Source: Acidobacteria bacterium Ga0077553 (GTDB lineage: Bacteria; Acidobacteriota; Terriglobia; Bryobacterales; Bryobacteraceae). From it: DNA of 64,000 nucleotides. Position 1 is the stretch's first letter. Every line of letters begins with the position of its first letter. The translations under genes and the position numbers were made by a program. The notes beneath the pieces are model-generated. The model did not search any database and was not told where the DNA came from. It saw only the letters and a program-made list of their open reading frames with translations. The DNA is taken from positions 1-64,000 of the forward strand of contig LNFE01000110.1 in the NCBI GenBank assembly GCA_001464575.1, written 5' to 3'. This document shows, piece after piece, positions 1 through 64,000 of the stretch.

Positions 1-1043
1 ATCACACTGCCCGCGACGGCGATGCCGAGACCCTCCAGCAGAAACACCAACAGAATTTGATTGCCGCGGGCGCCGATGCTTTTGAGGGTGCCGATCTGTT
101 TGGCCTTTCGTTGCACGGAAACGATCAGCACGGAGGCGATGGCAAACGAGGAGGCAACGAGCGTGAAGCCCGAAATGAGATAAGCGGAGGCGGACTGCGC
201 CTGCAGCGAAGTGACAAAGTTGGGGAACTCGCTCGACCAGGAGTTTGCTTCGCAATCGAGCAGCACGGACAACCGTTCGGCGACGGCATCGGCGCTATAG
301 ATATCGAAGACCTTGACGTAGACGACGTTGACCGAATTGCCGATCCCCAACATGCTCTGCCCGGTTCGCAACGTGACGTAGGCGCTCCCGCGACCTTGGC
401 CCTTCGAATAGATGCCGGCAATCCGAAGTGGTTCGGCAGCTCCCGTAATGGAGGTGATGCGGATGCGGTCTCCCACTCCCACGTTCAGGTCCTTGGCGAG
501 TTCGTAGTCGACGACCACCTCATCGGCGGCGAGGTCCTGGTAGTGTCCAGCAATCAGGTTCTTCGTCACCGGGGTGATGAGTTCCTGTTGCGCCGGGTCG
601 GCGCCAATCAGCGTGACGCCGATGGGATTGGCGCCTTTGGAGGCGAAACCTTGCCCGGCAACGGCGGGGGTGACGGCGCGAACATTGGGAATCGTGCCGG
701 CGACGGCCAGGATGGTGCGCCAGTCGTCGATGTTTTTCCGCTGGGGCGCCTGAATTTCGGATCGGGACGAGCTGGCGTTCGCCGGGCGCTCCGGCAGGTC
801 CGCGTACGGGATCGGCTTGCCTTCGGGGACTTGCACGGTGACGTGCGGAATGGCATCGGTGAGCAGTGCGGTCAGGCGGCGTTGCAGCCCGAAGATCAGG
901 CCCATGATGAAAATGACGATGATCACACCCGAGGCCACCGCGGCGATGGTGAGCCAAGTTTGGCCGCCCCCGGAACGAAGGTGACGCCACGCCAGTTGGC
1001 TTTCGAATCGGATTTGCCGTGGCAAGAGCGTGTTGATGTTCAT
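1..1043 (-). CDS. ABC transporter permease, MacB/LolE (FtsX) type, partial at left edge
   Basis: Membrane permease of an ABC efflux or lipoprotein-type exporter; the C-terminus lies beyond the window. The protein starts MNINTLLPRQ. It has a first membrane helix at about residues 27-50 (WLTIAAVASGVIIVIFIMG), then a long periplasmic MacB-PCD-like domain, and a second helix at about residues 285-305 followed by the FtsX-type segment with the SIGAR motif (TLKSIGARGNQ). This is the usual FtsX permease layout. The ATG at 1041-1043 has a good ribosome site (AGGAG, seven bases upstream). It lies 10 bases downstream of the HlyD-type adaptor gene, so the two form one operon; the ATPase is presumably further left, outside the window. 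The exported substrate cannot be inferred. Confidence 0.85.
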   Translation of the reverse strand, partial: MNINTLLPRQIRFESQLAWRHLRSGGGQTWLTIAAVASGVIIVIFIMGLIFGLQRRLTALLTDAIPHVTVQVPEGKPIPYADLPERPANASSSRSEIQAPQRKNIDDWRTILAVAGTIPNVRAVTPAVAGQGFASKGANPIGVTLIGADPAQQELITPVTKNLIAGHYQDLAADEVVVDYELAKDLNVGVGDRIRITSITGAAEPLRIAGIYSKGQGRGSAYVTLRTGQSMLGIGNSVNVVYVKVFDIYSADAVAERLSVLLDCEANSWSSEFPNFVTSLQAQSASAYLISGFTLVASSFAIASVLIVSVQRKAKQIGTLKSIGARGNQILLVFLLEGLGIAVAGSV

Positions 1044-1053
1044 CGCTGCTCTC

Positions 1054-2403
1054 CTATTGCTTTATCCTGACGGTATCGCCCGGCTGGATCTTCCCGGGAT
1101 GGAGTACAACGAGATCGGTTGATTCGAGACCGGCGAGCACGGGGACCCCTTGGCCGGTGGGTGGGCGCGTGACCAGGATCTTTTCGATGGCCCGGTCTTC
1201 CTGAACGACCAATGCGACGGTTCTCTCGCCGGAGCGCCGCAGTGCGCTGGCCGGTACCAACAACCGCATGGCGGACTGATTCGTGACGAGGTTGACGTTG
1301 AGCGTCTGGCCGGGCTTCAGCCAGGCAGGCGCCGCCAGGGGCTCCAACTTCACGGAGACCGTGCCCCGGACCTTGTTCACCGACGGAGAGATCTCTTTCA
1401 GCCGGCCCTCAAAGATCTGTCCAGGAAATGCCGCCGCGGAAAGTAGTGCTTTTTGCCCCACCGAAAGGTCGGCGAGATTGCTTTCGTCTAGGTCGATCCG
1501 GATTTCGAGCGAATCGCTCACCAGGGTGAACAGACCCAGAGCATCGACATTCTGGCCGACCTCAACATTCACCGCGGTAATCGTGCCGGGAAACGGCGCG
1601 ATGATGGTGGCTTCCGCCGCTTGTTGCCGGACGACTAGAAGGGCCTGCCTGGCTTCGCTGAGCCGGTCGCGGGCCAACTCCACGTCCTCCTTGCGCGGCG
1701 TGGCTTTGAGCGTCAGCAGTTGGGCCTCCGCCAGCCGGATGGAGGCGCTGCCCGATCGGGATTTGGCTTCAGCCGCGGCCAGGGCCGCGGCCGAACCGTC
1801 CATCTCGCTTCTCGATACGACTCCGGCATTCGATAAAGCCCGGGTCCGTTCCTGGGTTTTGCGTGCGAGGTCGAGCTCTGAGACGGCCTGCGCCGCGAGT
1901 GCTCGCGCCTGGCTGACCTGCATTCGGGCGGCTTGGAGTTCGGAGGCAAGCGGTCCGCGCGCGGTTTGTTTCAGTTGCGCTTGCGCCGTCGCCACCGCCG
2001 TTTGGGCTTGCGCCACCTGCGCCTGGGTGATGTTGTTCTTCAAGACCGCCAGCGTTTCGCCGGCTTCGACATGGTCTCCCAGCACTTTGGGAAGCTGGAG
2101 AATCGAGCCGTTGTAAGAGGCGCCAATCACGGACTCCTTGACCCCGCCCACCAGGCCACTGCTGGCGATGGTTTCGCTGACGGCGGTAAGAAGCGGGTGG
2201 ATGATGGCGACCTCAACCGGCCGCTGAATCCGCCAGTAAGCCACGCCACCCGCCGCGAGAGCCACGATTGCCGCCGCCGCGAGCCGACGGCGGAAGCGGC
2301 TGGACTTCGGCGGCGCCTTTTTCAGGTAGGCCCCGTCGCGCGCCATGAGTACCCCGTCCTGCGGCATCGTAAGCGCCGTATTGGGGGAATCGTTTTCGGA
2401 CAT
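1054..2403 (-). CDS. HlyD/MacA-type periplasmic adaptor (membrane fusion protein)
   Basis: Periplasmic adaptor of a tripartite or MacAB-like ABC efflux system, about 449 residues. A positively charged N-terminus is followed by one membrane anchor at about residues 42-60 (AAAAIVALAAGGVAYW). Then comes a biotinyl-lipoyl-like half (LQLPKVLGDHVEAGETL), a long Ala/Gln-rich coiled coil at about residues 125-260, the second lipoyl half (APFPGTITAVNVEVGQNV) and a beta-barrel domain. The start is chosen as the ATG at 2401-2403 because AGGGAGG sits seven bases upstream; a GTG one codon earlier is possible but too close to it. The gene ends 10 bases before the ABC permease, supporting co-transcription and a shared complex. 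Confidence 0.9.
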   Translation of the reverse strand: MSENDSPNTALTMPQDGVLMARDGAYLKKAPPKSSRFRRRLAAAAIVALAAGGVAYWRIQRPVEVAIIHPLLTAVSETIASSGLVGGVKESVIGASYNGSILQLPKVLGDHVEAGETLAVLKNNITQAQVAQAQTAVATAQAQLKQTARGPLASELQAARMQVSQARALAAQAVSELDLARKTQERTRALSNAGVVSRSEMDGSAAALAAAEAKSRSGSASIRLAEAQLLTLKATPRKEDVELARDRLSEARQALLVVRQQAAEATIIAPFPGTITAVNVEVGQNVDALGLFTLVSDSLEIRIDLDESNLADLSVGQKALLSAAAFPGQIFEGRLKEISPSVNKVRGTVSVKLEPLAAPAWLKPGQTLNVNLVTNQSAMRLLVPASALRRSGERTVALVVQEDRAIEKILVTRPPTGQGVPVLAGLESTDLVVLHPGKIQPGDTVRIKQ

Positions 2404-2491
2404 CACACAGCCTCCCTAAGGCGCAATCTGGTTCGGAAGTCGCAAAGCCCACGGGGGTGCGGCGCTGCACTGGCGCTCTTCCCCCGCTACC

Positions 2492-3277
2492 CTAAGCGAG
2501 CGCCAGCGACTTTGGTTCCTCCGCGATCCAGTAGGGCGGGCGGCCATAGTGGAAGTAGAGCTTGTTTTCGTATTCGCGGCTGATGGGCTCCGAGTCGAGA
2601 TACTCGGGACAAGTCTTTATGGCGTCGCGTGTAACGCCGACGAAAACCTTTGATTCCTGCCAACTGACCCGTTCCACCCATGCCGGCGAAAGTAGCACCT
2701 TCTTGCCGGGCCACCAGTTCTTTGTATCCACTTCGAGATAACGGATGGACCAGGTTTCGTCGTCAACGACGAAACTCTCGACGTGGCCAATGTCGCCGTC
2801 TTTTGCTTCGATGCCGTAACCGGCGACGGCATCCGTCGCGCGGAGGTGCGAATCGGCGGACTCATCGCGGGCGCGTTCGGCGATCATGCCGGGGGACGCT
2901 TCCATTGGGACGACGCCACTGGGAGCATAGGTAGCGCCCCATAGATACGGACCGTCCCAATAGTAGGGATATCCGTAGTAGCCGTAGTACTCGGCCTCAT
3001 GCTGCCGGGAAACCGGCCGTTGGGTGTCGATATCGGGCGCATTTTCAATTTGCTTCCGCGTCAGCGACACATCGATCCTCCCGGACGTCCAGTCCACTTG
3101 CAGGATGGAGTACGGAGAGATGAGAACGCTCCGGCCGTTGAGCCAACTCCCTGTATTCACAGTCAGGTAGCGGATTACCCAGATCTGATCATCGAAATAG
3201 AGTTGGTCGACGGTTCCGATCTCGCCGTCGGTGGCGCGGATTACTAGACCCTTCAGTTTGTTATAGTTCGTCAACAT
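2492..3277 (-). CDS. Tandem PRC-barrel domain protein
   Basis: A 261-residue soluble protein with two PRC-barrel modules. The first is at about residues 5-80 (GLVIRATDGEIGTVDQLYFDD, then IRYLTVNTGSWL) and the second at about residues 150-225 (YGIEAKDGDIGHVESFVVDDE, then IRYLEVDTKNWW). They are joined by a Tyr/Gly-rich linker (YYGYYGYPYYWDGPYLWG). The two modules share the same order of motifs (xDGxIGxVxxxxxDD, then IRYLxVxTxxW, then a VLxSPxxxxxVxW segment), so they arose by internal duplication. PRC barrels occur in ribosome maturation and photosynthetic proteins, but stand-alone tandem copies in soil bacteria are uncharacterised and often stress-linked. It is followed 25 bases upstream by a stress-type protein on the same strand. 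Confidence 0.8.
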   Translation of the reverse strand: MLTNYNKLKGLVIRATDGEIGTVDQLYFDDQIWVIRYLTVNTGSWLNGRSVLISPYSILQVDWTSGRIDVSLTRKQIENAPDIDTQRPVSRQHEAEYYGYYGYPYYWDGPYLWGATYAPSGVVPMEASPGMIAERARDESADSHLRATDAVAGYGIEAKDGDIGHVESFVVDDETWSIRYLEVDTKNWWPGKKVLLSPAWVERVSWQESKVFVGVTRDAIKTCPEYLDSEPISREYENKLYFHYGRPPYWIAEEPKSLALA

Positions 3278-3301
3278 CGGTTTGGCCCTCCCAGGTCGAA
3301 A

Positions 3302-3862
3302 CTAAAGCGCGCCGGCGCCCACCGCTTCACCGGCGTAAATCGCGGCGCTCTCTCCGCCTGTGCTCTCAAGGATGCTGCGGGCTCTGTGCACTTCCGCGGC
3401 GGTGCCGGTGAGCATCAATAAATATTTGTCGGTCCTGATCGCCAGCTCATACTCGATCACGCTGTTCTTGGGTATCCCCATGCCGGCCAGGCCGGCGCCA
3501 ACGGCAGTGATGCCACCGACGACCAAAGCTCCCTCTAACGCTCCTACGATCCCCGCGACCATCGGGCCGGCGACCAGCACGGGTCCGATGCCCGGGATCA
3601 CGAACATGGCCGAGCCGAACAGCAGTCCCCAAAGGCCTCCCCAGAAGGCCCCAGCCCTGCCCCAGTACTTCATGCGATCGCCAGTATTGTAATAGCCAAC
3701 GACGTGTTCGTCGGTATGAGTATCTTTGCCGATAATCGACAGGGTGCGCATGTCGACGCCGGCGCGCTGGAGTTCTTTCACTCCGGCTTCGGCCCCGTCA
3801 TGCGTGCCGTAAACGGCTACCAGTGCTTGTGTCTCGGACCTATTGGTTTCCTTCGATTTCAT
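3302..3862 (-). CDS. General-stress-protein-17M-like glycine-zipper membrane protein
   Basis: About 186 residues. The N-terminal third (LVAVYGTHDGAEAGVKELQ, then LSIIGKD) fits the small alpha/beta domain found in general stress protein 17M / YflT. The middle is a hydrophobic Gly-rich stretch at about residues 65-130 (WGGLWGLLFGSAMFVIPGIG and VGGITAVGAGLAGMGIP) that probably forms two or three membrane-associated helices. The C-terminus (IRTDKYLLMLTGTAAEVHRA) resembles a second small ligand-like domain. The ATG at 3860-3862 is used as start; an in-frame GTG at 3869-3871 is an alternative, and neither has a clear ribosome site. The neighbouring PRC-barrel gene on the same strand suggests a shared stress role; this is inference. 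Confidence 0.7.
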   Translation of the reverse strand: MKSKETNRSETQALVAVYGTHDGAEAGVKELQRAGVDMRTLSIIGKDTHTDEHVVGYYNTGDRMKYWGRAGAFWGGLWGLLFGSAMFVIPGIGPVLVAGPMVAGIVGALEGALVVGGITAVGAGLAGMGIPKNSVIEYELAIRTDKYLLMLTGTAAEVHRARSILESTGGESAAIYAGEAVGAGAL

Positions 3863-3871
3863 CGATTGCAC

Positions 3872-4152
3872 TTACTGCGACATTGAGGGGTGCACGCGCC
3901 TAGCCAAAGCCTGCTGCCTCAAGGGAACATCCTGATACGGTTGGCCTGCGGCCTCGGCACCCGTCTCCGGCCAACAACACTCCTCGCGACGGTATTGACT
4001 CGGGGAGGTCAACTGACGCCCCACTGTCGCTGGGTCCGCGCAAACGGAGGACGGGACGCGTCGCATGGCGCGGCCATCGCAGGGCGTTTTGTGCGCTCCG
4101 GGTTTGGTCTGCCAAGTGCAGTTCCTTTGCGTGTGCGACACCTAGCTCTGGA
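3872..4152. other. Divergent intergenic region
   Basis: About 280 bases between the leftward stress-protein gene and the rightward oleate hydratase gene. No reading frame here has recognisable protein character. The stretch must carry the divergent promoters, but I could not pick a convincing pair of -35 and -10 boxes on either strand. Confidence 0.5.
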
Positions 4153-5736
4153 ATGCGAACAGGCGTGACGACGAAAGCGAAAGCCTATCTGGTCGGTGGA
4201 GGGATCGGATCGCTCGCCGCCGCGGCGTTCCTGATCCGCGACGGCAACGTCCCAGGCCACAACATCACGATTCTCGAATCGGCTCCGATTCTGGGCGGAA
4301 GCTTGGACGGTGCGGGCGACCCGGTCCACGGGTACTCGATGCGTGGCGGGCGGATGATGACGACGGATAACTATGAGTGCACCTGGGATTTATACAAATC
4401 AATTCCTTCGCTCACACGGCCCGGCATGTCCGTCTTCGAGGAGACCGTGGAGTTCAACGAGATTCACCGATCGAACGCCATGGCGCGCCTGGTCGACCGG
4501 CGTCGCGCGAAGGTGCCCGTCGCCTCAATGGGGTTTTCCATGCAGGACCGCCTGGAACTGCTTAAGCTCAGTCAGGCCACCGAGGAGAGTCTGGGCGCCA
4601 GCCGGATCACGGACTGCTTATCCCCGGCCTTCTTCGAAACGCCGTTCTGGTACATGTGGTCCACCACGTTTGCCTTCCAGCCGTGGCATAGCGCGGTGGA
4701 GTTTAAGCGCTACCTGTTGCGCTTCGTGCTCGAGTTCTCCCGCATCGAAACACTGGGCGGCGTCAAGAGAACGATCTACAACCAGTACGACTCCCTGGTT
4801 CTGCCCTTGCAAAGCTGGCTGATGGACCAGGGGGTCCAACTCATCACCGGGTGCCAAGTGACTGAAATCGGTCATCAAACCAACGGCGACGAGTTCGTCG
4901 TCACGGCTCTGCATTGCTTGCGGGCCGGCAAGGTGGAACACATCGACGTCCTGGACGGCGATCTCGTCTTTCTGCAGAACGGCTCCATGACTGACGCCTC
5001 CAGCCTCGGTTCGATGGGGAGCGCGCCTCCGAAGCGGACGAAGGCGGATAGCGGCGGTTGGGCGCTCTGGGAAAGCTTGGCCGATGGGCGCCCGCAATTC
5101 GGGCGGCCGGCGGTGTTCAACTCCTCCATCGCGCAGGCTTGGTGGGAGTCGTTCACGGTCACCTTGAAGCACCCGTCGTTTTTTGATCAGATGGAGCAAT
5201 TCAGCGGGAATGAGGCCGGCACGGGCTGCCTGGTGACCTTCAAAGACTCCAACTGGCTGATGTCCATCGTCCTGGCCTTTCAACCGCACTTCGCCAATCA
5301 GCCGGCCGACGTCCAGGTGTTTTGGGGATACTCGCTGTTCCCGGATCGCATTGGAAACTACGTCGCGAAATCGATGACGGAATGCAATGGCGCCGAGATT
5401 CTGGAGGAGCTCTGCGGTCATCTGCGGTTCGAACTCACCACGATGGCCACGGCCAATTGCATCCCTTGCCGGATGCCCTACCTGACGAGCATGTTCATGC
5501 CACGCGTGCCCGGCGACCGGCCTTTCCCCGTTCCCACGGGTTCGAAGAACCTCGCTTTCGTGAGCCAGTTTGTGGAGATTCCGGACGATGTCGTCTTCAC
5601 CGTGGAGTATTCGGTTCGGGCGGCGCAGATGGCCGTTTATCAGTTGCTCGGCATCGATCGGAAGATCCCGCCGGTGACGCCCCATGCTGCGTCCCACCAC
5701 GCTCAGTTTGATGCATTGCTGAAGGCCTTCAAGTGA
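4153..5736 (+). CDS. ohyA: Oleate hydratase (myosin-cross-reactive antigen family)
   Basis: FAD-dependent hydratase that adds water to the cis-9 double bond of unsaturated fatty acids to give 10-hydroxy acids; 527 residues, slightly short for the family. Visible signatures are the N-terminal Rossmann motif (YLVGGGIGSLAAAAFL, residues about 10-25), the ESAPILGGSLDG segment, the family motif MRGGRMM, and family-typical blocks such as FWYMWSTTFAFQPWHSAVEF, IYNQYDSLVLPL and CIPCRMPYLTSMFMPR. The known role is detoxification of unsaturated fatty acids or membrane lipid modification. The start is the ATG at 4153; a GTG five codons later is also possible. The next gene begins within its stop codon, so translation is coupled and the two are an operon. 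Confidence 0.95.
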   Translation: MRTGVTTKAKAYLVGGGIGSLAAAAFLIRDGNVPGHNITILESAPILGGSLDGAGDPVHGYSMRGGRMMTTDNYECTWDLYKSIPSLTRPGMSVFEETVEFNEIHRSNAMARLVDRRRAKVPVASMGFSMQDRLELLKLSQATEESLGASRITDCLSPAFFETPFWYMWSTTFAFQPWHSAVEFKRYLLRFVLEFSRIETLGGVKRTIYNQYDSLVLPLQSWLMDQGVQLITGCQVTEIGHQTNGDEFVVTALHCLRAGKVEHIDVLDGDLVFLQNGSMTDASSLGSMGSAPPKRTKADSGGWALWESLADGRPQFGRPAVFNSSIAQAWWESFTVTLKHPSFFDQMEQFSGNEAGTGCLVTFKDSNWLMSIVLAFQPHFANQPADVQVFWGYSLFPDRIGNYVAKSMTECNGAEILEELCGHLRFELTTMATANCIPCRMPYLTSMFMPRVPGDRPFPVPTGSKNLAFVSQFVEIPDDVVFTVEYSVRAAQMAVYQLLGIDRKIPPVTPHAASHHAQFDALLKAFK

Positions 5737-6845
5737 GGGGTGCCATTCGCCGCCAAGACGTCCTGAAACTAGTTTCGGTTGGCGGGATCGCCGCGCTCTC
5801 GGCGCACGCGCTGCATGAGTACGTCCCGTGGGTCGACTATGATGGGCAGGCGGCCACGTCCAGAAAAGGCTCGTCGCCGAATGCCCCGGCTCCGCTTAAG
5901 ATGCAGGGCCTCGTCCGTTATGCGACGCTTGCCGCCAACGGGCACAACGCTCAGCCTTGGAAGTTCGAAACGCTTGCGGATGCGATTGAAATTCACCCGG
6001 ATTGCTCGCGCCGCTTGGTCGCGGCCGACCCATCGGATCGGGAGCTCTGGATCAGTCTGGGGTGCGCGCTCGAGAATCTCGTCGTTGCTGCTCGCGCGAT
6101 GGGGTATGAACCCGCGATCACTTATCCCGATGCCAACGACGTTATCCGCGTCTCCTTATCCCCAGCCACGCCGCGGTGGAGCGCCACATTCGATGCCATT
6201 CCCCGGCGGCAGTCCACGCGGTCGGAATACGACGGCAAGGCCGTGGCTGCCGGCCAACTCCACCAGTTGCGGACGATGCCCCTTGAAGAAGGGATCGCCA
6301 TCCACACCGTTGTCGACCGCAACGGCGTGTCCACCCTGGCTGGCTACATCTATGAAGCCACGCTGAGACAGTATTCGAACCCGCCGTTTCTGGCCGAGTT
6401 GATCCGCTGGTTGCGTTTCGACAAGAAGGAAGCCCTCGCATCGTTTGACGGACTGTTCTCCCCGTGCGCGGGCAGTCCGGCCGTGCCACGTTGGCTGGGA
6501 CGCTTGTTCGTTAGCGGCGCCAAGCCAGAGAACCTGGCTGCGGCCGACGTCAGGAAGCTCGAAAGCTCGGCTGGCGCCATCGTGATCACGTCGGCCGCAG
6601 AGGGTAAGTCCGACTGGGTGCGTGCCGGCCAGGTTTGTCAAAGGCTGACGCTGACGATGACCTTGGCGAATATCAAGTCCGCCTATTTGAATCAGCCCAT
6701 CGAAGTGCCGCCCCTGCGTTCGCAGTTGCGCAGCAGTTTGGGCCTTGACGCGGCCTATCCCCAACTATTAGTTCGATTCGGCTACGCCAACGCCATGCCA
6801 CGCCCGCTGCGTCGCCCGGTGGAACAAGTTTTGATGCCGTCATAA
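5733..6845 (+). CDS. Acg-like nitroreductase-fold protein
   Basis: 370 residues. After an N-terminal hydrophobic stretch (LKLVSVGGIAALSAHAL), the core begins with the family block VRYATLAANGHNAQPWKFE, which is typical of the Acg subgroup of nitroreductase-like proteins. Later blocks (SDRELWISLGCALENLVVAARAMGYEP; RRQSTRSEYDGK) fit the same family. In mycobacteria Acg proteins bind FMN as storage or stress proteins without proven enzymatic activity, so calling it a reductase would be too strong. The start is GTG at 5733, overlapping the stop of the oleate hydratase by four bases (GTGA), which fixes the start and indicates coupling. The hydrophobic N-terminus could be an export signal; there is no twin-arginine motif. 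Confidence 0.8.
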   Translation: MRGAIRRQDVLKLVSVGGIAALSAHALHEYVPWVDYDGQAATSRKGSSPNAPAPLKMQGLVRYATLAANGHNAQPWKFETLADAIEIHPDCSRRLVAADPSDRELWISLGCALENLVVAARAMGYEPAITYPDANDVIRVSLSPATPRWSATFDAIPRRQSTRSEYDGKAVAAGQLHQLRTMPLEEGIAIHTVVDRNGVSTLAGYIYEATLRQYSNPPFLAELIRWLRFDKKEALASFDGLFSPCAGSPAVPRWLGRLFVSGAKPENLAAADVRKLESSAGAIVITSAAEGKSDWVRAGQVCQRLTLTMTLANIKSAYLNQPIEVPPLRSQLRSSLGLDAAYPQLLVRFGYANAMPRPLRRPVEQVLMPS

Positions 6846-6857
6846 CAAAAGGAACCC

Positions 6858-7862
6858 ATGTCATCGATCAAAAGCAAAGAAGTTCGTCTTGTCAGCCGCC
6901 CGGAGGGAGTACCGACGGCCGCTAATTTTACCGTGGCTACTACGGAGCTCCCGCCGCTCCAAGACGGAGAGGTGCTGGTTCGCAACCTCTTCCTCTCCGT
7001 TGACCCGTATATGCGCGGCCGCATGAACGAAGGGAAGTCCTACGTGCCAAGCTTCGAACTGGGTAAAGCCATGGATGGAGGGGCCGTCGGTGAAGTGGTC
7101 GAATCGCGCGCGGCTGCACTCAAGACCGGGGACGCTGTCGTTTCCAGCCGCGGCTGGCGGGAATACTTCATCGCGCAACCGTCAGAGCTGCATGCGGTAA
7201 GCCGAGACCTGCAACCCTTGTCCCTGTACTTGGGAACCCTCGGCATGACGGGGATGACCGCGTGGGCCGGCCTGCGGCTCGTGGACGTGAAAGCGGGAGA
7301 AGTGATCTTCATTTCCGGGGCTGCTGGCGCGGTGGGCAACGTTGCCGGACAACTGGCGAAGCTGCGGGGGTGCACGGTGATTGGATCGGCAGGTTCGGAG
7401 GAGAAGGTTCAGTTTCTGCTGCGCGAATGCGGCTTTGACTACGCCTTCAACTACAACGCCGGCCCGATGTCGCCTCACTTGAACACGGCCGCGCCGAACG
7501 GCATCGATGTCTACTTCGACAACGTGGGCGGGCCGGCTCTCGAAGCGGCGCTTTCCGCCTTGCGCATTCACGGCCGGATCATCGCCTGTGGCGGGATCTC
7601 TCTGTACAACGAACAAACTCCGCAGCCCGGCCCTTCGAACCTGTTCAACATGACAACGAAACGGCTCACCATGAAGGGTCTGATTGTGGGCGACTGGATG
7701 AGCCAGCAAGCTGAGTTCGAAAAGGAAGCGGGCGGCTATTACCAATCCGGCAGGTTACGGCATCGGGAAACTGTTGTGCAGGGCATCGACCAAGCGGCGG
7801 CGGCCTTCATCGGGTTGTTCGACGGAGACAACATCGGGAAGATGGTGGTGGCGTTAGCGTAA
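6858..7862 (+). CDS. NADP-dependent MDR oxidoreductase (CurA / leukotriene B4 reductase-like)
   Basis: 334-residue zinc-independent medium-chain reductase that reduces activated double bonds with NADPH. The N-terminal catalytic domain carries the family block FLSVDPYMRGRMNEG; the Rossmann domain carries SGAAGAVGNVAGQLAKLRGC and IGSAGSEEKVQFL; DVYFDNVGG follows at about residues 218-226. No zinc ligands are visible, as expected for this group. AAGGAACCC lies just before the ATG, giving a credible ribosome site. It starts 12 bases after the Acg-like gene and is probably the third gene of the oleate hydratase operon. Substrate unknown; enone or enal products of lipid oxidation would suit the context (inference). 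Confidence 0.9.
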   Translation: MSSIKSKEVRLVSRPEGVPTAANFTVATTELPPLQDGEVLVRNLFLSVDPYMRGRMNEGKSYVPSFELGKAMDGGAVGEVVESRAAALKTGDAVVSSRGWREYFIAQPSELHAVSRDLQPLSLYLGTLGMTGMTAWAGLRLVDVKAGEVIFISGAAGAVGNVAGQLAKLRGCTVIGSAGSEEKVQFLLRECGFDYAFNYNAGPMSPHLNTAAPNGIDVYFDNVGGPALEAALSALRIHGRIIACGGISLYNEQTPQPGPSNLFNMTTKRLTMKGLIVGDWMSQQAEFEKEAGGYYQSGRLRHRETVVQGIDQAAAAFIGLFDGDNIGKMVVALA

Positions 7863-7870
7863 GTCCTGGA

Positions 7871-7898
7871 TTGACTCCTGGGGCGAATGAGATAGGAT
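7871..7898 (+). promoter_or_regulatory. Sigma-70-type promoter of the GH5-like gene
   Basis: TTGACT at 7871-7876 and TAGGAT at 7893-7898 are separated by 16 bases. The ATG of the glycosidase at 7906 is seven bases beyond the -10 box, so transcription would start at or next to the start codon, giving a leaderless message. Confidence 0.6.
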
Positions 7899-7905
7899 GT
7901 GGGGG

Positions 7906-8964
<1,059 letters not shown>

Positions 8965-8969
8965 CGCCG

Positions 8970-9213
8970 GGCTATTGCCGTTGGGAACTACCGTCACCTG
9001 AATATCCCGCACGGCCCGGATCACCCGCATCATCAGAATCTGCCGGGCGCTCCAGCGCCATAGTGGCGGCTTGGGTGGCTTGGCGAGGAAGATTTGCGTG
9101 ATGCCGTTGGTGTGGGCAAAACGGGCCAGGGCTTCGGCCGGGTCATCGGCTTGAAGGGACCGAGCTTCAATGTGGAGCTTGCGGGCTAAGTCCAGGTAGC
9201 GCGCCACGGCCGG
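8970..9213 (-). pseudogene. Fragment of a KdpD-type USP-like domain
   Basis: Read on the minus strand, this stretch encodes about 80 residues (ARYLDLARKLHIEAR, AEALARFAHTNGITQIFLAK, RAVRDIQVTVVPN) that match the second half of the universal-stress-like domain of KdpD potassium-sensor kinases. There is no proper start. The frame continues without a stop into the antisense of the glycosidase, so it is not a functional end. It is out of frame with the DUF4118 fragment upstream and follows it, the reverse of the order in intact KdpD. Confidence 0.6.
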
Positions 9214-9571
9214 TCGGCGACTCAGAGAGATGGCTGGCTGCGAGCGTCGTCACGAGAAAGGCCAGCGGCGACACCCAGTTATCCCAATCGGCAATGGTGA
9301 ATCGGCCCACGGGCGGGAGAAAGAGGTAGCTGAAGCAGAGCATCGCCACCACGGAGAGGACCGCCGAAACGCGGAACCCCGTTGCGGTGGCCATCCCGAG
9401 CACGACCAGCAGAAACCGAAATCCCACCGTCGAGGCGTTGAGGGTGACGAGACCCGTGAAGAGGGTGGTGACAGCAGCGCCGCCGGCCAGCCCGAGGAGT
9501 AGGCCGCGCCGGGATCCGGGTTTGGGCGGCAGGGTTATCACGATTGCAGCGTTTCTTCCATCGAAGCACAT
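9167..9571 (-). pseudogene. DUF4118 membrane-domain fragment of a sensor kinase
   Basis: About 135 residues from the ATG at 9569-9571. Residues about 20-115 hold four predicted membrane helices (LLLGLAGGAAVTTLFTGLV; VGFRFLLVVLGMATATGF; AVLSVVAMLCFSYLFLPPVG; VSPLAFLVTTLAASHLSES). This is the DUF4118 domain that anchors KdpD-like and other histidine kinases. After the last helix, where a GAF or HisKA region should follow, the frame runs about 15 unrelated residues to a stop. No kinase core is present, so it is a truncated relic. Confidence 0.65.
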
Positions 9572-9656
9572 CAGGCCGCCCTCGTTGGCCCAGTTGGCCG
9601 CAGGTTGACACATAGACCATCGCGGTGGCACCGTAGTAACTCGTCCGCAAATCGTC

Positions 9657-14189
<4,533 letters not shown>

Positions 14190-14309
14190 CGCTACGCTCG
14201 AACGGGTGGTCGCGGCGTATCGGGAAGCGCTCGCCGTCGTCGAGCAGGTGGCGGAGGCCGGCGCCTTTGCCCGCCACCTGGAAATCCCGTTGCTCGAGTA
14301 AGCCGGGTG

Positions 14310-15631
14310 CTACACCTGCGGCAGCGACGCTGCCGCTGCCGCCTGGCCCACCCGGCGGCTCGCTTCGTCCGGCAGGCGAATATCGATGCTCAGGTTCGGG
14401 AAGTCCTTCGCCAGCACCTCGTTGGCTACCTGGAGAATGATCTCTCCCCCTTGGCCGGTCGTTACTCGTCCCATCACCAGCACCGTTCCGATGTCGTAAT
14501 AGTTGGCATAGTGCGCCAGTGCGTAGCCGAAGTACACCCCAATCGTCTGGTAGATCTTCGCCGTCCGCGGGTCGCCCTGCTTGTGCATCGCCTGCACATG
14601 CTCCAAGCGTTCAGGCACTCCCATCTCGGCAGGGAACTCGATTCCCGCGGGCCCGAGCAGCCGGTTCACCGCCTGCTGCGAGAGATACTGCACCCCGCAC
14701 CCGCGGTCGTTCGACCACTCATCGGCCGGAGCCAGCGGGTTCATGTCGATCGGAACAAACGCGAGTTCGTCGAGCCAGGTGGTAATGTTCCCCGCCGCAT
14801 CGACGTAGCCCGCCGCCAGGCTGCTGCCGAACGCCAGACCCAGCACCCGATTGCGGTTGAGCGACATTGACCCAGCCAGCGCCGACACCGCCCCATCATT
14901 GGCAACGACGAGCGGAATTCCCCCGTACTCGGCCTGAATGCGGTGGTAGAGGAGGCAATCCGCGGTTCATTGGCAATGTAGACACCGGCCGAACTAACGC
15001 CAATCGCGTCTAGCCGCGGAAGCGTGGCCGCAGCGGCCGCAATCGCGTTCCGGATATGCAGGTTGTGATACACGGGATCGGTCTGCGGCTTCGGGTCCCA
15101 TTTGAACTCGCCGGAGAAGGTTGTGATCCCGTCCTGCTCGGCATAGGCCTTAATGTCGGAGGCGCCCTTGTCGATCGCCACGCGGCAGCCGCCGGCGTGC
15201 CGTCCCAATGGGAGGGTCACGTGGGAGGCAGCGGGGAACGCGGCGCCGGGAGCATGAAGAATCTCGCACGGGCGTCCATAGATCGTCGGACCCATCACCT
15301 CCTGGTCGAATAACCGATTGGCGTCGTAGCGATAGATGTAGTCGCGCAGCAGCGCCACCAGGTCTTCTGGCGCATCCAGGTGGATGCGGAAGCCGCCGAC
15401 GGCCCAGAGCAGGAACTTCACTTCGCGCTCCAGGAAGCGAAGATTTACCGCCAAATCGTCGCGCGAAATGTTGCGCTCGAAAACATAGGTCGACCCTTCG
15501 CCCTGTTCAATGGCGATGCGGATCGGTTGCGCATTCCCTGCGATCGCCTGAGCGAAGGCACGCCAAGCCAGGGCCGCGGGGCGGAAGTCGGGATCAAGAA
15601 TAGGGGTAACGGACGGGGGAATGAGTAGCAT
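14310..15631 (-). pseudogene. ROK-like amino-sugar kinase, frameshifted
   Basis: A kinase of about 440 residues in two frames. The first part (15631 down to about 14951) has a roughly 130-residue N-terminal extension and then a phosphate-1-like motif (AIDKGASDIKAYAEQDG) and GVSSAGVYI. The second part (about 14960 down to 14310) has VVANDGAVSALAGSMSL, GLAFGSSLAAGYVD and the Gly-rich C-terminal block VLVMGRVTTGQGGEII. The two parts join smoothly if one base is restored at about 14951, where the ancestral reading would be ASLYHRIQ. The ATG follows the stop of nagA directly (TAAATG), so the two are coupled; a GlcNAc or related amino-sugar kinase role is inferred from this. It may be functional if the lesion is a sequencing error. 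Confidence 0.7.
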
Positions 15632-16690
15632 TTAAAATCGATCTCCCGGGACGAAGGCAGCGCCATCGAAGGCAACTCCCGGGGAATGAGTGGGCGGTTC
15701 ATCGAACGAGATGGAAAGGCGGTTGAGCGACGGCGCCAGGAAAGCCGCGGCATTGGTGGTAACGGCCGCCTCGACCACATCGCGCGGGATGCCCCATTCG
15801 ATGGCAATATTCATGCACTCGATGAGCGAAGTGCAGGAGCCACTGAGTTCGTAGGAGCGGAGGCGCCCGCCTTCGTCCTTCCGGATCGAAAACCGCTGGC
15901 CCCAAAGGCTAGCTTCGGTTCCTTCGGGCGCGCCAATCAAGGGGCTCTCGTCCGCAACGAAGATCACCTTTTCCGGCCCTTTGCCTTGGGTCATTAACTG
16001 CACCGCATAAGCGGGCACATGTACCGCGTCCGGGATGATCATCGACCAGGCTCGGCGATCCGTGAATTGGGCCACCATACGCAGGTCCTTGGCGGAAAGC
16101 TTGTCGCGGGTCGCGGCGTTCAACACGTGGGTAAACGCTGTGGCCCCGGCTTCGAGCGCCGCCTGAATCTCCTCGACGACAGGGTTCATATGGCCGAGGC
16201 TCACGCCAACGCCTTGTGCCGTGAGGAAGCGGATCGTCTCCAAAGCCCCAGACCGCTCCGGGGCCATCGTCAGAAAGCCAAGGAAGCCGCCGGACCAGTC
16301 GATGAGTTTCTGGGCGAAGGCAACGCTCGGTTCCTGGCGGAGGCTGGAGTTGTGCGCGCCCATGCAGTCGGGGGAAAAGAAGGGGCCTTCGAGATGCGGC
16401 GGCAAGATCCCTTGCCCCCAGTCAAAATCGCGGGCCGCGCGAAAAACGGGCAGATTGGCCTGATACGCCTCCGCGCTGGCGGTGACCATCGTTGGGCAGA
16501 AGTAGCCGTAGCCCAGCGAGTAGTAGTAGCGGGCGACCGCCTCCAGTTCCGTCAACTTCAATCCGGGAGTGTCAAAGGACACAAAGCCAGACCAGACTCC
16601 ATCAACAAACAACGGGCCGCCGTTCGCCTGCAGCGAAACGGGGTATACGATCTCACTCAATTCGGCCAAACTCCTGCGGGAAATCCCCAA
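15632..16690 (-). CDS. nagA: N-acetylglucosamine-6-phosphate deacetylase
   Basis: Amidohydrolase that removes acetate from GlcNAc-6-P in amino-sugar and cell-wall recycling; about 352 residues. Family signatures are HLEGPFF (metal and substrate site, about residues 99-105), SLGHMNP, AFTHVLNA, MIIPDAVHVP and the catalytic-Asp region FVADESP. Any start near 16690 is a TTG; the TTG at 16658-16660 has AGGAG about ten bases upstream and may be the real one, which would shorten the protein by ten residues. It is followed without a gap by the frameshifted kinase, and diverges from a dipeptidase gene 52 bases away, which fits a murein amino-sugar salvage cluster. Confidence 0.9.
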   Translation of the reverse strand: MGISRRSLAELSEIVYPVSLQANGGPLFVDGVWSGFVSFDTPGLKLTELEAVARYYYSLGYGYFCPTMVTASAEAYQANLPVFRAARDFDWGQGILPPHLEGPFFSPDCMGAHNSSLRQEPSVAFAQKLIDWSGGFLGFLTMAPERSGALETIRFLTAQGVGVSLGHMNPVVEEIQAALEAGATAFTHVLNAATRDKLSAKDLRMVAQFTDRRAWSMIIPDAVHVPAYAVQLMTQGKGPEKVIFVADESPLIGAPEGTEASLWGQRFSIRKDEGGRLRSYELSGSCTSLIECMNIAIEWGIPRDVVEAAVTTNAAAFLAPSLNRLSISFDEPPTHSPGVAFDGAAFVPGDRF

Positions 16691-16742
16691 AATCCACGAT
16701 ACAACGGGACGCCGCCGCGATCATGTATCCTCTTAGTTTCCT

Positions 16743-17825
16743 ATGTCCCAGCCCTCGCTGATCTTCGATGCCCATCTCGACCTCTCGATGAACGCCATGG
16801 AGTGGAATCGCGACATCCGCCTTCCGCTTGTTGATATCCGCCGTCGCGAAATCGGCATGAAAGATCTCCCCGACCGGGGCAACAACACCGTCTGCCTGCC
16901 CGAAATGCGCCGGGGCCGCATCGGCCTTTGCGTCGCCACCCAAATCGCCCGCTACTCCGCGCGCTTTAGCAAGCTCCCCGGCTGGCAGAGCCCTGAACAA
17001 GCCTGGGCCCAAACCCGCGGCCAGCTTGCCTGGTATCGCACGATGGAAGACGCGGGGGAACTGGTCCAGCTCCGCACTTGGCAAGATGTTAGTGCCCACG
17101 TCGACCTCTGGCGCAACGCGACCGATACCAGCAAACTGCCCATCGGCTACCTGCTCAGCCTCGAAGGCGCCGACTCCATTCTTTCGCCCAAACACCTTGA
17201 AAAATCCCGCGAAGAAGGGCTCATCGCTCTCGGCCCGGTCCATTATGGCCCCGGCGTCTACGGTCACGGGACAGACGACGAAGGGCCGCTCACCCCGCGT
17301 GGCCACGAGTTGCTCAAGCAGATGGAAGAGCTGCACATCATCCTCGATGTCACCCATCTTTGCGACGAATCGTTCTGGGATGCCCTCGCCCGGTATCGCG
17401 GGCCGCTCTGGGCCTCCCATCACAACTGCCGCGCCCTCGCCGATTGGAACCGCCAGCTCTCCGACGACCAGATCCGCGCTCTCATCGACCGCGGCGCCGT
17501 CATCGGCATGGCCTTCGACGCCATCATGATGGTCCACAACTGGGTCCATCACAAATCCAAGCCGGCCGATTTCCAACTCAAAATGGAGAAGATCTGCGAG
17601 CATATTGACTACATTTGCCAGATCGCCGGGAACGCGAATCACGTCGGCATCGGCACCGATCTGGACGGCGGCTACGGTACCGAGCAAGTGCCCATGGACC
17701 TCAACTCCATCGCCGACCTCGTCTCGCTAACCGCACCCTTGGCTGCCCGTGGCTACACCCCCGCCGACATTGAGAACATCTTCGCCGGCAACTTCCTCCG
17801 CTTCCTTGAAGATCACCTCCAGTGA
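16743..17825 (+). CDS. Membrane dipeptidase (renal dipeptidase, peptidase family M19)
   Basis: Zinc dipeptidase of 360 residues that cleaves dipeptides, including some with a D-residue at the C-terminus. Visible metal-site and family motifs are FDAHLDLS near the N-terminus, LSLEGADSI, LDVTHLCDESF, ASHHNCRALADWNRQLSDDQ and VGIGTDLDGGYG. No signal peptide is seen, so the enzyme is likely cytoplasmic. A TATCCT hexamer at 16726-16731 is a possible -10 box eleven bases before the ATG, which would leave almost no leader. The MFS transporter gene starts inside its stop codon. Together they suggest uptake and cleavage of peptidoglycan-derived dipeptides alongside NagA on the other strand. Confidence 0.9.
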   Translation: MSQPSLIFDAHLDLSMNAMEWNRDIRLPLVDIRRREIGMKDLPDRGNNTVCLPEMRRGRIGLCVATQIARYSARFSKLPGWQSPEQAWAQTRGQLAWYRTMEDAGELVQLRTWQDVSAHVDLWRNATDTSKLPIGYLLSLEGADSILSPKHLEKSREEGLIALGPVHYGPGVYGHGTDDEGPLTPRGHELLKQMEELHIILDVTHLCDESFWDALARYRGPLWASHHNCRALADWNRQLSDDQIRALIDRGAVIGMAFDAIMMVHNWVHHKSKPADFQLKMEKICEHIDYICQIAGNANHVGIGTDLDGGYGTEQVPMDLNSIADLVSLTAPLAARGYTPADIENIFAGNFLRFLEDHLQ

Positions 17826-19114
17826 GCGAACCTACCCGCATCCGCTACGGCCTCCTCGCCGTCGCCACCGCCAACGCGTTCCTGCTCTATCTCGACCGCA
17901 TCTGCATGAGTGCGGTCGTCCAATCGCCGGCTTTCCAAACCGAACTCAACCTGACCCGGGAGTCCACCGGCGACATCCTCGCCACCTTCTTCTTCGCCTA
18001 CGCGCTCGGCCAGTTGCCCGCCGGCTATCTTGCCGATCGGTTCGGCCCGAGGAAGATGCTGGTCACCTACATTGCCCTCTGGAGCCTCGCCACTGCCGCG
18101 ACGGGCCTCACCTCCACGTTGTTTGCCATGCTTGCCGTCCGCGCCGCCTGCGGCCTAGCGGAAGCGGGGGCTTACCCGGCCAGCGCCCTGGTCATCTCCC
18201 GATGGTTCCCGCTCTCCCACCGAGCCCGTGCCAACAGCGTCGTCTCTTTCGGCGGTCGCGTGGGCAATGCGCTCGCGCTCTGGTTGACCGCGCTGGCCAT
18301 CGCCAGCTTCGGCTCTTGGCGGCTGGTTTTGCTGGTCTATGGCCTGGGCGGCCTCGCCCTCGCCGCGCTCACCCACTTCATCTTCCGGGACCGTCCCGCG
18401 CAGCACCCCTGGGTCAACAATGAGGAACGGGAGCTGATTGGCCCGCCTCCGCCGTCGCCCCCTCCCGGTTTCCCCATCCGCCAGTTGATCCTCCATCCCG
18501 GCCTTTGGATGCTGAATCTGGGCATGCTCGGCCTCAACTTCGGCTGGGCGTTTCTGATCACGTGGCTCCCGGCCTATCTGATCGAAGTGCGCGGCTTGGA
18601 CCAGGTCACCGCCAGCCGCAATGTCTCGATTGCCCTCGCCGCCGGAATGGCGGGTATGCTCTTTGGCGGTTGGTGGTGCGATCAACTGACGGTGCGATTT
18701 GGCTTGAAATGGGGCCGCCGGCTTCCGTTTCTCACGGGATGCACGCTCGCGGCCCTCGCCTATATCGTTTGTCCGTTCCTGCCCAGCCCCCTCGCGATCA
18801 CCGTTGCCTGCGCCGTCGTTGCGTTCTCGGCGGACAGCGTGATGCCCGCCGTCTGGGCGATTGGTCAGGACATTGGCGGGTCGAACGTTGCCTCGACGAT
18901 CGCGTGGTCCAACATGTGGGGCAACTTTGGCGCTTCGATGGTCGCCAAACTGATCCCCATGATCCTCGCCACCACTTGGCATTTTAAGGATTGGAGCGAG
19001 ATCTTCTGGATCTGCGCCGCGGCGTTCGTGATGCTGGCCCTCTGTTCGTTAGCCATCGACACCACCCGGACGCTGCATGTCCCACCAGGAGGAGCAACTT
19101 CGTCCGCGGATTGA
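17822..19114 (+). CDS. MFS transporter, anion:cation symporter-like
   Basis: 430 residues with about twelve predicted membrane helices. The N-terminal half carries the family block FFFAYALGQLPAGYLADRFGPRKML (loop 2-3 motif with DRFGPRK), and R/D residues typical of the ACS subfamily. GTG at 17822 overlaps the dipeptidase stop by four bases (GTGA), so the two genes are translationally coupled. The substrate is probably an organic acid, sugar acid or peptide-derived compound suited to the dipeptidase; this is inference. It ends convergently 15 bases before the leftward lipoprotein gene. Confidence 0.85.
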   Translation: MSEPTRIRYGLLAVATANAFLLYLDRICMSAVVQSPAFQTELNLTRESTGDILATFFFAYALGQLPAGYLADRFGPRKMLVTYIALWSLATAATGLTSTLFAMLAVRAACGLAEAGAYPASALVISRWFPLSHRARANSVVSFGGRVGNALALWLTALAIASFGSWRLVLLVYGLGGLALAALTHFIFRDRPAQHPWVNNEERELIGPPPPSPPPGFPIRQLILHPGLWMLNLGMLGLNFGWAFLITWLPAYLIEVRGLDQVTASRNVSIALAAGMAGMLFGGWWCDQLTVRFGLKWGRRLPFLTGCTLAALAYIVCPFLPSPLAITVACAVVAFSADSVMPAVWAIGQDIGGSNVASTIAWSNMWGNFGASMVAKLIPMILATTWHFKDWSEIFWICAAAFVMLALCSLAIDTTRTLHVPPGGATSSAD

Positions 19115-19129
19115 CGCGCTGCGACCGCA

Positions 19130-19621
19130 CTACCACCGCCAGGAGGTGGAGCAGATTTCGATTAGCTGGGGCAGGGAAGCCGCCCTGTCCAGTTCACGCG
19201 CCGCGGCCTCGGGGTCTTGGACGGTCTCGGGGTGAATGGCCGTCTGCTTCACGAGGGATTTGAGTTGAGTGAGGGACGGTTGGCCTGCGGGCTTGAGGTG
19301 AAGATAGACCTGGAATTGGGAAGTGCCCATGTCGAGCAGGCCGGACGTTCTGCCGAACTCGGTGACCTGGGAAATCGTGAACTGCCGGCCGGAGGAATCA
19401 ATCAAGGCGAATTCGGGGAAGTTGAGGCCGGTGGCAACGCTCGTGGCGATGAGTTTCTGCTCGTCCGGTTTGACGACGACGCGGCGCTGACCAATCAGAA
19501 GCACCGGGAACTGGAGGGGTACGGAGACACCTGGGCCCGCTGGCTTTTGGGGGCCACAGCCGGGGAGCAACGAGAGCAGGGCGAAGAGGTTCACGATAGT
19601 CCGCCTGTCAAGGTGGAGCAT
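19130..19621 (-). CDS. Putative small lipoprotein
   Basis: 163 residues. The N-terminus (MLHLDRRTIVNLFALLSLLPGCGPQ) is a lipoprotein signal with the lipobox LLPGC, so it should be anchored at a membrane by Cys22. The mature part has a strand-rich middle (FPVLLIGQRRVVVKPDEQKLIATS; FALIDSSGRQFTISQVTEFG) and a helical end. I recognise no family. The gene lies between the convergent MFS gene and the protease gene upstream on the same strand, with a terminator between it and the protease, so it is probably transcribed on its own. Confidence 0.6.
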   Translation of the reverse strand: MLHLDRRTIVNLFALLSLLPGCGPQKPAGPGVSVPLQFPVLLIGQRRVVVKPDEQKLIATSVATGLNFPEFALIDSSGRQFTISQVTEFGRTSGLLDMGTSQFQVYLHLKPAGQPSLTQLKSLVKQTAIHPETVQDPEAAARELDRAASLPQLIEICSTSWRW

Positions 19622-19656
19622 GGGATCAGTGTATCGCTACTGATCGCCCCCAAAGC

Positions 19657-19692
19657 AAAAGGGCGGCCCCCATTCCGGTGGGCCGCCCTTTT
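19657..19692 (-). terminator. Rho-independent terminator after the subtilisin-like gene
   Basis: A perfect inverted repeat (AAAAGGGCGGCCC and GGGCCGCCCTTTT, loop about 10 bases) with a T-run on either strand. It lies 24 bases past the protease stop and upstream of the lipoprotein start, so it most likely ends the protease message. Confidence 0.85.
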
Positions 19693-19715
19693 CTTAGTGC
19701 ACTTCTCGCCGAAAT

Positions 19716-21731
19716 CTACTGCTCGGTGCCGTAAACCCGCAACTTCGCGTCCACCACCGAACCAACAACTTCGTTGGTGACCGTGTCGGTGATGATCACC
19801 TTCCACACCCCTTGCGCACTCTCGCCCCAGAATCGCGGCGTCGTGAACATGTAGTCGGTGAAGTCGGCGTTGTCGTCCGGCTTGCGCGGCAGGGCAATGG
19901 CCCGGAATCCGCTCGGCGACTCAATCGTGAACTGCAAGTCCCCTCGGTTGGCGTGCTTCACGTTGACGATCAACTCCACATGCTCCACGCGAAGCTTGTC
20001 GGCCGCCGCATTGAAGTTTAACTCCGCCGTAAACGGCGTCCCGGTCTCTGGAATCGCTTGCGGCCCCACGAACGTGTAATCGGTCACTTTCAAATCACCT
20101 AGGTTCACCCAGTCAAGTGCCGCCACCAACGCCCCGGAAACGTTCAATAATCCGGCCCCGAAAGCATGGCTAAAGGAAAACCCGCCCGCGTTCGTGCGGA
20201 ACTCGTCGTTCCCCTGTAGACCCTCTCGATTGGCGGTCTTCATCAGGATCTCTTTCACGTCCCGATAGCCCAGGGTCGGCTTAAACTCCAGCAGCAGTGC
20301 CGCCGCACCGGAAACCTGCGGCGCCGCCGATGAGGTGCCGTTGGCCGAGTCGGTGTAGTTCATCGGTGCTTCCGTCGACGGAAAGTTTTCCGCCTTAATT
20401 GCGAAAGCCTCTTCCCCTGTCACATTGGTGCTCCAGAGGACCGACGGCGGCTGGTATTCGCCGCCGAACGCCGCGATCGCCACCGACATGCCGCTTTCTG
20501 AGTACGAACTCTGCTTACCGTCCCGGCCCACCGCCGCTACTGCGATGGCATACCGCGATCCCGAAAAGGCATCGTAGCTGGCGTCGTCGCCGTCGTCCCG
20601 GCCATTGCCGCAGGAAATCGCCAGTACCGTTCCCCGGCGTTCGCGGTTCTCGACGATCGCCTTTCTCATCCCTGCAATTTGCAGAGCGCTGATGCGGCCA
20701 TCATCCTTGCCGTCGTCGCTCGGGCCCCAGCTGTTGCTCGAAACGTGCGTGACGATACCTTCCGGCTGCCAGCCCAGCGCAATCTGCGCCGCGTCGTCGG
20801 CCGTCGCCCCGCCCACTATCCGTAAGCCCATCGCCCGGGCCTCCGGCGCCACGCCCACCACGCCCGTGTTGTTGAAGCCCGCCGCCATGGCCAAGCCACC
20901 GCAATAAGTCCCGTGGTTTTCAGAGGCCTTCATCGGGTTGGGGTCGTTCGGCTCGCCGTCTTCCTTGAAGTTCTTGTGATAGCCCGAATCCAGCGGGTAC
21001 ACGTTCGTCAGGTCCTCGTGGTTCAGGTCGAGCGCGTCGTCAATCACCGCCATATTGATGCCCTTGCCGGTAGCGAAGTCCCAGGAGTCCAGCATGTTGA
21101 TGTGGAACGGTTGCGTGCCGTCCAAGTGCCATTGTTTCGGATACAGGGGATCGTTCGGCACCCGCTTCAACTGCCGCACATAGGTCTCACGAGCAAACAC
21201 GGGCGTAAATTCAAAGCCGCCCTTCTTCGCCATCCACTCGGCCGCCTCCAGCGCCGCGAAAGCGTCGCTGTACACCACGGTCGTCCAACCCGGCAGGTAG
21301 TTCTTCTCCGTCCCGGCCGGCTGCGTCTCAGCCAACTCGCTCAGCCGGCTGGCATCCATGTGCACCAGCAGCTTCGGGGTCATCAGCCGGCGCGCCGCCC
21401 CCATCCGGGCCGCCCGCTTCTCCTCGCTCATCGCCGCTAACTTCTCCGCCGCCGGAAGATTCGCCTTGTCGTAGAACACCGGAACAATCCCGTTCCGTCC
21501 CATCAACGAACCGCGCAGGCCCTTCATCCCCGTCGAATCCAGTTGGAACACCTTTCCGCCGGCCCACTCCTTAACCCCGCGGGCTCTGCCCAGCGCCACT
21601 TTGCTACTGAATACTTCGTCAGCCGCCAAAATCAGCGCCGTCCGCCGCCCCCCATCGGAGAATTGAAATTCCGTCTGCGCCCCCAGCGACGCCGCCAAAA
21701 TCAGTACCGCTAACAAATATCGCATCCGCAT
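19716..21731 (-). CDS. Secreted subtilisin-like serine protease with P-domain
   Basis: About 671 residues, family S8, kexin-like. A signal peptide (MRMRYLLAVLILAASLGAQ) precedes a propeptide-like region of about 200 residues. The catalytic residues are in INMAVIDDALDLNHEDL (Asp, about residue 231), ENHGTYCGG (His) and NGTSSAAPQVSG (Ser). The last 110 residues form a proprotein-convertase P-domain (LRVEHVELIVNVKHANRGDL, then SPSGF and TDTVTNEVVG). The start is the ATG at 21729-21731, preceded by AGGGAG; two codons later a second ATG is possible. Role: extracellular or periplasmic protein degradation or processing. The gene diverges from an ECF sigma factor gene about 170 bases away. Confidence 0.9.
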   Translation of the reverse strand: MRMRYLLAVLILAASLGAQTEFQFSDGGRRTALILAADEVFSSKVALGRARGVKEWAGGKVFQLDSTGMKGLRGSLMGRNGIVPVFYDKANLPAAEKLAAMSEEKRAARMGAARRLMTPKLLVHMDASRLSELAETQPAGTEKNYLPGWTTVVYSDAFAALEAAEWMAKKGGFEFTPVFARETYVRQLKRVPNDPLYPKQWHLDGTQPFHINMLDSWDFATGKGINMAVIDDALDLNHEDLTNVYPLDSGYHKNFKEDGEPNDPNPMKASENHGTYCGGLAMAAGFNNTGVVGVAPEARAMGLRIVGGATADDAAQIALGWQPEGIVTHVSSNSWGPSDDGKDDGRISALQIAGMRKAIVENRERRGTVLAISCGNGRDDGDDASYDAFSGSRYAIAVAAVGRDGKQSSYSESGMSVAIAAFGGEYQPPSVLWSTNVTGEEAFAIKAENFPSTEAPMNYTDSANGTSSAAPQVSGAAALLLEFKPTLGYRDVKEILMKTANREGLQGNDEFRTNAGGFSFSHAFGAGLLNVSGALVAALDWVNLGDLKVTDYTFVGPQAIPETGTPFTAELNFNAAADKLRVEHVELIVNVKHANRGDLQFTIESPSGFRAIALPRKPDDNADFTDYMFTTPRFWGESAQGVWKVIITDTVTNEVVGSVVDAKLRVYGTEQ

Positions 21732-21902
21732 CCTTCGTTTCTCCCTTTCCCTACTCACGGCCGCCCCCTTCGCGGAAGCGGAAGCGTGAAAACATTTTCA
21801 GAACCAATCTACCTATCGGCACGAATGGCTCATAATTGTAACAGGGAGAAATCGAAACGAAACTGTTCATGGTTTTTTTCGTCCCGCTCTATCCTGCGCC
21901 CG

Positions 21903-22453
21903 ATGCCTGCTCCCGACCGGTCTGACATCACCCAAATCCTTACCGCTTGGCGCCAAGGCGACCCTAGCGCTCTTTCCGATCTCACCCCCCTGGTCTACGG
22001 CGAACTCCACGCTCTGGCGGCGAACTACCTCGCTCGCGAACGCCCCGGCCACATCCTGCAGCCCTCCGCCCTCGTCAACGAAGCCTTCCTCCGGCTGATG
22101 CAGTGGCAGCCCGGCGAGTGGCAGAACCGCGCCCACTTCTTCGGCGTATCGGCCACCCTCATGCGCCGCATTCTGGTCCACTCCGCCCGCGAAGCCCAAA
22201 CCGCCAAACGCGGCCAAGGCGCCGTCCGGGTCTCTCTCTCGGAAGCCGACCAAGTCGCCGCCGCCCAACCCGTCGATACCGACGTCCTCGCCCTCGACGC
22301 CGCTCTCGACGCCCTCGAAAAGAACTACGCTTCTTCGCCGGCCTCTCTCTCGAAGATACCGCCCTCGTCATCGACGCCTCCGTCAGTACCGTCCGCCGGG
22401 ACTTCCGCATGGCCCAAGCCTGGCTCTTCCAGCAGCTCAGCCCCGCCCCATAA
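21903..22453 (+). pseudogene. ECF sigma factor (TIGR02999-like), frameshifted in region 4
   Basis: Sigma-70-family ECF factor of the group common in acidobacteria. Region 2 is intact (LVYGELHALAANYLARERPGH, LVNEAFLRLMQW, RAHFFGVSATLMRRILVHSARE). At about 22320 the frame changes: the first frame ends ...DALEKNYASSP, while the second resumes with ELRFFAGLSLEDTALVIDASVSTVRRDFRMAQAWLFQ, the helix-turn-helix of region 4. The usual LDPRQARVV-like linker of about 9 residues is missing, so a short out-of-frame deletion is likely. The start at 21903 has TATCCT seven bases upstream, suggesting a leaderless transcript. The matching Ser/Thr kinase begins six bases after the original stop. Confidence 0.75.
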
Positions 22454-22459
22454 ATCGCG

Positions 22460-25201
22460 ATGACCCCGGAACGCTACAACCGCATCAACGAACTCTTCGA
22501 CGCCGCCCTCGATCTGCCCGCCTCCGATCGCCCGGCCTATCTCTCCTCCGCCTGCCCCGATAATCCCTCTCTCCTCCAACAGGTCAACCAGCTTCTCGCC
22601 ACCCACGAACGTGCCGCCAATTTCCTGGTCCCATCCGACGCCCCGCCCACCGCCATTGGCCCCTACAAAATCCAGCGGGGTCTTGGCGAAGGCGGCATGG
22701 GCACCGTCTATCTCGCCACCCAGGCCGAACCCATCCGCCGCGACGTCGCCCTCAAAATCATCAAGCCCGGCATGGGCTCGAAGGCCGTCATCGCCCGCTT
22801 CGATTCCGAACGCCGTGCCCTCGCCCTGATGGACCACCCCAGCATCGCCCAGGTCCTCGACGCCGGCGCCACCCCGCAAGGCCTCCCCTATTTCGTCATG
22901 GAGTTCGTCGACGGCCTGCCGCTCACCGCCTACGCCGAAAAGCACCAGCTCACCATCCGCGAGCGAATCGCACTCTTCATCCCCGTCTGCCAGGCCATCC
23001 ACCACGCCCATCAGAAAGGCATCATCCATCGCGATATCAAACCTTCGAACGTGCTCGTCAAGATTGTCGAGGGTCATCCTGTCCCCAAAGTCATCGACTT
23101 CGGCCTCGCCAAGGCCCTCCACCCGGATCTCACGGGCTCCACCCTCCTCACCCAAGTCGGCATCATCCTTGGCACGCTCCAATACATGAGCCCCGAACAG
23201 GCCGCCCCGGGCAACGCTGATATCGATATCCGCGCCGACGTCTACTCCCTCGGCGCGCTGCTGTACGAACTCCTTACCGGTGCCGCTCCCCTCGATACCA
23301 GCGAACTGGCCCGCGACAACGTCCAGTCCCTGCTCGAACGGATTCGGGACCACGAACCCATCGCCCCCTCGCTGCGCAACCGCTCCTCGGCCCTGGACCG
23401 CGAACTCGATTGGATCCCCCTCAAGGCCCTCGAAAAGGAGCGCTCCCGCCGCTACGAATCCGTCAACGGCATGGTCCGCGACCTGGAACGCTACCTGGCC
23501 GGCGAGCCCGTCGAAGCCGCCCCACCCTCCCGCGCTTACCGCGTCGGCAAGTTCGTCCGCCGCCACCGCCTCCCCTTTGCCCTCGGCGCCGCCGCCCTCG
23601 CCGTGCTCATCGCCGCAGTCATTATCAGCGTCTCCCTCGCCGTCCGCGCCCGCGAGGCCGAGCAGGTCGCCTCCGCCGTCAACGACTTCCTCCGCACCTC
23701 CGTCCTCGCCCAGGCCGACCCTCGCAGCCAAGCCCGTCCCACCGTCTCGCCCGACCCCAACCTGACCGTCCGCACGGCCCTCGATCGCGCCGCAAAAAAC
23801 GTCGAAGGCAAATTTCCCAACCAGCCCCTCGTCGAAGCAGCCATCCGCGAAACCATCGCCAACGCCTACTACGGCCTCGCTGTCTTCCCTGCCGCCCAGC
23901 AACATGTCGAACGCGCCATCGCCCTGCGCCGGGCCACCCAGGGCGAAACCCACCGCGACACCCTCGCCAGCCGCCTCCTCCACGCTTCTCTTGTCGCCAT
24001 CCAGGGCCGCTACGGCGAGGCCGAGGCGCTCTATACCGAACTCCTCGCCGCGCATCGCTTACACCTCGGCCCCAACGATCCGGCTACCATCGGCGCCATG
24101 TCCGGCCTCGCCACTGCCCAACGCAACCTGGACAAGCTGTCGCCGGCCGCCGCCTTGCTGCGGGAAGCCCTCGGCCGCTCCCAACAGGTCTTTGGACCGG
24201 AGCATCCGCAGACCGTGCAAATCCTGGCCGGTCTCGCCGCCGCAATCGTCAATGACTCCCCGGCCGAAGCGGAACAGCTGCAACTCCGGGTCGTCGAAAT
24301 TCGCCGGCGGCACTTCGGCGACGAGCATCCCGACACCCTGGGCGCCATGAACTCTCTCGGCGTCACGTATCACATCCTCCGCCGGTTCGCCGAGGAGGAG
24401 GCCTGGTTCCGCCGCGTCCTCGCCATCAACCGCCGTATCCACGGCGTCGCCCATCCCGATACCCTCATCTCGATGTACAACCTTGCCACGGTCTTGTCGA
24501 ACCGCGGTCAACACCAGGAAGCCCTCGCCATCCTCCAGGAAAACCTCGCCGCCCGCTCCAAGGTCTACCCCCCGGGCCACCCCCGCACCATGCGTCTGCT
24601 CGTGCATTTGGCCGGCGCCTATGCCGAAGTCGGGCAAAAGGACCAAGAGCTCAAACTGCTCGAAGAGGCGCTGGCCGGCCAGCGCAAAGCTCTGGGCAAC
24701 GCCCACTCCGACACATTAGCCACCATGGGATATCTCGCCCAGGTCATTGGCAAGGCCAACCCGTCCCGGGCGGAGGCCCTGGCCCGCGAGGCCTATGATG
24801 GACTACTCGCCACGCGGGGCCCCGCCGATACCCTTACCGCCGAGGCCGCCACGGACCTCGCCGAGCTCCTGCAAACCCGCGGCCGGCTGGCCGAAGCGGA
24901 GCAGGTGCTGCGCCCTGTAATCGATGTTCCCCACGGCAAAGGGGCCGATCGCGGTCCCCACCTCTTCGCCCTCAGCCGCCTTGGCGCCATCCTGGTCGCC
25001 CAACTCCGTTGGGACGAAGCGGAAGCCGCTCTCACCCGGGCCTACGATTCTCTTGCCGCCCAAACCCTGGTACCCGAAGAAGTCGAAGCGTTCGAGACGA
25101 CCGGCCAGCGCCTGATTGACCTCTATCTGGCCCGCAAAGAGGCCGGCAAGGCCGCCGCCCTCCGTCAGCGTCTCGCCGCCGATCTCGCTCGCAGGCGGTA
25201 G
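22460..25201 (+). CDS. Transmembrane Ser/Thr protein kinase with TPR sensor domain
   Basis: 913 residues, PknB-like. The cytoplasmic kinase domain (about residues 70-340) has the Gly loop GEGGMGTVYLA at about 76, the Lys in VALKIIKPG, the catalytic loop HRDIKPSN (His190), DFGLAK and GTLQYMSPEQA. One membrane helix lies at about 372-396 (LPFALGAAALAVLIAAVIISV). The rest is a run of TPR-like units (LASRLLHASLVAIQGRYGEAE; YNLATVLSNRGQHQEALAIL; and others). This kinase-TPR design is usually encoded directly behind its ECF sigma factor, as here (six bases apart), and the pair should act together in signalling. Its end overlaps the convergent glycosyltransferase gene by about 37 bases. Confidence 0.92.
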   Translation: MTPERYNRINELFDAALDLPASDRPAYLSSACPDNPSLLQQVNQLLATHERAANFLVPSDAPPTAIGPYKIQRGLGEGGMGTVYLATQAEPIRRDVALKIIKPGMGSKAVIARFDSERRALALMDHPSIAQVLDAGATPQGLPYFVMEFVDGLPLTAYAEKHQLTIRERIALFIPVCQAIHHAHQKGIIHRDIKPSNVLVKIVEGHPVPKVIDFGLAKALHPDLTGSTLLTQVGIILGTLQYMSPEQAAPGNADIDIRADVYSLGALLYELLTGAAPLDTSELARDNVQSLLERIRDHEPIAPSLRNRSSALDRELDWIPLKALEKERSRRYESVNGMVRDLERYLAGEPVEAAPPSRAYRVGKFVRRHRLPFALGAAALAVLIAAVIISVSLAVRAREAEQVASAVNDFLRTSVLAQADPRSQARPTVSPDPNLTVRTALDRAAKNVEGKFPNQPLVEAAIRETIANAYYGLAVFPAAQQHVERAIALRRATQGETHRDTLASRLLHASLVAIQGRYGEAEALYTELLAAHRLHLGPNDPATIGAMSGLATAQRNLDKLSPAAALLREALGRSQQVFGPEHPQTVQILAGLAAAIVNDSPAEAEQLQLRVVEIRRRHFGDEHPDTLGAMNSLGVTYHILRRFAEEEAWFRRVLAINRRIHGVAHPDTLISMYNLATVLSNRGQHQEALAILQENLAARSKVYPPGHPRTMRLLVHLAGAYAEVGQKDQELKLLEEALAGQRKALGNAHSDTLATMGYLAQVIGKANPSRAEALAREAYDGLLATRGPADTLTAEAATDLAELLQTRGRLAEAEQVLRPVIDVPHGKGADRGPHLFALSRLGAILVAQLRWDEAEAALTRAYDSLAAQTLVPEEVEAFETTGQRLIDLYLARKEAGKAAALRQRLAADLARRR

Positions 25202-26580
25202 ATGCGCACGCCCCGGGTTTCGGCAACGGACTCGTACTGGGCCAGCCACGTCCGAAGATCCTCATACTGCCCCATCGCGAGCGCCGGGTTCAACGGGCCG
25301 AGCCCGTCAGCGAGGAACGTGGGCCGGGTCGCGGTCAACTCCTGACGGTGGCGCGCCGCCAACTCCGGCGCCGCGGACACAGACGACGTGAGATGGCGGT
25401 CCGCGATCACGCCCGTCAACGGCTGCGAATCCAGGAAGCGCGTCGCCCCCGGCAACCCAGCCTGGACGTTGAGTTCCGGGCGGTAGCCCCAAACCAGCAA
25501 GGTGTCCCCAGGCCGGGCCAGTTGCCGGATGAGCAGTGCGGCGTCCCGCGCATCGGACCCCATCGCCAGGTCGCGCATCGCCCGGGGCTCGCCCCGCAGC
25601 GTGGCCACGTGGCGCGTGCCAAAGCGCACCGCCGGTACGGCCAACGCCAGCGCCAGCAATGCCGTCATCCACGGCCTCCGGGGCAGGCAGACGCCCCGCG
25701 CCGCCGCGATCGTCAGCGCCGGCAGCAATGCAAAGTAATAGCGGGGGAAAAAGCGCAACCCCGCCGCGACCATCACCAGTCCAACCCCGGTGAACGCCAG
25801 CAGCCGCCAACTCCCCTCCTCGCGCCGAACGAAGTACAGCGCGGCGCCCAACACCAGAGCCGCATGGAAGCCCGCCCAATTCAGCGTTCGCAGCAATCCC
25901 TCCGCCCATGGGTTGGCAAACAGACTCTGCCGGGAATAGAGCACCCCCCATTCCCACACCGGTTCCCACCACTCCCCAGCCACCAACCAAACCGCCAGCG
26001 CCCCTGCCGCGTAAGCCACCGTGAGCCGAGCGCCCTGGCGGGGGCGCCACACGAACAGCAGCGGGAAGAGCAGCAGCGCCTTGGCGTTGGCCAGCAGGCC
26101 CGCCGCCGCGGCCAACCCCGCCACCACCGGACGGTTCGCCTGCACCGCCCACAGGGCGGCCAACGTAAAGGGAACCAGCAGCAGGTCGGGAGCGAGCGAA
26201 ATCAGCGACGAGGGATGGTCGAAGGCGAGGAAGAAAGCCAACAAACCTCCGGCGGCATACCCCTCGCGCCTTCCGAACATCGCCTCCGCCGTTCGCGCCG
26301 CTAGCCAACAGCACAGCAGAGCGAACAACGCCCCGCCCAGCCGCAGCGGCCATCCGGTCCCGGCGCCCCACGGCAGATAAATCCACGCATACAGCGGCGG
26401 CTTGTCGAACCAGACATCCCGGTATAGCTCCGCCCCCTCCAGAATTCGCCGCGCCCCGGCCATCCCATACGCTTCATCCACCCACAGGACATCGACATGG
26501 CAAAGCCGGACGCCCAAGAGCAAAGCGAAACACGCGGTCCAAAACAGTGCCCGTCCCCCGTCGGGCCTAAACCGTTTCAT
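25165..26580 (-). CDS. GT-C membrane glycosyltransferase (PMT/ArnT-like)
   Basis: 471 residues with about ten membrane helices. The acidic loop after the first helix (VDVLWVDEAYGMAGARRIL) carries the DE pair that GT-C enzymes use in catalysis, followed by DVWFDKPPLYAWIYLP, the typical DKPP block. Such enzymes transfer sugars from polyprenyl-phosphate donors to lipids, glycans or proteins outside the cytoplasmic membrane. It starts 14 bases inside the end of the FkbM-like gene, so the two are one transcription unit, perhaps for a surface glycan. Confidence 0.85.
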   Translation of the reverse strand: MKRFRPDGGRALFWTACFALLLGVRLCHVDVLWVDEAYGMAGARRILEGAELYRDVWFDKPPLYAWIYLPWGAGTGWPLRLGGALFALLCCWLAARTAEAMFGRREGYAAGGLLAFFLAFDHPSSLISLAPDLLLVPFTLAALWAVQANRPVVAGLAAAAGLLANAKALLLFPLLFVWRPRQGARLTVAYAAGALAVWLVAGEWWEPVWEWGVLYSRQSLFANPWAEGLLRTLNWAGFHAALVLGAALYFVRREEGSWRLLAFTGVGLVMVAAGLRFFPRYYFALLPALTIAAARGVCLPRRPWMTALLALALAVPAVRFGTRHVATLRGEPRAMRDLAMGSDARDAALLIRQLARPGDTLLVWGYRPELNVQAGLPGATRFLDSQPLTGVIADRHLTSSVSAAPELAARHRQELTATRPTFLADGLGPLNPALAMGQYEDLRTWLAQYESVAETRGVRIYRLRARSAARR

Positions 26581-27469
26581 AGGGTAAATGCCGGATCAGT
26601 TCCCATTGCTGCTGCTCGGAGTGGTTGCGCAGCCGCATTCGGTGCGGACGGAAAAGCGCGGCAGCCGTCTGCGCCAGCAGCGACGCCGGCCGCACCGCGT
26701 CCCGAACGAAGAACGCGTTCACCCCGGCCGAATCCACGGCCACCAGGCTGTATCCTTTCTCCCTGCCGAGCTTCTCAAGCGCCGCCAGCGATGCGCCATG
26801 ATAATAGCCGCTCGGGTGAGCGCTCTGGGCCGAGAATTGGGGATCGTATGGCACCGTCACCGCCCGGTCCCGGCCCAAGGAGGCGTTGTATTCCATGATC
26901 ACCACCTCCGGAGCCGTATCGCGAATCGCCTTCCAGAGCCAGTAGTCCACCCCATCCACATCAATCGAAAGCATACTCAACGGGCCGCTCCCCACCAGCG
27001 CATTCACCGTCTCGGCAGTCACAAAGGCGTGGCGCACCTCAATCCGGTTTCTGCGCCCCATCAGCATCCGGGCCGCCAGGCGTCTGGCCGCGGCGGCCTT
27101 CCCGGGTTCCCCTTCCACCATCAGGCCACTCCAGCCCAGTACAAAGCCCAGCACGGCCGAATTGCACTCGAGGGCGTCCTCAATGCCGATCTCGACAAAG
27201 GTCCGGCTCAGTCCGGGCAGTTGCGCCAAAATGTGCAGCAGAATGCCGTCTTCGCCATTCTGCGAGAACACCTGAAACTCGGCTGGCTCCTCGTCGGGAA
27301 ACAATCCCGGGAACCGCTCCCGCAATACGATCCGCGCCAGTTGCGCCCGCCGGGTCTCCACGTCGAACAGCCGGTCGTCGAGATGGGTGACCGTGTTGAC
27401 CTTTCTCAGTAGCGAAGGCGGCACGTTACGGCGCAGCCAAGCCCGGTATTCCTTAGTGAATTGTCCCAT
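26567..27469 (-). CDS. FkbM-like methyltransferase-fold protein
   Basis: 300 residues. The block EFQVFSQNGEDGILLHIL followed by TFVEIGIEDALECNS and WSGLMVEGEPGKA resembles the FkbM-like methyltransferase families associated with glycan and surface-polysaccharide loci (SQNGEDG, EIG.. and E in the acidic loop). LSMLSIDVDGVDYWLW and VVIMEYNASLG are in line with later strands of the fold. Activity is not proven. GGAGG three bases before the ATG supports the start. It overlaps the GT-C gene, suggesting a methyl decoration step for the same glycan (inference). Confidence 0.7.
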   Translation of the reverse strand: MGQFTKEYRAWLRRNVPPSLLRKVNTVTHLDDRLFDVETRRAQLARIVLRERFPGLFPDEEPAEFQVFSQNGEDGILLHILAQLPGLSRTFVEIGIEDALECNSAVLGFVLGWSGLMVEGEPGKAAAARRLAARMLMGRRNRIEVRHAFVTAETVNALVGSGPLSMLSIDVDGVDYWLWKAIRDTAPEVVIMEYNASLGRDRAVTVPYDPQFSAQSAHPSGYYHGASLAALEKLGREKGYSLVAVDSAGVNAFFVRDAVRPASLLAQTAAALFRPHRMRLRNHSEQQQWELIRHLPYETV

Positions 27470-27550
27470 GTACCTCCCACAGGATAAGGCCGAACTGGGG
27501 AGCAGGGCCAGCGAGCCCCCGGTAAATAGGGCGGGTAATGCCGGGCAGCG

Positions 27551-29935
27551 CTACCTCTTGCGAAAAATCTCGCTCAACACGGCCAATTCCACAAGGTCCC
27601 GCAATCCGCTTCCCTTTTGCGCCGCCGCCGCCGCCACGGCATCAACCTGCGTCCGGTCCCGCGCCGTCAGCTTCCGGCCGCTGGCGTAAGTCAGCAGACG
27701 ATCCGCCAGAAATCGCGTGAACTCCGGCTTTCGCTTCACAATTGCCTCGCGCAAGCCGGTAATGTCGTGAAACTTCTCCCCGGTCGTTAGTTCGCCAGAA
27801 GCGTCAATCGGCTTACCGCCGGGATATCGGTCGCGCCACCGCCCAATCGGGTCGAAGCTTTCCATGGCAAATCCGGGAGGATCGATTGAACGATGGCAAG
27901 ACAGACACGCCGCGCTCTCCCGGTGCTTAGTCAGCAGTTCGCGCACCGTTGTCGCGCCGCGCACGTCCGGGTCCAGCGCGGGCACATCATCCGGAGGAGG
28001 CGGCGGCGGCGTGCCGAAAATGTTCTCGAGCATCCAGACGCCCCGTGTGACCGGCGAGGTTTCAATCCCATTGGCCGATACCGTCAGAATGCTGCCATGG
28101 CCCAGCAGCCCGCCGCGGCGCGGGTCGGTCAACGTCACCTTCCGGAAGCGATGGCCGCCCACACTCGGAATCGCGGCGTCCATCCCGTAGAGCCGCGCCA
28201 ACGGCTTATTCAGGAAGCTGTAGCGGGCATCGAGAAACTCATGCAAGCTCCGGTTCTCGTCGAGCAAGTGCCGCATCAGCAGCCGCGTCTCCGTCTTCAT
28301 CGCCTCCTGCAGGTCGTCCCAATAGTAGGCCCCAAAAGCGTCGCGATCCGGAGGCATATCGCCAAGACTACGCAGATTCAACCAGCTATCGAGAAAACCT
28401 TCGACGAACGCCTGCGCCCGCGGGCTGGCCAGCATTCGCCGCGCCTCGGCCCGTAGAACGTCATCCCGCAACAGCGCCCCCGTCCGCGCCTGCCGGAGCA
28501 GCGCGTCATCCGGCATCGTCGACCACAGGAAGTAAGAGAGGCGCGACGCCAACGCATCGGCCGTCAGCCGCCCCTTCTCCTCTGCTGTAGAAATGTAGAG
28601 GAACGCCGGCGAGCAGAGCACCGCCTTCAGCGCATCCTGCAGCGCCGTCTCCGCCGAGGCACCCGCCGCCCGGCGCTTCTCCGCCACTGCCACCAACCGG
28701 CCCACCTCTTCCGTCGTCGCCGGCCGCCGATAGGCCCGGGTTGCGAACTGGGCGATGATCTCGCGCGTCCGCCCCGGCGCGAACGGCCGGTCGCCATAAA
28801 GCACCCGCTGACTCGCCGGCACCGCCGGCGCCTCCAGCGGACCCCGCAGCTCCACTTGGTGAATCCGCAGCTGTGGAATCGGCCCATTCTTCATCAACGC
28901 GAACCGGCCCGCCACAATGCCCTGCGCCCCCCGGTCCTCCTCGGGAACGAATTGCGGAAACCGGCGCACATACGTGCTAAACACATTCCGCACGTTGTTC
29001 ATGCCGTTCGGAAAGGTAAATCGCGGCTGATAGCCCTTGTCCAGGCGCACCCGGAACGTAAACCAATGCGGTCCACCGTCCGGCACATCCACTGGCTCAG
29101 CCAACTGCGGCTGAATCGGCTGCTCATGCTGCAGGTAGCCGGCCCGCGCATTCCCGGCCACAACGCCCAGCCGGAACGGCGCTTCCGGGTCCATGCCAAA
29201 CAGCTTCGGATCGTACGGATTCTTACGATGCAACGCCTCCACCTGCACCTTCACTTCGTAAATGCCGTCGTACGGCACCCCTTCGGGAAAAGCGTGCAGC
29301 GGCGCATATGCGCCCTCATAGTGCGGCGTCCGCGGATGCTCGTAGAGCAGCATGAAATGCATCATCTTGTTCCGCGTCCGCGCCCCGTCGAGCTCCTTCT
29401 GCTGCCGGAAGTGATCTCTGAAAACCCACGTCCGCGGTGCCGGTGCCGGTGCGCCGGGCAGCGCCTTCGCGATCACGGCCTCCGCCGCGTCCAGGTACTG
29501 CTCCAGCAGATACCCCGAAGTCACCAGCGTCTCCCCGATATTGTCCATGTGCGCGTATTGCTGGTCCCGCGGGAAGCGGCTGGTCGGGTCGAACTGGTCC
29601 ATGTCCAATTGCAGCAGATCGCCAATCGTGTTCCGATACTCCCGCCGGTTCAACCGCCGCAGCACGACACTCTCCGGCCCCTGTTTGGCCACATGCAGCA
29701 GAAACGCCTGGCGCTCCATCTCGCCCGGTTGCCGGGCCTGTCGCGGCGGCATCGTCCCGGACTCCACCCGCCGGACCACCGTCGCCATATCCGCCGCGCT
29801 CAGAGCCCCCCGGTCAAACCGGCGATTGCCCATCTGCACCTTCTCGCCGTGACAGGAAATGCAAAAGGTGGAAAGAAACTCAGCCGCCGGGTCCACCGCC
29901 GCGGCCAGCACGAGAAACCAGGCGGCCAGAATCAT
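27551..29935 (-). CDS. DUF1587/1592/1588/1585 cytochrome c-type protein
   Basis: 794 residues. After a signal peptide (MILAAWFLVLAAAVDPAAE) comes a heme c site CISCH at residues 25-29, then the multi-domain planctomycete/acidobacterial set: RLNRREYRNTIGDLL (DUF1587), RAYRRPATTEEVGRL (DUF1595-like), ALASRLSYFLWSTMPDD (DUF1592), GGLLGHGSILTVSANG (DUF1588) and a second CLSCH with DPPGFAMESFDPIGRWR. This combination is always of unknown function and is associated with periplasmic redox chemistry and polysaccharide or metal use. Its start is four bases from the stop of the DUF1552 gene; the two form the classical pair. Confidence 0.9.
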   Translation of the reverse strand: MILAAWFLVLAAAVDPAAEFLSTFCISCHGEKVQMGNRRFDRGALSAADMATVVRRVESGTMPPRQARQPGEMERQAFLLHVAKQGPESVVLRRLNRREYRNTIGDLLQLDMDQFDPTSRFPRDQQYAHMDNIGETLVTSGYLLEQYLDAAEAVIAKALPGAPAPAPRTWVFRDHFRQQKELDGARTRNKMMHFMLLYEHPRTPHYEGAYAPLHAFPEGVPYDGIYEVKVQVEALHRKNPYDPKLFGMDPEAPFRLGVVAGNARAGYLQHEQPIQPQLAEPVDVPDGGPHWFTFRVRLDKGYQPRFTFPNGMNNVRNVFSTYVRRFPQFVPEEDRGAQGIVAGRFALMKNGPIPQLRIHQVELRGPLEAPAVPASQRVLYGDRPFAPGRTREIIAQFATRAYRRPATTEEVGRLVAVAEKRRAAGASAETALQDALKAVLCSPAFLYISTAEEKGRLTADALASRLSYFLWSTMPDDALLRQARTGALLRDDVLRAEARRMLASPRAQAFVEGFLDSWLNLRSLGDMPPDRDAFGAYYWDDLQEAMKTETRLLMRHLLDENRSLHEFLDARYSFLNKPLARLYGMDAAIPSVGGHRFRKVTLTDPRRGGLLGHGSILTVSANGIETSPVTRGVWMLENIFGTPPPPPPDDVPALDPDVRGATTVRELLTKHRESAACLSCHRSIDPPGFAMESFDPIGRWRDRYPGGKPIDASGELTTGEKFHDITGLREAIVKRKPEFTRFLADRLLTYASGRKLTARDRTQVDAVAAAAAQKGSGLRDLVELAVLSEIFRKR

Positions 29936-29938
29936 AAC

Positions 29939-31243
29939 TTATAGCCCGCGCAACGTGCCTGTCGAAAGGGCAAACTTCGGCTGCTCCACTCCGAAGCGGT
30001 GCAGCATGCTCAGGAACAGATTCGACAACGGCTGCTTGTTCGGTCCGTTGTCCGGAAAGGCCACGTAGGAACCATGGCGGAAGCGGCCACCGGCCAGCAC
30101 CACCGGTAAATTGAGATTCGTGTGGGCATTGCCATTGCCCATGCCGCTGCCGAATAACACCATCGTGTGATCGAGCAAGGTCCCATCGCCATCGTCAATC
30201 GACTGCAGCTTCCCCAGAAAACGGGCGAACTGCTCGGTCTGATAGCGTTCCAGCTTCACTAACAGTTCAATCGCCTCCGGCGCTTGGCCATGGTGGGAGA
30301 GCGCATGATACTCCTTCCGGACGCCCAGCACCGCCGCCTCAAAGCCGCCCGCGATCTCGAGCGTGGCGATCCGCGTTGAATCGGTTTGCAACGCCAGCGC
30401 CATCAGGTCGTACAGCACCGGGATGTCATTCACCAGTCCGCGATTTTCCGGCTCCTGGATCGGCGCTGGAGGCTTCGGTACCCCTGCCCACTTCTGCCGC
30501 AGCTCCAATACCTTCTCCACATCGCGCACGGAGGTGAAGTACTCGTCCAGCTTCTGCCGGTCCCGCGTCCCAAGCTGCCGCTGCAGCGATTGGGCATCGC
30601 CGTTCACCGCGTCCAGGATCGAGCCCTGCAGCGTCAATCGGTCTTTGGTGCGCAGCTGCTCCGCTTCGGTCTCGCCGGTAAACAGCTTTCGAAACAGTTC
30701 CCGCGGGCCCTGAATCGGGTTCACGCGCGTACCGCTCCGCGTCCAGCACATCATGCAACCGCCGTGCAGGCCTTCTTCGGAACCCAGGGTCAGAGACGGG
30801 AAGCGCGTCGCTCCGCCCACCGTCTCCGCCATGCGTTGGTCCAGGCTGATGTTGCCATCCGGCATGCCCTTGGCGTCCACCTGGCGGACGCCGCTGAGGA
30901 ACGAGTGGACGGCAAAGTGCCCGCCCTTCACCCCGTGGTCGAGCCCCGAAAAGACGGTGAGGTTCCGGCGATGTTCGGCAAGCGGTTCGAGCAGATGCGG
31001 CGTGTCGAAATCGGCGCCGGTCTTTTGGGGGAAGAATTTCTGCGCATAGAACCCGAACGCGTTGCCCACCGCCACCATGCGCATGGGCCGCACGGTTTTT
31101 GCATTGGCGCTCAGCGCCGAAATAGCGAGTCCGGAACCCAGAAACCTCGTGCTCAGGGAGTCGAGAATCGGCAACGCCAATTGAATCCCCACGGCGCGGA
31201 GAAAAAACCGGCGGCCAGCCATACCAGGGCGGCTCGTTTTCAT
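29939..31243 (-). CDS. DUF1552 protein (partner of the DUF1592 cytochrome)
   Basis: About 434 residues. The twin-arginine-like N-terminus (RPGMAGRRFFLRAVGIQLALP) suggests export by Tat. The body contains the family blocks MRMVAVGNAFGFYAQKFFP, SGLDHGVKGGHF, LHGGCMMCWT and LFGSGMGNGNAHTNLNLPVVLAGG. Function unknown; the gene is nearly always paired with the DUF1592 cytochrome. The start is taken at the ATG in 31241-31243, because a -10-like TACAAT lies six bases upstream (leaderless start). An in-frame ATG seven codons earlier (31264) would place the -10 box inside the coding region, so it is less likely. Confidence 0.88.
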   Translation of the reverse strand: MKTSRPGMAGRRFFLRAVGIQLALPILDSLSTRFLGSGLAISALSANAKTVRPMRMVAVGNAFGFYAQKFFPQKTGADFDTPHLLEPLAEHRRNLTVFSGLDHGVKGGHFAVHSFLSGVRQVDAKGMPDGNISLDQRMAETVGGATRFPSLTLGSEEGLHGGCMMCWTRSGTRVNPIQGPRELFRKLFTGETEAEQLRTKDRLTLQGSILDAVNGDAQSLQRQLGTRDRQKLDEYFTSVRDVEKVLELRQKWAGVPKPPAPIQEPENRGLVNDIPVLYDLMALALQTDSTRIATLEIAGGFEAAVLGVRKEYHALSHHGQAPEAIELLVKLERYQTEQFARFLGKLQSIDDGDGTLLDHTMVLFGSGMGNGNAHTNLNLPVVLAGGRFRHGSYVAFPDNGPNKQPLSNLFLSMLHRFGVEQPKFALSTGTLRGL

Positions 31244-31304
31244 AGCCGGATTGTATCGCACCATCCTCGCGAGAGTACCCGCCCGCCCTCCTCCTGGTAA
31301 GGTC

Positions 31305-33496
31305 CTAGCGATTCCCCCAGTCCATCATCCATCCCGCCCCGGGCACGATCGGAAACAGCCGCAGCAGCGAGATATTGGCCACGCCCGTGCGCGTGTTGTA
31401 GCCGTTGTAGGAATCAAACGTCCGGTTGTTGGTGTTCAACAGATTTATCACCTCGAATTCAACCGGAAGTCAGCCCGGCTGAACACCGGAAGCCTAACGG
31501 CATTCCGCTCCTGAGACAGAAAGTACTGCCCATTGCGCTGGCTAAAGAATCCCGCGATCGGGAAATTCGACCCGTAACTGTAGCGCACGCTCAGGTTCAC
31601 CGTCGGGCTCACCCGGTAGCTCCCGTATCCGTTCACCGTGTGCCGCTGGTCGAAATCCGCATCGTAGCGCGCGCCCGTAACTCCATCCCGCATCCGGGAC
31701 CGCGACCAGCCGTAGGAAACCCAACCGTTCCAACGATTGGCGCTGCGCTTCTGCAAAAACACTTCGAAGCCCCGCGCCGCCCCGCGCACAGAGTTCTCAA
31801 ACCGGGCCGCTGCCGGCGGCAAGAAGACTTGGCCATTGCCGAGCAGCCGGATTTCGGCCAGCGGCTGAGCCAGCAGATCGCGGTCTGCCCGGTAGTAAGC
31901 CTCAACGCGCAGCCGCGTCGTCGCACTCAGCGCCTGCTCCACGCCCGCGACGGCGTGGATGGCTCTCGAGGGGAGCAGCGCCCCGTTCTCCAGGTTCGCT
32001 ATCGTTAACGCGCTCAACGGCACATATTGCGTGGCGTGACTCCAGGCCGAAATCAACTGCGTCGCCTCGCCGAGCCGTAGCCGCAAGCTGGCATGAGGCG
32101 ATACCGACGCCGGCTGCCGCGTCGAAGACCCATCCCAACGCGAGCCTACGCGCATACTCAGAATCCCTCTTTGGAACCCCTGCTCGACATAACCACCCGC
32201 CCGCAGCGCAGTGCCGCTCCACGGGTCGCGCCGGCGGAGCGAGAGCGGGTTGAAGATGTAGCGGGCCTCGAAACCCTCATCCCGAATGCGCCGGAACGAC
32301 GAGCCCGCGCGAAACGACCGCCACTCCACCCCCGTATTCGCCACCCACTCGCCATACCCCGCCGACAATAGCGGCAGCTCCAGTACATTCCGGTTCAGGC
32401 CGCGTTCGCGGATCCAGGCGAACTTGTTGGTGACGAGCAACCGCTCGGTGGCCGACCAGCGATGTCCCAACTGCAGGTTGGTGAAATGATAAGTGCCGTC
32501 CAGAATCGCATTCACCCCCAGCGCGCCGCCCGCCGCCGCCCGGTCGAGGTCCGAAATTCCATCGAACCAGGCCAGCGTCGCATGTTGCCGGCGGGTCAGG
32601 TTGTAGCCCAGCTTGGCTTGCATATCAAAGAAGCCAAAGGCCAGCGTATCGATCGCGCGGGCCTTCTGCAGAAGATACTGCAGGTAGCTCTTGCGGACGC
32701 TCACCAGCCAAGTGCCCTTCTTCCAGGGGCCCTCGGCCATCACGCTCGTCGCCGCCACCCCGGCATTCACCCGCCACGCCAATCCCTTTTCAGAGCCCTC
32801 CCGCACCAGCATCTCGAGCGCGGAAGCGTTCCGGTCCATGTAAGCCACCGGCGGAGCGGCGGCGTGCAGCGTCACCGCCTCCACCACATCCGTGTTCAGC
32901 ATCGAGATGCTGCCGCTGGCCTGTTGGCCTTGCGTTGCGTGCAGCAGGTTATTCATCAGCACGCCATCGAGGTAGATCCCCACTCGCCGGAAGTCCGCGC
33001 CTCGTACGGCGAAGCTCGCCGTGAAGTCGTTGGTCGAAGCCACCCCCGGCAGGCTTTGTACGGCGCGAAGCGGGTCGTTGACAATCACCCCGGCCAAATT
33101 GCGCAGCTCCGCCGAACGCAGCGTCCGCTCGGAGGGGCTTGCCGCATCCCGCGGCTCGAACGGACCTTCCCGTACCTCCACGCTGTCTTTTTGCGAAAGG
33201 CCGTCCGGCGTCAGCAGCAATTCCAGCTCGCGGGTAGGGTCGCCCACCACCACCCGCAGCGTGCGATAGCCCACCAGCGATACCAGTAACTCCCCTGCCG
33301 CCCCTGCCACGGAGAATCGTCCCTCGGCATCGCTTACGGCGGTCTCTTCGCCCGCGAAGACTTTCGCCTTGCTCAATGCCTCGCCCGAGCGCGCGTCTTT
33401 CACAACACCCCGCACCTCCGCATACGAAACTTCACTGCCGAGCAGCGGCAGCATCCCCAACAGCAGCTTCATCCAATAGCGGAGGCACGCAGTCAT
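31305..33496 (-). pseudogene. TonB-dependent receptor with carboxypeptidase-regulatory domain, C-terminus out of frame
   Basis: Outer-membrane receptor for a large or chelated substrate. A signal peptide is followed by a carboxypeptidase-regulatory-like domain (GVVKDARSGEALSKAKVFAG), a plug domain (VIVNDPLRAVQSLPGV, FAVRGADFRRVGIYLDGVLMNN) and barrel strands. The first frame stops at 31448 after FSRADFRLNSR. In another frame the stretch from 31460 to 31305 encodes EVINLLNTNNRTFDSYNGYN and a final GWMMDWGNR, the normal end of this family, so a short deletion of some codons at about 31455 has shifted the frame. The start may be the ATG at 33494-33496 or a Met eight codons later. It lies just downstream of the ABC exporter genes on the same strand. 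Confidence 0.75.
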
Positions 33497-33546
33497 CCCT
33501 GTATTGGATCAAACATCGCCCCGTCCTCTGAGTGTTACCCCTGGGC

Positions 33547-34986
33547 TCAAGAACCGGCTATTGGATAACGCCCCAGCCAGCGCCATCCGGCCCCAGCCAC
33601 CAGACCTGCAGGCAACAACAAACCCAGCAGCGCCACTCCTAGCCTCCCGGCCACCTGTCCCCACTCCTCTTCGCGATATGCGAACGCCGGGAACCGGTCC
33701 ACGTCCGCCGCTGCAAGCTTCTCTTTGCGCAGAATCCGCGGCACAAAATAGTCGCGCCATTGCCGGTGGTAAATATCCGCCTGCGCTAAAAAGTGGCTAT
33801 AGCGGCCCGCGCTGGCCCCCGCCACGTCGTTGAAAGCCGCCTGCGCCACAATTGCGGGAGAGAGAAATCGGAACCGGTCCACCATCGCCTGCTGCCCCGC
33901 CACTTGCGCGTCAAACCGATCCCGCACCGGTTGCACGGCCCGTTCCGTCGCTTCATTCACGGCCACCTGCAAGGTGCCAAAATCCGGAGCACCGCCCTTC
34001 TCCGCCGGCGCCATCTCCGGATGATCCTCCAAGTACCGCGCCAGCAAATGTGCCCCCTGCCGCGTCGCCGCGTCCCCAGCCACCCGCATCGCTTGAATCA
34101 TTTCCACCCGCGAAGGCACCGGGTACGCCGCCTTCACGGCTACATTCAAAACCGAAGGAATCAAGACCACAAACAATAACCACAATCCGGCCAACACCAT
34201 CGCGTTGGTCGCAGAACCGCGGCCCCAAGCATTCACGGCCACCGCCAGCGCAAACCAGAACAAACCATAGGCCACCGTGATGGCCACCCAGAGTGCCAGC
34301 CGGATCCCCGCTCCTTCCGCCCGAAGGTCCCCGCCTCCTGCTGCCATTAGCCCAAGCGATAACAACACCGGCATGCTGATCACCAGCCCCACCCGCGGCA
34401 ACAGCTTCGCCATCGTTAACGCCGGCAGTGCAATCGGCTGCGAAAGCGCCAGCGCCAGCGTGCCCCCCTCCTTCTCCGCCGAGACCAGATTGTAACTGCA
34501 AGCCAGGATCACCAGCGGAAAGAGATACAGCAGAACAAAGGAAGCATCAAACCGTCCCGTCAGGAGGTGCACCGGGTTCTCAATCTCATCGTTATTCAGA
34601 AACGTCTGCTTACTCCCCGTCGTAACTTTGAAGTAGTACGGGTATAAGTCGCTTTGGCCCACCGCCAGCGCCCCCAGCCCGTACGGCGGCATCACCACAT
34701 ACCGCGCCCCCGGTCCCCGGCCCACCGCCGAAGGCAGACGCGGATCCGTGAACGCGGACACCTTCCGTTCGCCCGCCTCCACCAGCGGAATCTCCCGCCG
34801 CAGCCCCTCCAGCCGCTCCCGCTCCTCCTGACGCGCCGCCTCAATGGTCTCCCTCTGGAAACTCACCCACTGCGAGCCGTTCCATGTGCCGTAGGCCATG
34901 GTCAGGCCCAGAAACAAGGCAATCCACAGCGGGGTCCGGTCGGCGCTCAGGTTTCGCCATTCGTACGTCATCAATCGCAGCAGCAT
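33547..34986 (-). CDS. ABC exporter permease, DUF3526-like (second)
   Basis: About 479 residues. A helix at about 20-38 near the N-terminus (PLWIALFLGLTMAYG) is followed by a large periplasmic loop (about residues 45-165), and then further helices (FVLLYLFPLVILACSYNLV; LALSQPIALPALTMAKLLPRVGLVISMPVL; and others). The layout and motif order are like the neighbouring 34989-36413 permease, with which it shares a family (DUF3526/ABC-2 type). The start is the ATG at 34984-34986: the upstream gene stops two bases before it (TAGGGATG). It is the third gene of an ATPase-permease-permease operon; the exported substrate is unknown. Confidence 0.82.
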   Translation of the reverse strand: MLLRLMTYEWRNLSADRTPLWIALFLGLTMAYGTWNGSQWVSFQRETIEAARQEERERLEGLRREIPLVEAGERKVSAFTDPRLPSAVGRGPGARYVVMPPYGLGALAVGQSDLYPYYFKVTTGSKQTFLNNDEIENPVHLLTGRFDASFVLLYLFPLVILACSYNLVSAEKEGGTLALALSQPIALPALTMAKLLPRVGLVISMPVLLSLGLMAAGGGDLRAEGAGIRLALWVAITVAYGLFWFALAVAVNAWGRGSATNAMVLAGLWLLFVVLIPSVLNVAVKAAYPVPSRVEMIQAMRVAGDAATRQGAHLLARYLEDHPEMAPAEKGGAPDFGTLQVAVNEATERAVQPVRDRFDAQVAGQQAMVDRFRFLSPAIVAQAAFNDVAGASAGRYSHFLAQADIYHRQWRDYFVPRILRKEKLAAADVDRFPAFAYREEEWGQVAGRLGVALLGLLLPAGLVAGAGWRWLGRYPIAGS

Positions 34987-34988
34987 CC

Positions 34989-36413
34989 CTAAACCACCCG
35001 GATCCGCCGCGCTGCCCAACCCGCCAGAAGAATACTACCGGCAAACCACCCCGCCACCACCCCCAACGCCGGCGCCTGCCGCTCCGCCACCCATCCCGCC
35101 TCCGGCGCCGTGTAGGCAAACGGCGCTACCTTGTTCCAGAGTTCCGGACCCGCCAGATGCGGCGCGCCCGTCTTCGGCGCCCGGTGCGTCAGTTCCTCGT
35201 TCATCGTGCGCTGAATCATCCGCCGGTACTCCTCAGCCGCCTTGGCAAAATGAGTATGCTGCGCAAAGTCCGTTCCCGCAAATCCCATCGAGATCGACCG
35301 CATCGCCAGCCCAGGCGCCATCCAAGCCACCCGCTGATGGATCCGATTCTGCGCCGCGAAGTTCTCCCACAACGCCCCATACGACTCGTCGAATACCTCA
35401 TTCCCATGGTTCTCGCTGTCCTGCAAGCGGACACCCAACAGGTTCACAGGCAGCGCCTCCGGCCGGTCTACGTTGTACTTTTTCAGCAACTCCGTCTCCA
35501 GTGCCTTGGCTCGCGCCCCCGGGTCGTGCCCGTCGGAACCCTTCGCCAGCGCCAATTGCATCTGCTGCGCAAACGCAAACGCCGACGGCGACGGACTCTG
35601 GCTCTTGGCTAGATCCGCCGCTACTCGCGGCGCCACCAACCCGTTCATCATCCAAAACCCCAACAACACCATCAGCGCCACCCGCGAAGAGGGCGCCCAC
35701 GCCGAAACCGCCAGTGAAACTCCCGTGAATGCTCCAAAATACAGCAGATAGCTCAACCCCATCCATCCCGCTCGCGGCGCCGCAGCCATCACCTCCCCCC
35801 CGCCGGAAGCCGCCACAATCGCTACCGACCCTAAGATCGCCGCCGGCACCAGCCACACCCCCAACGCCGCCGCCACCCCCAGCGCCTTGCCCGCCGCCAG
35901 TTCCGCCGGAGATACCCCTAAACTGAACAACTGCCGCAGCGTTCCCAGCTCCCGTTCACCCGAAAACGCACTAAACGTCAGCAGTACAATCAACAACGGC
36001 ACCAGCAACTGCAGCACCGTCGCCCCCGTCAACTCCCCCAATCGCTGCACCGCCGTCGCATCCTGCGCCGGGCGGTACTTAAACTCGTTCTGCTTGTGCG
36101 CCTCCAACCACACCGCCACCCCCGTGTACGGGTCCGTCCCGTGGTCCACCAGCGACAGCGGCACCTGCGGCTTAAATGCGTAAACCCCGTAATGTGCCGC
36201 CGAGTGCGGGTTCTTCTTCCCCTGCTGCAACCATTGCGCCCGCGTCGCCTCCTGCGCCGACCGGTGCTGTGCGCTCACCTCCCGATGACTCTGCCAACCC
36301 AGCAGCAAGGCCCCCGCCAGCAGCGTGAACACAATCGCCCCTGCCCCGCGAAAACGGCCATCCCGCAGCATCTCCGTAAACTCTTTCCGCGCAATCAACA
36401 GCGTCATCTTCAT
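34989..36413 (-). CDS. ABC exporter permease, DUF3526-like (first)
   Basis: About 475 residues. An N-terminal helix (FRGAGAIVFTLLAGALLLGWQ) is followed by a periplasmic loop with HYGVYAFKPQVPLSLVDHGTDPYTGVAVWLEAH, which is typical of DUF3526 permeases. Several helices follow (VLQLLVPLLIVLLTFSAFSGERELGTLRQLFSLG and others), then a long loop with a second family block (MAPGLAMRSISMGFAGTDFAQHTHFAKAAEEYRR). The ATG at 36411-36413 has GGGGG six bases upstream. It lies 10 bases beyond the ATPase stop. Confidence 0.85.
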   Translation of the reverse strand: MKMTLLIARKEFTEMLRDGRFRGAGAIVFTLLAGALLLGWQSHREVSAQHRSAQEATRAQWLQQGKKNPHSAAHYGVYAFKPQVPLSLVDHGTDPYTGVAVWLEAHKQNEFKYRPAQDATAVQRLGELTGATVLQLLVPLLIVLLTFSAFSGERELGTLRQLFSLGVSPAELAAGKALGVAAALGVWLVPAAILGSVAIVAASGGGEVMAAAPRAGWMGLSYLLYFGAFTGVSLAVSAWAPSSRVALMVLLGFWMMNGLVAPRVAADLAKSQSPSPSAFAFAQQMQLALAKGSDGHDPGARAKALETELLKKYNVDRPEALPVNLLGVRLQDSENHGNEVFDESYGALWENFAAQNRIHQRVAWMAPGLAMRSISMGFAGTDFAQHTHFAKAAEEYRRMIQRTMNEELTHRAPKTGAPHLAGPELWNKVAPFAYTAPEAGWVAERQAPALGVVAGWFAGSILLAGWAARRIRVV

Positions 36414-36423
36414 CGGTGTCCCC

Positions 36424-37080
36424 CTACTCATGCATGTGTTCCAGGTAAATCCGCTCCAGGTCGCTGTGGCCCAGCTCGGAAGTCGTATACGTGGCCATCA
36501 AATGGCCCTGCTTCATAATTCCCACCCGCGTCCCCGTCTCCTTCGCGCGAAACAGATCGTACGTCGCCATAAACTCGTTCGACGCCTTCGGGTCCAGCCC
36601 CGACGTCGGCTCATCCAGCAGCAACGCCCGCGCCCCCTTGGCAATCGCAATCGCAATCCCCACCTTCTGCCGCATTCCCTTCGAATACGCCCCCACCCGC
36701 TTGCCCGCGTCCGCCCGCGCCAACCCCGCCTCGTCCAAAAATCCCGCCAGTTCGCTCGCCGTGTGCCGCCCCCCCGCCAACGACGTAAAGTACTCCAGAT
36801 TCTCGAGCCCCGTCAGGTTCTTATACAGCATCACCTGCTCCGGAATGTAAGCCAGCAGCCGTTTCGACGCCAACGGCTCCTTCGTCACATCCAGCCCCCC
36901 AATCGTCGCCTTCCCCGCTGTCGGCGCAATGAAGTTTAGGAACAGATTGATCGTCGTCGTCTTCCCGGCGCCGTTCGCCCCGAGTAGGCAAAAGATCTCC
37001 CCGGGCTCAATCCGCAGGTTCAAAGGGTGCAGGGCCACTTTGCCCGCGTACGATTTCGAAAGGCCGGAGGCAACAAGCAT
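36424..37080 (-). CDS. ABC exporter ATPase with an internal deletion before the H-loop
   Basis: About 218 residues, short for the family (usually 230-250). Walker A is GANGAGKTTT, the Q-loop region is IPEQVMLYKNLTGLENLEYF, the signature is YSKGMRQK and Walker B with D-loop is LLLDEPTSGLDPKASNEF. Family members then have about 15 residues before the MATHD switch, but here F is followed at once by MATYDLFRAKETG. The missing stretch is in frame, and the catalytic switch histidine reads Tyr. ATP hydrolysis should be impaired unless this is a sequence error. It is the first gene of the exporter operon and diverges from the TonB receptor at 37189 across 108 bases. Confidence 0.85.
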   Translation of the reverse strand: MLVASGLSKSYAGKVALHPLNLRIEPGEIFCLLGANGAGKTTTINLFLNFIAPTAGKATIGGLDVTKEPLASKRLLAYIPEQVMLYKNLTGLENLEYFTSLAGGRHTASELAGFLDEAGLARADAGKRVGAYSKGMRQKVGIAIAIAKGARALLLDEPTSGLDPKASNEFMATYDLFRAKETGTRVGIMKQGHLMATYTTSELGHSDLERIYLEHMHE

Positions 37081-37188
37081 GATGTTCTGCACATGATAAG
37101 CCACTCTCAAGAAATTCCGCAACGCTTTTCGAGAAGAAGGTCTCAACAAGCCCTTGCGCAAGTAATGAGAAACCATTATCGTGAAAGC

Positions 37189-40092
37189 ATGAAGCTCTAC
37201 CTGCTCCTCCTGGCCCTCGGATCGTCCTGCGCCGCACTGGCCCAGAACGTCAATGGCATCGTCGCCGGCTCCGTCCTCGACCCCGCCGGCGCCGTCGTCT
37301 CCAACGCCCGCGTCCGCGCCCTCCTGCCGGAACGCCAAGGCTCCCGCGAAACCACCACCAACGATGCCGGCCAATATCGCTTCGTCGGGCTCACCCCCGG
37401 CCTCTACAACCTCACCGTCGAAGCCCTCGGCTTCGCCGTCCACGAACGCACCGGCCTCGAAGTCTCCGTCGGTTCGCCCCTCCAAGTCGATATCCAACTC
37501 TCCGTCTCCGCCGTCTCCGGTTCCGTCACCGTCACCGAGTCCCTCGACGACGTCGCCCGTAGCCTCAGCTCCGCCACCCGCGGCGCCCTGTTCAACGAAC
37601 AGGCCCTCCAAAACATCCCCGCCCTCGCCGGCCGCACGAGCCGCAACTATTCGAGCCAGGTCTTCCTCCTCCCCGGCGTCAACCTCAGCCGCACCCCGCA
37701 CGCGCCCTTCTCCATCAACGGCAGCCGCGGCCAGGGCATGACCAACGTCATGGTCGACGGCGCCGACTTCAATAACCCCAACTCCGGCTCCCTCCTCGGC
37801 GCCAACTTCACCGAGCAACCCGTCAGCCAGGAGGCCCTCCAAACCGTCGAAGTCCAAACCTCCAACTTCAAAGCCGAATACGGCCGCGCCGGCGGCGGCA
37901 CCATCAACCTCATCACCCCCAGCGGCGGCAACCAGTTCCACGGCCGCTTCTACGAGTTCTTCCGCAACGACGCCCTCGACGCCCGCAACAGTCTCAACGC
38001 CGAACGGCCCACCCTGCGGCAGAACCAGTTCGGCGGCCTCCTCTCCGGCCCCATCATCCGCAACCGCCTCTTCTTCGCCGCCAACGGCGAATGGATGCTC
38101 CAGCGCGCCGCCAACTCCGCCGTACCCCAAGCCACCTTCTCCCAGGCCGAACGCGACCGCGCCGTCCCCGCCATGCGCGCCCTCCTCGCCACTTACCCCC
38201 TCCCCAACGCCACCTCCGCCACCAACGTCCCCCTCTTTGATCCCGGCCGCATCGCCGAAGTCCTCACCGGACGCACCTGGTTCGGCAAGCTCGACTGGCT
38301 GGCCTCGGAAAAGCACCAGTTCGGCTACCGCTACACCCACGCCGAAAGCCTCCGCCGCGCCGCCAACAACTTCGCCACCGGTTCCGCCGGCTGGAATGAG
38401 GTCTACAGCCATACCTTTAACCTCACCTCCACCCTCACCCCCAACACCGTCAACGAAGCCCGCGCCTACTACACCAGCTACAACATCCCCCTCTGGCCTA
38501 TGACGCCCCTCCTCGGCAACCCCGCCGTCAACGGCACCGTCGGCCTCCTCAGCGTCACCGGCGCCGCCTCCCTCGGCACCATCTTCCGGGACGACTCCCG
38601 CACCCACAACTACCAGGTGCAGAACGATCTCTCCCTCACCCGCGGCCGCCACGGCATCAAACTCGGCATCATCGCCCGCCGCGTCCAGATCGCCACCACC
38701 TCCCGCTCCCTCGGCGACGGCCAACTCGTCTTCGATAGCCGCGAACTCTTCCTCCAGGGACGCCCCCGTACCTACACCCGCGTCCTCGGCGACACCCGCC
38801 TCGACCAGCAACAATACGAAGCCGGCTTCTACGGCCAGACCGACTACCGCGTCCGCCAGAACCTCACCCTCAACCTCGGCGCCCGCGCCGAACACTACGG
38901 CGCCCCCGCCGATCGCCACGGCCGCCTCACCCCCAACTACGGCACCGGCCTCAGCGTCGCCCCCCGTTTCGGCTTCGCCTACACCCCGGGCTCGCAGCAA
39001 TCCCTCGTCCTCCGCGGCGGCTACGGCCTCTTCATCGCCCCCCTCGCCGCCCGCTACGTCGGCCTCACCCGGCTCACCCCGCCCCGCGTCCGCACCGTCA
39101 TCGCGCTCAACCCCGCCATGAACGATCTCCTCGGCGGCCCGCTCGTCGATTCCACCAACCTCACCATCACCGACCCCAACCTCCGCCAGCCCTACGTCCA
39201 ACAGTGGAACCTCACCACGGACTACCGCCTCCCCGCCACCAAGCTCGTCGCCTCCCTCGGCTACGTCGGTACCCGCGGCGTCGCCCTGCCCATGACGCGC
39301 CTGCCCAACGGCGGCGATCGCCTCGCGCCCAATCTGCGCCCCAACCCCGCCGCCGGCGTCGTCTCCCTCCTCGAAACCGCGGCCATGAGCTCCTATCATG
39401 CCCTGCAGTTCTCCCTCAACGGCCAGGTCACGCGGCAGATGACCCTCCGCACCTCCTACACCTGGTCCCGCTCCATCGACGATGTCAGCCGCGACACCGT
39501 CAACATCATCGCGCAGAACAACCGTCGTCTGGACCGTGCCGTCTCCGAATTCCACCTCTCTCACAACTTCACGACGGCCATGGTCTACGCCCTACCCGGC
39601 GCCGGTTCCGGCGGCCTCGCCCGGACCCTCTTCGGCGGCTGGCAGGTCTCGCCGGTCATCCAATGGCGCTCCGGTTTCCCGTTCTCCATCCTCTCGGGTG
39701 GCGACACCCCCGAAGGCGTCCGGCTGAACCGGGTGAACGACATTGCGGGAACCCTCGAACGCCGGCAGGACGGCGTCTTCGGCCTCCTCCCCGGCTCCGG
39801 GCTCACGCTCGCCCAGGTGCGCCAGCAGATCACCCCGGCCAACAACACCTTCGGCACCCTGGGCCGCAACACAGAGCGGGCGATGCCGTTCTTTGACCTC
39901 AGCGCCGGTTTGCAGAAGTCCTTCCGCTTGACCGAGCGGCTGGGCCTTGAAACCCGCGTCGAGGCCTTCAACCTCTTGAACAAAGTGAACTACGACGTCT
40001 ACTCCGGCAACCTCCTCGATCCCCGTTTCGGCCAGGCCACGTCCGCCTTCCCGGCCCGGCAGATTCAGATCTTGCTCCGCATTAGTTTCTAG
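37189..40092 (+). CDS. Oar-like TonB-dependent outer-membrane receptor
   Basis: About 967 residues. A signal peptide (MKLYLLLLALGSSCAALAQ) precedes a carboxypeptidase-regulatory-like domain (GSVLDPAGAVVSNARVRAL, YRFVGLTPGLYNLTVEALGF), a plug domain (GQGMTNVMVDGADFNNPNSG, VEVQTSNFKAEYGRAGGGTIN) and a long barrel ending in FGQATSAFPARQIQILLRISF. A terminal aromatic residue is expected for outer-membrane insertion, so this copy looks intact. The start is the ATG at 37189; no strong ribosome site is visible. It diverges from the ABC exporter operon. The ligand is unknown; acidobacterial relatives are thought to import or bind oligosaccharides or peptides. Confidence 0.9.
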   Translation: MKLYLLLLALGSSCAALAQNVNGIVAGSVLDPAGAVVSNARVRALLPERQGSRETTTNDAGQYRFVGLTPGLYNLTVEALGFAVHERTGLEVSVGSPLQVDIQLSVSAVSGSVTVTESLDDVARSLSSATRGALFNEQALQNIPALAGRTSRNYSSQVFLLPGVNLSRTPHAPFSINGSRGQGMTNVMVDGADFNNPNSGSLLGANFTEQPVSQEALQTVEVQTSNFKAEYGRAGGGTINLITPSGGNQFHGRFYEFFRNDALDARNSLNAERPTLRQNQFGGLLSGPIIRNRLFFAANGEWMLQRAANSAVPQATFSQAERDRAVPAMRALLATYPLPNATSATNVPLFDPGRIAEVLTGRTWFGKLDWLASEKHQFGYRYTHAESLRRAANNFATGSAGWNEVYSHTFNLTSTLTPNTVNEARAYYTSYNIPLWPMTPLLGNPAVNGTVGLLSVTGAASLGTIFRDDSRTHNYQVQNDLSLTRGRHGIKLGIIARRVQIATTSRSLGDGQLVFDSRELFLQGRPRTYTRVLGDTRLDQQQYEAGFYGQTDYRVRQNLTLNLGARAEHYGAPADRHGRLTPNYGTGLSVAPRFGFAYTPGSQQSLVLRGGYGLFIAPLAARYVGLTRLTPPRVRTVIALNPAMNDLLGGPLVDSTNLTITDPNLRQPYVQQWNLTTDYRLPATKLVASLGYVGTRGVALPMTRLPNGGDRLAPNLRPNPAAGVVSLLETAAMSSYHALQFSLNGQVTRQMTLRTSYTWSRSIDDVSRDTVNIIAQNNRRLDRAVSEFHLSHNFTTAMVYALPGAGSGGLARTLFGGWQVSPVIQWRSGFPFSILSGGDTPEGVRLNRVNDIAGTLERRQDGVFGLLPGSGLTLAQVRQQITPANNTFGTLGRNTERAMPFFDLSAGLQKSFRLTERLGLETRVEAFNLLNKVNYDVYSGNLLDPRFGQATSAFPARQIQILLRISF

Positions 40093-40126
40093 GCGAAGCC
40101 AAACAAAGCCAACCCCCGGAAAAACA

Positions 40127-40152
40127 CTGGGCCCTTCCGGGGAAGGGCCCAG
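40127..40152 (-). terminator. Rho-independent terminator of the second Oar-like receptor
   Basis: A perfect 12-base inverted repeat (CTGGGCCCTTCC and its complement) with a two-base nominal loop. On the minus strand it is followed by TGTTTTT. It begins eight bases past the minus-strand receptor stop. Confidence 0.8.
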
Positions 40153-40159
40153 CGACAGT

Positions 40160-43100
40160 TTAGAACTGCAACATCACAGTCAGATTCATGAGGGGCTGAC
40201 CACCGAGCGAAGCCGTCCGGGGATCGTCGGTGAGTTTGCCAAACGTTTGCGGGTTCCGGAAATCGACGGTCGTCGTGGGTCCGGTGAAGTTAAACGTCTT
40301 GAACGCATTCTGCATATCCCAACGCAACTGAACCCTCGTCCGCTCCTTAATCATAAAGTTCTTCTGGAGCGAGATTTGAGCCCAAGCCATGCTGGGTCCC
40401 GTCAGGATGTTACGGCCCGCGTTACCGATTTGAAACGCCGCCGGATAGGCGAACGCATTCATGTCAATCACCGCCGGTCGATTATTGGTGACAAACCGGT
40501 CGCCGCCGCCGTTGTTCCACTTGCTGAAGTCGTAGTCTGGCGAGCTCACCACGTTCGGACGGCGGTTGCCGGCGAAGCCTGGGTAGTAGTTGAACGGGCT
40601 GTTGGCAAAGGAGAAATTCAGAGGATTCCCCCATTGCCCATCCGGCTGTTGGTCATCCACCGCTGTCCTTTACCGAAGGGCAGGTCATAGTCGACTGTCG
40701 CGATAAAGCGATGGTTGCGGTCATAGCCGGCGCGGCCTTTCTCGAGTCTCCGGTTCTGAATCGGAGCAACGCCACCACCGCTGTTATCGGTATCGGCGCT
40801 GTTGATCGCTTTCGAGAACGTGTAGAACGTCGAGAAGAACAAGCCCCGCGACATGCGCTTTTCGAGTTTCACCGTTCCCGAATGGAACGTCGAATGCCCG
40901 AAATTGGAGCGCATCGAGATGTTGCCAAAGTGCGGATAGGGCCGGAAGTTCTGCGCAGCGGCAAACACCCGGTCCCGTTGCGCCGGGTCGTTCGCGAACA
41001 GGTCGACCGGAAAAGAATTGAGCTCCCACCGTTCCACCAGTCCTACGCCGCTCGAGCCCTGATAGCTCAGTTCGATCGTGTAATCGCGGGCGATTTCATT
41101 CTGAATCGAGAAGTTCCAGTTCATGACATACGGATTGCGCAGGTTCGAATCCCACATGGAGACATTGCGCCCGCTGAAGTTGGTCCCGCGGAACGGGCTC
41201 GACCCATCGGGAAGGACCACCGGGGCCGGCGGAGCGGTCCCGCGGCTGATCTGGTAGACCGGCGTCGGGTTCCCGGGCACCGACTCCTGTACCGCCGTGC
41301 CGACATACTCGTCGTACTGATCCCGGCCAGACGGGAACTTGACGTCCACCGTGTAGAAGCCGAAACCGCCGCGGAAAACCCACTTCTCAAAGGGGTGCCA
41401 AGCCAGGCCGAGACGGGGATTGAAGTTGTTGTGGTCCCCATTGGTCAGCGCGTTTTTCGGATGAACGATCGCGCCACGGTTACCCGTGAGAGGATCGGTC
41501 GCCCCGGGGTCGAACTGGCTCATCAAGCCATACTTCGTATTGAAGGCGCTTTCATTCGAATAGCGCAGCCCCATGTTGGCGGTCAGCTTCGGGGTGATCT
41601 TCCAATCGTCCTGAATGTAGAAGCTATGAATGTTGGCCCGCGGCAGCCAACTCGTCAGCTCGGTCAGGAACGTCGCCGACGTCACATAACCGGTCAGGAA
41701 GCCCGCAAACGGACTGCCGGTATTGGGCACGGGTGCGCCGTTCGCCTGCAGCCCGACCGTCGCGTTCGAGAAATCGAATCGCACCGGGTTAGCCAGAGTC
41801 GCCGAATTCAGCCGGAAACGCAGAATCTCGTAGCCGGCCTTGTAGGCATGGGTGCCCTTAATGATCGACAGATCGTTCCGGAACGAGATCGTCTCGTTCA
41901 CACTCCTCGTCGGCGTGACGCCGGTGAGTCCATAGATGGAACTCGGGTTGTTCCGGTCCCCGCTGCCAAAAGCGGGCATCAGGTCCGCGTTGATGTTCGA
42001 AATGCCGAGCTGCTGCCCCCAACCCTGTTGGAAAGACGGCGCCGTCCGCTCGGCCCAACGGCGGTTGTACCCGACGCGGGCGTCGTTGACGATCGTCGGC
42101 GAAATGATCCAGGTCTTGCCGAACGACATGTTCTGATTCCGCGAGGGAGCGGTGCCGCCTGCCGAGCCATCGAATTCGCCCCGGTCCGGCCGAATGTTCC
42201 ACGGGCGTAAGAGTCCGGGAAGGTACTTGTTGTCGGTCCAGGAAAAATAGATCTTGAAGGCGGTGCTGAACTGATGATCGAAGCGGTAGTTATAGTCGTT
42301 CAGATACACCTGCGCGAGTTCATTCGCCAGGTAGTTGCCAGCCGCGCCCGTCGAAATGAAGCTTCCTTCGCGGTTGGGTAGTTGCCACGGGTCGAAGTCG
42401 AGAACCTTGCGGGCCACGGGATCGATGCGGCTCGGCGGGATGATTCCACCCGCGAAAGGATCACGCTGCCAGACCCCGTTCACCAGCCGGGTGGTCGCCG
42501 GGTCGAAAATAGAATTGGCGCCGGGAAAGTTGAAATCGCCCCGGCGCATGCCCAGGCTCGGGACCGAGGAATCAACCTGCGCCACTTTCTTCTCGTGGAG
42601 ACGTTGAAAGCCAAAGAAGAAGAAGGTCTTGTTCTTGCCGTTGTAGATCTTCGGAATTACCACCGGACCGGAAACGGAAGCGTCCGGCATCATGAAGAAC
42701 GAAGGAACGCCGTTCGGCGCGGTGGGGGTGGCCTGTGAGGTGCGGAGACGGTCAAAGAACAGCCGGTGTTGCATCCGCCGCGTACGGCCGTACCAGGAGC
42801 CCATCATGTGGAGTTCGTTCGTTCCGGTCTTTTTGACGGCGTTGATCACACCGCCGGCGGAGTGCCCGTATTCGGCTGGAGGCAGCGTCGTGATCACCTT
42901 CACCTCGGCGACCGAGTTCAAGATGGGCTTGGTGGTCTCTGTTCCGCCCTGCTGATCGTTGCCGTTCACGCCGTCTTCGAAGATGCCGATAGCGCCGGCG
43001 CGCTGTCCCGCCAGGTGATAAGCGCCCAGCGAACCGCCGTAGGCATAGCCGCCGGTGGTCATGCCAGGAACCAGATTCATCGTCGAGTTGACGAAGCGCT

Positions 43101-43539
43101 GATAGAGCGGGAGGTCGTAGAGGACTTCACCGCTGAGCACGGCGCCCGTCGTCGAGGTCTCCGTCTCGAGCGCGGGCACGGCGCCCGTGACTTCCACGGA
43201 CTCGGTGAGTTGACCGACCTGCATGACGGCATCTACCGCGAGGGTGTCACCCGTGCGGAGTTCGACACTGTCCCGAATGGCTTTCTTGAATCCAGTCAGC
43301 TCGAAGGTAATCCGGTAGGTGCTGGGTTGCAAGGAAAGCACGCGATAGATGCCTTCTGCGTTGGTTGTGGTGGTGGACGTGAAGTTCGTGCTGGGTTGCA
43401 CCACGATTACGCTGACATTCGGAACGACTGCCCCGGTCGAGTCGGTCACGCGGCCGGTCAACGTTGAGGTGCCGATCTGCGCGAACGCCGTTACCGTGAA
43501 CAGCGCTGCGGCCAATGATAGTTTGGCGAAAGACTGCAT
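40160..43539 (-). pseudogene. Oar-like TonB-dependent receptor, C-terminal sixth out of frame
   Basis: About 1,120 residues in two frames. The N-terminus has a signal peptide (MQSFAKLSLAAALFTVTAFAQ), regulatory domain (GRVTDSTGAVVPNVSVIVV) and plug (AGQRAGAIGIFEDGVNGNDQ; PPAEYGHSAGGVINAVKKTGTN). The first frame stops at 40618 after TNSRMGNGGIL. In another frame the last 160 residues continue as GNPLNFSFANSPFNYYPGF and end in NLTVMLQF, a proper barrel end. Relatives have about 15 residues between RMGN and GNPLNF, so a short out-of-frame deletion lies at about 40635. GGAGG is seven bases before the ATG at 43537-43539, which fixes the start. It ends at a terminator shared with no other gene. Confidence 0.78.
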
Positions 43540-43759
43540 GGATGAACCTCCAAAGATCTGTCTGAACGCCCGTGTCAGTTCAATGACGCAATTGATACGA
43601 GCCCGGCGATTATATGCAAAGAGATTCTGGGTTGCAAGGCTCACCTAATCTCTTATTTCGCTAAGTTTTGTGGGAGTCGGCGCTGCTCCCCTCCGCCTGG
43701 CCTGCTCCGCCGCAATCCTTTCTGGCGCGCTCGCGCAACGGAGAGTGATTCCGGCGGGC

Positions 43760-43950
43760 AGGTGGGTTCGAGGGAACGATCTCGCGGGAATCCTGGAGCG
43801 CCGGCACTTCGGCCTGCGGCCGGCCCGTTTCTGAACCGCATCAACGGGGAAGACAACTCGGGTAACCTTGTCAATCCCCGTTTCGGCCAACTTACGTCCA
43901 CCCTCCCGGCCCGCGAGGAGCAGTTGCTGATTTCGCCTGAACACAGCCGC
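43760..43950 (+). pseudogene. Relic of an Oar-like receptor C-terminus
   Basis: On the plus strand, FLNRINGEDNSGNLVNPRFG followed by QLTSTLPAREEQLLIS closely follows the end of the intact receptor (LLNKVNYDVYSGNLLDPRFG then QATSAFPARQIQILLRIS). Bases just before it (around 43765-43800) also resemble a segment 150-200 bases earlier in that gene, so there has been internal deletion. No upstream part of the gene remains. Confidence 0.65.
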
Positions 43951-43979
43951 CACGGGACAAGCCTGCTATGCAGAGAGTA

Positions 43980-45096
43980 AATCGCGCCGCGAACTCTGCC
44001 ACTGCCCCAAGTCATCCGTCCCGAAGGTTCTCTAGTGGGTATCCGGCCGGCCGGCCTCCCCGCACCTCAGCAGCGAGCTGCTGTCGAGTTGATTCAGGAA
44101 TGGGTTCTGCGGTTCGAGCGACTACCATCGAACGCTCTGCTGAGTTTTGCAAGCCTGGACCGCTCGTCATTCACACTAACCCGGAGAGTTGGCCAGACTG
44201 ACGAGTGCCAGGCACCTCCGGTCTTTCCACTAAGTCGCGGTGGCCCGTTGCTGTGGCGAACCGATGGTGTGTTGGCTCGACAGGACCCCGCCGATGCAGT
44301 CTAAGTCGGCGGGCCCGTCGAGGGCGGTGTCGCATTCGGTTGCGGTGTCGAATTCGGTTAAGGAGGAGGCCACAGTTCGGCCGGGCGATCCTGCCGCATC
44401 GTCGACGTCGTCCGCGTTAAGCCGGGTCAAGACATTCCAGCAATCGACCGGCGGAGTGCGGTTCGCTCGCATCCCTGTCCGCTTGGCGTCGGGCACGGGA
44501 TCCGCACGCAGCGTCTCCTCTGGCAACAGCCGCGTCCGCTCCTGCGATCGGATGGCGCGAGCCCATGAGTTGTATCGAAGGCGGTCATCTGCAGACGAAT
44601 TTCCGATGGCTCCTCGAATTTCGCAGCTTCTCCTGGCGCATGGGCAAGACAAGTTTGCAATGGTGCTCGCCAGCCACCCGCCAAGGCTGTGCCTCGACGG
44701 CATTCGCATCCGGTCTTGCCAGGATCGTCAGGTGAACACGGCCGGGGCTGGGTTGTACCTGGGCATTGCGGATCGGAGCATATCCAGGGTCTCCTTTATG
44801 CGCTCAAGTCGGCGCGCCACTCCTCGTGAAGAAACCTTCGCCGGCGATCGCCCCCGGGAGTCTTAGCTCGATCCCGCAGCTCCGCGGTCAATGACTGTGC
44901 TCCGGTTTCCATCAAGGCGAGGTAGACTCGCGCGACGCCCGGCAGGCACACGGTCGCAAGTTGCGTGAGGCACTCGTCAGTCCGCCAAGTGGCCTTTTCA
45001 GGCGCTTCACCGGCAGCACTGTCTCGGCTGCTGCTCGGCTGCCACCTTGCGCCAACTTCGCTGGACACCCCACAACGCAGAACGGCGACGGGTAGC
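43980..45096. other. Gene-poor stretch of 1.1 kb
   Basis: No reading frame here matches a family I recognise, and frames on both strands have mixed composition. It separates the receptor relic from the caspase operon and probably contains decayed coding sequence. It includes the short tandem repeat listed separately. Confidence 0.4.
44326..44361. repeat. Two-copy 18-base tandem repeat
   Basis: GGTGTCGCATTCGGTTGC is followed at once by GGTGTCGAATTCGGTTAA (15 of 18 identical). Too short and isolated to be more than a small duplication. Confidence 0.6.
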
Positions 45097-45530
45097 CTAC
45101 GCCCCGCTCCGCCAGCAAAGCAACCCGGAGTCTCCCACCCGCTCATTCACCGCCCGCCGGAGTAACGGTAGGTTCTTATGTTCCACGGAGTGCTTCTCCG
45201 CCATCCCAAGTAGCCGCAGCGCCCCAAACCAGAACAGCGGAATCCCCTTATCCAGTGCCTCCCGGCACTCCACCACCGTCACCTCCTCCCCTCCCAGCCG
45301 CCGCGCCTCCGCCGCCAGCACACTCGTATCCGCCAGCCCGTCAAACCGTTCCCGCAAATGCGTCACCGCCGCCCGCAACCCCTCCCCGTCTCCAACCTCG
45401 TTGTTCAGCGCCAGCCGCAAGTGCGCATATCCCAGCAGCAGCTCTGCCATCGGGTCTTCGTGCTCGTTCAGAATCGCGCCATCCCGGTCGCCCGGCTCCA
45501 CGCTCAAAACCCGGACCACTTCCGCATACC
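45097..45530 (-). pseudogene. Out-of-frame C-terminus of the caspase-like protease
   Basis: In the neighbouring frame the coding sense continues with YAEVVRVLSVEPGDRDGAIL, LGYAHLRLALNNEVGDGEGL and FGALRLLGMAEKHSVEHKNL to a stop at 45097. A one-base deletion after GGG at about 45530 (LLQRRLG then YAEVV) would explain the break. If the base is restored, the protease has about 800 residues with a helical, possibly TPR-like, C-terminal domain. Confidence 0.75.
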
Positions 45531-47507
45531 CAGCCGCCGCTGCAAAAGAATTTCCCGCTCGGAACCGCGATCCTCCCGCATAAAAAAGCACGAAGCCGAC
45601 GTTTCTCCCCAAGCCGGCCGGTACACAATCAACGCCGACACCCACCCTGCCAACGCGGGCGGCGCGAACATCAGGCTTCTCCCCTTCTCACTCCGCAGCT
45701 CCAGGAAATGGGTCCCCGGCCTCACCGCCGCCGAAAACCGCCCCACGCTCTCCACGGTCGTCCCCGCCCGCAGCGCCGTCCTCACTCGGGGCTTCGCCTT
45801 CCCCACCGGCCAGACTCGTACCGTCGCCCCCCGCAGCGCGCCATCCCCTTCGTCCACCACCGAAAGCTGCACCGCCGCCTCCTGCCTCGGCTTCCGCAAC
45901 TCCCGCCAAACGTTCAGCCCCATCTGCCGCAGCCGCGCCACCGGCTCCAACGCCTCCCCTGCCATTCCCGCCATCTCCGCCATCGCCAACAGCCCCGGCA
46001 CGTCCAGCAGCGCCGCCGCCGGCGCGCCCAGGGTCTCCAGAATCCGCAGGGAACGATCGCTGTTCACTCCAATCTCTCCCGTCCGCCGCAACTCCTCCAT
46101 CACGGGGCCGCCTGCCCCCGGCGGCGAATCCAGCACCACCTCCTCCCGCTCTCCCGCCTCCAGCGCCACCATCTCTTCCACCGGCAAGCCCCCCGGCGCC
46201 AAAACCTGGCAACGGTAGATCCCCGGCTTGAGGTCCCGCTGCTCCACCCTCTGCCGGCCCGTCCCCACCGTCTCGTCCTTGCCGTTCACCACCCGCACCA
46301 GCGCTAGCGGATCCAGCGTCCGCGCCACAATCGTCCCCGTATCCGCCTCAAATCGGGACGCCGGCCTCGGCGTGAAATCTTCCTCGCCGTTTCCATCAAA
46401 ACCCAGGATCGAACTCGGCCGCCCCATCTCCTCCTGCCGCCGAAACCGCAGCGCCACCGTCAAGTCCCCGTAAAGCGGCGCTGCCCAGCTCTTCCTCTCC
46501 GGCTCATATCCTCGGGCCGATCCCTTCACCCGGTACTCCCCTTGCGCCAGCTCTGCCCTCGCCTCCGCAATCGGCGGGTCAAACTCGGCCTCCTCCACAT
46601 CCCCCAAAACATGGACCCGCGCGCTCGCGCCCGCGTCCGCTGGCGTCACCGTGAACTGCATCTTCGCCTTCGCCACCGCCGCCACCGGCACCACCCGCAC
46701 CACCGTCTCCGTGTTCGCCACCTCTCCCGCCAGCCGGGGCTCCTGCGGAAATTCACCCGCGGGAGCCAGTCCCAACGCGGTCACCGTCTCCCTCACCCGC
46801 GCCTGGACAAAACCCAGCAGTCGCCCCACCGTCACCAGATACCGGTCCCCTTCTGGATCGTACCGCTTCGCCTCGCCCTCCCCCCGTAAGCCCCGCAGCA
46901 GTGCCCCGCTGAACACCCCGCCCTCTTCGTTCTCCTGCGCCGTCACCCCTCGCGACGTCGCCAAAAACACATACTGCTTCACCGCCGGCCGCAAACTCTC
47001 CGCCTTTGGTTTCATCGCGAAGGGGCCGATATTGAAGTCCCCGGGCACCGGAATGTTCCGGCAAGCGTCGATGAAGATAAACTGCTCGTCAAATTGCGCT
47101 ATCCGCAGATAGGCCAAGATCCCCGCCACCTCAATGGACGCCGTCGTCACGTCCGGCTGATACTCTTCCGGCAGGATGGCGTGGCCCTCGCTCATGCCCG
47201 GCGCCAGGATCCCGTGTCCGGAAAAATGCAAAAAAAGCCGCTCCCCCCGCTTCTGGGCGATCTCCTTCACCGCCTTGGTAATGTTCGCCGCCGTAGCGTT
47301 ACGAAAAGGGAGAGAGCCGGCCGGCGTCGGGCTCGCCGCCGTCCGGCTCAAGAGCAGGATCAACCGGTCCGGGCTATCGATCAGCGGCGCGGGGCCTTCG
47401 AGCAAGAGCTCCGCCATCGCCACCGCATCCCCCACTGCCCCCTTCAGGTTCAGCCGGGACGCGTTCGGATAGCTGTCCACGCCAATGACCAACGCCCAGT
47501 TCGCCAT
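45504..47507 (-). CDS. Caspase-like protease (peptidase C14) with C-terminal beta-rich domains
   Basis: 667 residues in this frame. The N-terminal p20-like caspase domain (about residues 1-250) starts with WALVIGVDSYPNASRLN and has the catalytic His98 in LHFSGHG and Cys149 in FIDACRN; the loops around both fit the family. After it come two or three strand-rich modules (KMQFTVTPADAGASARVHVLG; GIYRCQVLAPGGLPVEEMVAL) resembling PEGA-type or Ig-like domains, then a helical region. The gene starts 17 bases after the gasdermin stop, with GAGG five bases before the ATG, so they are co-transcribed. In characterised systems the protease cuts the neighbouring gasdermin. At about 45530 the frame changes (next entry), so the protein is longer in its original form. 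Confidence 0.9.
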   Translation of the reverse strand: MANWALVIGVDSYPNASRLNLKGAVGDAVAMAELLLEGPAPLIDSPDRLILLLSRTAASPTPAGSLPFRNATAANITKAVKEIAQKRGERLFLHFSGHGILAPGMSEGHAILPEEYQPDVTTASIEVAGILAYLRIAQFDEQFIFIDACRNIPVPGDFNIGPFAMKPKAESLRPAVKQYVFLATSRGVTAQENEEGGVFSGALLRGLRGEGEAKRYDPEGDRYLVTVGRLLGFVQARVRETVTALGLAPAGEFPQEPRLAGEVANTETVVRVVPVAAVAKAKMQFTVTPADAGASARVHVLGDVEEAEFDPPIAEARAELAQGEYRVKGSARGYEPERKSWAAPLYGDLTVALRFRRQEEMGRPSSILGFDGNGEEDFTPRPASRFEADTGTIVARTLDPLALVRVVNGKDETVGTGRQRVEQRDLKPGIYRCQVLAPGGLPVEEMVALEAGEREEVVLDSPPGAGGPVMEELRRTGEIGVNSDRSLRILETLGAPAAALLDVPGLLAMAEMAGMAGEALEPVARLRQMGLNVWRELRKPRQEAAVQLSVVDEGDGALRGATVRVWPVGKAKPRVRTALRAGTTVESVGRFSAAVRPGTHFLELRSEKGRSLMFAPPALAGWVSALIVYRPAWGETSASCFFMREDRGSEREILLQRRLGMRKWSGF

Positions 47508-47524
47508 GCCCGCCTCGCTCCCGT

Positions 47525-48340
47525 CTACTCTTCTTCCACCTGCAAGCGGAAGAACGCACCCTCCTCAAGTGTCAGCAGTGTCGGCTCCACATGTCCGGCC
47601 GACCGCGCCGCCGCCGCGCCCGCTTTCAGCGGGTCCATCGCCACGTAGACCGGAGAGCCATTCATCTCGTCCGCAAACAACCGGACGGCCTGAAATCCAA
47701 ACACTACCGGTGTCGTGCCTTCGTAGGTCACCGTTCCCTCGGTCGCCCGCGCCGTGTCCACGCTGAGTGTTCCGCTCGCTACACCCGAAACCACCGGGAC
47801 GTCCAAACCTACCTTCACGCCCCCTTCCCCTTTGGCGTTGATCTTGAACTTAGTCGTCTTGAGCGTCGAGGTGATTACGTAAACCTCATCATCAATTAAC
47901 GCGTTCGTCACGGAAATCATGTCCGGCCGGAAGCTGCACGCCGTGAGATACTGGTCCAGCTCGTCCACCGCGATGTGGTCTTCGAGGACATCTTCAAACG
48001 TGAACGTCATCGTTTTCGCGGAGGAAAACCCCAGCGAAACCCCCAGTGTTTTGCCACCCAGCGCCTGAATCAGGTTACCGAGGATATTCACGCCGACTTC
48101 CACCTTCGTCGTGCTGCTCTCTTTGCCTGATATCCCGATCGGGGCGACGTTATCGAGGCTCAACCGGGGCAGGGAATTGGCCCCGCCGGTCGTAATGGTG
48201 GCCAACTCGCCGAGGCGGGTCAGGTCCTTTCTGCCGGCCTTGCGCAGGGTCTGCAGGGGGCGGGCGTCGGACCGCGGCATGCGTAACACGCAGTATCCGC
48301 GATCTTTCAAATAGGTGATGGATTCGTCAGGACGGGACAT
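47525..48340 (-). CDS. Bacterial gasdermin (bGSDM), pore-forming effector
   Basis: 271 residues, the usual bGSDM length. Family blocks are visible in order: ITYLKDRGYCVLRMPRSDARPLQTL (about 8-32), RLGELATI, ISGKESSTTKVEVGVNILGNL (about 70-90), LGGKTLGVSLGFSSAKTMTFTFEDV, YVITSTLKTTKFKI, DVPVVSGVASGTLSV and PVVFGFQAVRLFADEMNGSP (about 211-230), then a C-terminal tail of about 45 residues. Known members are held inactive by a short C-terminal peptide, cleaved by a neighbouring protease, then form large membrane pores that kill the cell in phage defence. The ATG at 48338-48340 has GGAG six bases upstream. The only cysteines are Cys17 and Cys135. The 17-base gap to the caspase gene supports the pair. 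Confidence 0.88.
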   Translation of the reverse strand: MSRPDESITYLKDRGYCVLRMPRSDARPLQTLRKAGRKDLTRLGELATITTGGANSLPRLSLDNVAPIGISGKESSTTKVEVGVNILGNLIQALGGKTLGVSLGFSSAKTMTFTFEDVLEDHIAVDELDQYLTACSFRPDMISVTNALIDDEVYVITSTLKTTKFKINAKGEGGVKVGLDVPVVSGVASGTLSVDTARATEGTVTYEGTTPVVFGFQAVRLFADEMNGSPVYVAMDPLKAGAAAARSAGHVEPTLLTLEEGAFFRLQVEEE

Positions 48341-48397
48341 GATCATCTCCAGGGGCCGAACCGATCGGGTAACTACTTCGTGGGAACGGCCAACCAC

Positions 48398-48425
48398 AGT
48401 ATAGGGCACTGCTGCCGAATGCCAA
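48398..48425 (-). promoter_or_regulatory. Sigma-70-type promoter of the gasdermin operon
   Basis: On the minus strand TTGGCA (48420-48425) and TATACT (48398-48403) are spaced by 16 bases, about 57 bases before the gasdermin ATG. This is close to consensus. Confidence 0.65.
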
Positions 48426-48506
48426 TGTCGCTGGATGACGGTGCCACCGGATTGCTAAAACGTTTCTTGCGGCTGCGCCGCAATCAAGAAAAGAGAATCA
48501 AGCGAA

Positions 48507-48990
48507 TCACTCCCGGAGACAACGGAACCCATGCTGACGTACCGGTCGCCCGGCCCACTGTGGTCACGCCCCACCGAGCACAGGAACCCCGCATCGAAGT
48601 CGAAGGCCCCGCCCCGCAGCGAGAACGTCTCCTGCCTTTCGTCGTAGTAGCTGCCGGTCCACTCCCAAGCATTGCCGGCCAGATCCGAAACGCCCTCCGG
48701 CGTACTACCGGCCGGGAGAAGGCCCACAGGCGTCCTGCGGCCCGTCCGCATGCCAAAGTTGGCCAAGTCCTCCCCCGGTTCCTGGCCACCCCAAGGAAAC
48801 TCTCGTTTACCGTCTCCGCTGCTCGCCGCCGACCACTCGGCATCAGTCGGCAGCCGCACCACTCGCCCCGTTTGGCCGCTCCACCAGCGGCAATAGTCCG
48901 ATGCCCCATGATGATTCACCCAAATCACCGGCCGGAAAGGAAACCGCTGCTGGTTTTCCAAATCGAATGGCGCATCCGCCCCCGGGTTAG
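48507..48990 (-). pseudogene. FGE-sulfatase-domain gene, N-terminally truncated and frameshifted
   Basis: Remnant of a formylglycine-generating-enzyme-like domain. The second half is recognisable (PVIWVNHHGASDYCRWWSG, RLPTDAEWSAASSGDGKREF, TPVGLLPAGSTPEGVSDLAGN, AWEWTGSYYDE). The ordinary first half (MGAQ.., YPVTVxEFxxF) is missing, cut at about 48990. Near 48530 a one-base deletion after GGG moves the end out of frame; with it restored the protein ends GFRCLRE at the TGA in 48507-48509. It lies 5' of the gasdermin promoter on the same strand. Confidence 0.7.
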
Positions 48991-49415
48991 CCGCCGTCAT
49001 TGAGCTGCTCTGCCAGCAGGTAGAGCGCCCCGGCCCCGGCACGGAAGCCCTCCTCCCGTCGCTCTTTGATGCGCTGCTGCTCTATACCTTGCGAGCGTGG
49101 GGCAAGCGGCAGTGTGCGTCGCCGGGCGGGCGGATGGTGGAGAGTTTAGCGCAGGTGGCGGGCCTGTCCGGGGCGGTATTTGCGAAGCGCGTTGCGGAGG
49201 TATCGGGGGAGGGGCCGGTGACTTACCGAACGGGATGGCGGATGCGCCTGGCGGCGAGGCGGATTACGGGGGGCAGGGAATCGCTGAGCGAACTCGCCCG
49301 CCAGTTGGGTTACAACTCCGAATTCGCCTTCAGCCGAGCCTGCAAGCGCCAAACGGGCCAGTCCCCCGGGGCCTACCGCAAACAACGCCGCCCCGCCCGG
49401 ACGCCCCCGAGCTAG
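48990..49415 (+). pseudogene. AraC-family regulator, N-terminally truncated
   Basis: In frame from about 48990 the reading is ELLCQQVERPGPGTEALLPS, LFDALLLYTLRAWGKRQ, then the AraC DNA-binding region (VESLAQVAGLSGAVFAKRV, WRMRLAARRITGGRESLSELARQLGYNSEFAFSRACKR, GQSPGAYRKQ). The N-terminal cupin-like half is absent and about 15-20 residues are also missing between RAW and VESLA. There is no ATG or ribosome site. The break coincides with the break of the FGE remnant on the other strand. Confidence 0.7.
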
Positions 49416-49827
49416 GGGCGTCGCCCTCGCTGGGAAACTGAATTCCGCCGCTCCGCCTTCGGTTCGCTGAGACCAGCCGAACAGCGAGCGGCCGTCCGTC
49501 CGCCACCGGCACATCCCCCGCGTAGCCCGCTGCGCCAACTCGAACTCCTGGGGAACAACGACGCCCGAATGCCCTTTCGCATCTCCGGGAACCCGATTCT
49601 GCATCGGCGGCCGACGGCCTGCGCCGCGCTTTCGGCGAGCGACGATCTGCATCGACGGCCCTTGGGTTTCGAGAGAGAGGATCAACATCATAGACAACCA
49701 AGCGCCTAGCCCCGCGATTCGTCAGGGCTCGCCCGTTAGGGCCAGTAGCGATTGCCATTTCCCTTGAGAACGAAACCGAACGGGCAATCAATGTCGCCAC
49801 CGGAGAGACGAGGTCGGGAGAATCGGG
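49416..49827. other. Gene-free stretch
   Basis: About 410 bases between the AraC relic and the PIN toxin gene. I see no credible coding frame, hairpin or repeat here. Confidence 0.4.
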
Positions 49828-59288: not shown

Positions 59289-62200
59289 ATGCGCGTCTTC
59301 GTCTTGTCTGCCGTCCTCCTCTTTTCTGCTGCTGCTTACTGCCAAAGCACCATCTCCTCCATAACCGCCGGGAATGGCGACGGTGGGCCAGCCACGGCGA
59401 CCCGGTTTCCTGAGCTTTCAACAGGTCTGATCTATGATGCGGCCGGCAATCTTTATTTCTCGGAACCCGCTAGCGGTGTGGTCCGCCGCATCACCCCCGC
59501 CGGTGTCATCTCTACTATTGCCGGGACTGGGCAGCGAGGCTTTAGCGGCGATGGCGGCCCCGCAACCGCCGCCCAACTTCGGGACCCGAGGGGGCTTGCT
59601 ATCGACTCCGTCGGGAATCTCTTTATCGCCGACCGCGATGGCCATCGCGTACGGCGTGTCACCCCAGCCGGCATCATCTCCACCGTAGCGGGCACTGGCA
59701 CCTCTGGATTCTTTGGCGATAACGGACCTGCCCTCTCTGCCCGGCTGAACCGGCCAGAGGGGGTGGCCGTGGATGCATCGGGGAACCTCTATATCTCGGA
59801 CACCAATAACTGGCGAATTCGCCGCGTCAACACCGCGGGTACCATCACGACTTACGCCGGCGGACTCACTTCCGGTTTCGGCGGCGACGGCGGCCCCGCC
59901 ACCGCCGCCTCGATCTCTAGTCCGCGGGCGATCGCCCTCGACACCGCCGGGAATCTGTTCATTACTGACTATGGCTACCGCCGCATCCGCCGGGTTACGC
60001 CGGGCGGAACCATCGCTACCGTGGCCGGCGATGGGACCGGAGTTACGAGCCTGGGCTCACCCGCCACCAACACCGGCTTCTCGCCACCCGACACCATCGC
60101 CGTAGACGCTGCCGGCAACATTGTCTTTTCCAACGGCACCAGTGCTGGTGCCCCCGTACTGCGCGTGAACACCGCCGGTGTTCTCGAACTTGTTGCCGGG
60201 TCGCTAAGTTTCAACGGCAACATAGGCAACACCGGCGATGGCGGCCTTGCCACCGCCGCCAACGTCGGCAGGGTCGCCGGCCTCGTGTTTCACTCTTCGG
60301 GTGATCTGCTCTTCCTCTCGGGCGATCGTATCCGCCGCATCAACTCCGCCGGAGTCGTTTCCACGGTGTTCGGGGGGGCCCTCAGTGACGGCGGGCCGTC
60401 CATCAATGCCCGCGTCTTTCGGAGCTCGTTCACTAGTGAGCTCGCCGTCGACCCCTCAGGCAACCTCCTCGTGCTTGATGAGGAAGCCCGCATCCGCCGC
60501 ATCTCTGCCGGGAGCATCTCCACCTTCGCCGGCAATGGTCTCTCCAACTATGGCAATCCGCCCGCCGACGGAACCAATATCAATTCCTTCACCCTGCGCG
60601 GCCCCGTCGCTCTCGCCTACGCTCCCAACGGCGACCTTTACTTCGCTGACTATCAGCGGATCTTTCGCGTCACTCCAGCAGGGAGCGTCACCGCAATCGC
60701 TGGTAACGGCACCTTTGGCTACTCCGGCGACAACGGCCCCGCCACGGCAGCTTCCATATCCAACTCAGCATTTACTGCAATTGCGGTTGACTCCGCTGGA
60801 AACGTACTCTTTACGGACAACAACCGGATCCGTCGGGTTACCCCGGCCGGTGTCATTACGACCATTGCCGGCAACGACACCAGCGGTTTCAGTGGCGATG
60901 GTGGGCCAGCCTCCTCTGCGGTTCTATGGGTGCCCTCTGGGCTCGCTTTCGACTCTTCGAATAACCTCTACGTTGCCGATACCGGCAACAATCGCATCCG
61001 GCGCATCACGCCCGCCGGGGTGATTACAACATTCGCCGGTTCTGCTGATCAGGGTTTTGCTGGAGATGGCGGACCGGCTACCTCGGCCCGTTTCGTATCG
61101 CCTCGGGGTCTCGCATTCGACACCACCGGCAGCTTATACGTCGCCGACGTGGGGAACCACCGCATTCGCCGGATTACCCCTGCCGGCACGATAACCACCT
61201 ACGCTGGCTCGGGTCCTGCCGGTGTATTAAGTATCGGCGGGTTCGAGGGCGACGGTGGTGCTCCCACGTCAGCCCGGCTCTCGGAGCCCTCAGCGATCGC
61301 CATCGACTCCGCCGGCAATCTCTACATCGCCGACTACGGCAACCAGCGCATCCGCCGTGTCTCGAGCGGCGCCGCGCCCGTTCTCACCAGCTTCGCCACT
61401 GTCCCCTCTGGCCTCCAGCTCACCGTCGACGGCGTCACCTACACCACTCCCACCGCTCTCGCTCTCACCCCTGGCGCGACGGTTGCCGTCTCCGCCCCAT
61501 CGCCGCAAGGATTCGTTCCGCGCCATACTTTCCGCTCCTGGTCAGACGCCGGTGCCCAGTCCCACACCATCACCATTGGTTCCGCGCCTGCCACCTATAC
61601 CGCCACCTTCGGCGCTCAATTCGCTCTAACCACCGCTGTCAGTCCCTTGTCCTCCGGCTCGTTCGTCTTTAACCCAACCTCATCCGACGGATACTACGAT
61701 GTCGGTACCGCCGTCCAGGTCACCGCGGTTCCCAATTCTGGCTATAGCTTCTTAAACTTCTCCGGCTCGCTCACCGGGACCACCAACCCCGGTACCGTCA
61801 CCATGAACGGCGCCGCCACGGTTACCGCCAATTTCGGATGCAATTACACGCTGCCGGTTAGCTCCGCCTCCGTCGGCGCCGCCGCCGGCTCGGGAACCTT
61901 CTCGGTCACGGGTGGTGCCGGAGTCTGCGCTTCTCTTCCGAACCCGACTTCGAACGCCGCCTTCCTCACCGCTTCGGTCTCGGGAACCACGGTGACTTAC
62001 CAGTTCGCCGCCAATCCGGGAGCGGCGCGCGCAGGCGTCATCACCATCGGCGCCCGCACGTTCACCGTCAATCAGGCCGGGGCCGCCCAGCCCTCGGCCA
62101 CCGGGTCCGGCCCCATCGCCGGCTCCGGCGTTAACCAGACCCTCACCTTCCGCTTCTCCCATCCCGACGGCTTTAGCAACCTGGGTGTACTCAATGTCCT

Positions 62201-62612
62201 GATCAACCGCGCCCTTGACGGCGGCAACGCATGTTATATCGCCTACTCGCAGCCCGCCGGTATTCTCTTCCTGGTCAAGGATGGCGGGCCAAACGAGGGC
62301 CTATCCGATCCCCTCGTTCTCGGCTCGAATGCCACCGTTTCGAACTCCCAATGCACCATTCGGGGTACCGGTTCCTCCGCGGTAGGATCCGGCAACAATT
62401 TGACGCTCACCCTCAACATCAGCTTCTCGGCGTCGTTTACCGGCAGCCGGGTCATCTACACCGCCGCCCGCGACAACGGCAGCGGCAACAGCGGATGGAA
62501 AACCATCGGGGCCTCCCAAATCCCCGAAGCCAGCCCCACCTTCCCCCGTACCGGTCCCATGCCCCCAGCCACCTCCACCGCGTCCAACCCATTACTACCG
62601 GATGGGTCCTAA
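59289..62612 (+). CDS. Secreted NHL-repeat protein with BACON-like and C-terminal acidobacterial repeats
   Basis: About 1,107 residues. A signal peptide (MRVFVLSAVLLFSAAAYCQ) precedes about ten NHL-type units with the refrain ITPAGVISTIAGTG.. FSGDGGPATAA.. LAIDSAGNLYIAD. They form one or two beta-propellers (about residues 20-700). Next come two Gly-rich modules with TYTATFGAQFALTT and GAATVTANFGCNYTLPVS, a BACON-like part (LPVSSASVGAAAGSG) and the first copy of a C-terminal domain (LGVLNVLINRALDGGNACYIAY). At about 62590 the frame is lost. Probably surface or extracellular adhesion or binding. Codon use is like the neighbours. Confidence 0.82.
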   Translation: MRVFVLSAVLLFSAAAYCQSTISSITAGNGDGGPATATRFPELSTGLIYDAAGNLYFSEPASGVVRRITPAGVISTIAGTGQRGFSGDGGPATAAQLRDPRGLAIDSVGNLFIADRDGHRVRRVTPAGIISTVAGTGTSGFFGDNGPALSARLNRPEGVAVDASGNLYISDTNNWRIRRVNTAGTITTYAGGLTSGFGGDGGPATAASISSPRAIALDTAGNLFITDYGYRRIRRVTPGGTIATVAGDGTGVTSLGSPATNTGFSPPDTIAVDAAGNIVFSNGTSAGAPVLRVNTAGVLELVAGSLSFNGNIGNTGDGGLATAANVGRVAGLVFHSSGDLLFLSGDRIRRINSAGVVSTVFGGALSDGGPSINARVFRSSFTSELAVDPSGNLLVLDEEARIRRISAGSISTFAGNGLSNYGNPPADGTNINSFTLRGPVALAYAPNGDLYFADYQRIFRVTPAGSVTAIAGNGTFGYSGDNGPATAASISNSAFTAIAVDSAGNVLFTDNNRIRRVTPAGVITTIAGNDTSGFSGDGGPASSAVLWVPSGLAFDSSNNLYVADTGNNRIRRITPAGVITTFAGSADQGFAGDGGPATSARFVSPRGLAFDTTGSLYVADVGNHRIRRITPAGTITTYAGSGPAGVLSIGGFEGDGGAPTSARLSEPSAIAIDSAGNLYIADYGNQRIRRVSSGAAPVLTSFATVPSGLQLTVDGVTYTTPTALALTPGATVAVSAPSPQGFVPRHTFRSWSDAGAQSHTITIGSAPATYTATFGAQFALTTAVSPLSSGSFVFNPTSSDGYYDVGTAVQVTAVPNSGYSFLNFSGSLTGTTNPGTVTMNGAATVTANFGCNYTLPVSSASVGAAAGSGTFSVTGGAGVCASLPNPTSNAAFLTASVSGTTVTYQFAANPGAARAGVITIGARTFTVNQAGAAQPSATGSGPIAGSGVNQTLTFRFSHPDGFSNLGVLNVLINRALDGGNACYIAYSQPAGILFLVKDGGPNEGLSDPLVLGSNATVSNSQCTIRGTGSSAVGSGNNLTLTLNISFSASFTGSRVIYTAARDNGSGNSGWKTIGASQIPEASPTFPRTGPMPPATSTASNPLLPDGS

Positions 62613-62935
62613 TCAACACGGCAGTTGATGCCGGCCAAGCGTGCTATGTCGCCTATTTCGCTCCCGCCAATCTGGTGTTCCTATATCCAGACAACGGCGA
62701 CGGCGCTCAAGTGACTAACATGGTTCTCACCGGCACAAATAGTCTCGAAAACAGCCAATGCCGAATCAACTCGCAGGGTTCCAGCACGGCGACGAGCGGA
62801 GGCCAACTGACCCTAAATCTCAACATCACGATGAAGGCTCCCTTTGCCGGCCCGCGCGGCGTTTGGACCGCGATGCAAAACGCCGCCGCCCAGGTCAGTC
62901 CCTGGCGGATCGCTGGCGCTTGGCTAGTTCCTTAA
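62590..62935 (+). pseudogene. Out-of-frame second copy of the C-terminal domain of the NHL protein
   Basis: In another frame the stretch reads TTGWVLINTAVDAGQACYVAYFAPANLVFLYPDN and ends GAWLVP. It is homologous to the domain just before it (VLINRALDGGNACYIAYSQPAGILFLVKD). The first strand of the copy (SGSGVNQTLTFRF-like) is missing, so a short out-of-frame deletion sits at about 62590. Confidence 0.7.
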
Positions 62936-62992
62936 GGAGGGCTAGTCGCGTTGCCCTCCCGCGCGATGGGGCCTCCTAAGCGGTCCCATCGC
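62936..62992 (+). terminator. Pair of hairpins after the NHL gene
   Basis: GGAGGGC and GCCCTCC (62936-62942 and 62953-62959), then GCGATGGG and CCCATCGC (62963-62970 and 62985-62992). Neither is followed by a T-run, so termination is possible but not proven. Confidence 0.4.
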
Positions 62993-63409
62993 AGCGGCAC
63001 GGCTCGGACGGATGTGCCGTTTTGGGTTCCGACGTCATGAGTGACCATCGAGATAGTGAATGCGGGTTCTTTGTCCTGCCGTGTACTCGAATTGGCTAAA
63101 CCGGAACTGCCTCGCTGATCCGGGAAGAACTGGCGAAGTAGGGTTCTTCGTCTGCGTACTGCAAGTAGAAGGTCGAAAAGCTCACGATAGTATCATTCCG
63201 GAAAAACTGGAGCAGCTGATCGGTCGAAGTCAGCAATGCGCCAATAACGAACCCGCCCCCGTCGAAGCCCGCGTCCTCAACGGCAACCACGTCCGGCCTT
63301 GGCGCTCAGGCAGCTGAAAACAATCGATTCTGACCAGCAAGGCCGCTCATCCGAAAACAACCGGCTGGCGTAAGCCTAGAATCGCGATCAACCTCCTGGC
63401 CATCGCGAG
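62993..63409. other. Gene-free stretch
   Basis: About 420 bases between the NHL gene and the BrnT promoter. A few short frames occur on both strands, none with family character. Confidence 0.4.
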
Positions 63410-63431
63410 CGTATATACGTTGCGATACAAT
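63410..63431 (+). promoter_or_regulatory. BrnT promoter with palindromic operator
   Basis: A perfect ten-base palindrome CGTATATACG (63410-63419) lies directly before TACAAT (63426-63431), a -10-like box nine bases from the toxin start. The palindrome would sit in the promoter spacer, a fitting place for autorepression by BrnA. Confidence 0.5.
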
Positions 63432-63439
63432 GAAGACGG

Positions 63440-63721
63440 GTGGCGGGCGGAATCGAGTTCGATTGGGATAAAGAGAACAAGAAGCACCTCTCTGACCACA
63501 AAGTCGCGCCCGCGGAGTTCGAACAGGTGCTGAACAACGATCCGATAAACTTGGCCTTCCATCTCGTCAACGACGAAGAACGGTACCGCTCGGTTGGCCT
63601 TACCAATAACGGTCGTTTGTTGTCGGTGGCCTGGACGATTCGGAACGGCAAGGTGCGCGCCATTACCGCTTTTCCGGCTACCGTATCCGACAGAAAGGCC
63701 TTCCTGGAGAAACCAAAATGA
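63440..63721 (+). CDS. brnT: BrnT-family toxin
   Basis: 93 residues; IEFDWDKENKKHLSDHKV, AFHLVNDEERYRSVGLTNNGRLLSVAWTIRNGKVRAITAFPAT. This is the BrnT fold (EFEWD.. K..NL..H at the N-terminus, then RxxxIG.. and RxxI[ST]A). Such toxins are ribonucleases that halt translation. The start is GTG at 63440, nine bases beyond a -10-like box, so the message is probably almost leaderless. Stop and BrnA start overlap (ATGA). Confidence 0.85.
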   Translation: MAGGIEFDWDKENKKHLSDHKVAPAEFEQVLNNDPINLAFHLVNDEERYRSVGLTNNGRLLSVAWTIRNGKVRAITAFPATVSDRKAFLEKPK

Positions 63722-64000
63722 AGAAGCCGTTGGAGAAAAACTCGCAGCGCGTCGTGCCTGCCTTCGCTACCGAGGCGGAAGAGGCCGCGTGGTGGTACGA
63801 AAACCGCAGCCACCAGGGGAAAGAACTACTCGCTGCCGTGAAAAGCGGCGAGGCGCAAGTGTTGACTAAGACCAAGTTGCAGGAGCGGATCGCTGCGTCC
63901 AAGAAAGCGCCCGCTCCCGTGGTGGCGTTAAGAATTCCCGCCGCCGACTTGGCCCTAGCCCGGAAGCAGGCTGAGCAGAAGGGTTTGCCGTACCAGACCT
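63718..64000 (+). CDS. brnA: BrnA-like antitoxin, partial at right edge
   Basis: About 94 residues are visible. It has MKKPLEKNSQRVVPAFATE, an Ala/Lys-rich helix, and then VALRIPAADLALARKQAEQKGLPYQ, the start of a ribbon-helix-helix DNA-binding domain at the right edge. BrnA neutralises BrnT and represses the pair. The ATG overlaps the toxin stop by four bases. The C-terminus is beyond the window. Confidence 0.82.
   Translation, partial: MKKPLEKNSQRVVPAFATEAEEAAWWYENRSHQGKELLAAVKSGEAQVLTKTKLQERIAASKKAPAPVVALRIPAADLALARKQAEQKGLPYQT

Follow-up and report, generated by a model that had tools for sequence, protein, structure and literature searches.

A gasdermin gene beside an interrupted caspase gene on an island in a soil acidobacterium: a probable new example of a known cell-suicide system

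The stretch of acidobacterial DNA analysed here (64,000 nucleotides, hereafter the window) carries a bacterial gasdermin (bGSDM) gene followed by a gene for a C14 caspase-like protease, and we regard the locus as very probably a horizontally acquired gasdermin-caspase system of a known kind, in which cleavage at an arginine site would lead to pores and cell death. We favour this reading because of the profile matches of both proteins, the homology to solved gasdermins, the presence of His98 and Cys149 in the protease, and the existence of a related pair in which the caspase is encoded in one frame. A preliminary description had proposed a gasdermin and a caspase in an acidobacterium, which the profiles, the solved gasdermin and the related pair support, and had also suggested that the architecture as a whole might be new, which they do not.

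The gasdermin gene (47525..48340, (-) strand) is an open reading frame of 271 residues, as described earlier, and its product belongs to the bGSDMs by full-length profile match: PADLOC PDLC02986 (bGSDM) is matched at 2.7e-77 over profile positions 1-254 of 257, and NCBIfam NF051890 at 1.3e-55 and 188 bits (cut-off 100) over positions 1-203 of 203. A Pfam profile search of the same protein gave zero matches. With phmmer, the solved gasdermins 7n51 and 8sl0 were found at 2.9e-31 and 1.8e-29, respectively. The first of these, which we take to be the gasdermin from Vitiosangium sp., is homologous to residues 5-265 of the window protein, but the two are only about 31% identical and the tail of 7n51 lacks the AAR motif discussed below. 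The gasdermin fold of the 271-residue protein is predicted only by way of this homology; AlphaFold, run on a two-row alignment of the protein with its L008 relative (see below), reached a pLDDT of 32, too low for the model to be used.

The caspase gene (45504..47507, (-) strand) starts with an ATG at 47507, 17 nt past the end of the gasdermin gene, just as the earlier description had it, and is open for 667 codons until a frame break. Pfam PF00656 (C14) matches residues 3-238 at 5.7e-15, and the PADLOC profile for the caspase of bGSDM systems (PDLC02987) matches residues 1-667 at 6.7e-115 over profile positions 1-414 of 453. The matches are for both families far beyond chance, and we accept both the gasdermin and the caspase. 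The catalytic pair is in place, with His98 in LHFSGHG and Cys149 in FIDACRN. After residue 238 or so follows a region with a beta-rich look, where CarboxypepD_reg was found at residues 546-606 below the Pfam cut-off, and as 667 residues are spread over 414 profile positions, parts of these extra modules must be insertions. NCBIfam caspase_w_EACC1 (NF047832) reached only 40.5 bits against a cut-off of 140. The sole solved chains matching the protein by sequence were two metacaspase-9 sequences (E about 0.005), and AlphaFold on a two-row alignment, again with L008, gave an equally unusable model (pLDDT 44). An architecture new to the caspases is not supported, since the PADLOC profile spans the 667-residue frame from end to end and the relative has the same order of regions. 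We found no publication that shows exactly this domain order.

The relative, L008 (JALSRK010000046.1, contig C46 of genome G562, also the contig of L061), is a locus of a Solibacteraceae MAG that ranks in the same family as the genome of the window. Its gasdermin is 59% identical to that of the window, a C14 caspase follows after 19 nt, and the regions of this caspase come in the same order, helical end included. The L008 caspase is however uninterrupted, in one frame of 847 residues (the PADLOC caspase profile reaches residue 529 only), and it is followed by a gene with Trypsin_2 and LCAT/alpha-beta hydrolase matches and then by two NTPase genes. Homologues of these three partner genes were absent from the window at E 1e-5 (tblastn), and two of the three were sought in the genome itself and not found, in searches run without a positive control. 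The trypsin-like and ATPase partners of a multi-gene operon of the Lysobacter type were thus not seen, with the L008 genes and not those of Lysobacter as queries. Upstream of the L008 pair, the nearest open frame is sulfatase-like by eye and not FGE, the family of the upstream neighbour in the window.

Compared with L008, the window caspase does not run as a single gene to 45097, as the preliminary description had assumed. When the 847-residue protein is aligned by tblastn, its residues 1-667 fall in frame -3 (47507-45531) and its residues 691-833 in frame -2 (45513-45100), with 35% identity in each part. The frame break (45514..45530, (-) strand, by the tblastn coordinates) consists of 17 nt where L008 encodes 23 residues (69 nt), and the second part (45100..45513, (-) strand, inside the open frame 45097-45645) corresponds to the helical C-terminus of the ancestral caspase gene, now in another frame, with a coding-like codon-position GC of 0.75/0.43/0.80. 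We give an even chance to the explanation that the break is an artefact of the assembly and that the organism has an intact gene. Four gene loci in the window with orthologues in the same-genus genome G403 have been split by deletions that add up to 38, 49, 28 and 46 nt, a gene on a second contig (C151) is spread over three frames, the longest deletion in its alignment being 40 nt, and there is no clear reverse case of a gene split in G403 and whole here; the caspase break looks alike. On the other hand, the caspase reference is only 35% identical, which makes the size of the lost piece uncertain, true micro-deletions would give the same appearance, and breaks this large are atypical of single-base sequencing error. 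Homopolymer slippage behind the four backbone breaks was considered and is unsupported, as these are deletions of 28-49 nt.

As the assembly shows the caspase gene interrupted close to its end and the gene next to the pair shortened, the system is possibly not intact, and the locus could instead be a decaying, non-functional import on an island, with a truncated FGE gene, a broken caspase and a gasdermin left with no working protease. The frame break, the FGE gene that is 5'-truncated and has its characteristic end in a different frame, and the missing L008 partner genes all point that way, and among 18 other genomes of the genus a caspase match was found in none and a gasdermin match only in G413, so that selection for the pair in the genus is not evident. 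We nevertheless find decay doubtful, if quite possible: the gasdermin frame is open and its product 59% identical to that of L008, both catalytic residues of the caspase are kept, the helical end retains coding-like codons and the same degree of identity as the rest of the protein, and comparable deletions also disrupt the frames of other, unrelated genes on the contig. As similar breaks are found in four genes of this contig and in one of a second contig, we consider an error of the assembly no less likely than decay.

The pair lies on a 5.3-kb island (43702..48986) that is absent from G403, where about 530 bp are found at the same site, among them the 5' part of a regulator gene of the AraC family. 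In the window the island has replaced this 5' part, and only a 3' remnant (49089..49415, (+) strand, Pfam HTH_18 at 6.2e-17) is left of the longer open frame in G403. It is very improbable that the island is foreign to the genome and was put there by a chimeric join of the assembly; short-range assembly defects are possible in the contig and the GC content of the caspase gene, taken in windows of 500 bases, rises to 0.72, compared with 0.57-0.69 in the profiled flanking stretches, but the two flanks are both collinear with G403, with order and orientation preserved, so that a chimeric join would need two errors, and codon-position GC broadly resembles that of two other genes in the window. The boundaries of a transposon or integron were not seen: the 300-base stretches at the two junctions share no 10-mer and have a single inverted match, of 9 bases, the repeats detected in 43500-49300 are not at the island ends, and no transposase was among the open frames run against Pfam. 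A plasmid origin was rejected (one plasmid record, with a gasdermin 24% identical, and none for the caspase), and so was a phage origin, as the caspase used as query had no relative among viral contigs. The 1.4 kb at 43702-45096 gave no Pfam match in the four open frames tested.

Upstream of the gasdermin lies a 5'-truncated FGE-sulfatase gene with the C-type-lectin fold (48455..48986, (-) strand), which matches Pfam PF03781 at 1.2e-18 over profile positions 90-198 of 255 and is 37% identical to an FGE protein at 51953-52882. Its open frame extends to 49042 across sequence that G403 also has and that it reads in antisense, and its GFRCLRE-like end is, by eye, in another frame. Genes of this kind lie close to some gasdermin genes according to passages of a review (PMC9612521). 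A diversity-generating retroelement acting on the gene was set aside, with no reverse transcriptase match in the draft genome (92.9% complete) and matches in 3 of 14 named genomes that served as control. Neither this gene, the frame break nor the island had been mentioned in the preliminary description, which did point out a close sigma-70-like promoter; the site is there ahead of the gasdermin gene, a TTGGCA-16-TATACT match (48398..48425, (-) strand, 10 of 12 positions), and it is the only one in 44500-49200, where shuffled sequence gives 0.2 on average. No such match was found in 8200-9400 of L008.

Killing by a bGSDM system has been shown to depend on the protease, and a Lysobacter operon protects against phage (PMC9079055). 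Passages of the review describe gasdermin-caspase operons, with caspase-like proteases often adjoining bGSDMs, and cleavage that follows a Leu or an Arg some 20 residues before the C-terminus (PMC9612521). The system of Runella zeae is like the present one in that the gasdermin adjoins a caspase-like protease, but, as far as it is described in PMC9079055 and in parts of PMC9612521, it has Leu247 at P1, whereas the candidate here is an Arg, and systems of its type also differ from the window gasdermin, which has no Cys in its first 12 residues. In the gasdermin of the window, Arg246 is the best candidate for the cleavage site and would leave a 25-residue tail behind. It is part of the AAR motif that the gasdermins of the window, L008 and L029 have in common; L029 keeps the Arg, yet no caspase was matched in the 16 kb around it, so the link between this residue and a caspase is not strict. 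Both the window and the L008 caspase have an Asp two residues ahead of the catalytic Cys (DAC). This is a metacaspase-like arrangement, which favours Arg or Lys at P1. In the reading that we prefer, a signal, most likely phage infection, would activate the caspase, which would cut the gasdermin near its C-terminus and remove the short inhibitory tail, and the freed gasdermin would then assemble pores and kill the cell before the phages are released. The middle part of the caspase and the helical end, and perhaps the FGE neighbour, may act as sensor or restraint.

A palmitoylated N-terminal Cys is typical of the majority of bGSDMs, not of all. The only Cys residues of the window gasdermin are at 17 and 135, and a Cys within the first 12 residues is found in 7 of 15 usable gasdermin sequences, a set that contains the window protein and omits L066, whose 5' end is cut, and L073, which is in the wrong frame. 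In the gasdermin of L063 a Cys comes directly after a possible later start. The lack of this residue, the interrupted caspase, the truncated FGE gene and the absent partner genes speak against the reading that we prefer. Of the 16 distinct relative loci, as judged from the stretches fetched, CHAT- and/or C25-like partners are found in nine, a C14 caspase in L008 and neither in six. The gasdermins of the CHAT/C25 loci, from the same phylum and mostly the same order, belong to the same PADLOC family but are only 23-26% identical to that of the window. One could imagine a compact acidobacterial bGSDM-C14 sub-lineage, with no N-terminal Cys, a cut at a conserved Arg and a caspase whose middle part and helical end are its own sensor. 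Other gasdermins of this order would then mostly be driven by CHAT- or C25-like proteases, and the protease and sensor side would have been swapped and the pore kept; we hold this to be rather unlikely.

The frame break is a warning for automated annotation of defence genes in draft genomes. The pair joins a gasdermin to a caspase in a lineage in which, of 16 other gasdermin loci examined, 15 have proteases of other types or none of those sought, and with a clean empty site in the same genus and a close relative with a fuller operon, both partner swapping and Arg-directed cleavage become testable.

The gasdermin-caspase pair in the window is real and of a known kind. The open reading frame of 271 residues at 47525-48340 (reverse strand), which the preliminary description had taken for a gasdermin, is matched by the PADLOC bacterial gasdermin (bGSDM) profile over positions 1-254 of 257 (2.7e-77) and by the NCBIfam gasdermin model (1.3e-55; 188 bits, cut-off 100), and thus proved to be one. 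It also matches the solved gasdermins 7n51 (2.9e-31) and 8sl0 (1.8e-29); a Pfam search of it returned no family. The two AlphaFold models, of the gasdermin and the caspase, were too poor for use, and the assignment of the gasdermin fold therefore rests on homology. Downstream, and separated by 17 bases as had been claimed, lies a C14 caspase-like protease ORF of 667 aa (45504-47507, reverse strand) with an intact catalytic pair, His98 in LHFSGHG and Cys149 in FIDACRN. The Pfam caspase domain covers residues 3-238 (5.7e-15), the PADLOC caspase profile of the bGSDM system residues 1-667 (6.7e-115; profile 1-414 of 453), and the NCBIfam model for EACC1-associated caspases gave 40.5 bits, under its cut-off of 140. 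The close promoter that had been placed ahead of the pair corresponds to a promoter-like site at 48425-48398 (reverse strand), the single match in 44500-49200 against a mean of 0.2 in shuffles; no such site was found in 8200-9400 of the related locus L008.

According to PMC9079055 and PMC9612521, a short C-terminal peptide keeps bacterial gasdermins inactive until caspase-like proteases encoded next to them cut behind a Leu or Arg located some 20 residues before the C-terminus. The part so released assembles into pores, and an operon from Lysobacter gives E. coli protection against phages. The window gasdermin would be cleaved after Arg246, the best candidate site in its sequence, with 25 residues remaining. 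An AAR motif is common to the gasdermins of the window, L008 and L029 (a locus in the relative G325); the relative locus L064 also has an Arg at the corresponding alignment position, but with other residues around it. The remaining 12 of the 16 usable rows have no Arg there; the row of L073, read in a wrong frame, was excluded. Caspase queries found no match in the 16-kb stretch of L029, so the Arg is not strictly tied to a caspase. Among solved structures, a sequence search with the window caspase retrieved two metacaspase-9 chains and no others (E about 0.005). An Asp two residues ahead of the catalytic Cys agrees with a preference for basic residues of the metacaspase type. The first 12 residues lack a Cys (7/15 usable sequences have one there), so the N-terminal palmitoylation described for most gasdermins is not expected at this position.

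The best relative is L008, on contig JALSRK010000046.1 of a Solibacteraceae MAG, with a gasdermin 59% identical to that of the window and the same gene order, gasdermin before caspase. The caspase of L008 is a single ORF of 847 aa, whereas that of the window is split over two frames; the L008 protein scores lower on the same PADLOC profile (7.2e-37; profile 1-330, residues 1-529). Its residues 1-667 align in one frame to window 47507-45531 and residues 691-833 in another frame to 45513-45100, both at about 35% identity, with 17 nt between the blocks in the window vs 23 codons in L008. The preliminary description let the caspase run to 45097 with a helical end as part of it, but the ORF ends earlier, at 45504, and the helical end, as aligned to L008, is located at 45100-45513 (reverse strand) within the ORF 45097-45645 in the other frame. 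The codon-position GC of this orphaned end (0.75/0.43/0.80) is coding-like. The caspase end is either broken or misassembled. The suggestion that the architecture may be new as a whole is not supported, as the PADLOC profile covers the caspase ORF from its first residue to its last and L008 has the same order. The next genes in L008 encode a Trypsin_2 and LCAT/alpha-beta hydrolase protein and then two AAA/NACHT-like NTPases (the NTPase assignments lie under Pfam's cut-offs), and resemble the more complex operons described in PMC9612521. None of these three partner genes is present in the window, and searches of its own genome for the hydrolase and the last NTPase, made with no positive control, gave no result.

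G403, a genome of the same genus, is collinear with a large share of the window. Of its ORFs of at least 150 aa (spurious antisense ones counted), 24 align to the window at 60% identity or more across 90% of their length, and four gene loci are interrupted in the window by a change of frame. Not counted among the four are a pair of antisense ORFs from these loci, two partial matches, and two ORFs of poor conservation whose pieces fall into different frames. The splits are caused by window deletions of 38 (13+25), 49, 28 and 46 nt; the four deletion sites lie at 13928-13933, 14951, 22321-22323 and 40632. The reverse comparison, of window ORFs with G403, gave 26 full-length and eight partial matches, and in no conserved gene was there a clear split; two overlapping, divergent ORFs (25.2-26.6 kb) match G403 in two frames. 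A second contig of the window's own genome, C151, gave full-length matches to 21 G403 ORFs and a single gene broken up into three frames, 40 nt being the longest deletion in the alignment of that gene; in the reverse direction there are 22 full matches, none split. With similar splits in four window genes and one on this contig, frame breaks are not special to the caspase. These short deletions are either an assembly defect or widespread micro-deletion, and for the caspase break an assembly artefact is at least as likely as decay.

G403 matches the window at 37152-43701 and 48987-49445 without the intervening stretch, and the length between the shared flanks is 5285 bp in the window vs 529 bp in G403. 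A long AraC-family frame has its 5' part in those 529 bp of G403, and only its 3' part survives in the window (49089-49415; HTH_18, 6.2e-17). We read the island state as the derived one. Neither a target duplication nor end repeats were seen at the island. Counted from the AraC side it holds a 5'-truncated FGE-sulfatase gene (profile 90-198 of 255), the gasdermin, the caspase and 1.4 kb without Pfam matches (four ORFs tested). FGE/C-type-lectin genes are neighbours of some gasdermins according to PMC9612521, with which the remnant is consistent. A search of the window's own draft genome for a reverse transcriptase gave no match. A 793-bp stretch at 49446-50238 is absent from G403 with a nearly exact junction and contains a DUF3368 ORF (49828-50133, a PADLOC PDC-S70 match); the UPF0175 ORF beside it (50334-50624) is in sequence common to G403. 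Two further FGE-sulfatase genes, 51953-52882 and 53891-54610, lie on either side of a PIN-domain ORF (53195-53644) and share 86% DNA identity along some 720 bases; the latter is truncated (profile 3-170 of 255).

With the window's own genome counted, the bGSDM profile matches 4/396 genomes drawn from the phylum and 14/257 of the order. Of 18 other genomes of the genus none matches the caspase and one, G413, has a gasdermin. At E 1e-20 the caspase profile matches 26 of the 396 genomes, where only the window's match extends past profile position 269 (384 bits, the next 117). We searched 16 distinct relative loci (L008, L029-L031, L062-L073; L061, on the L008 contig, is not counted again) with tblastn (E 1e-4), the queries being the proteins of the window and of L008 together with the two partners from L031. 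A C14 caspase homologue lies within the fetched stretch in L008 only, nine loci (L031 itself included) have homologues of the L031 partners, labelled CHAT- and/or C25-like by eye, and six have neither, some loci being cut by contig ends. The L029 gasdermin (7504-8313; 45% identical to the window's) is flanked by two genes identified by eye, one at 5052-6239 for a membrane protein of rhomboid type and the other PP2C-like. In L067 (3262-7647) and L068 (3217-7506) the CHAT- and C25-like partners are followed by NTPase-like proteins, named by eye, of 1461 and 1429 aa, which are possibly the sensor. The gasdermin of L070 in G519 (7538-8374) is 31% identical to the window's, and the protease queries used had no match in this locus. 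Our literature search found no work that treats gasdermins, Acidobacteriota and defense systems together, and just two papers, PMC10907252 being one, in which gasdermin, formylglycine and caspase all occur. The gasdermin-caspase pair of the window has most likely been acquired laterally.
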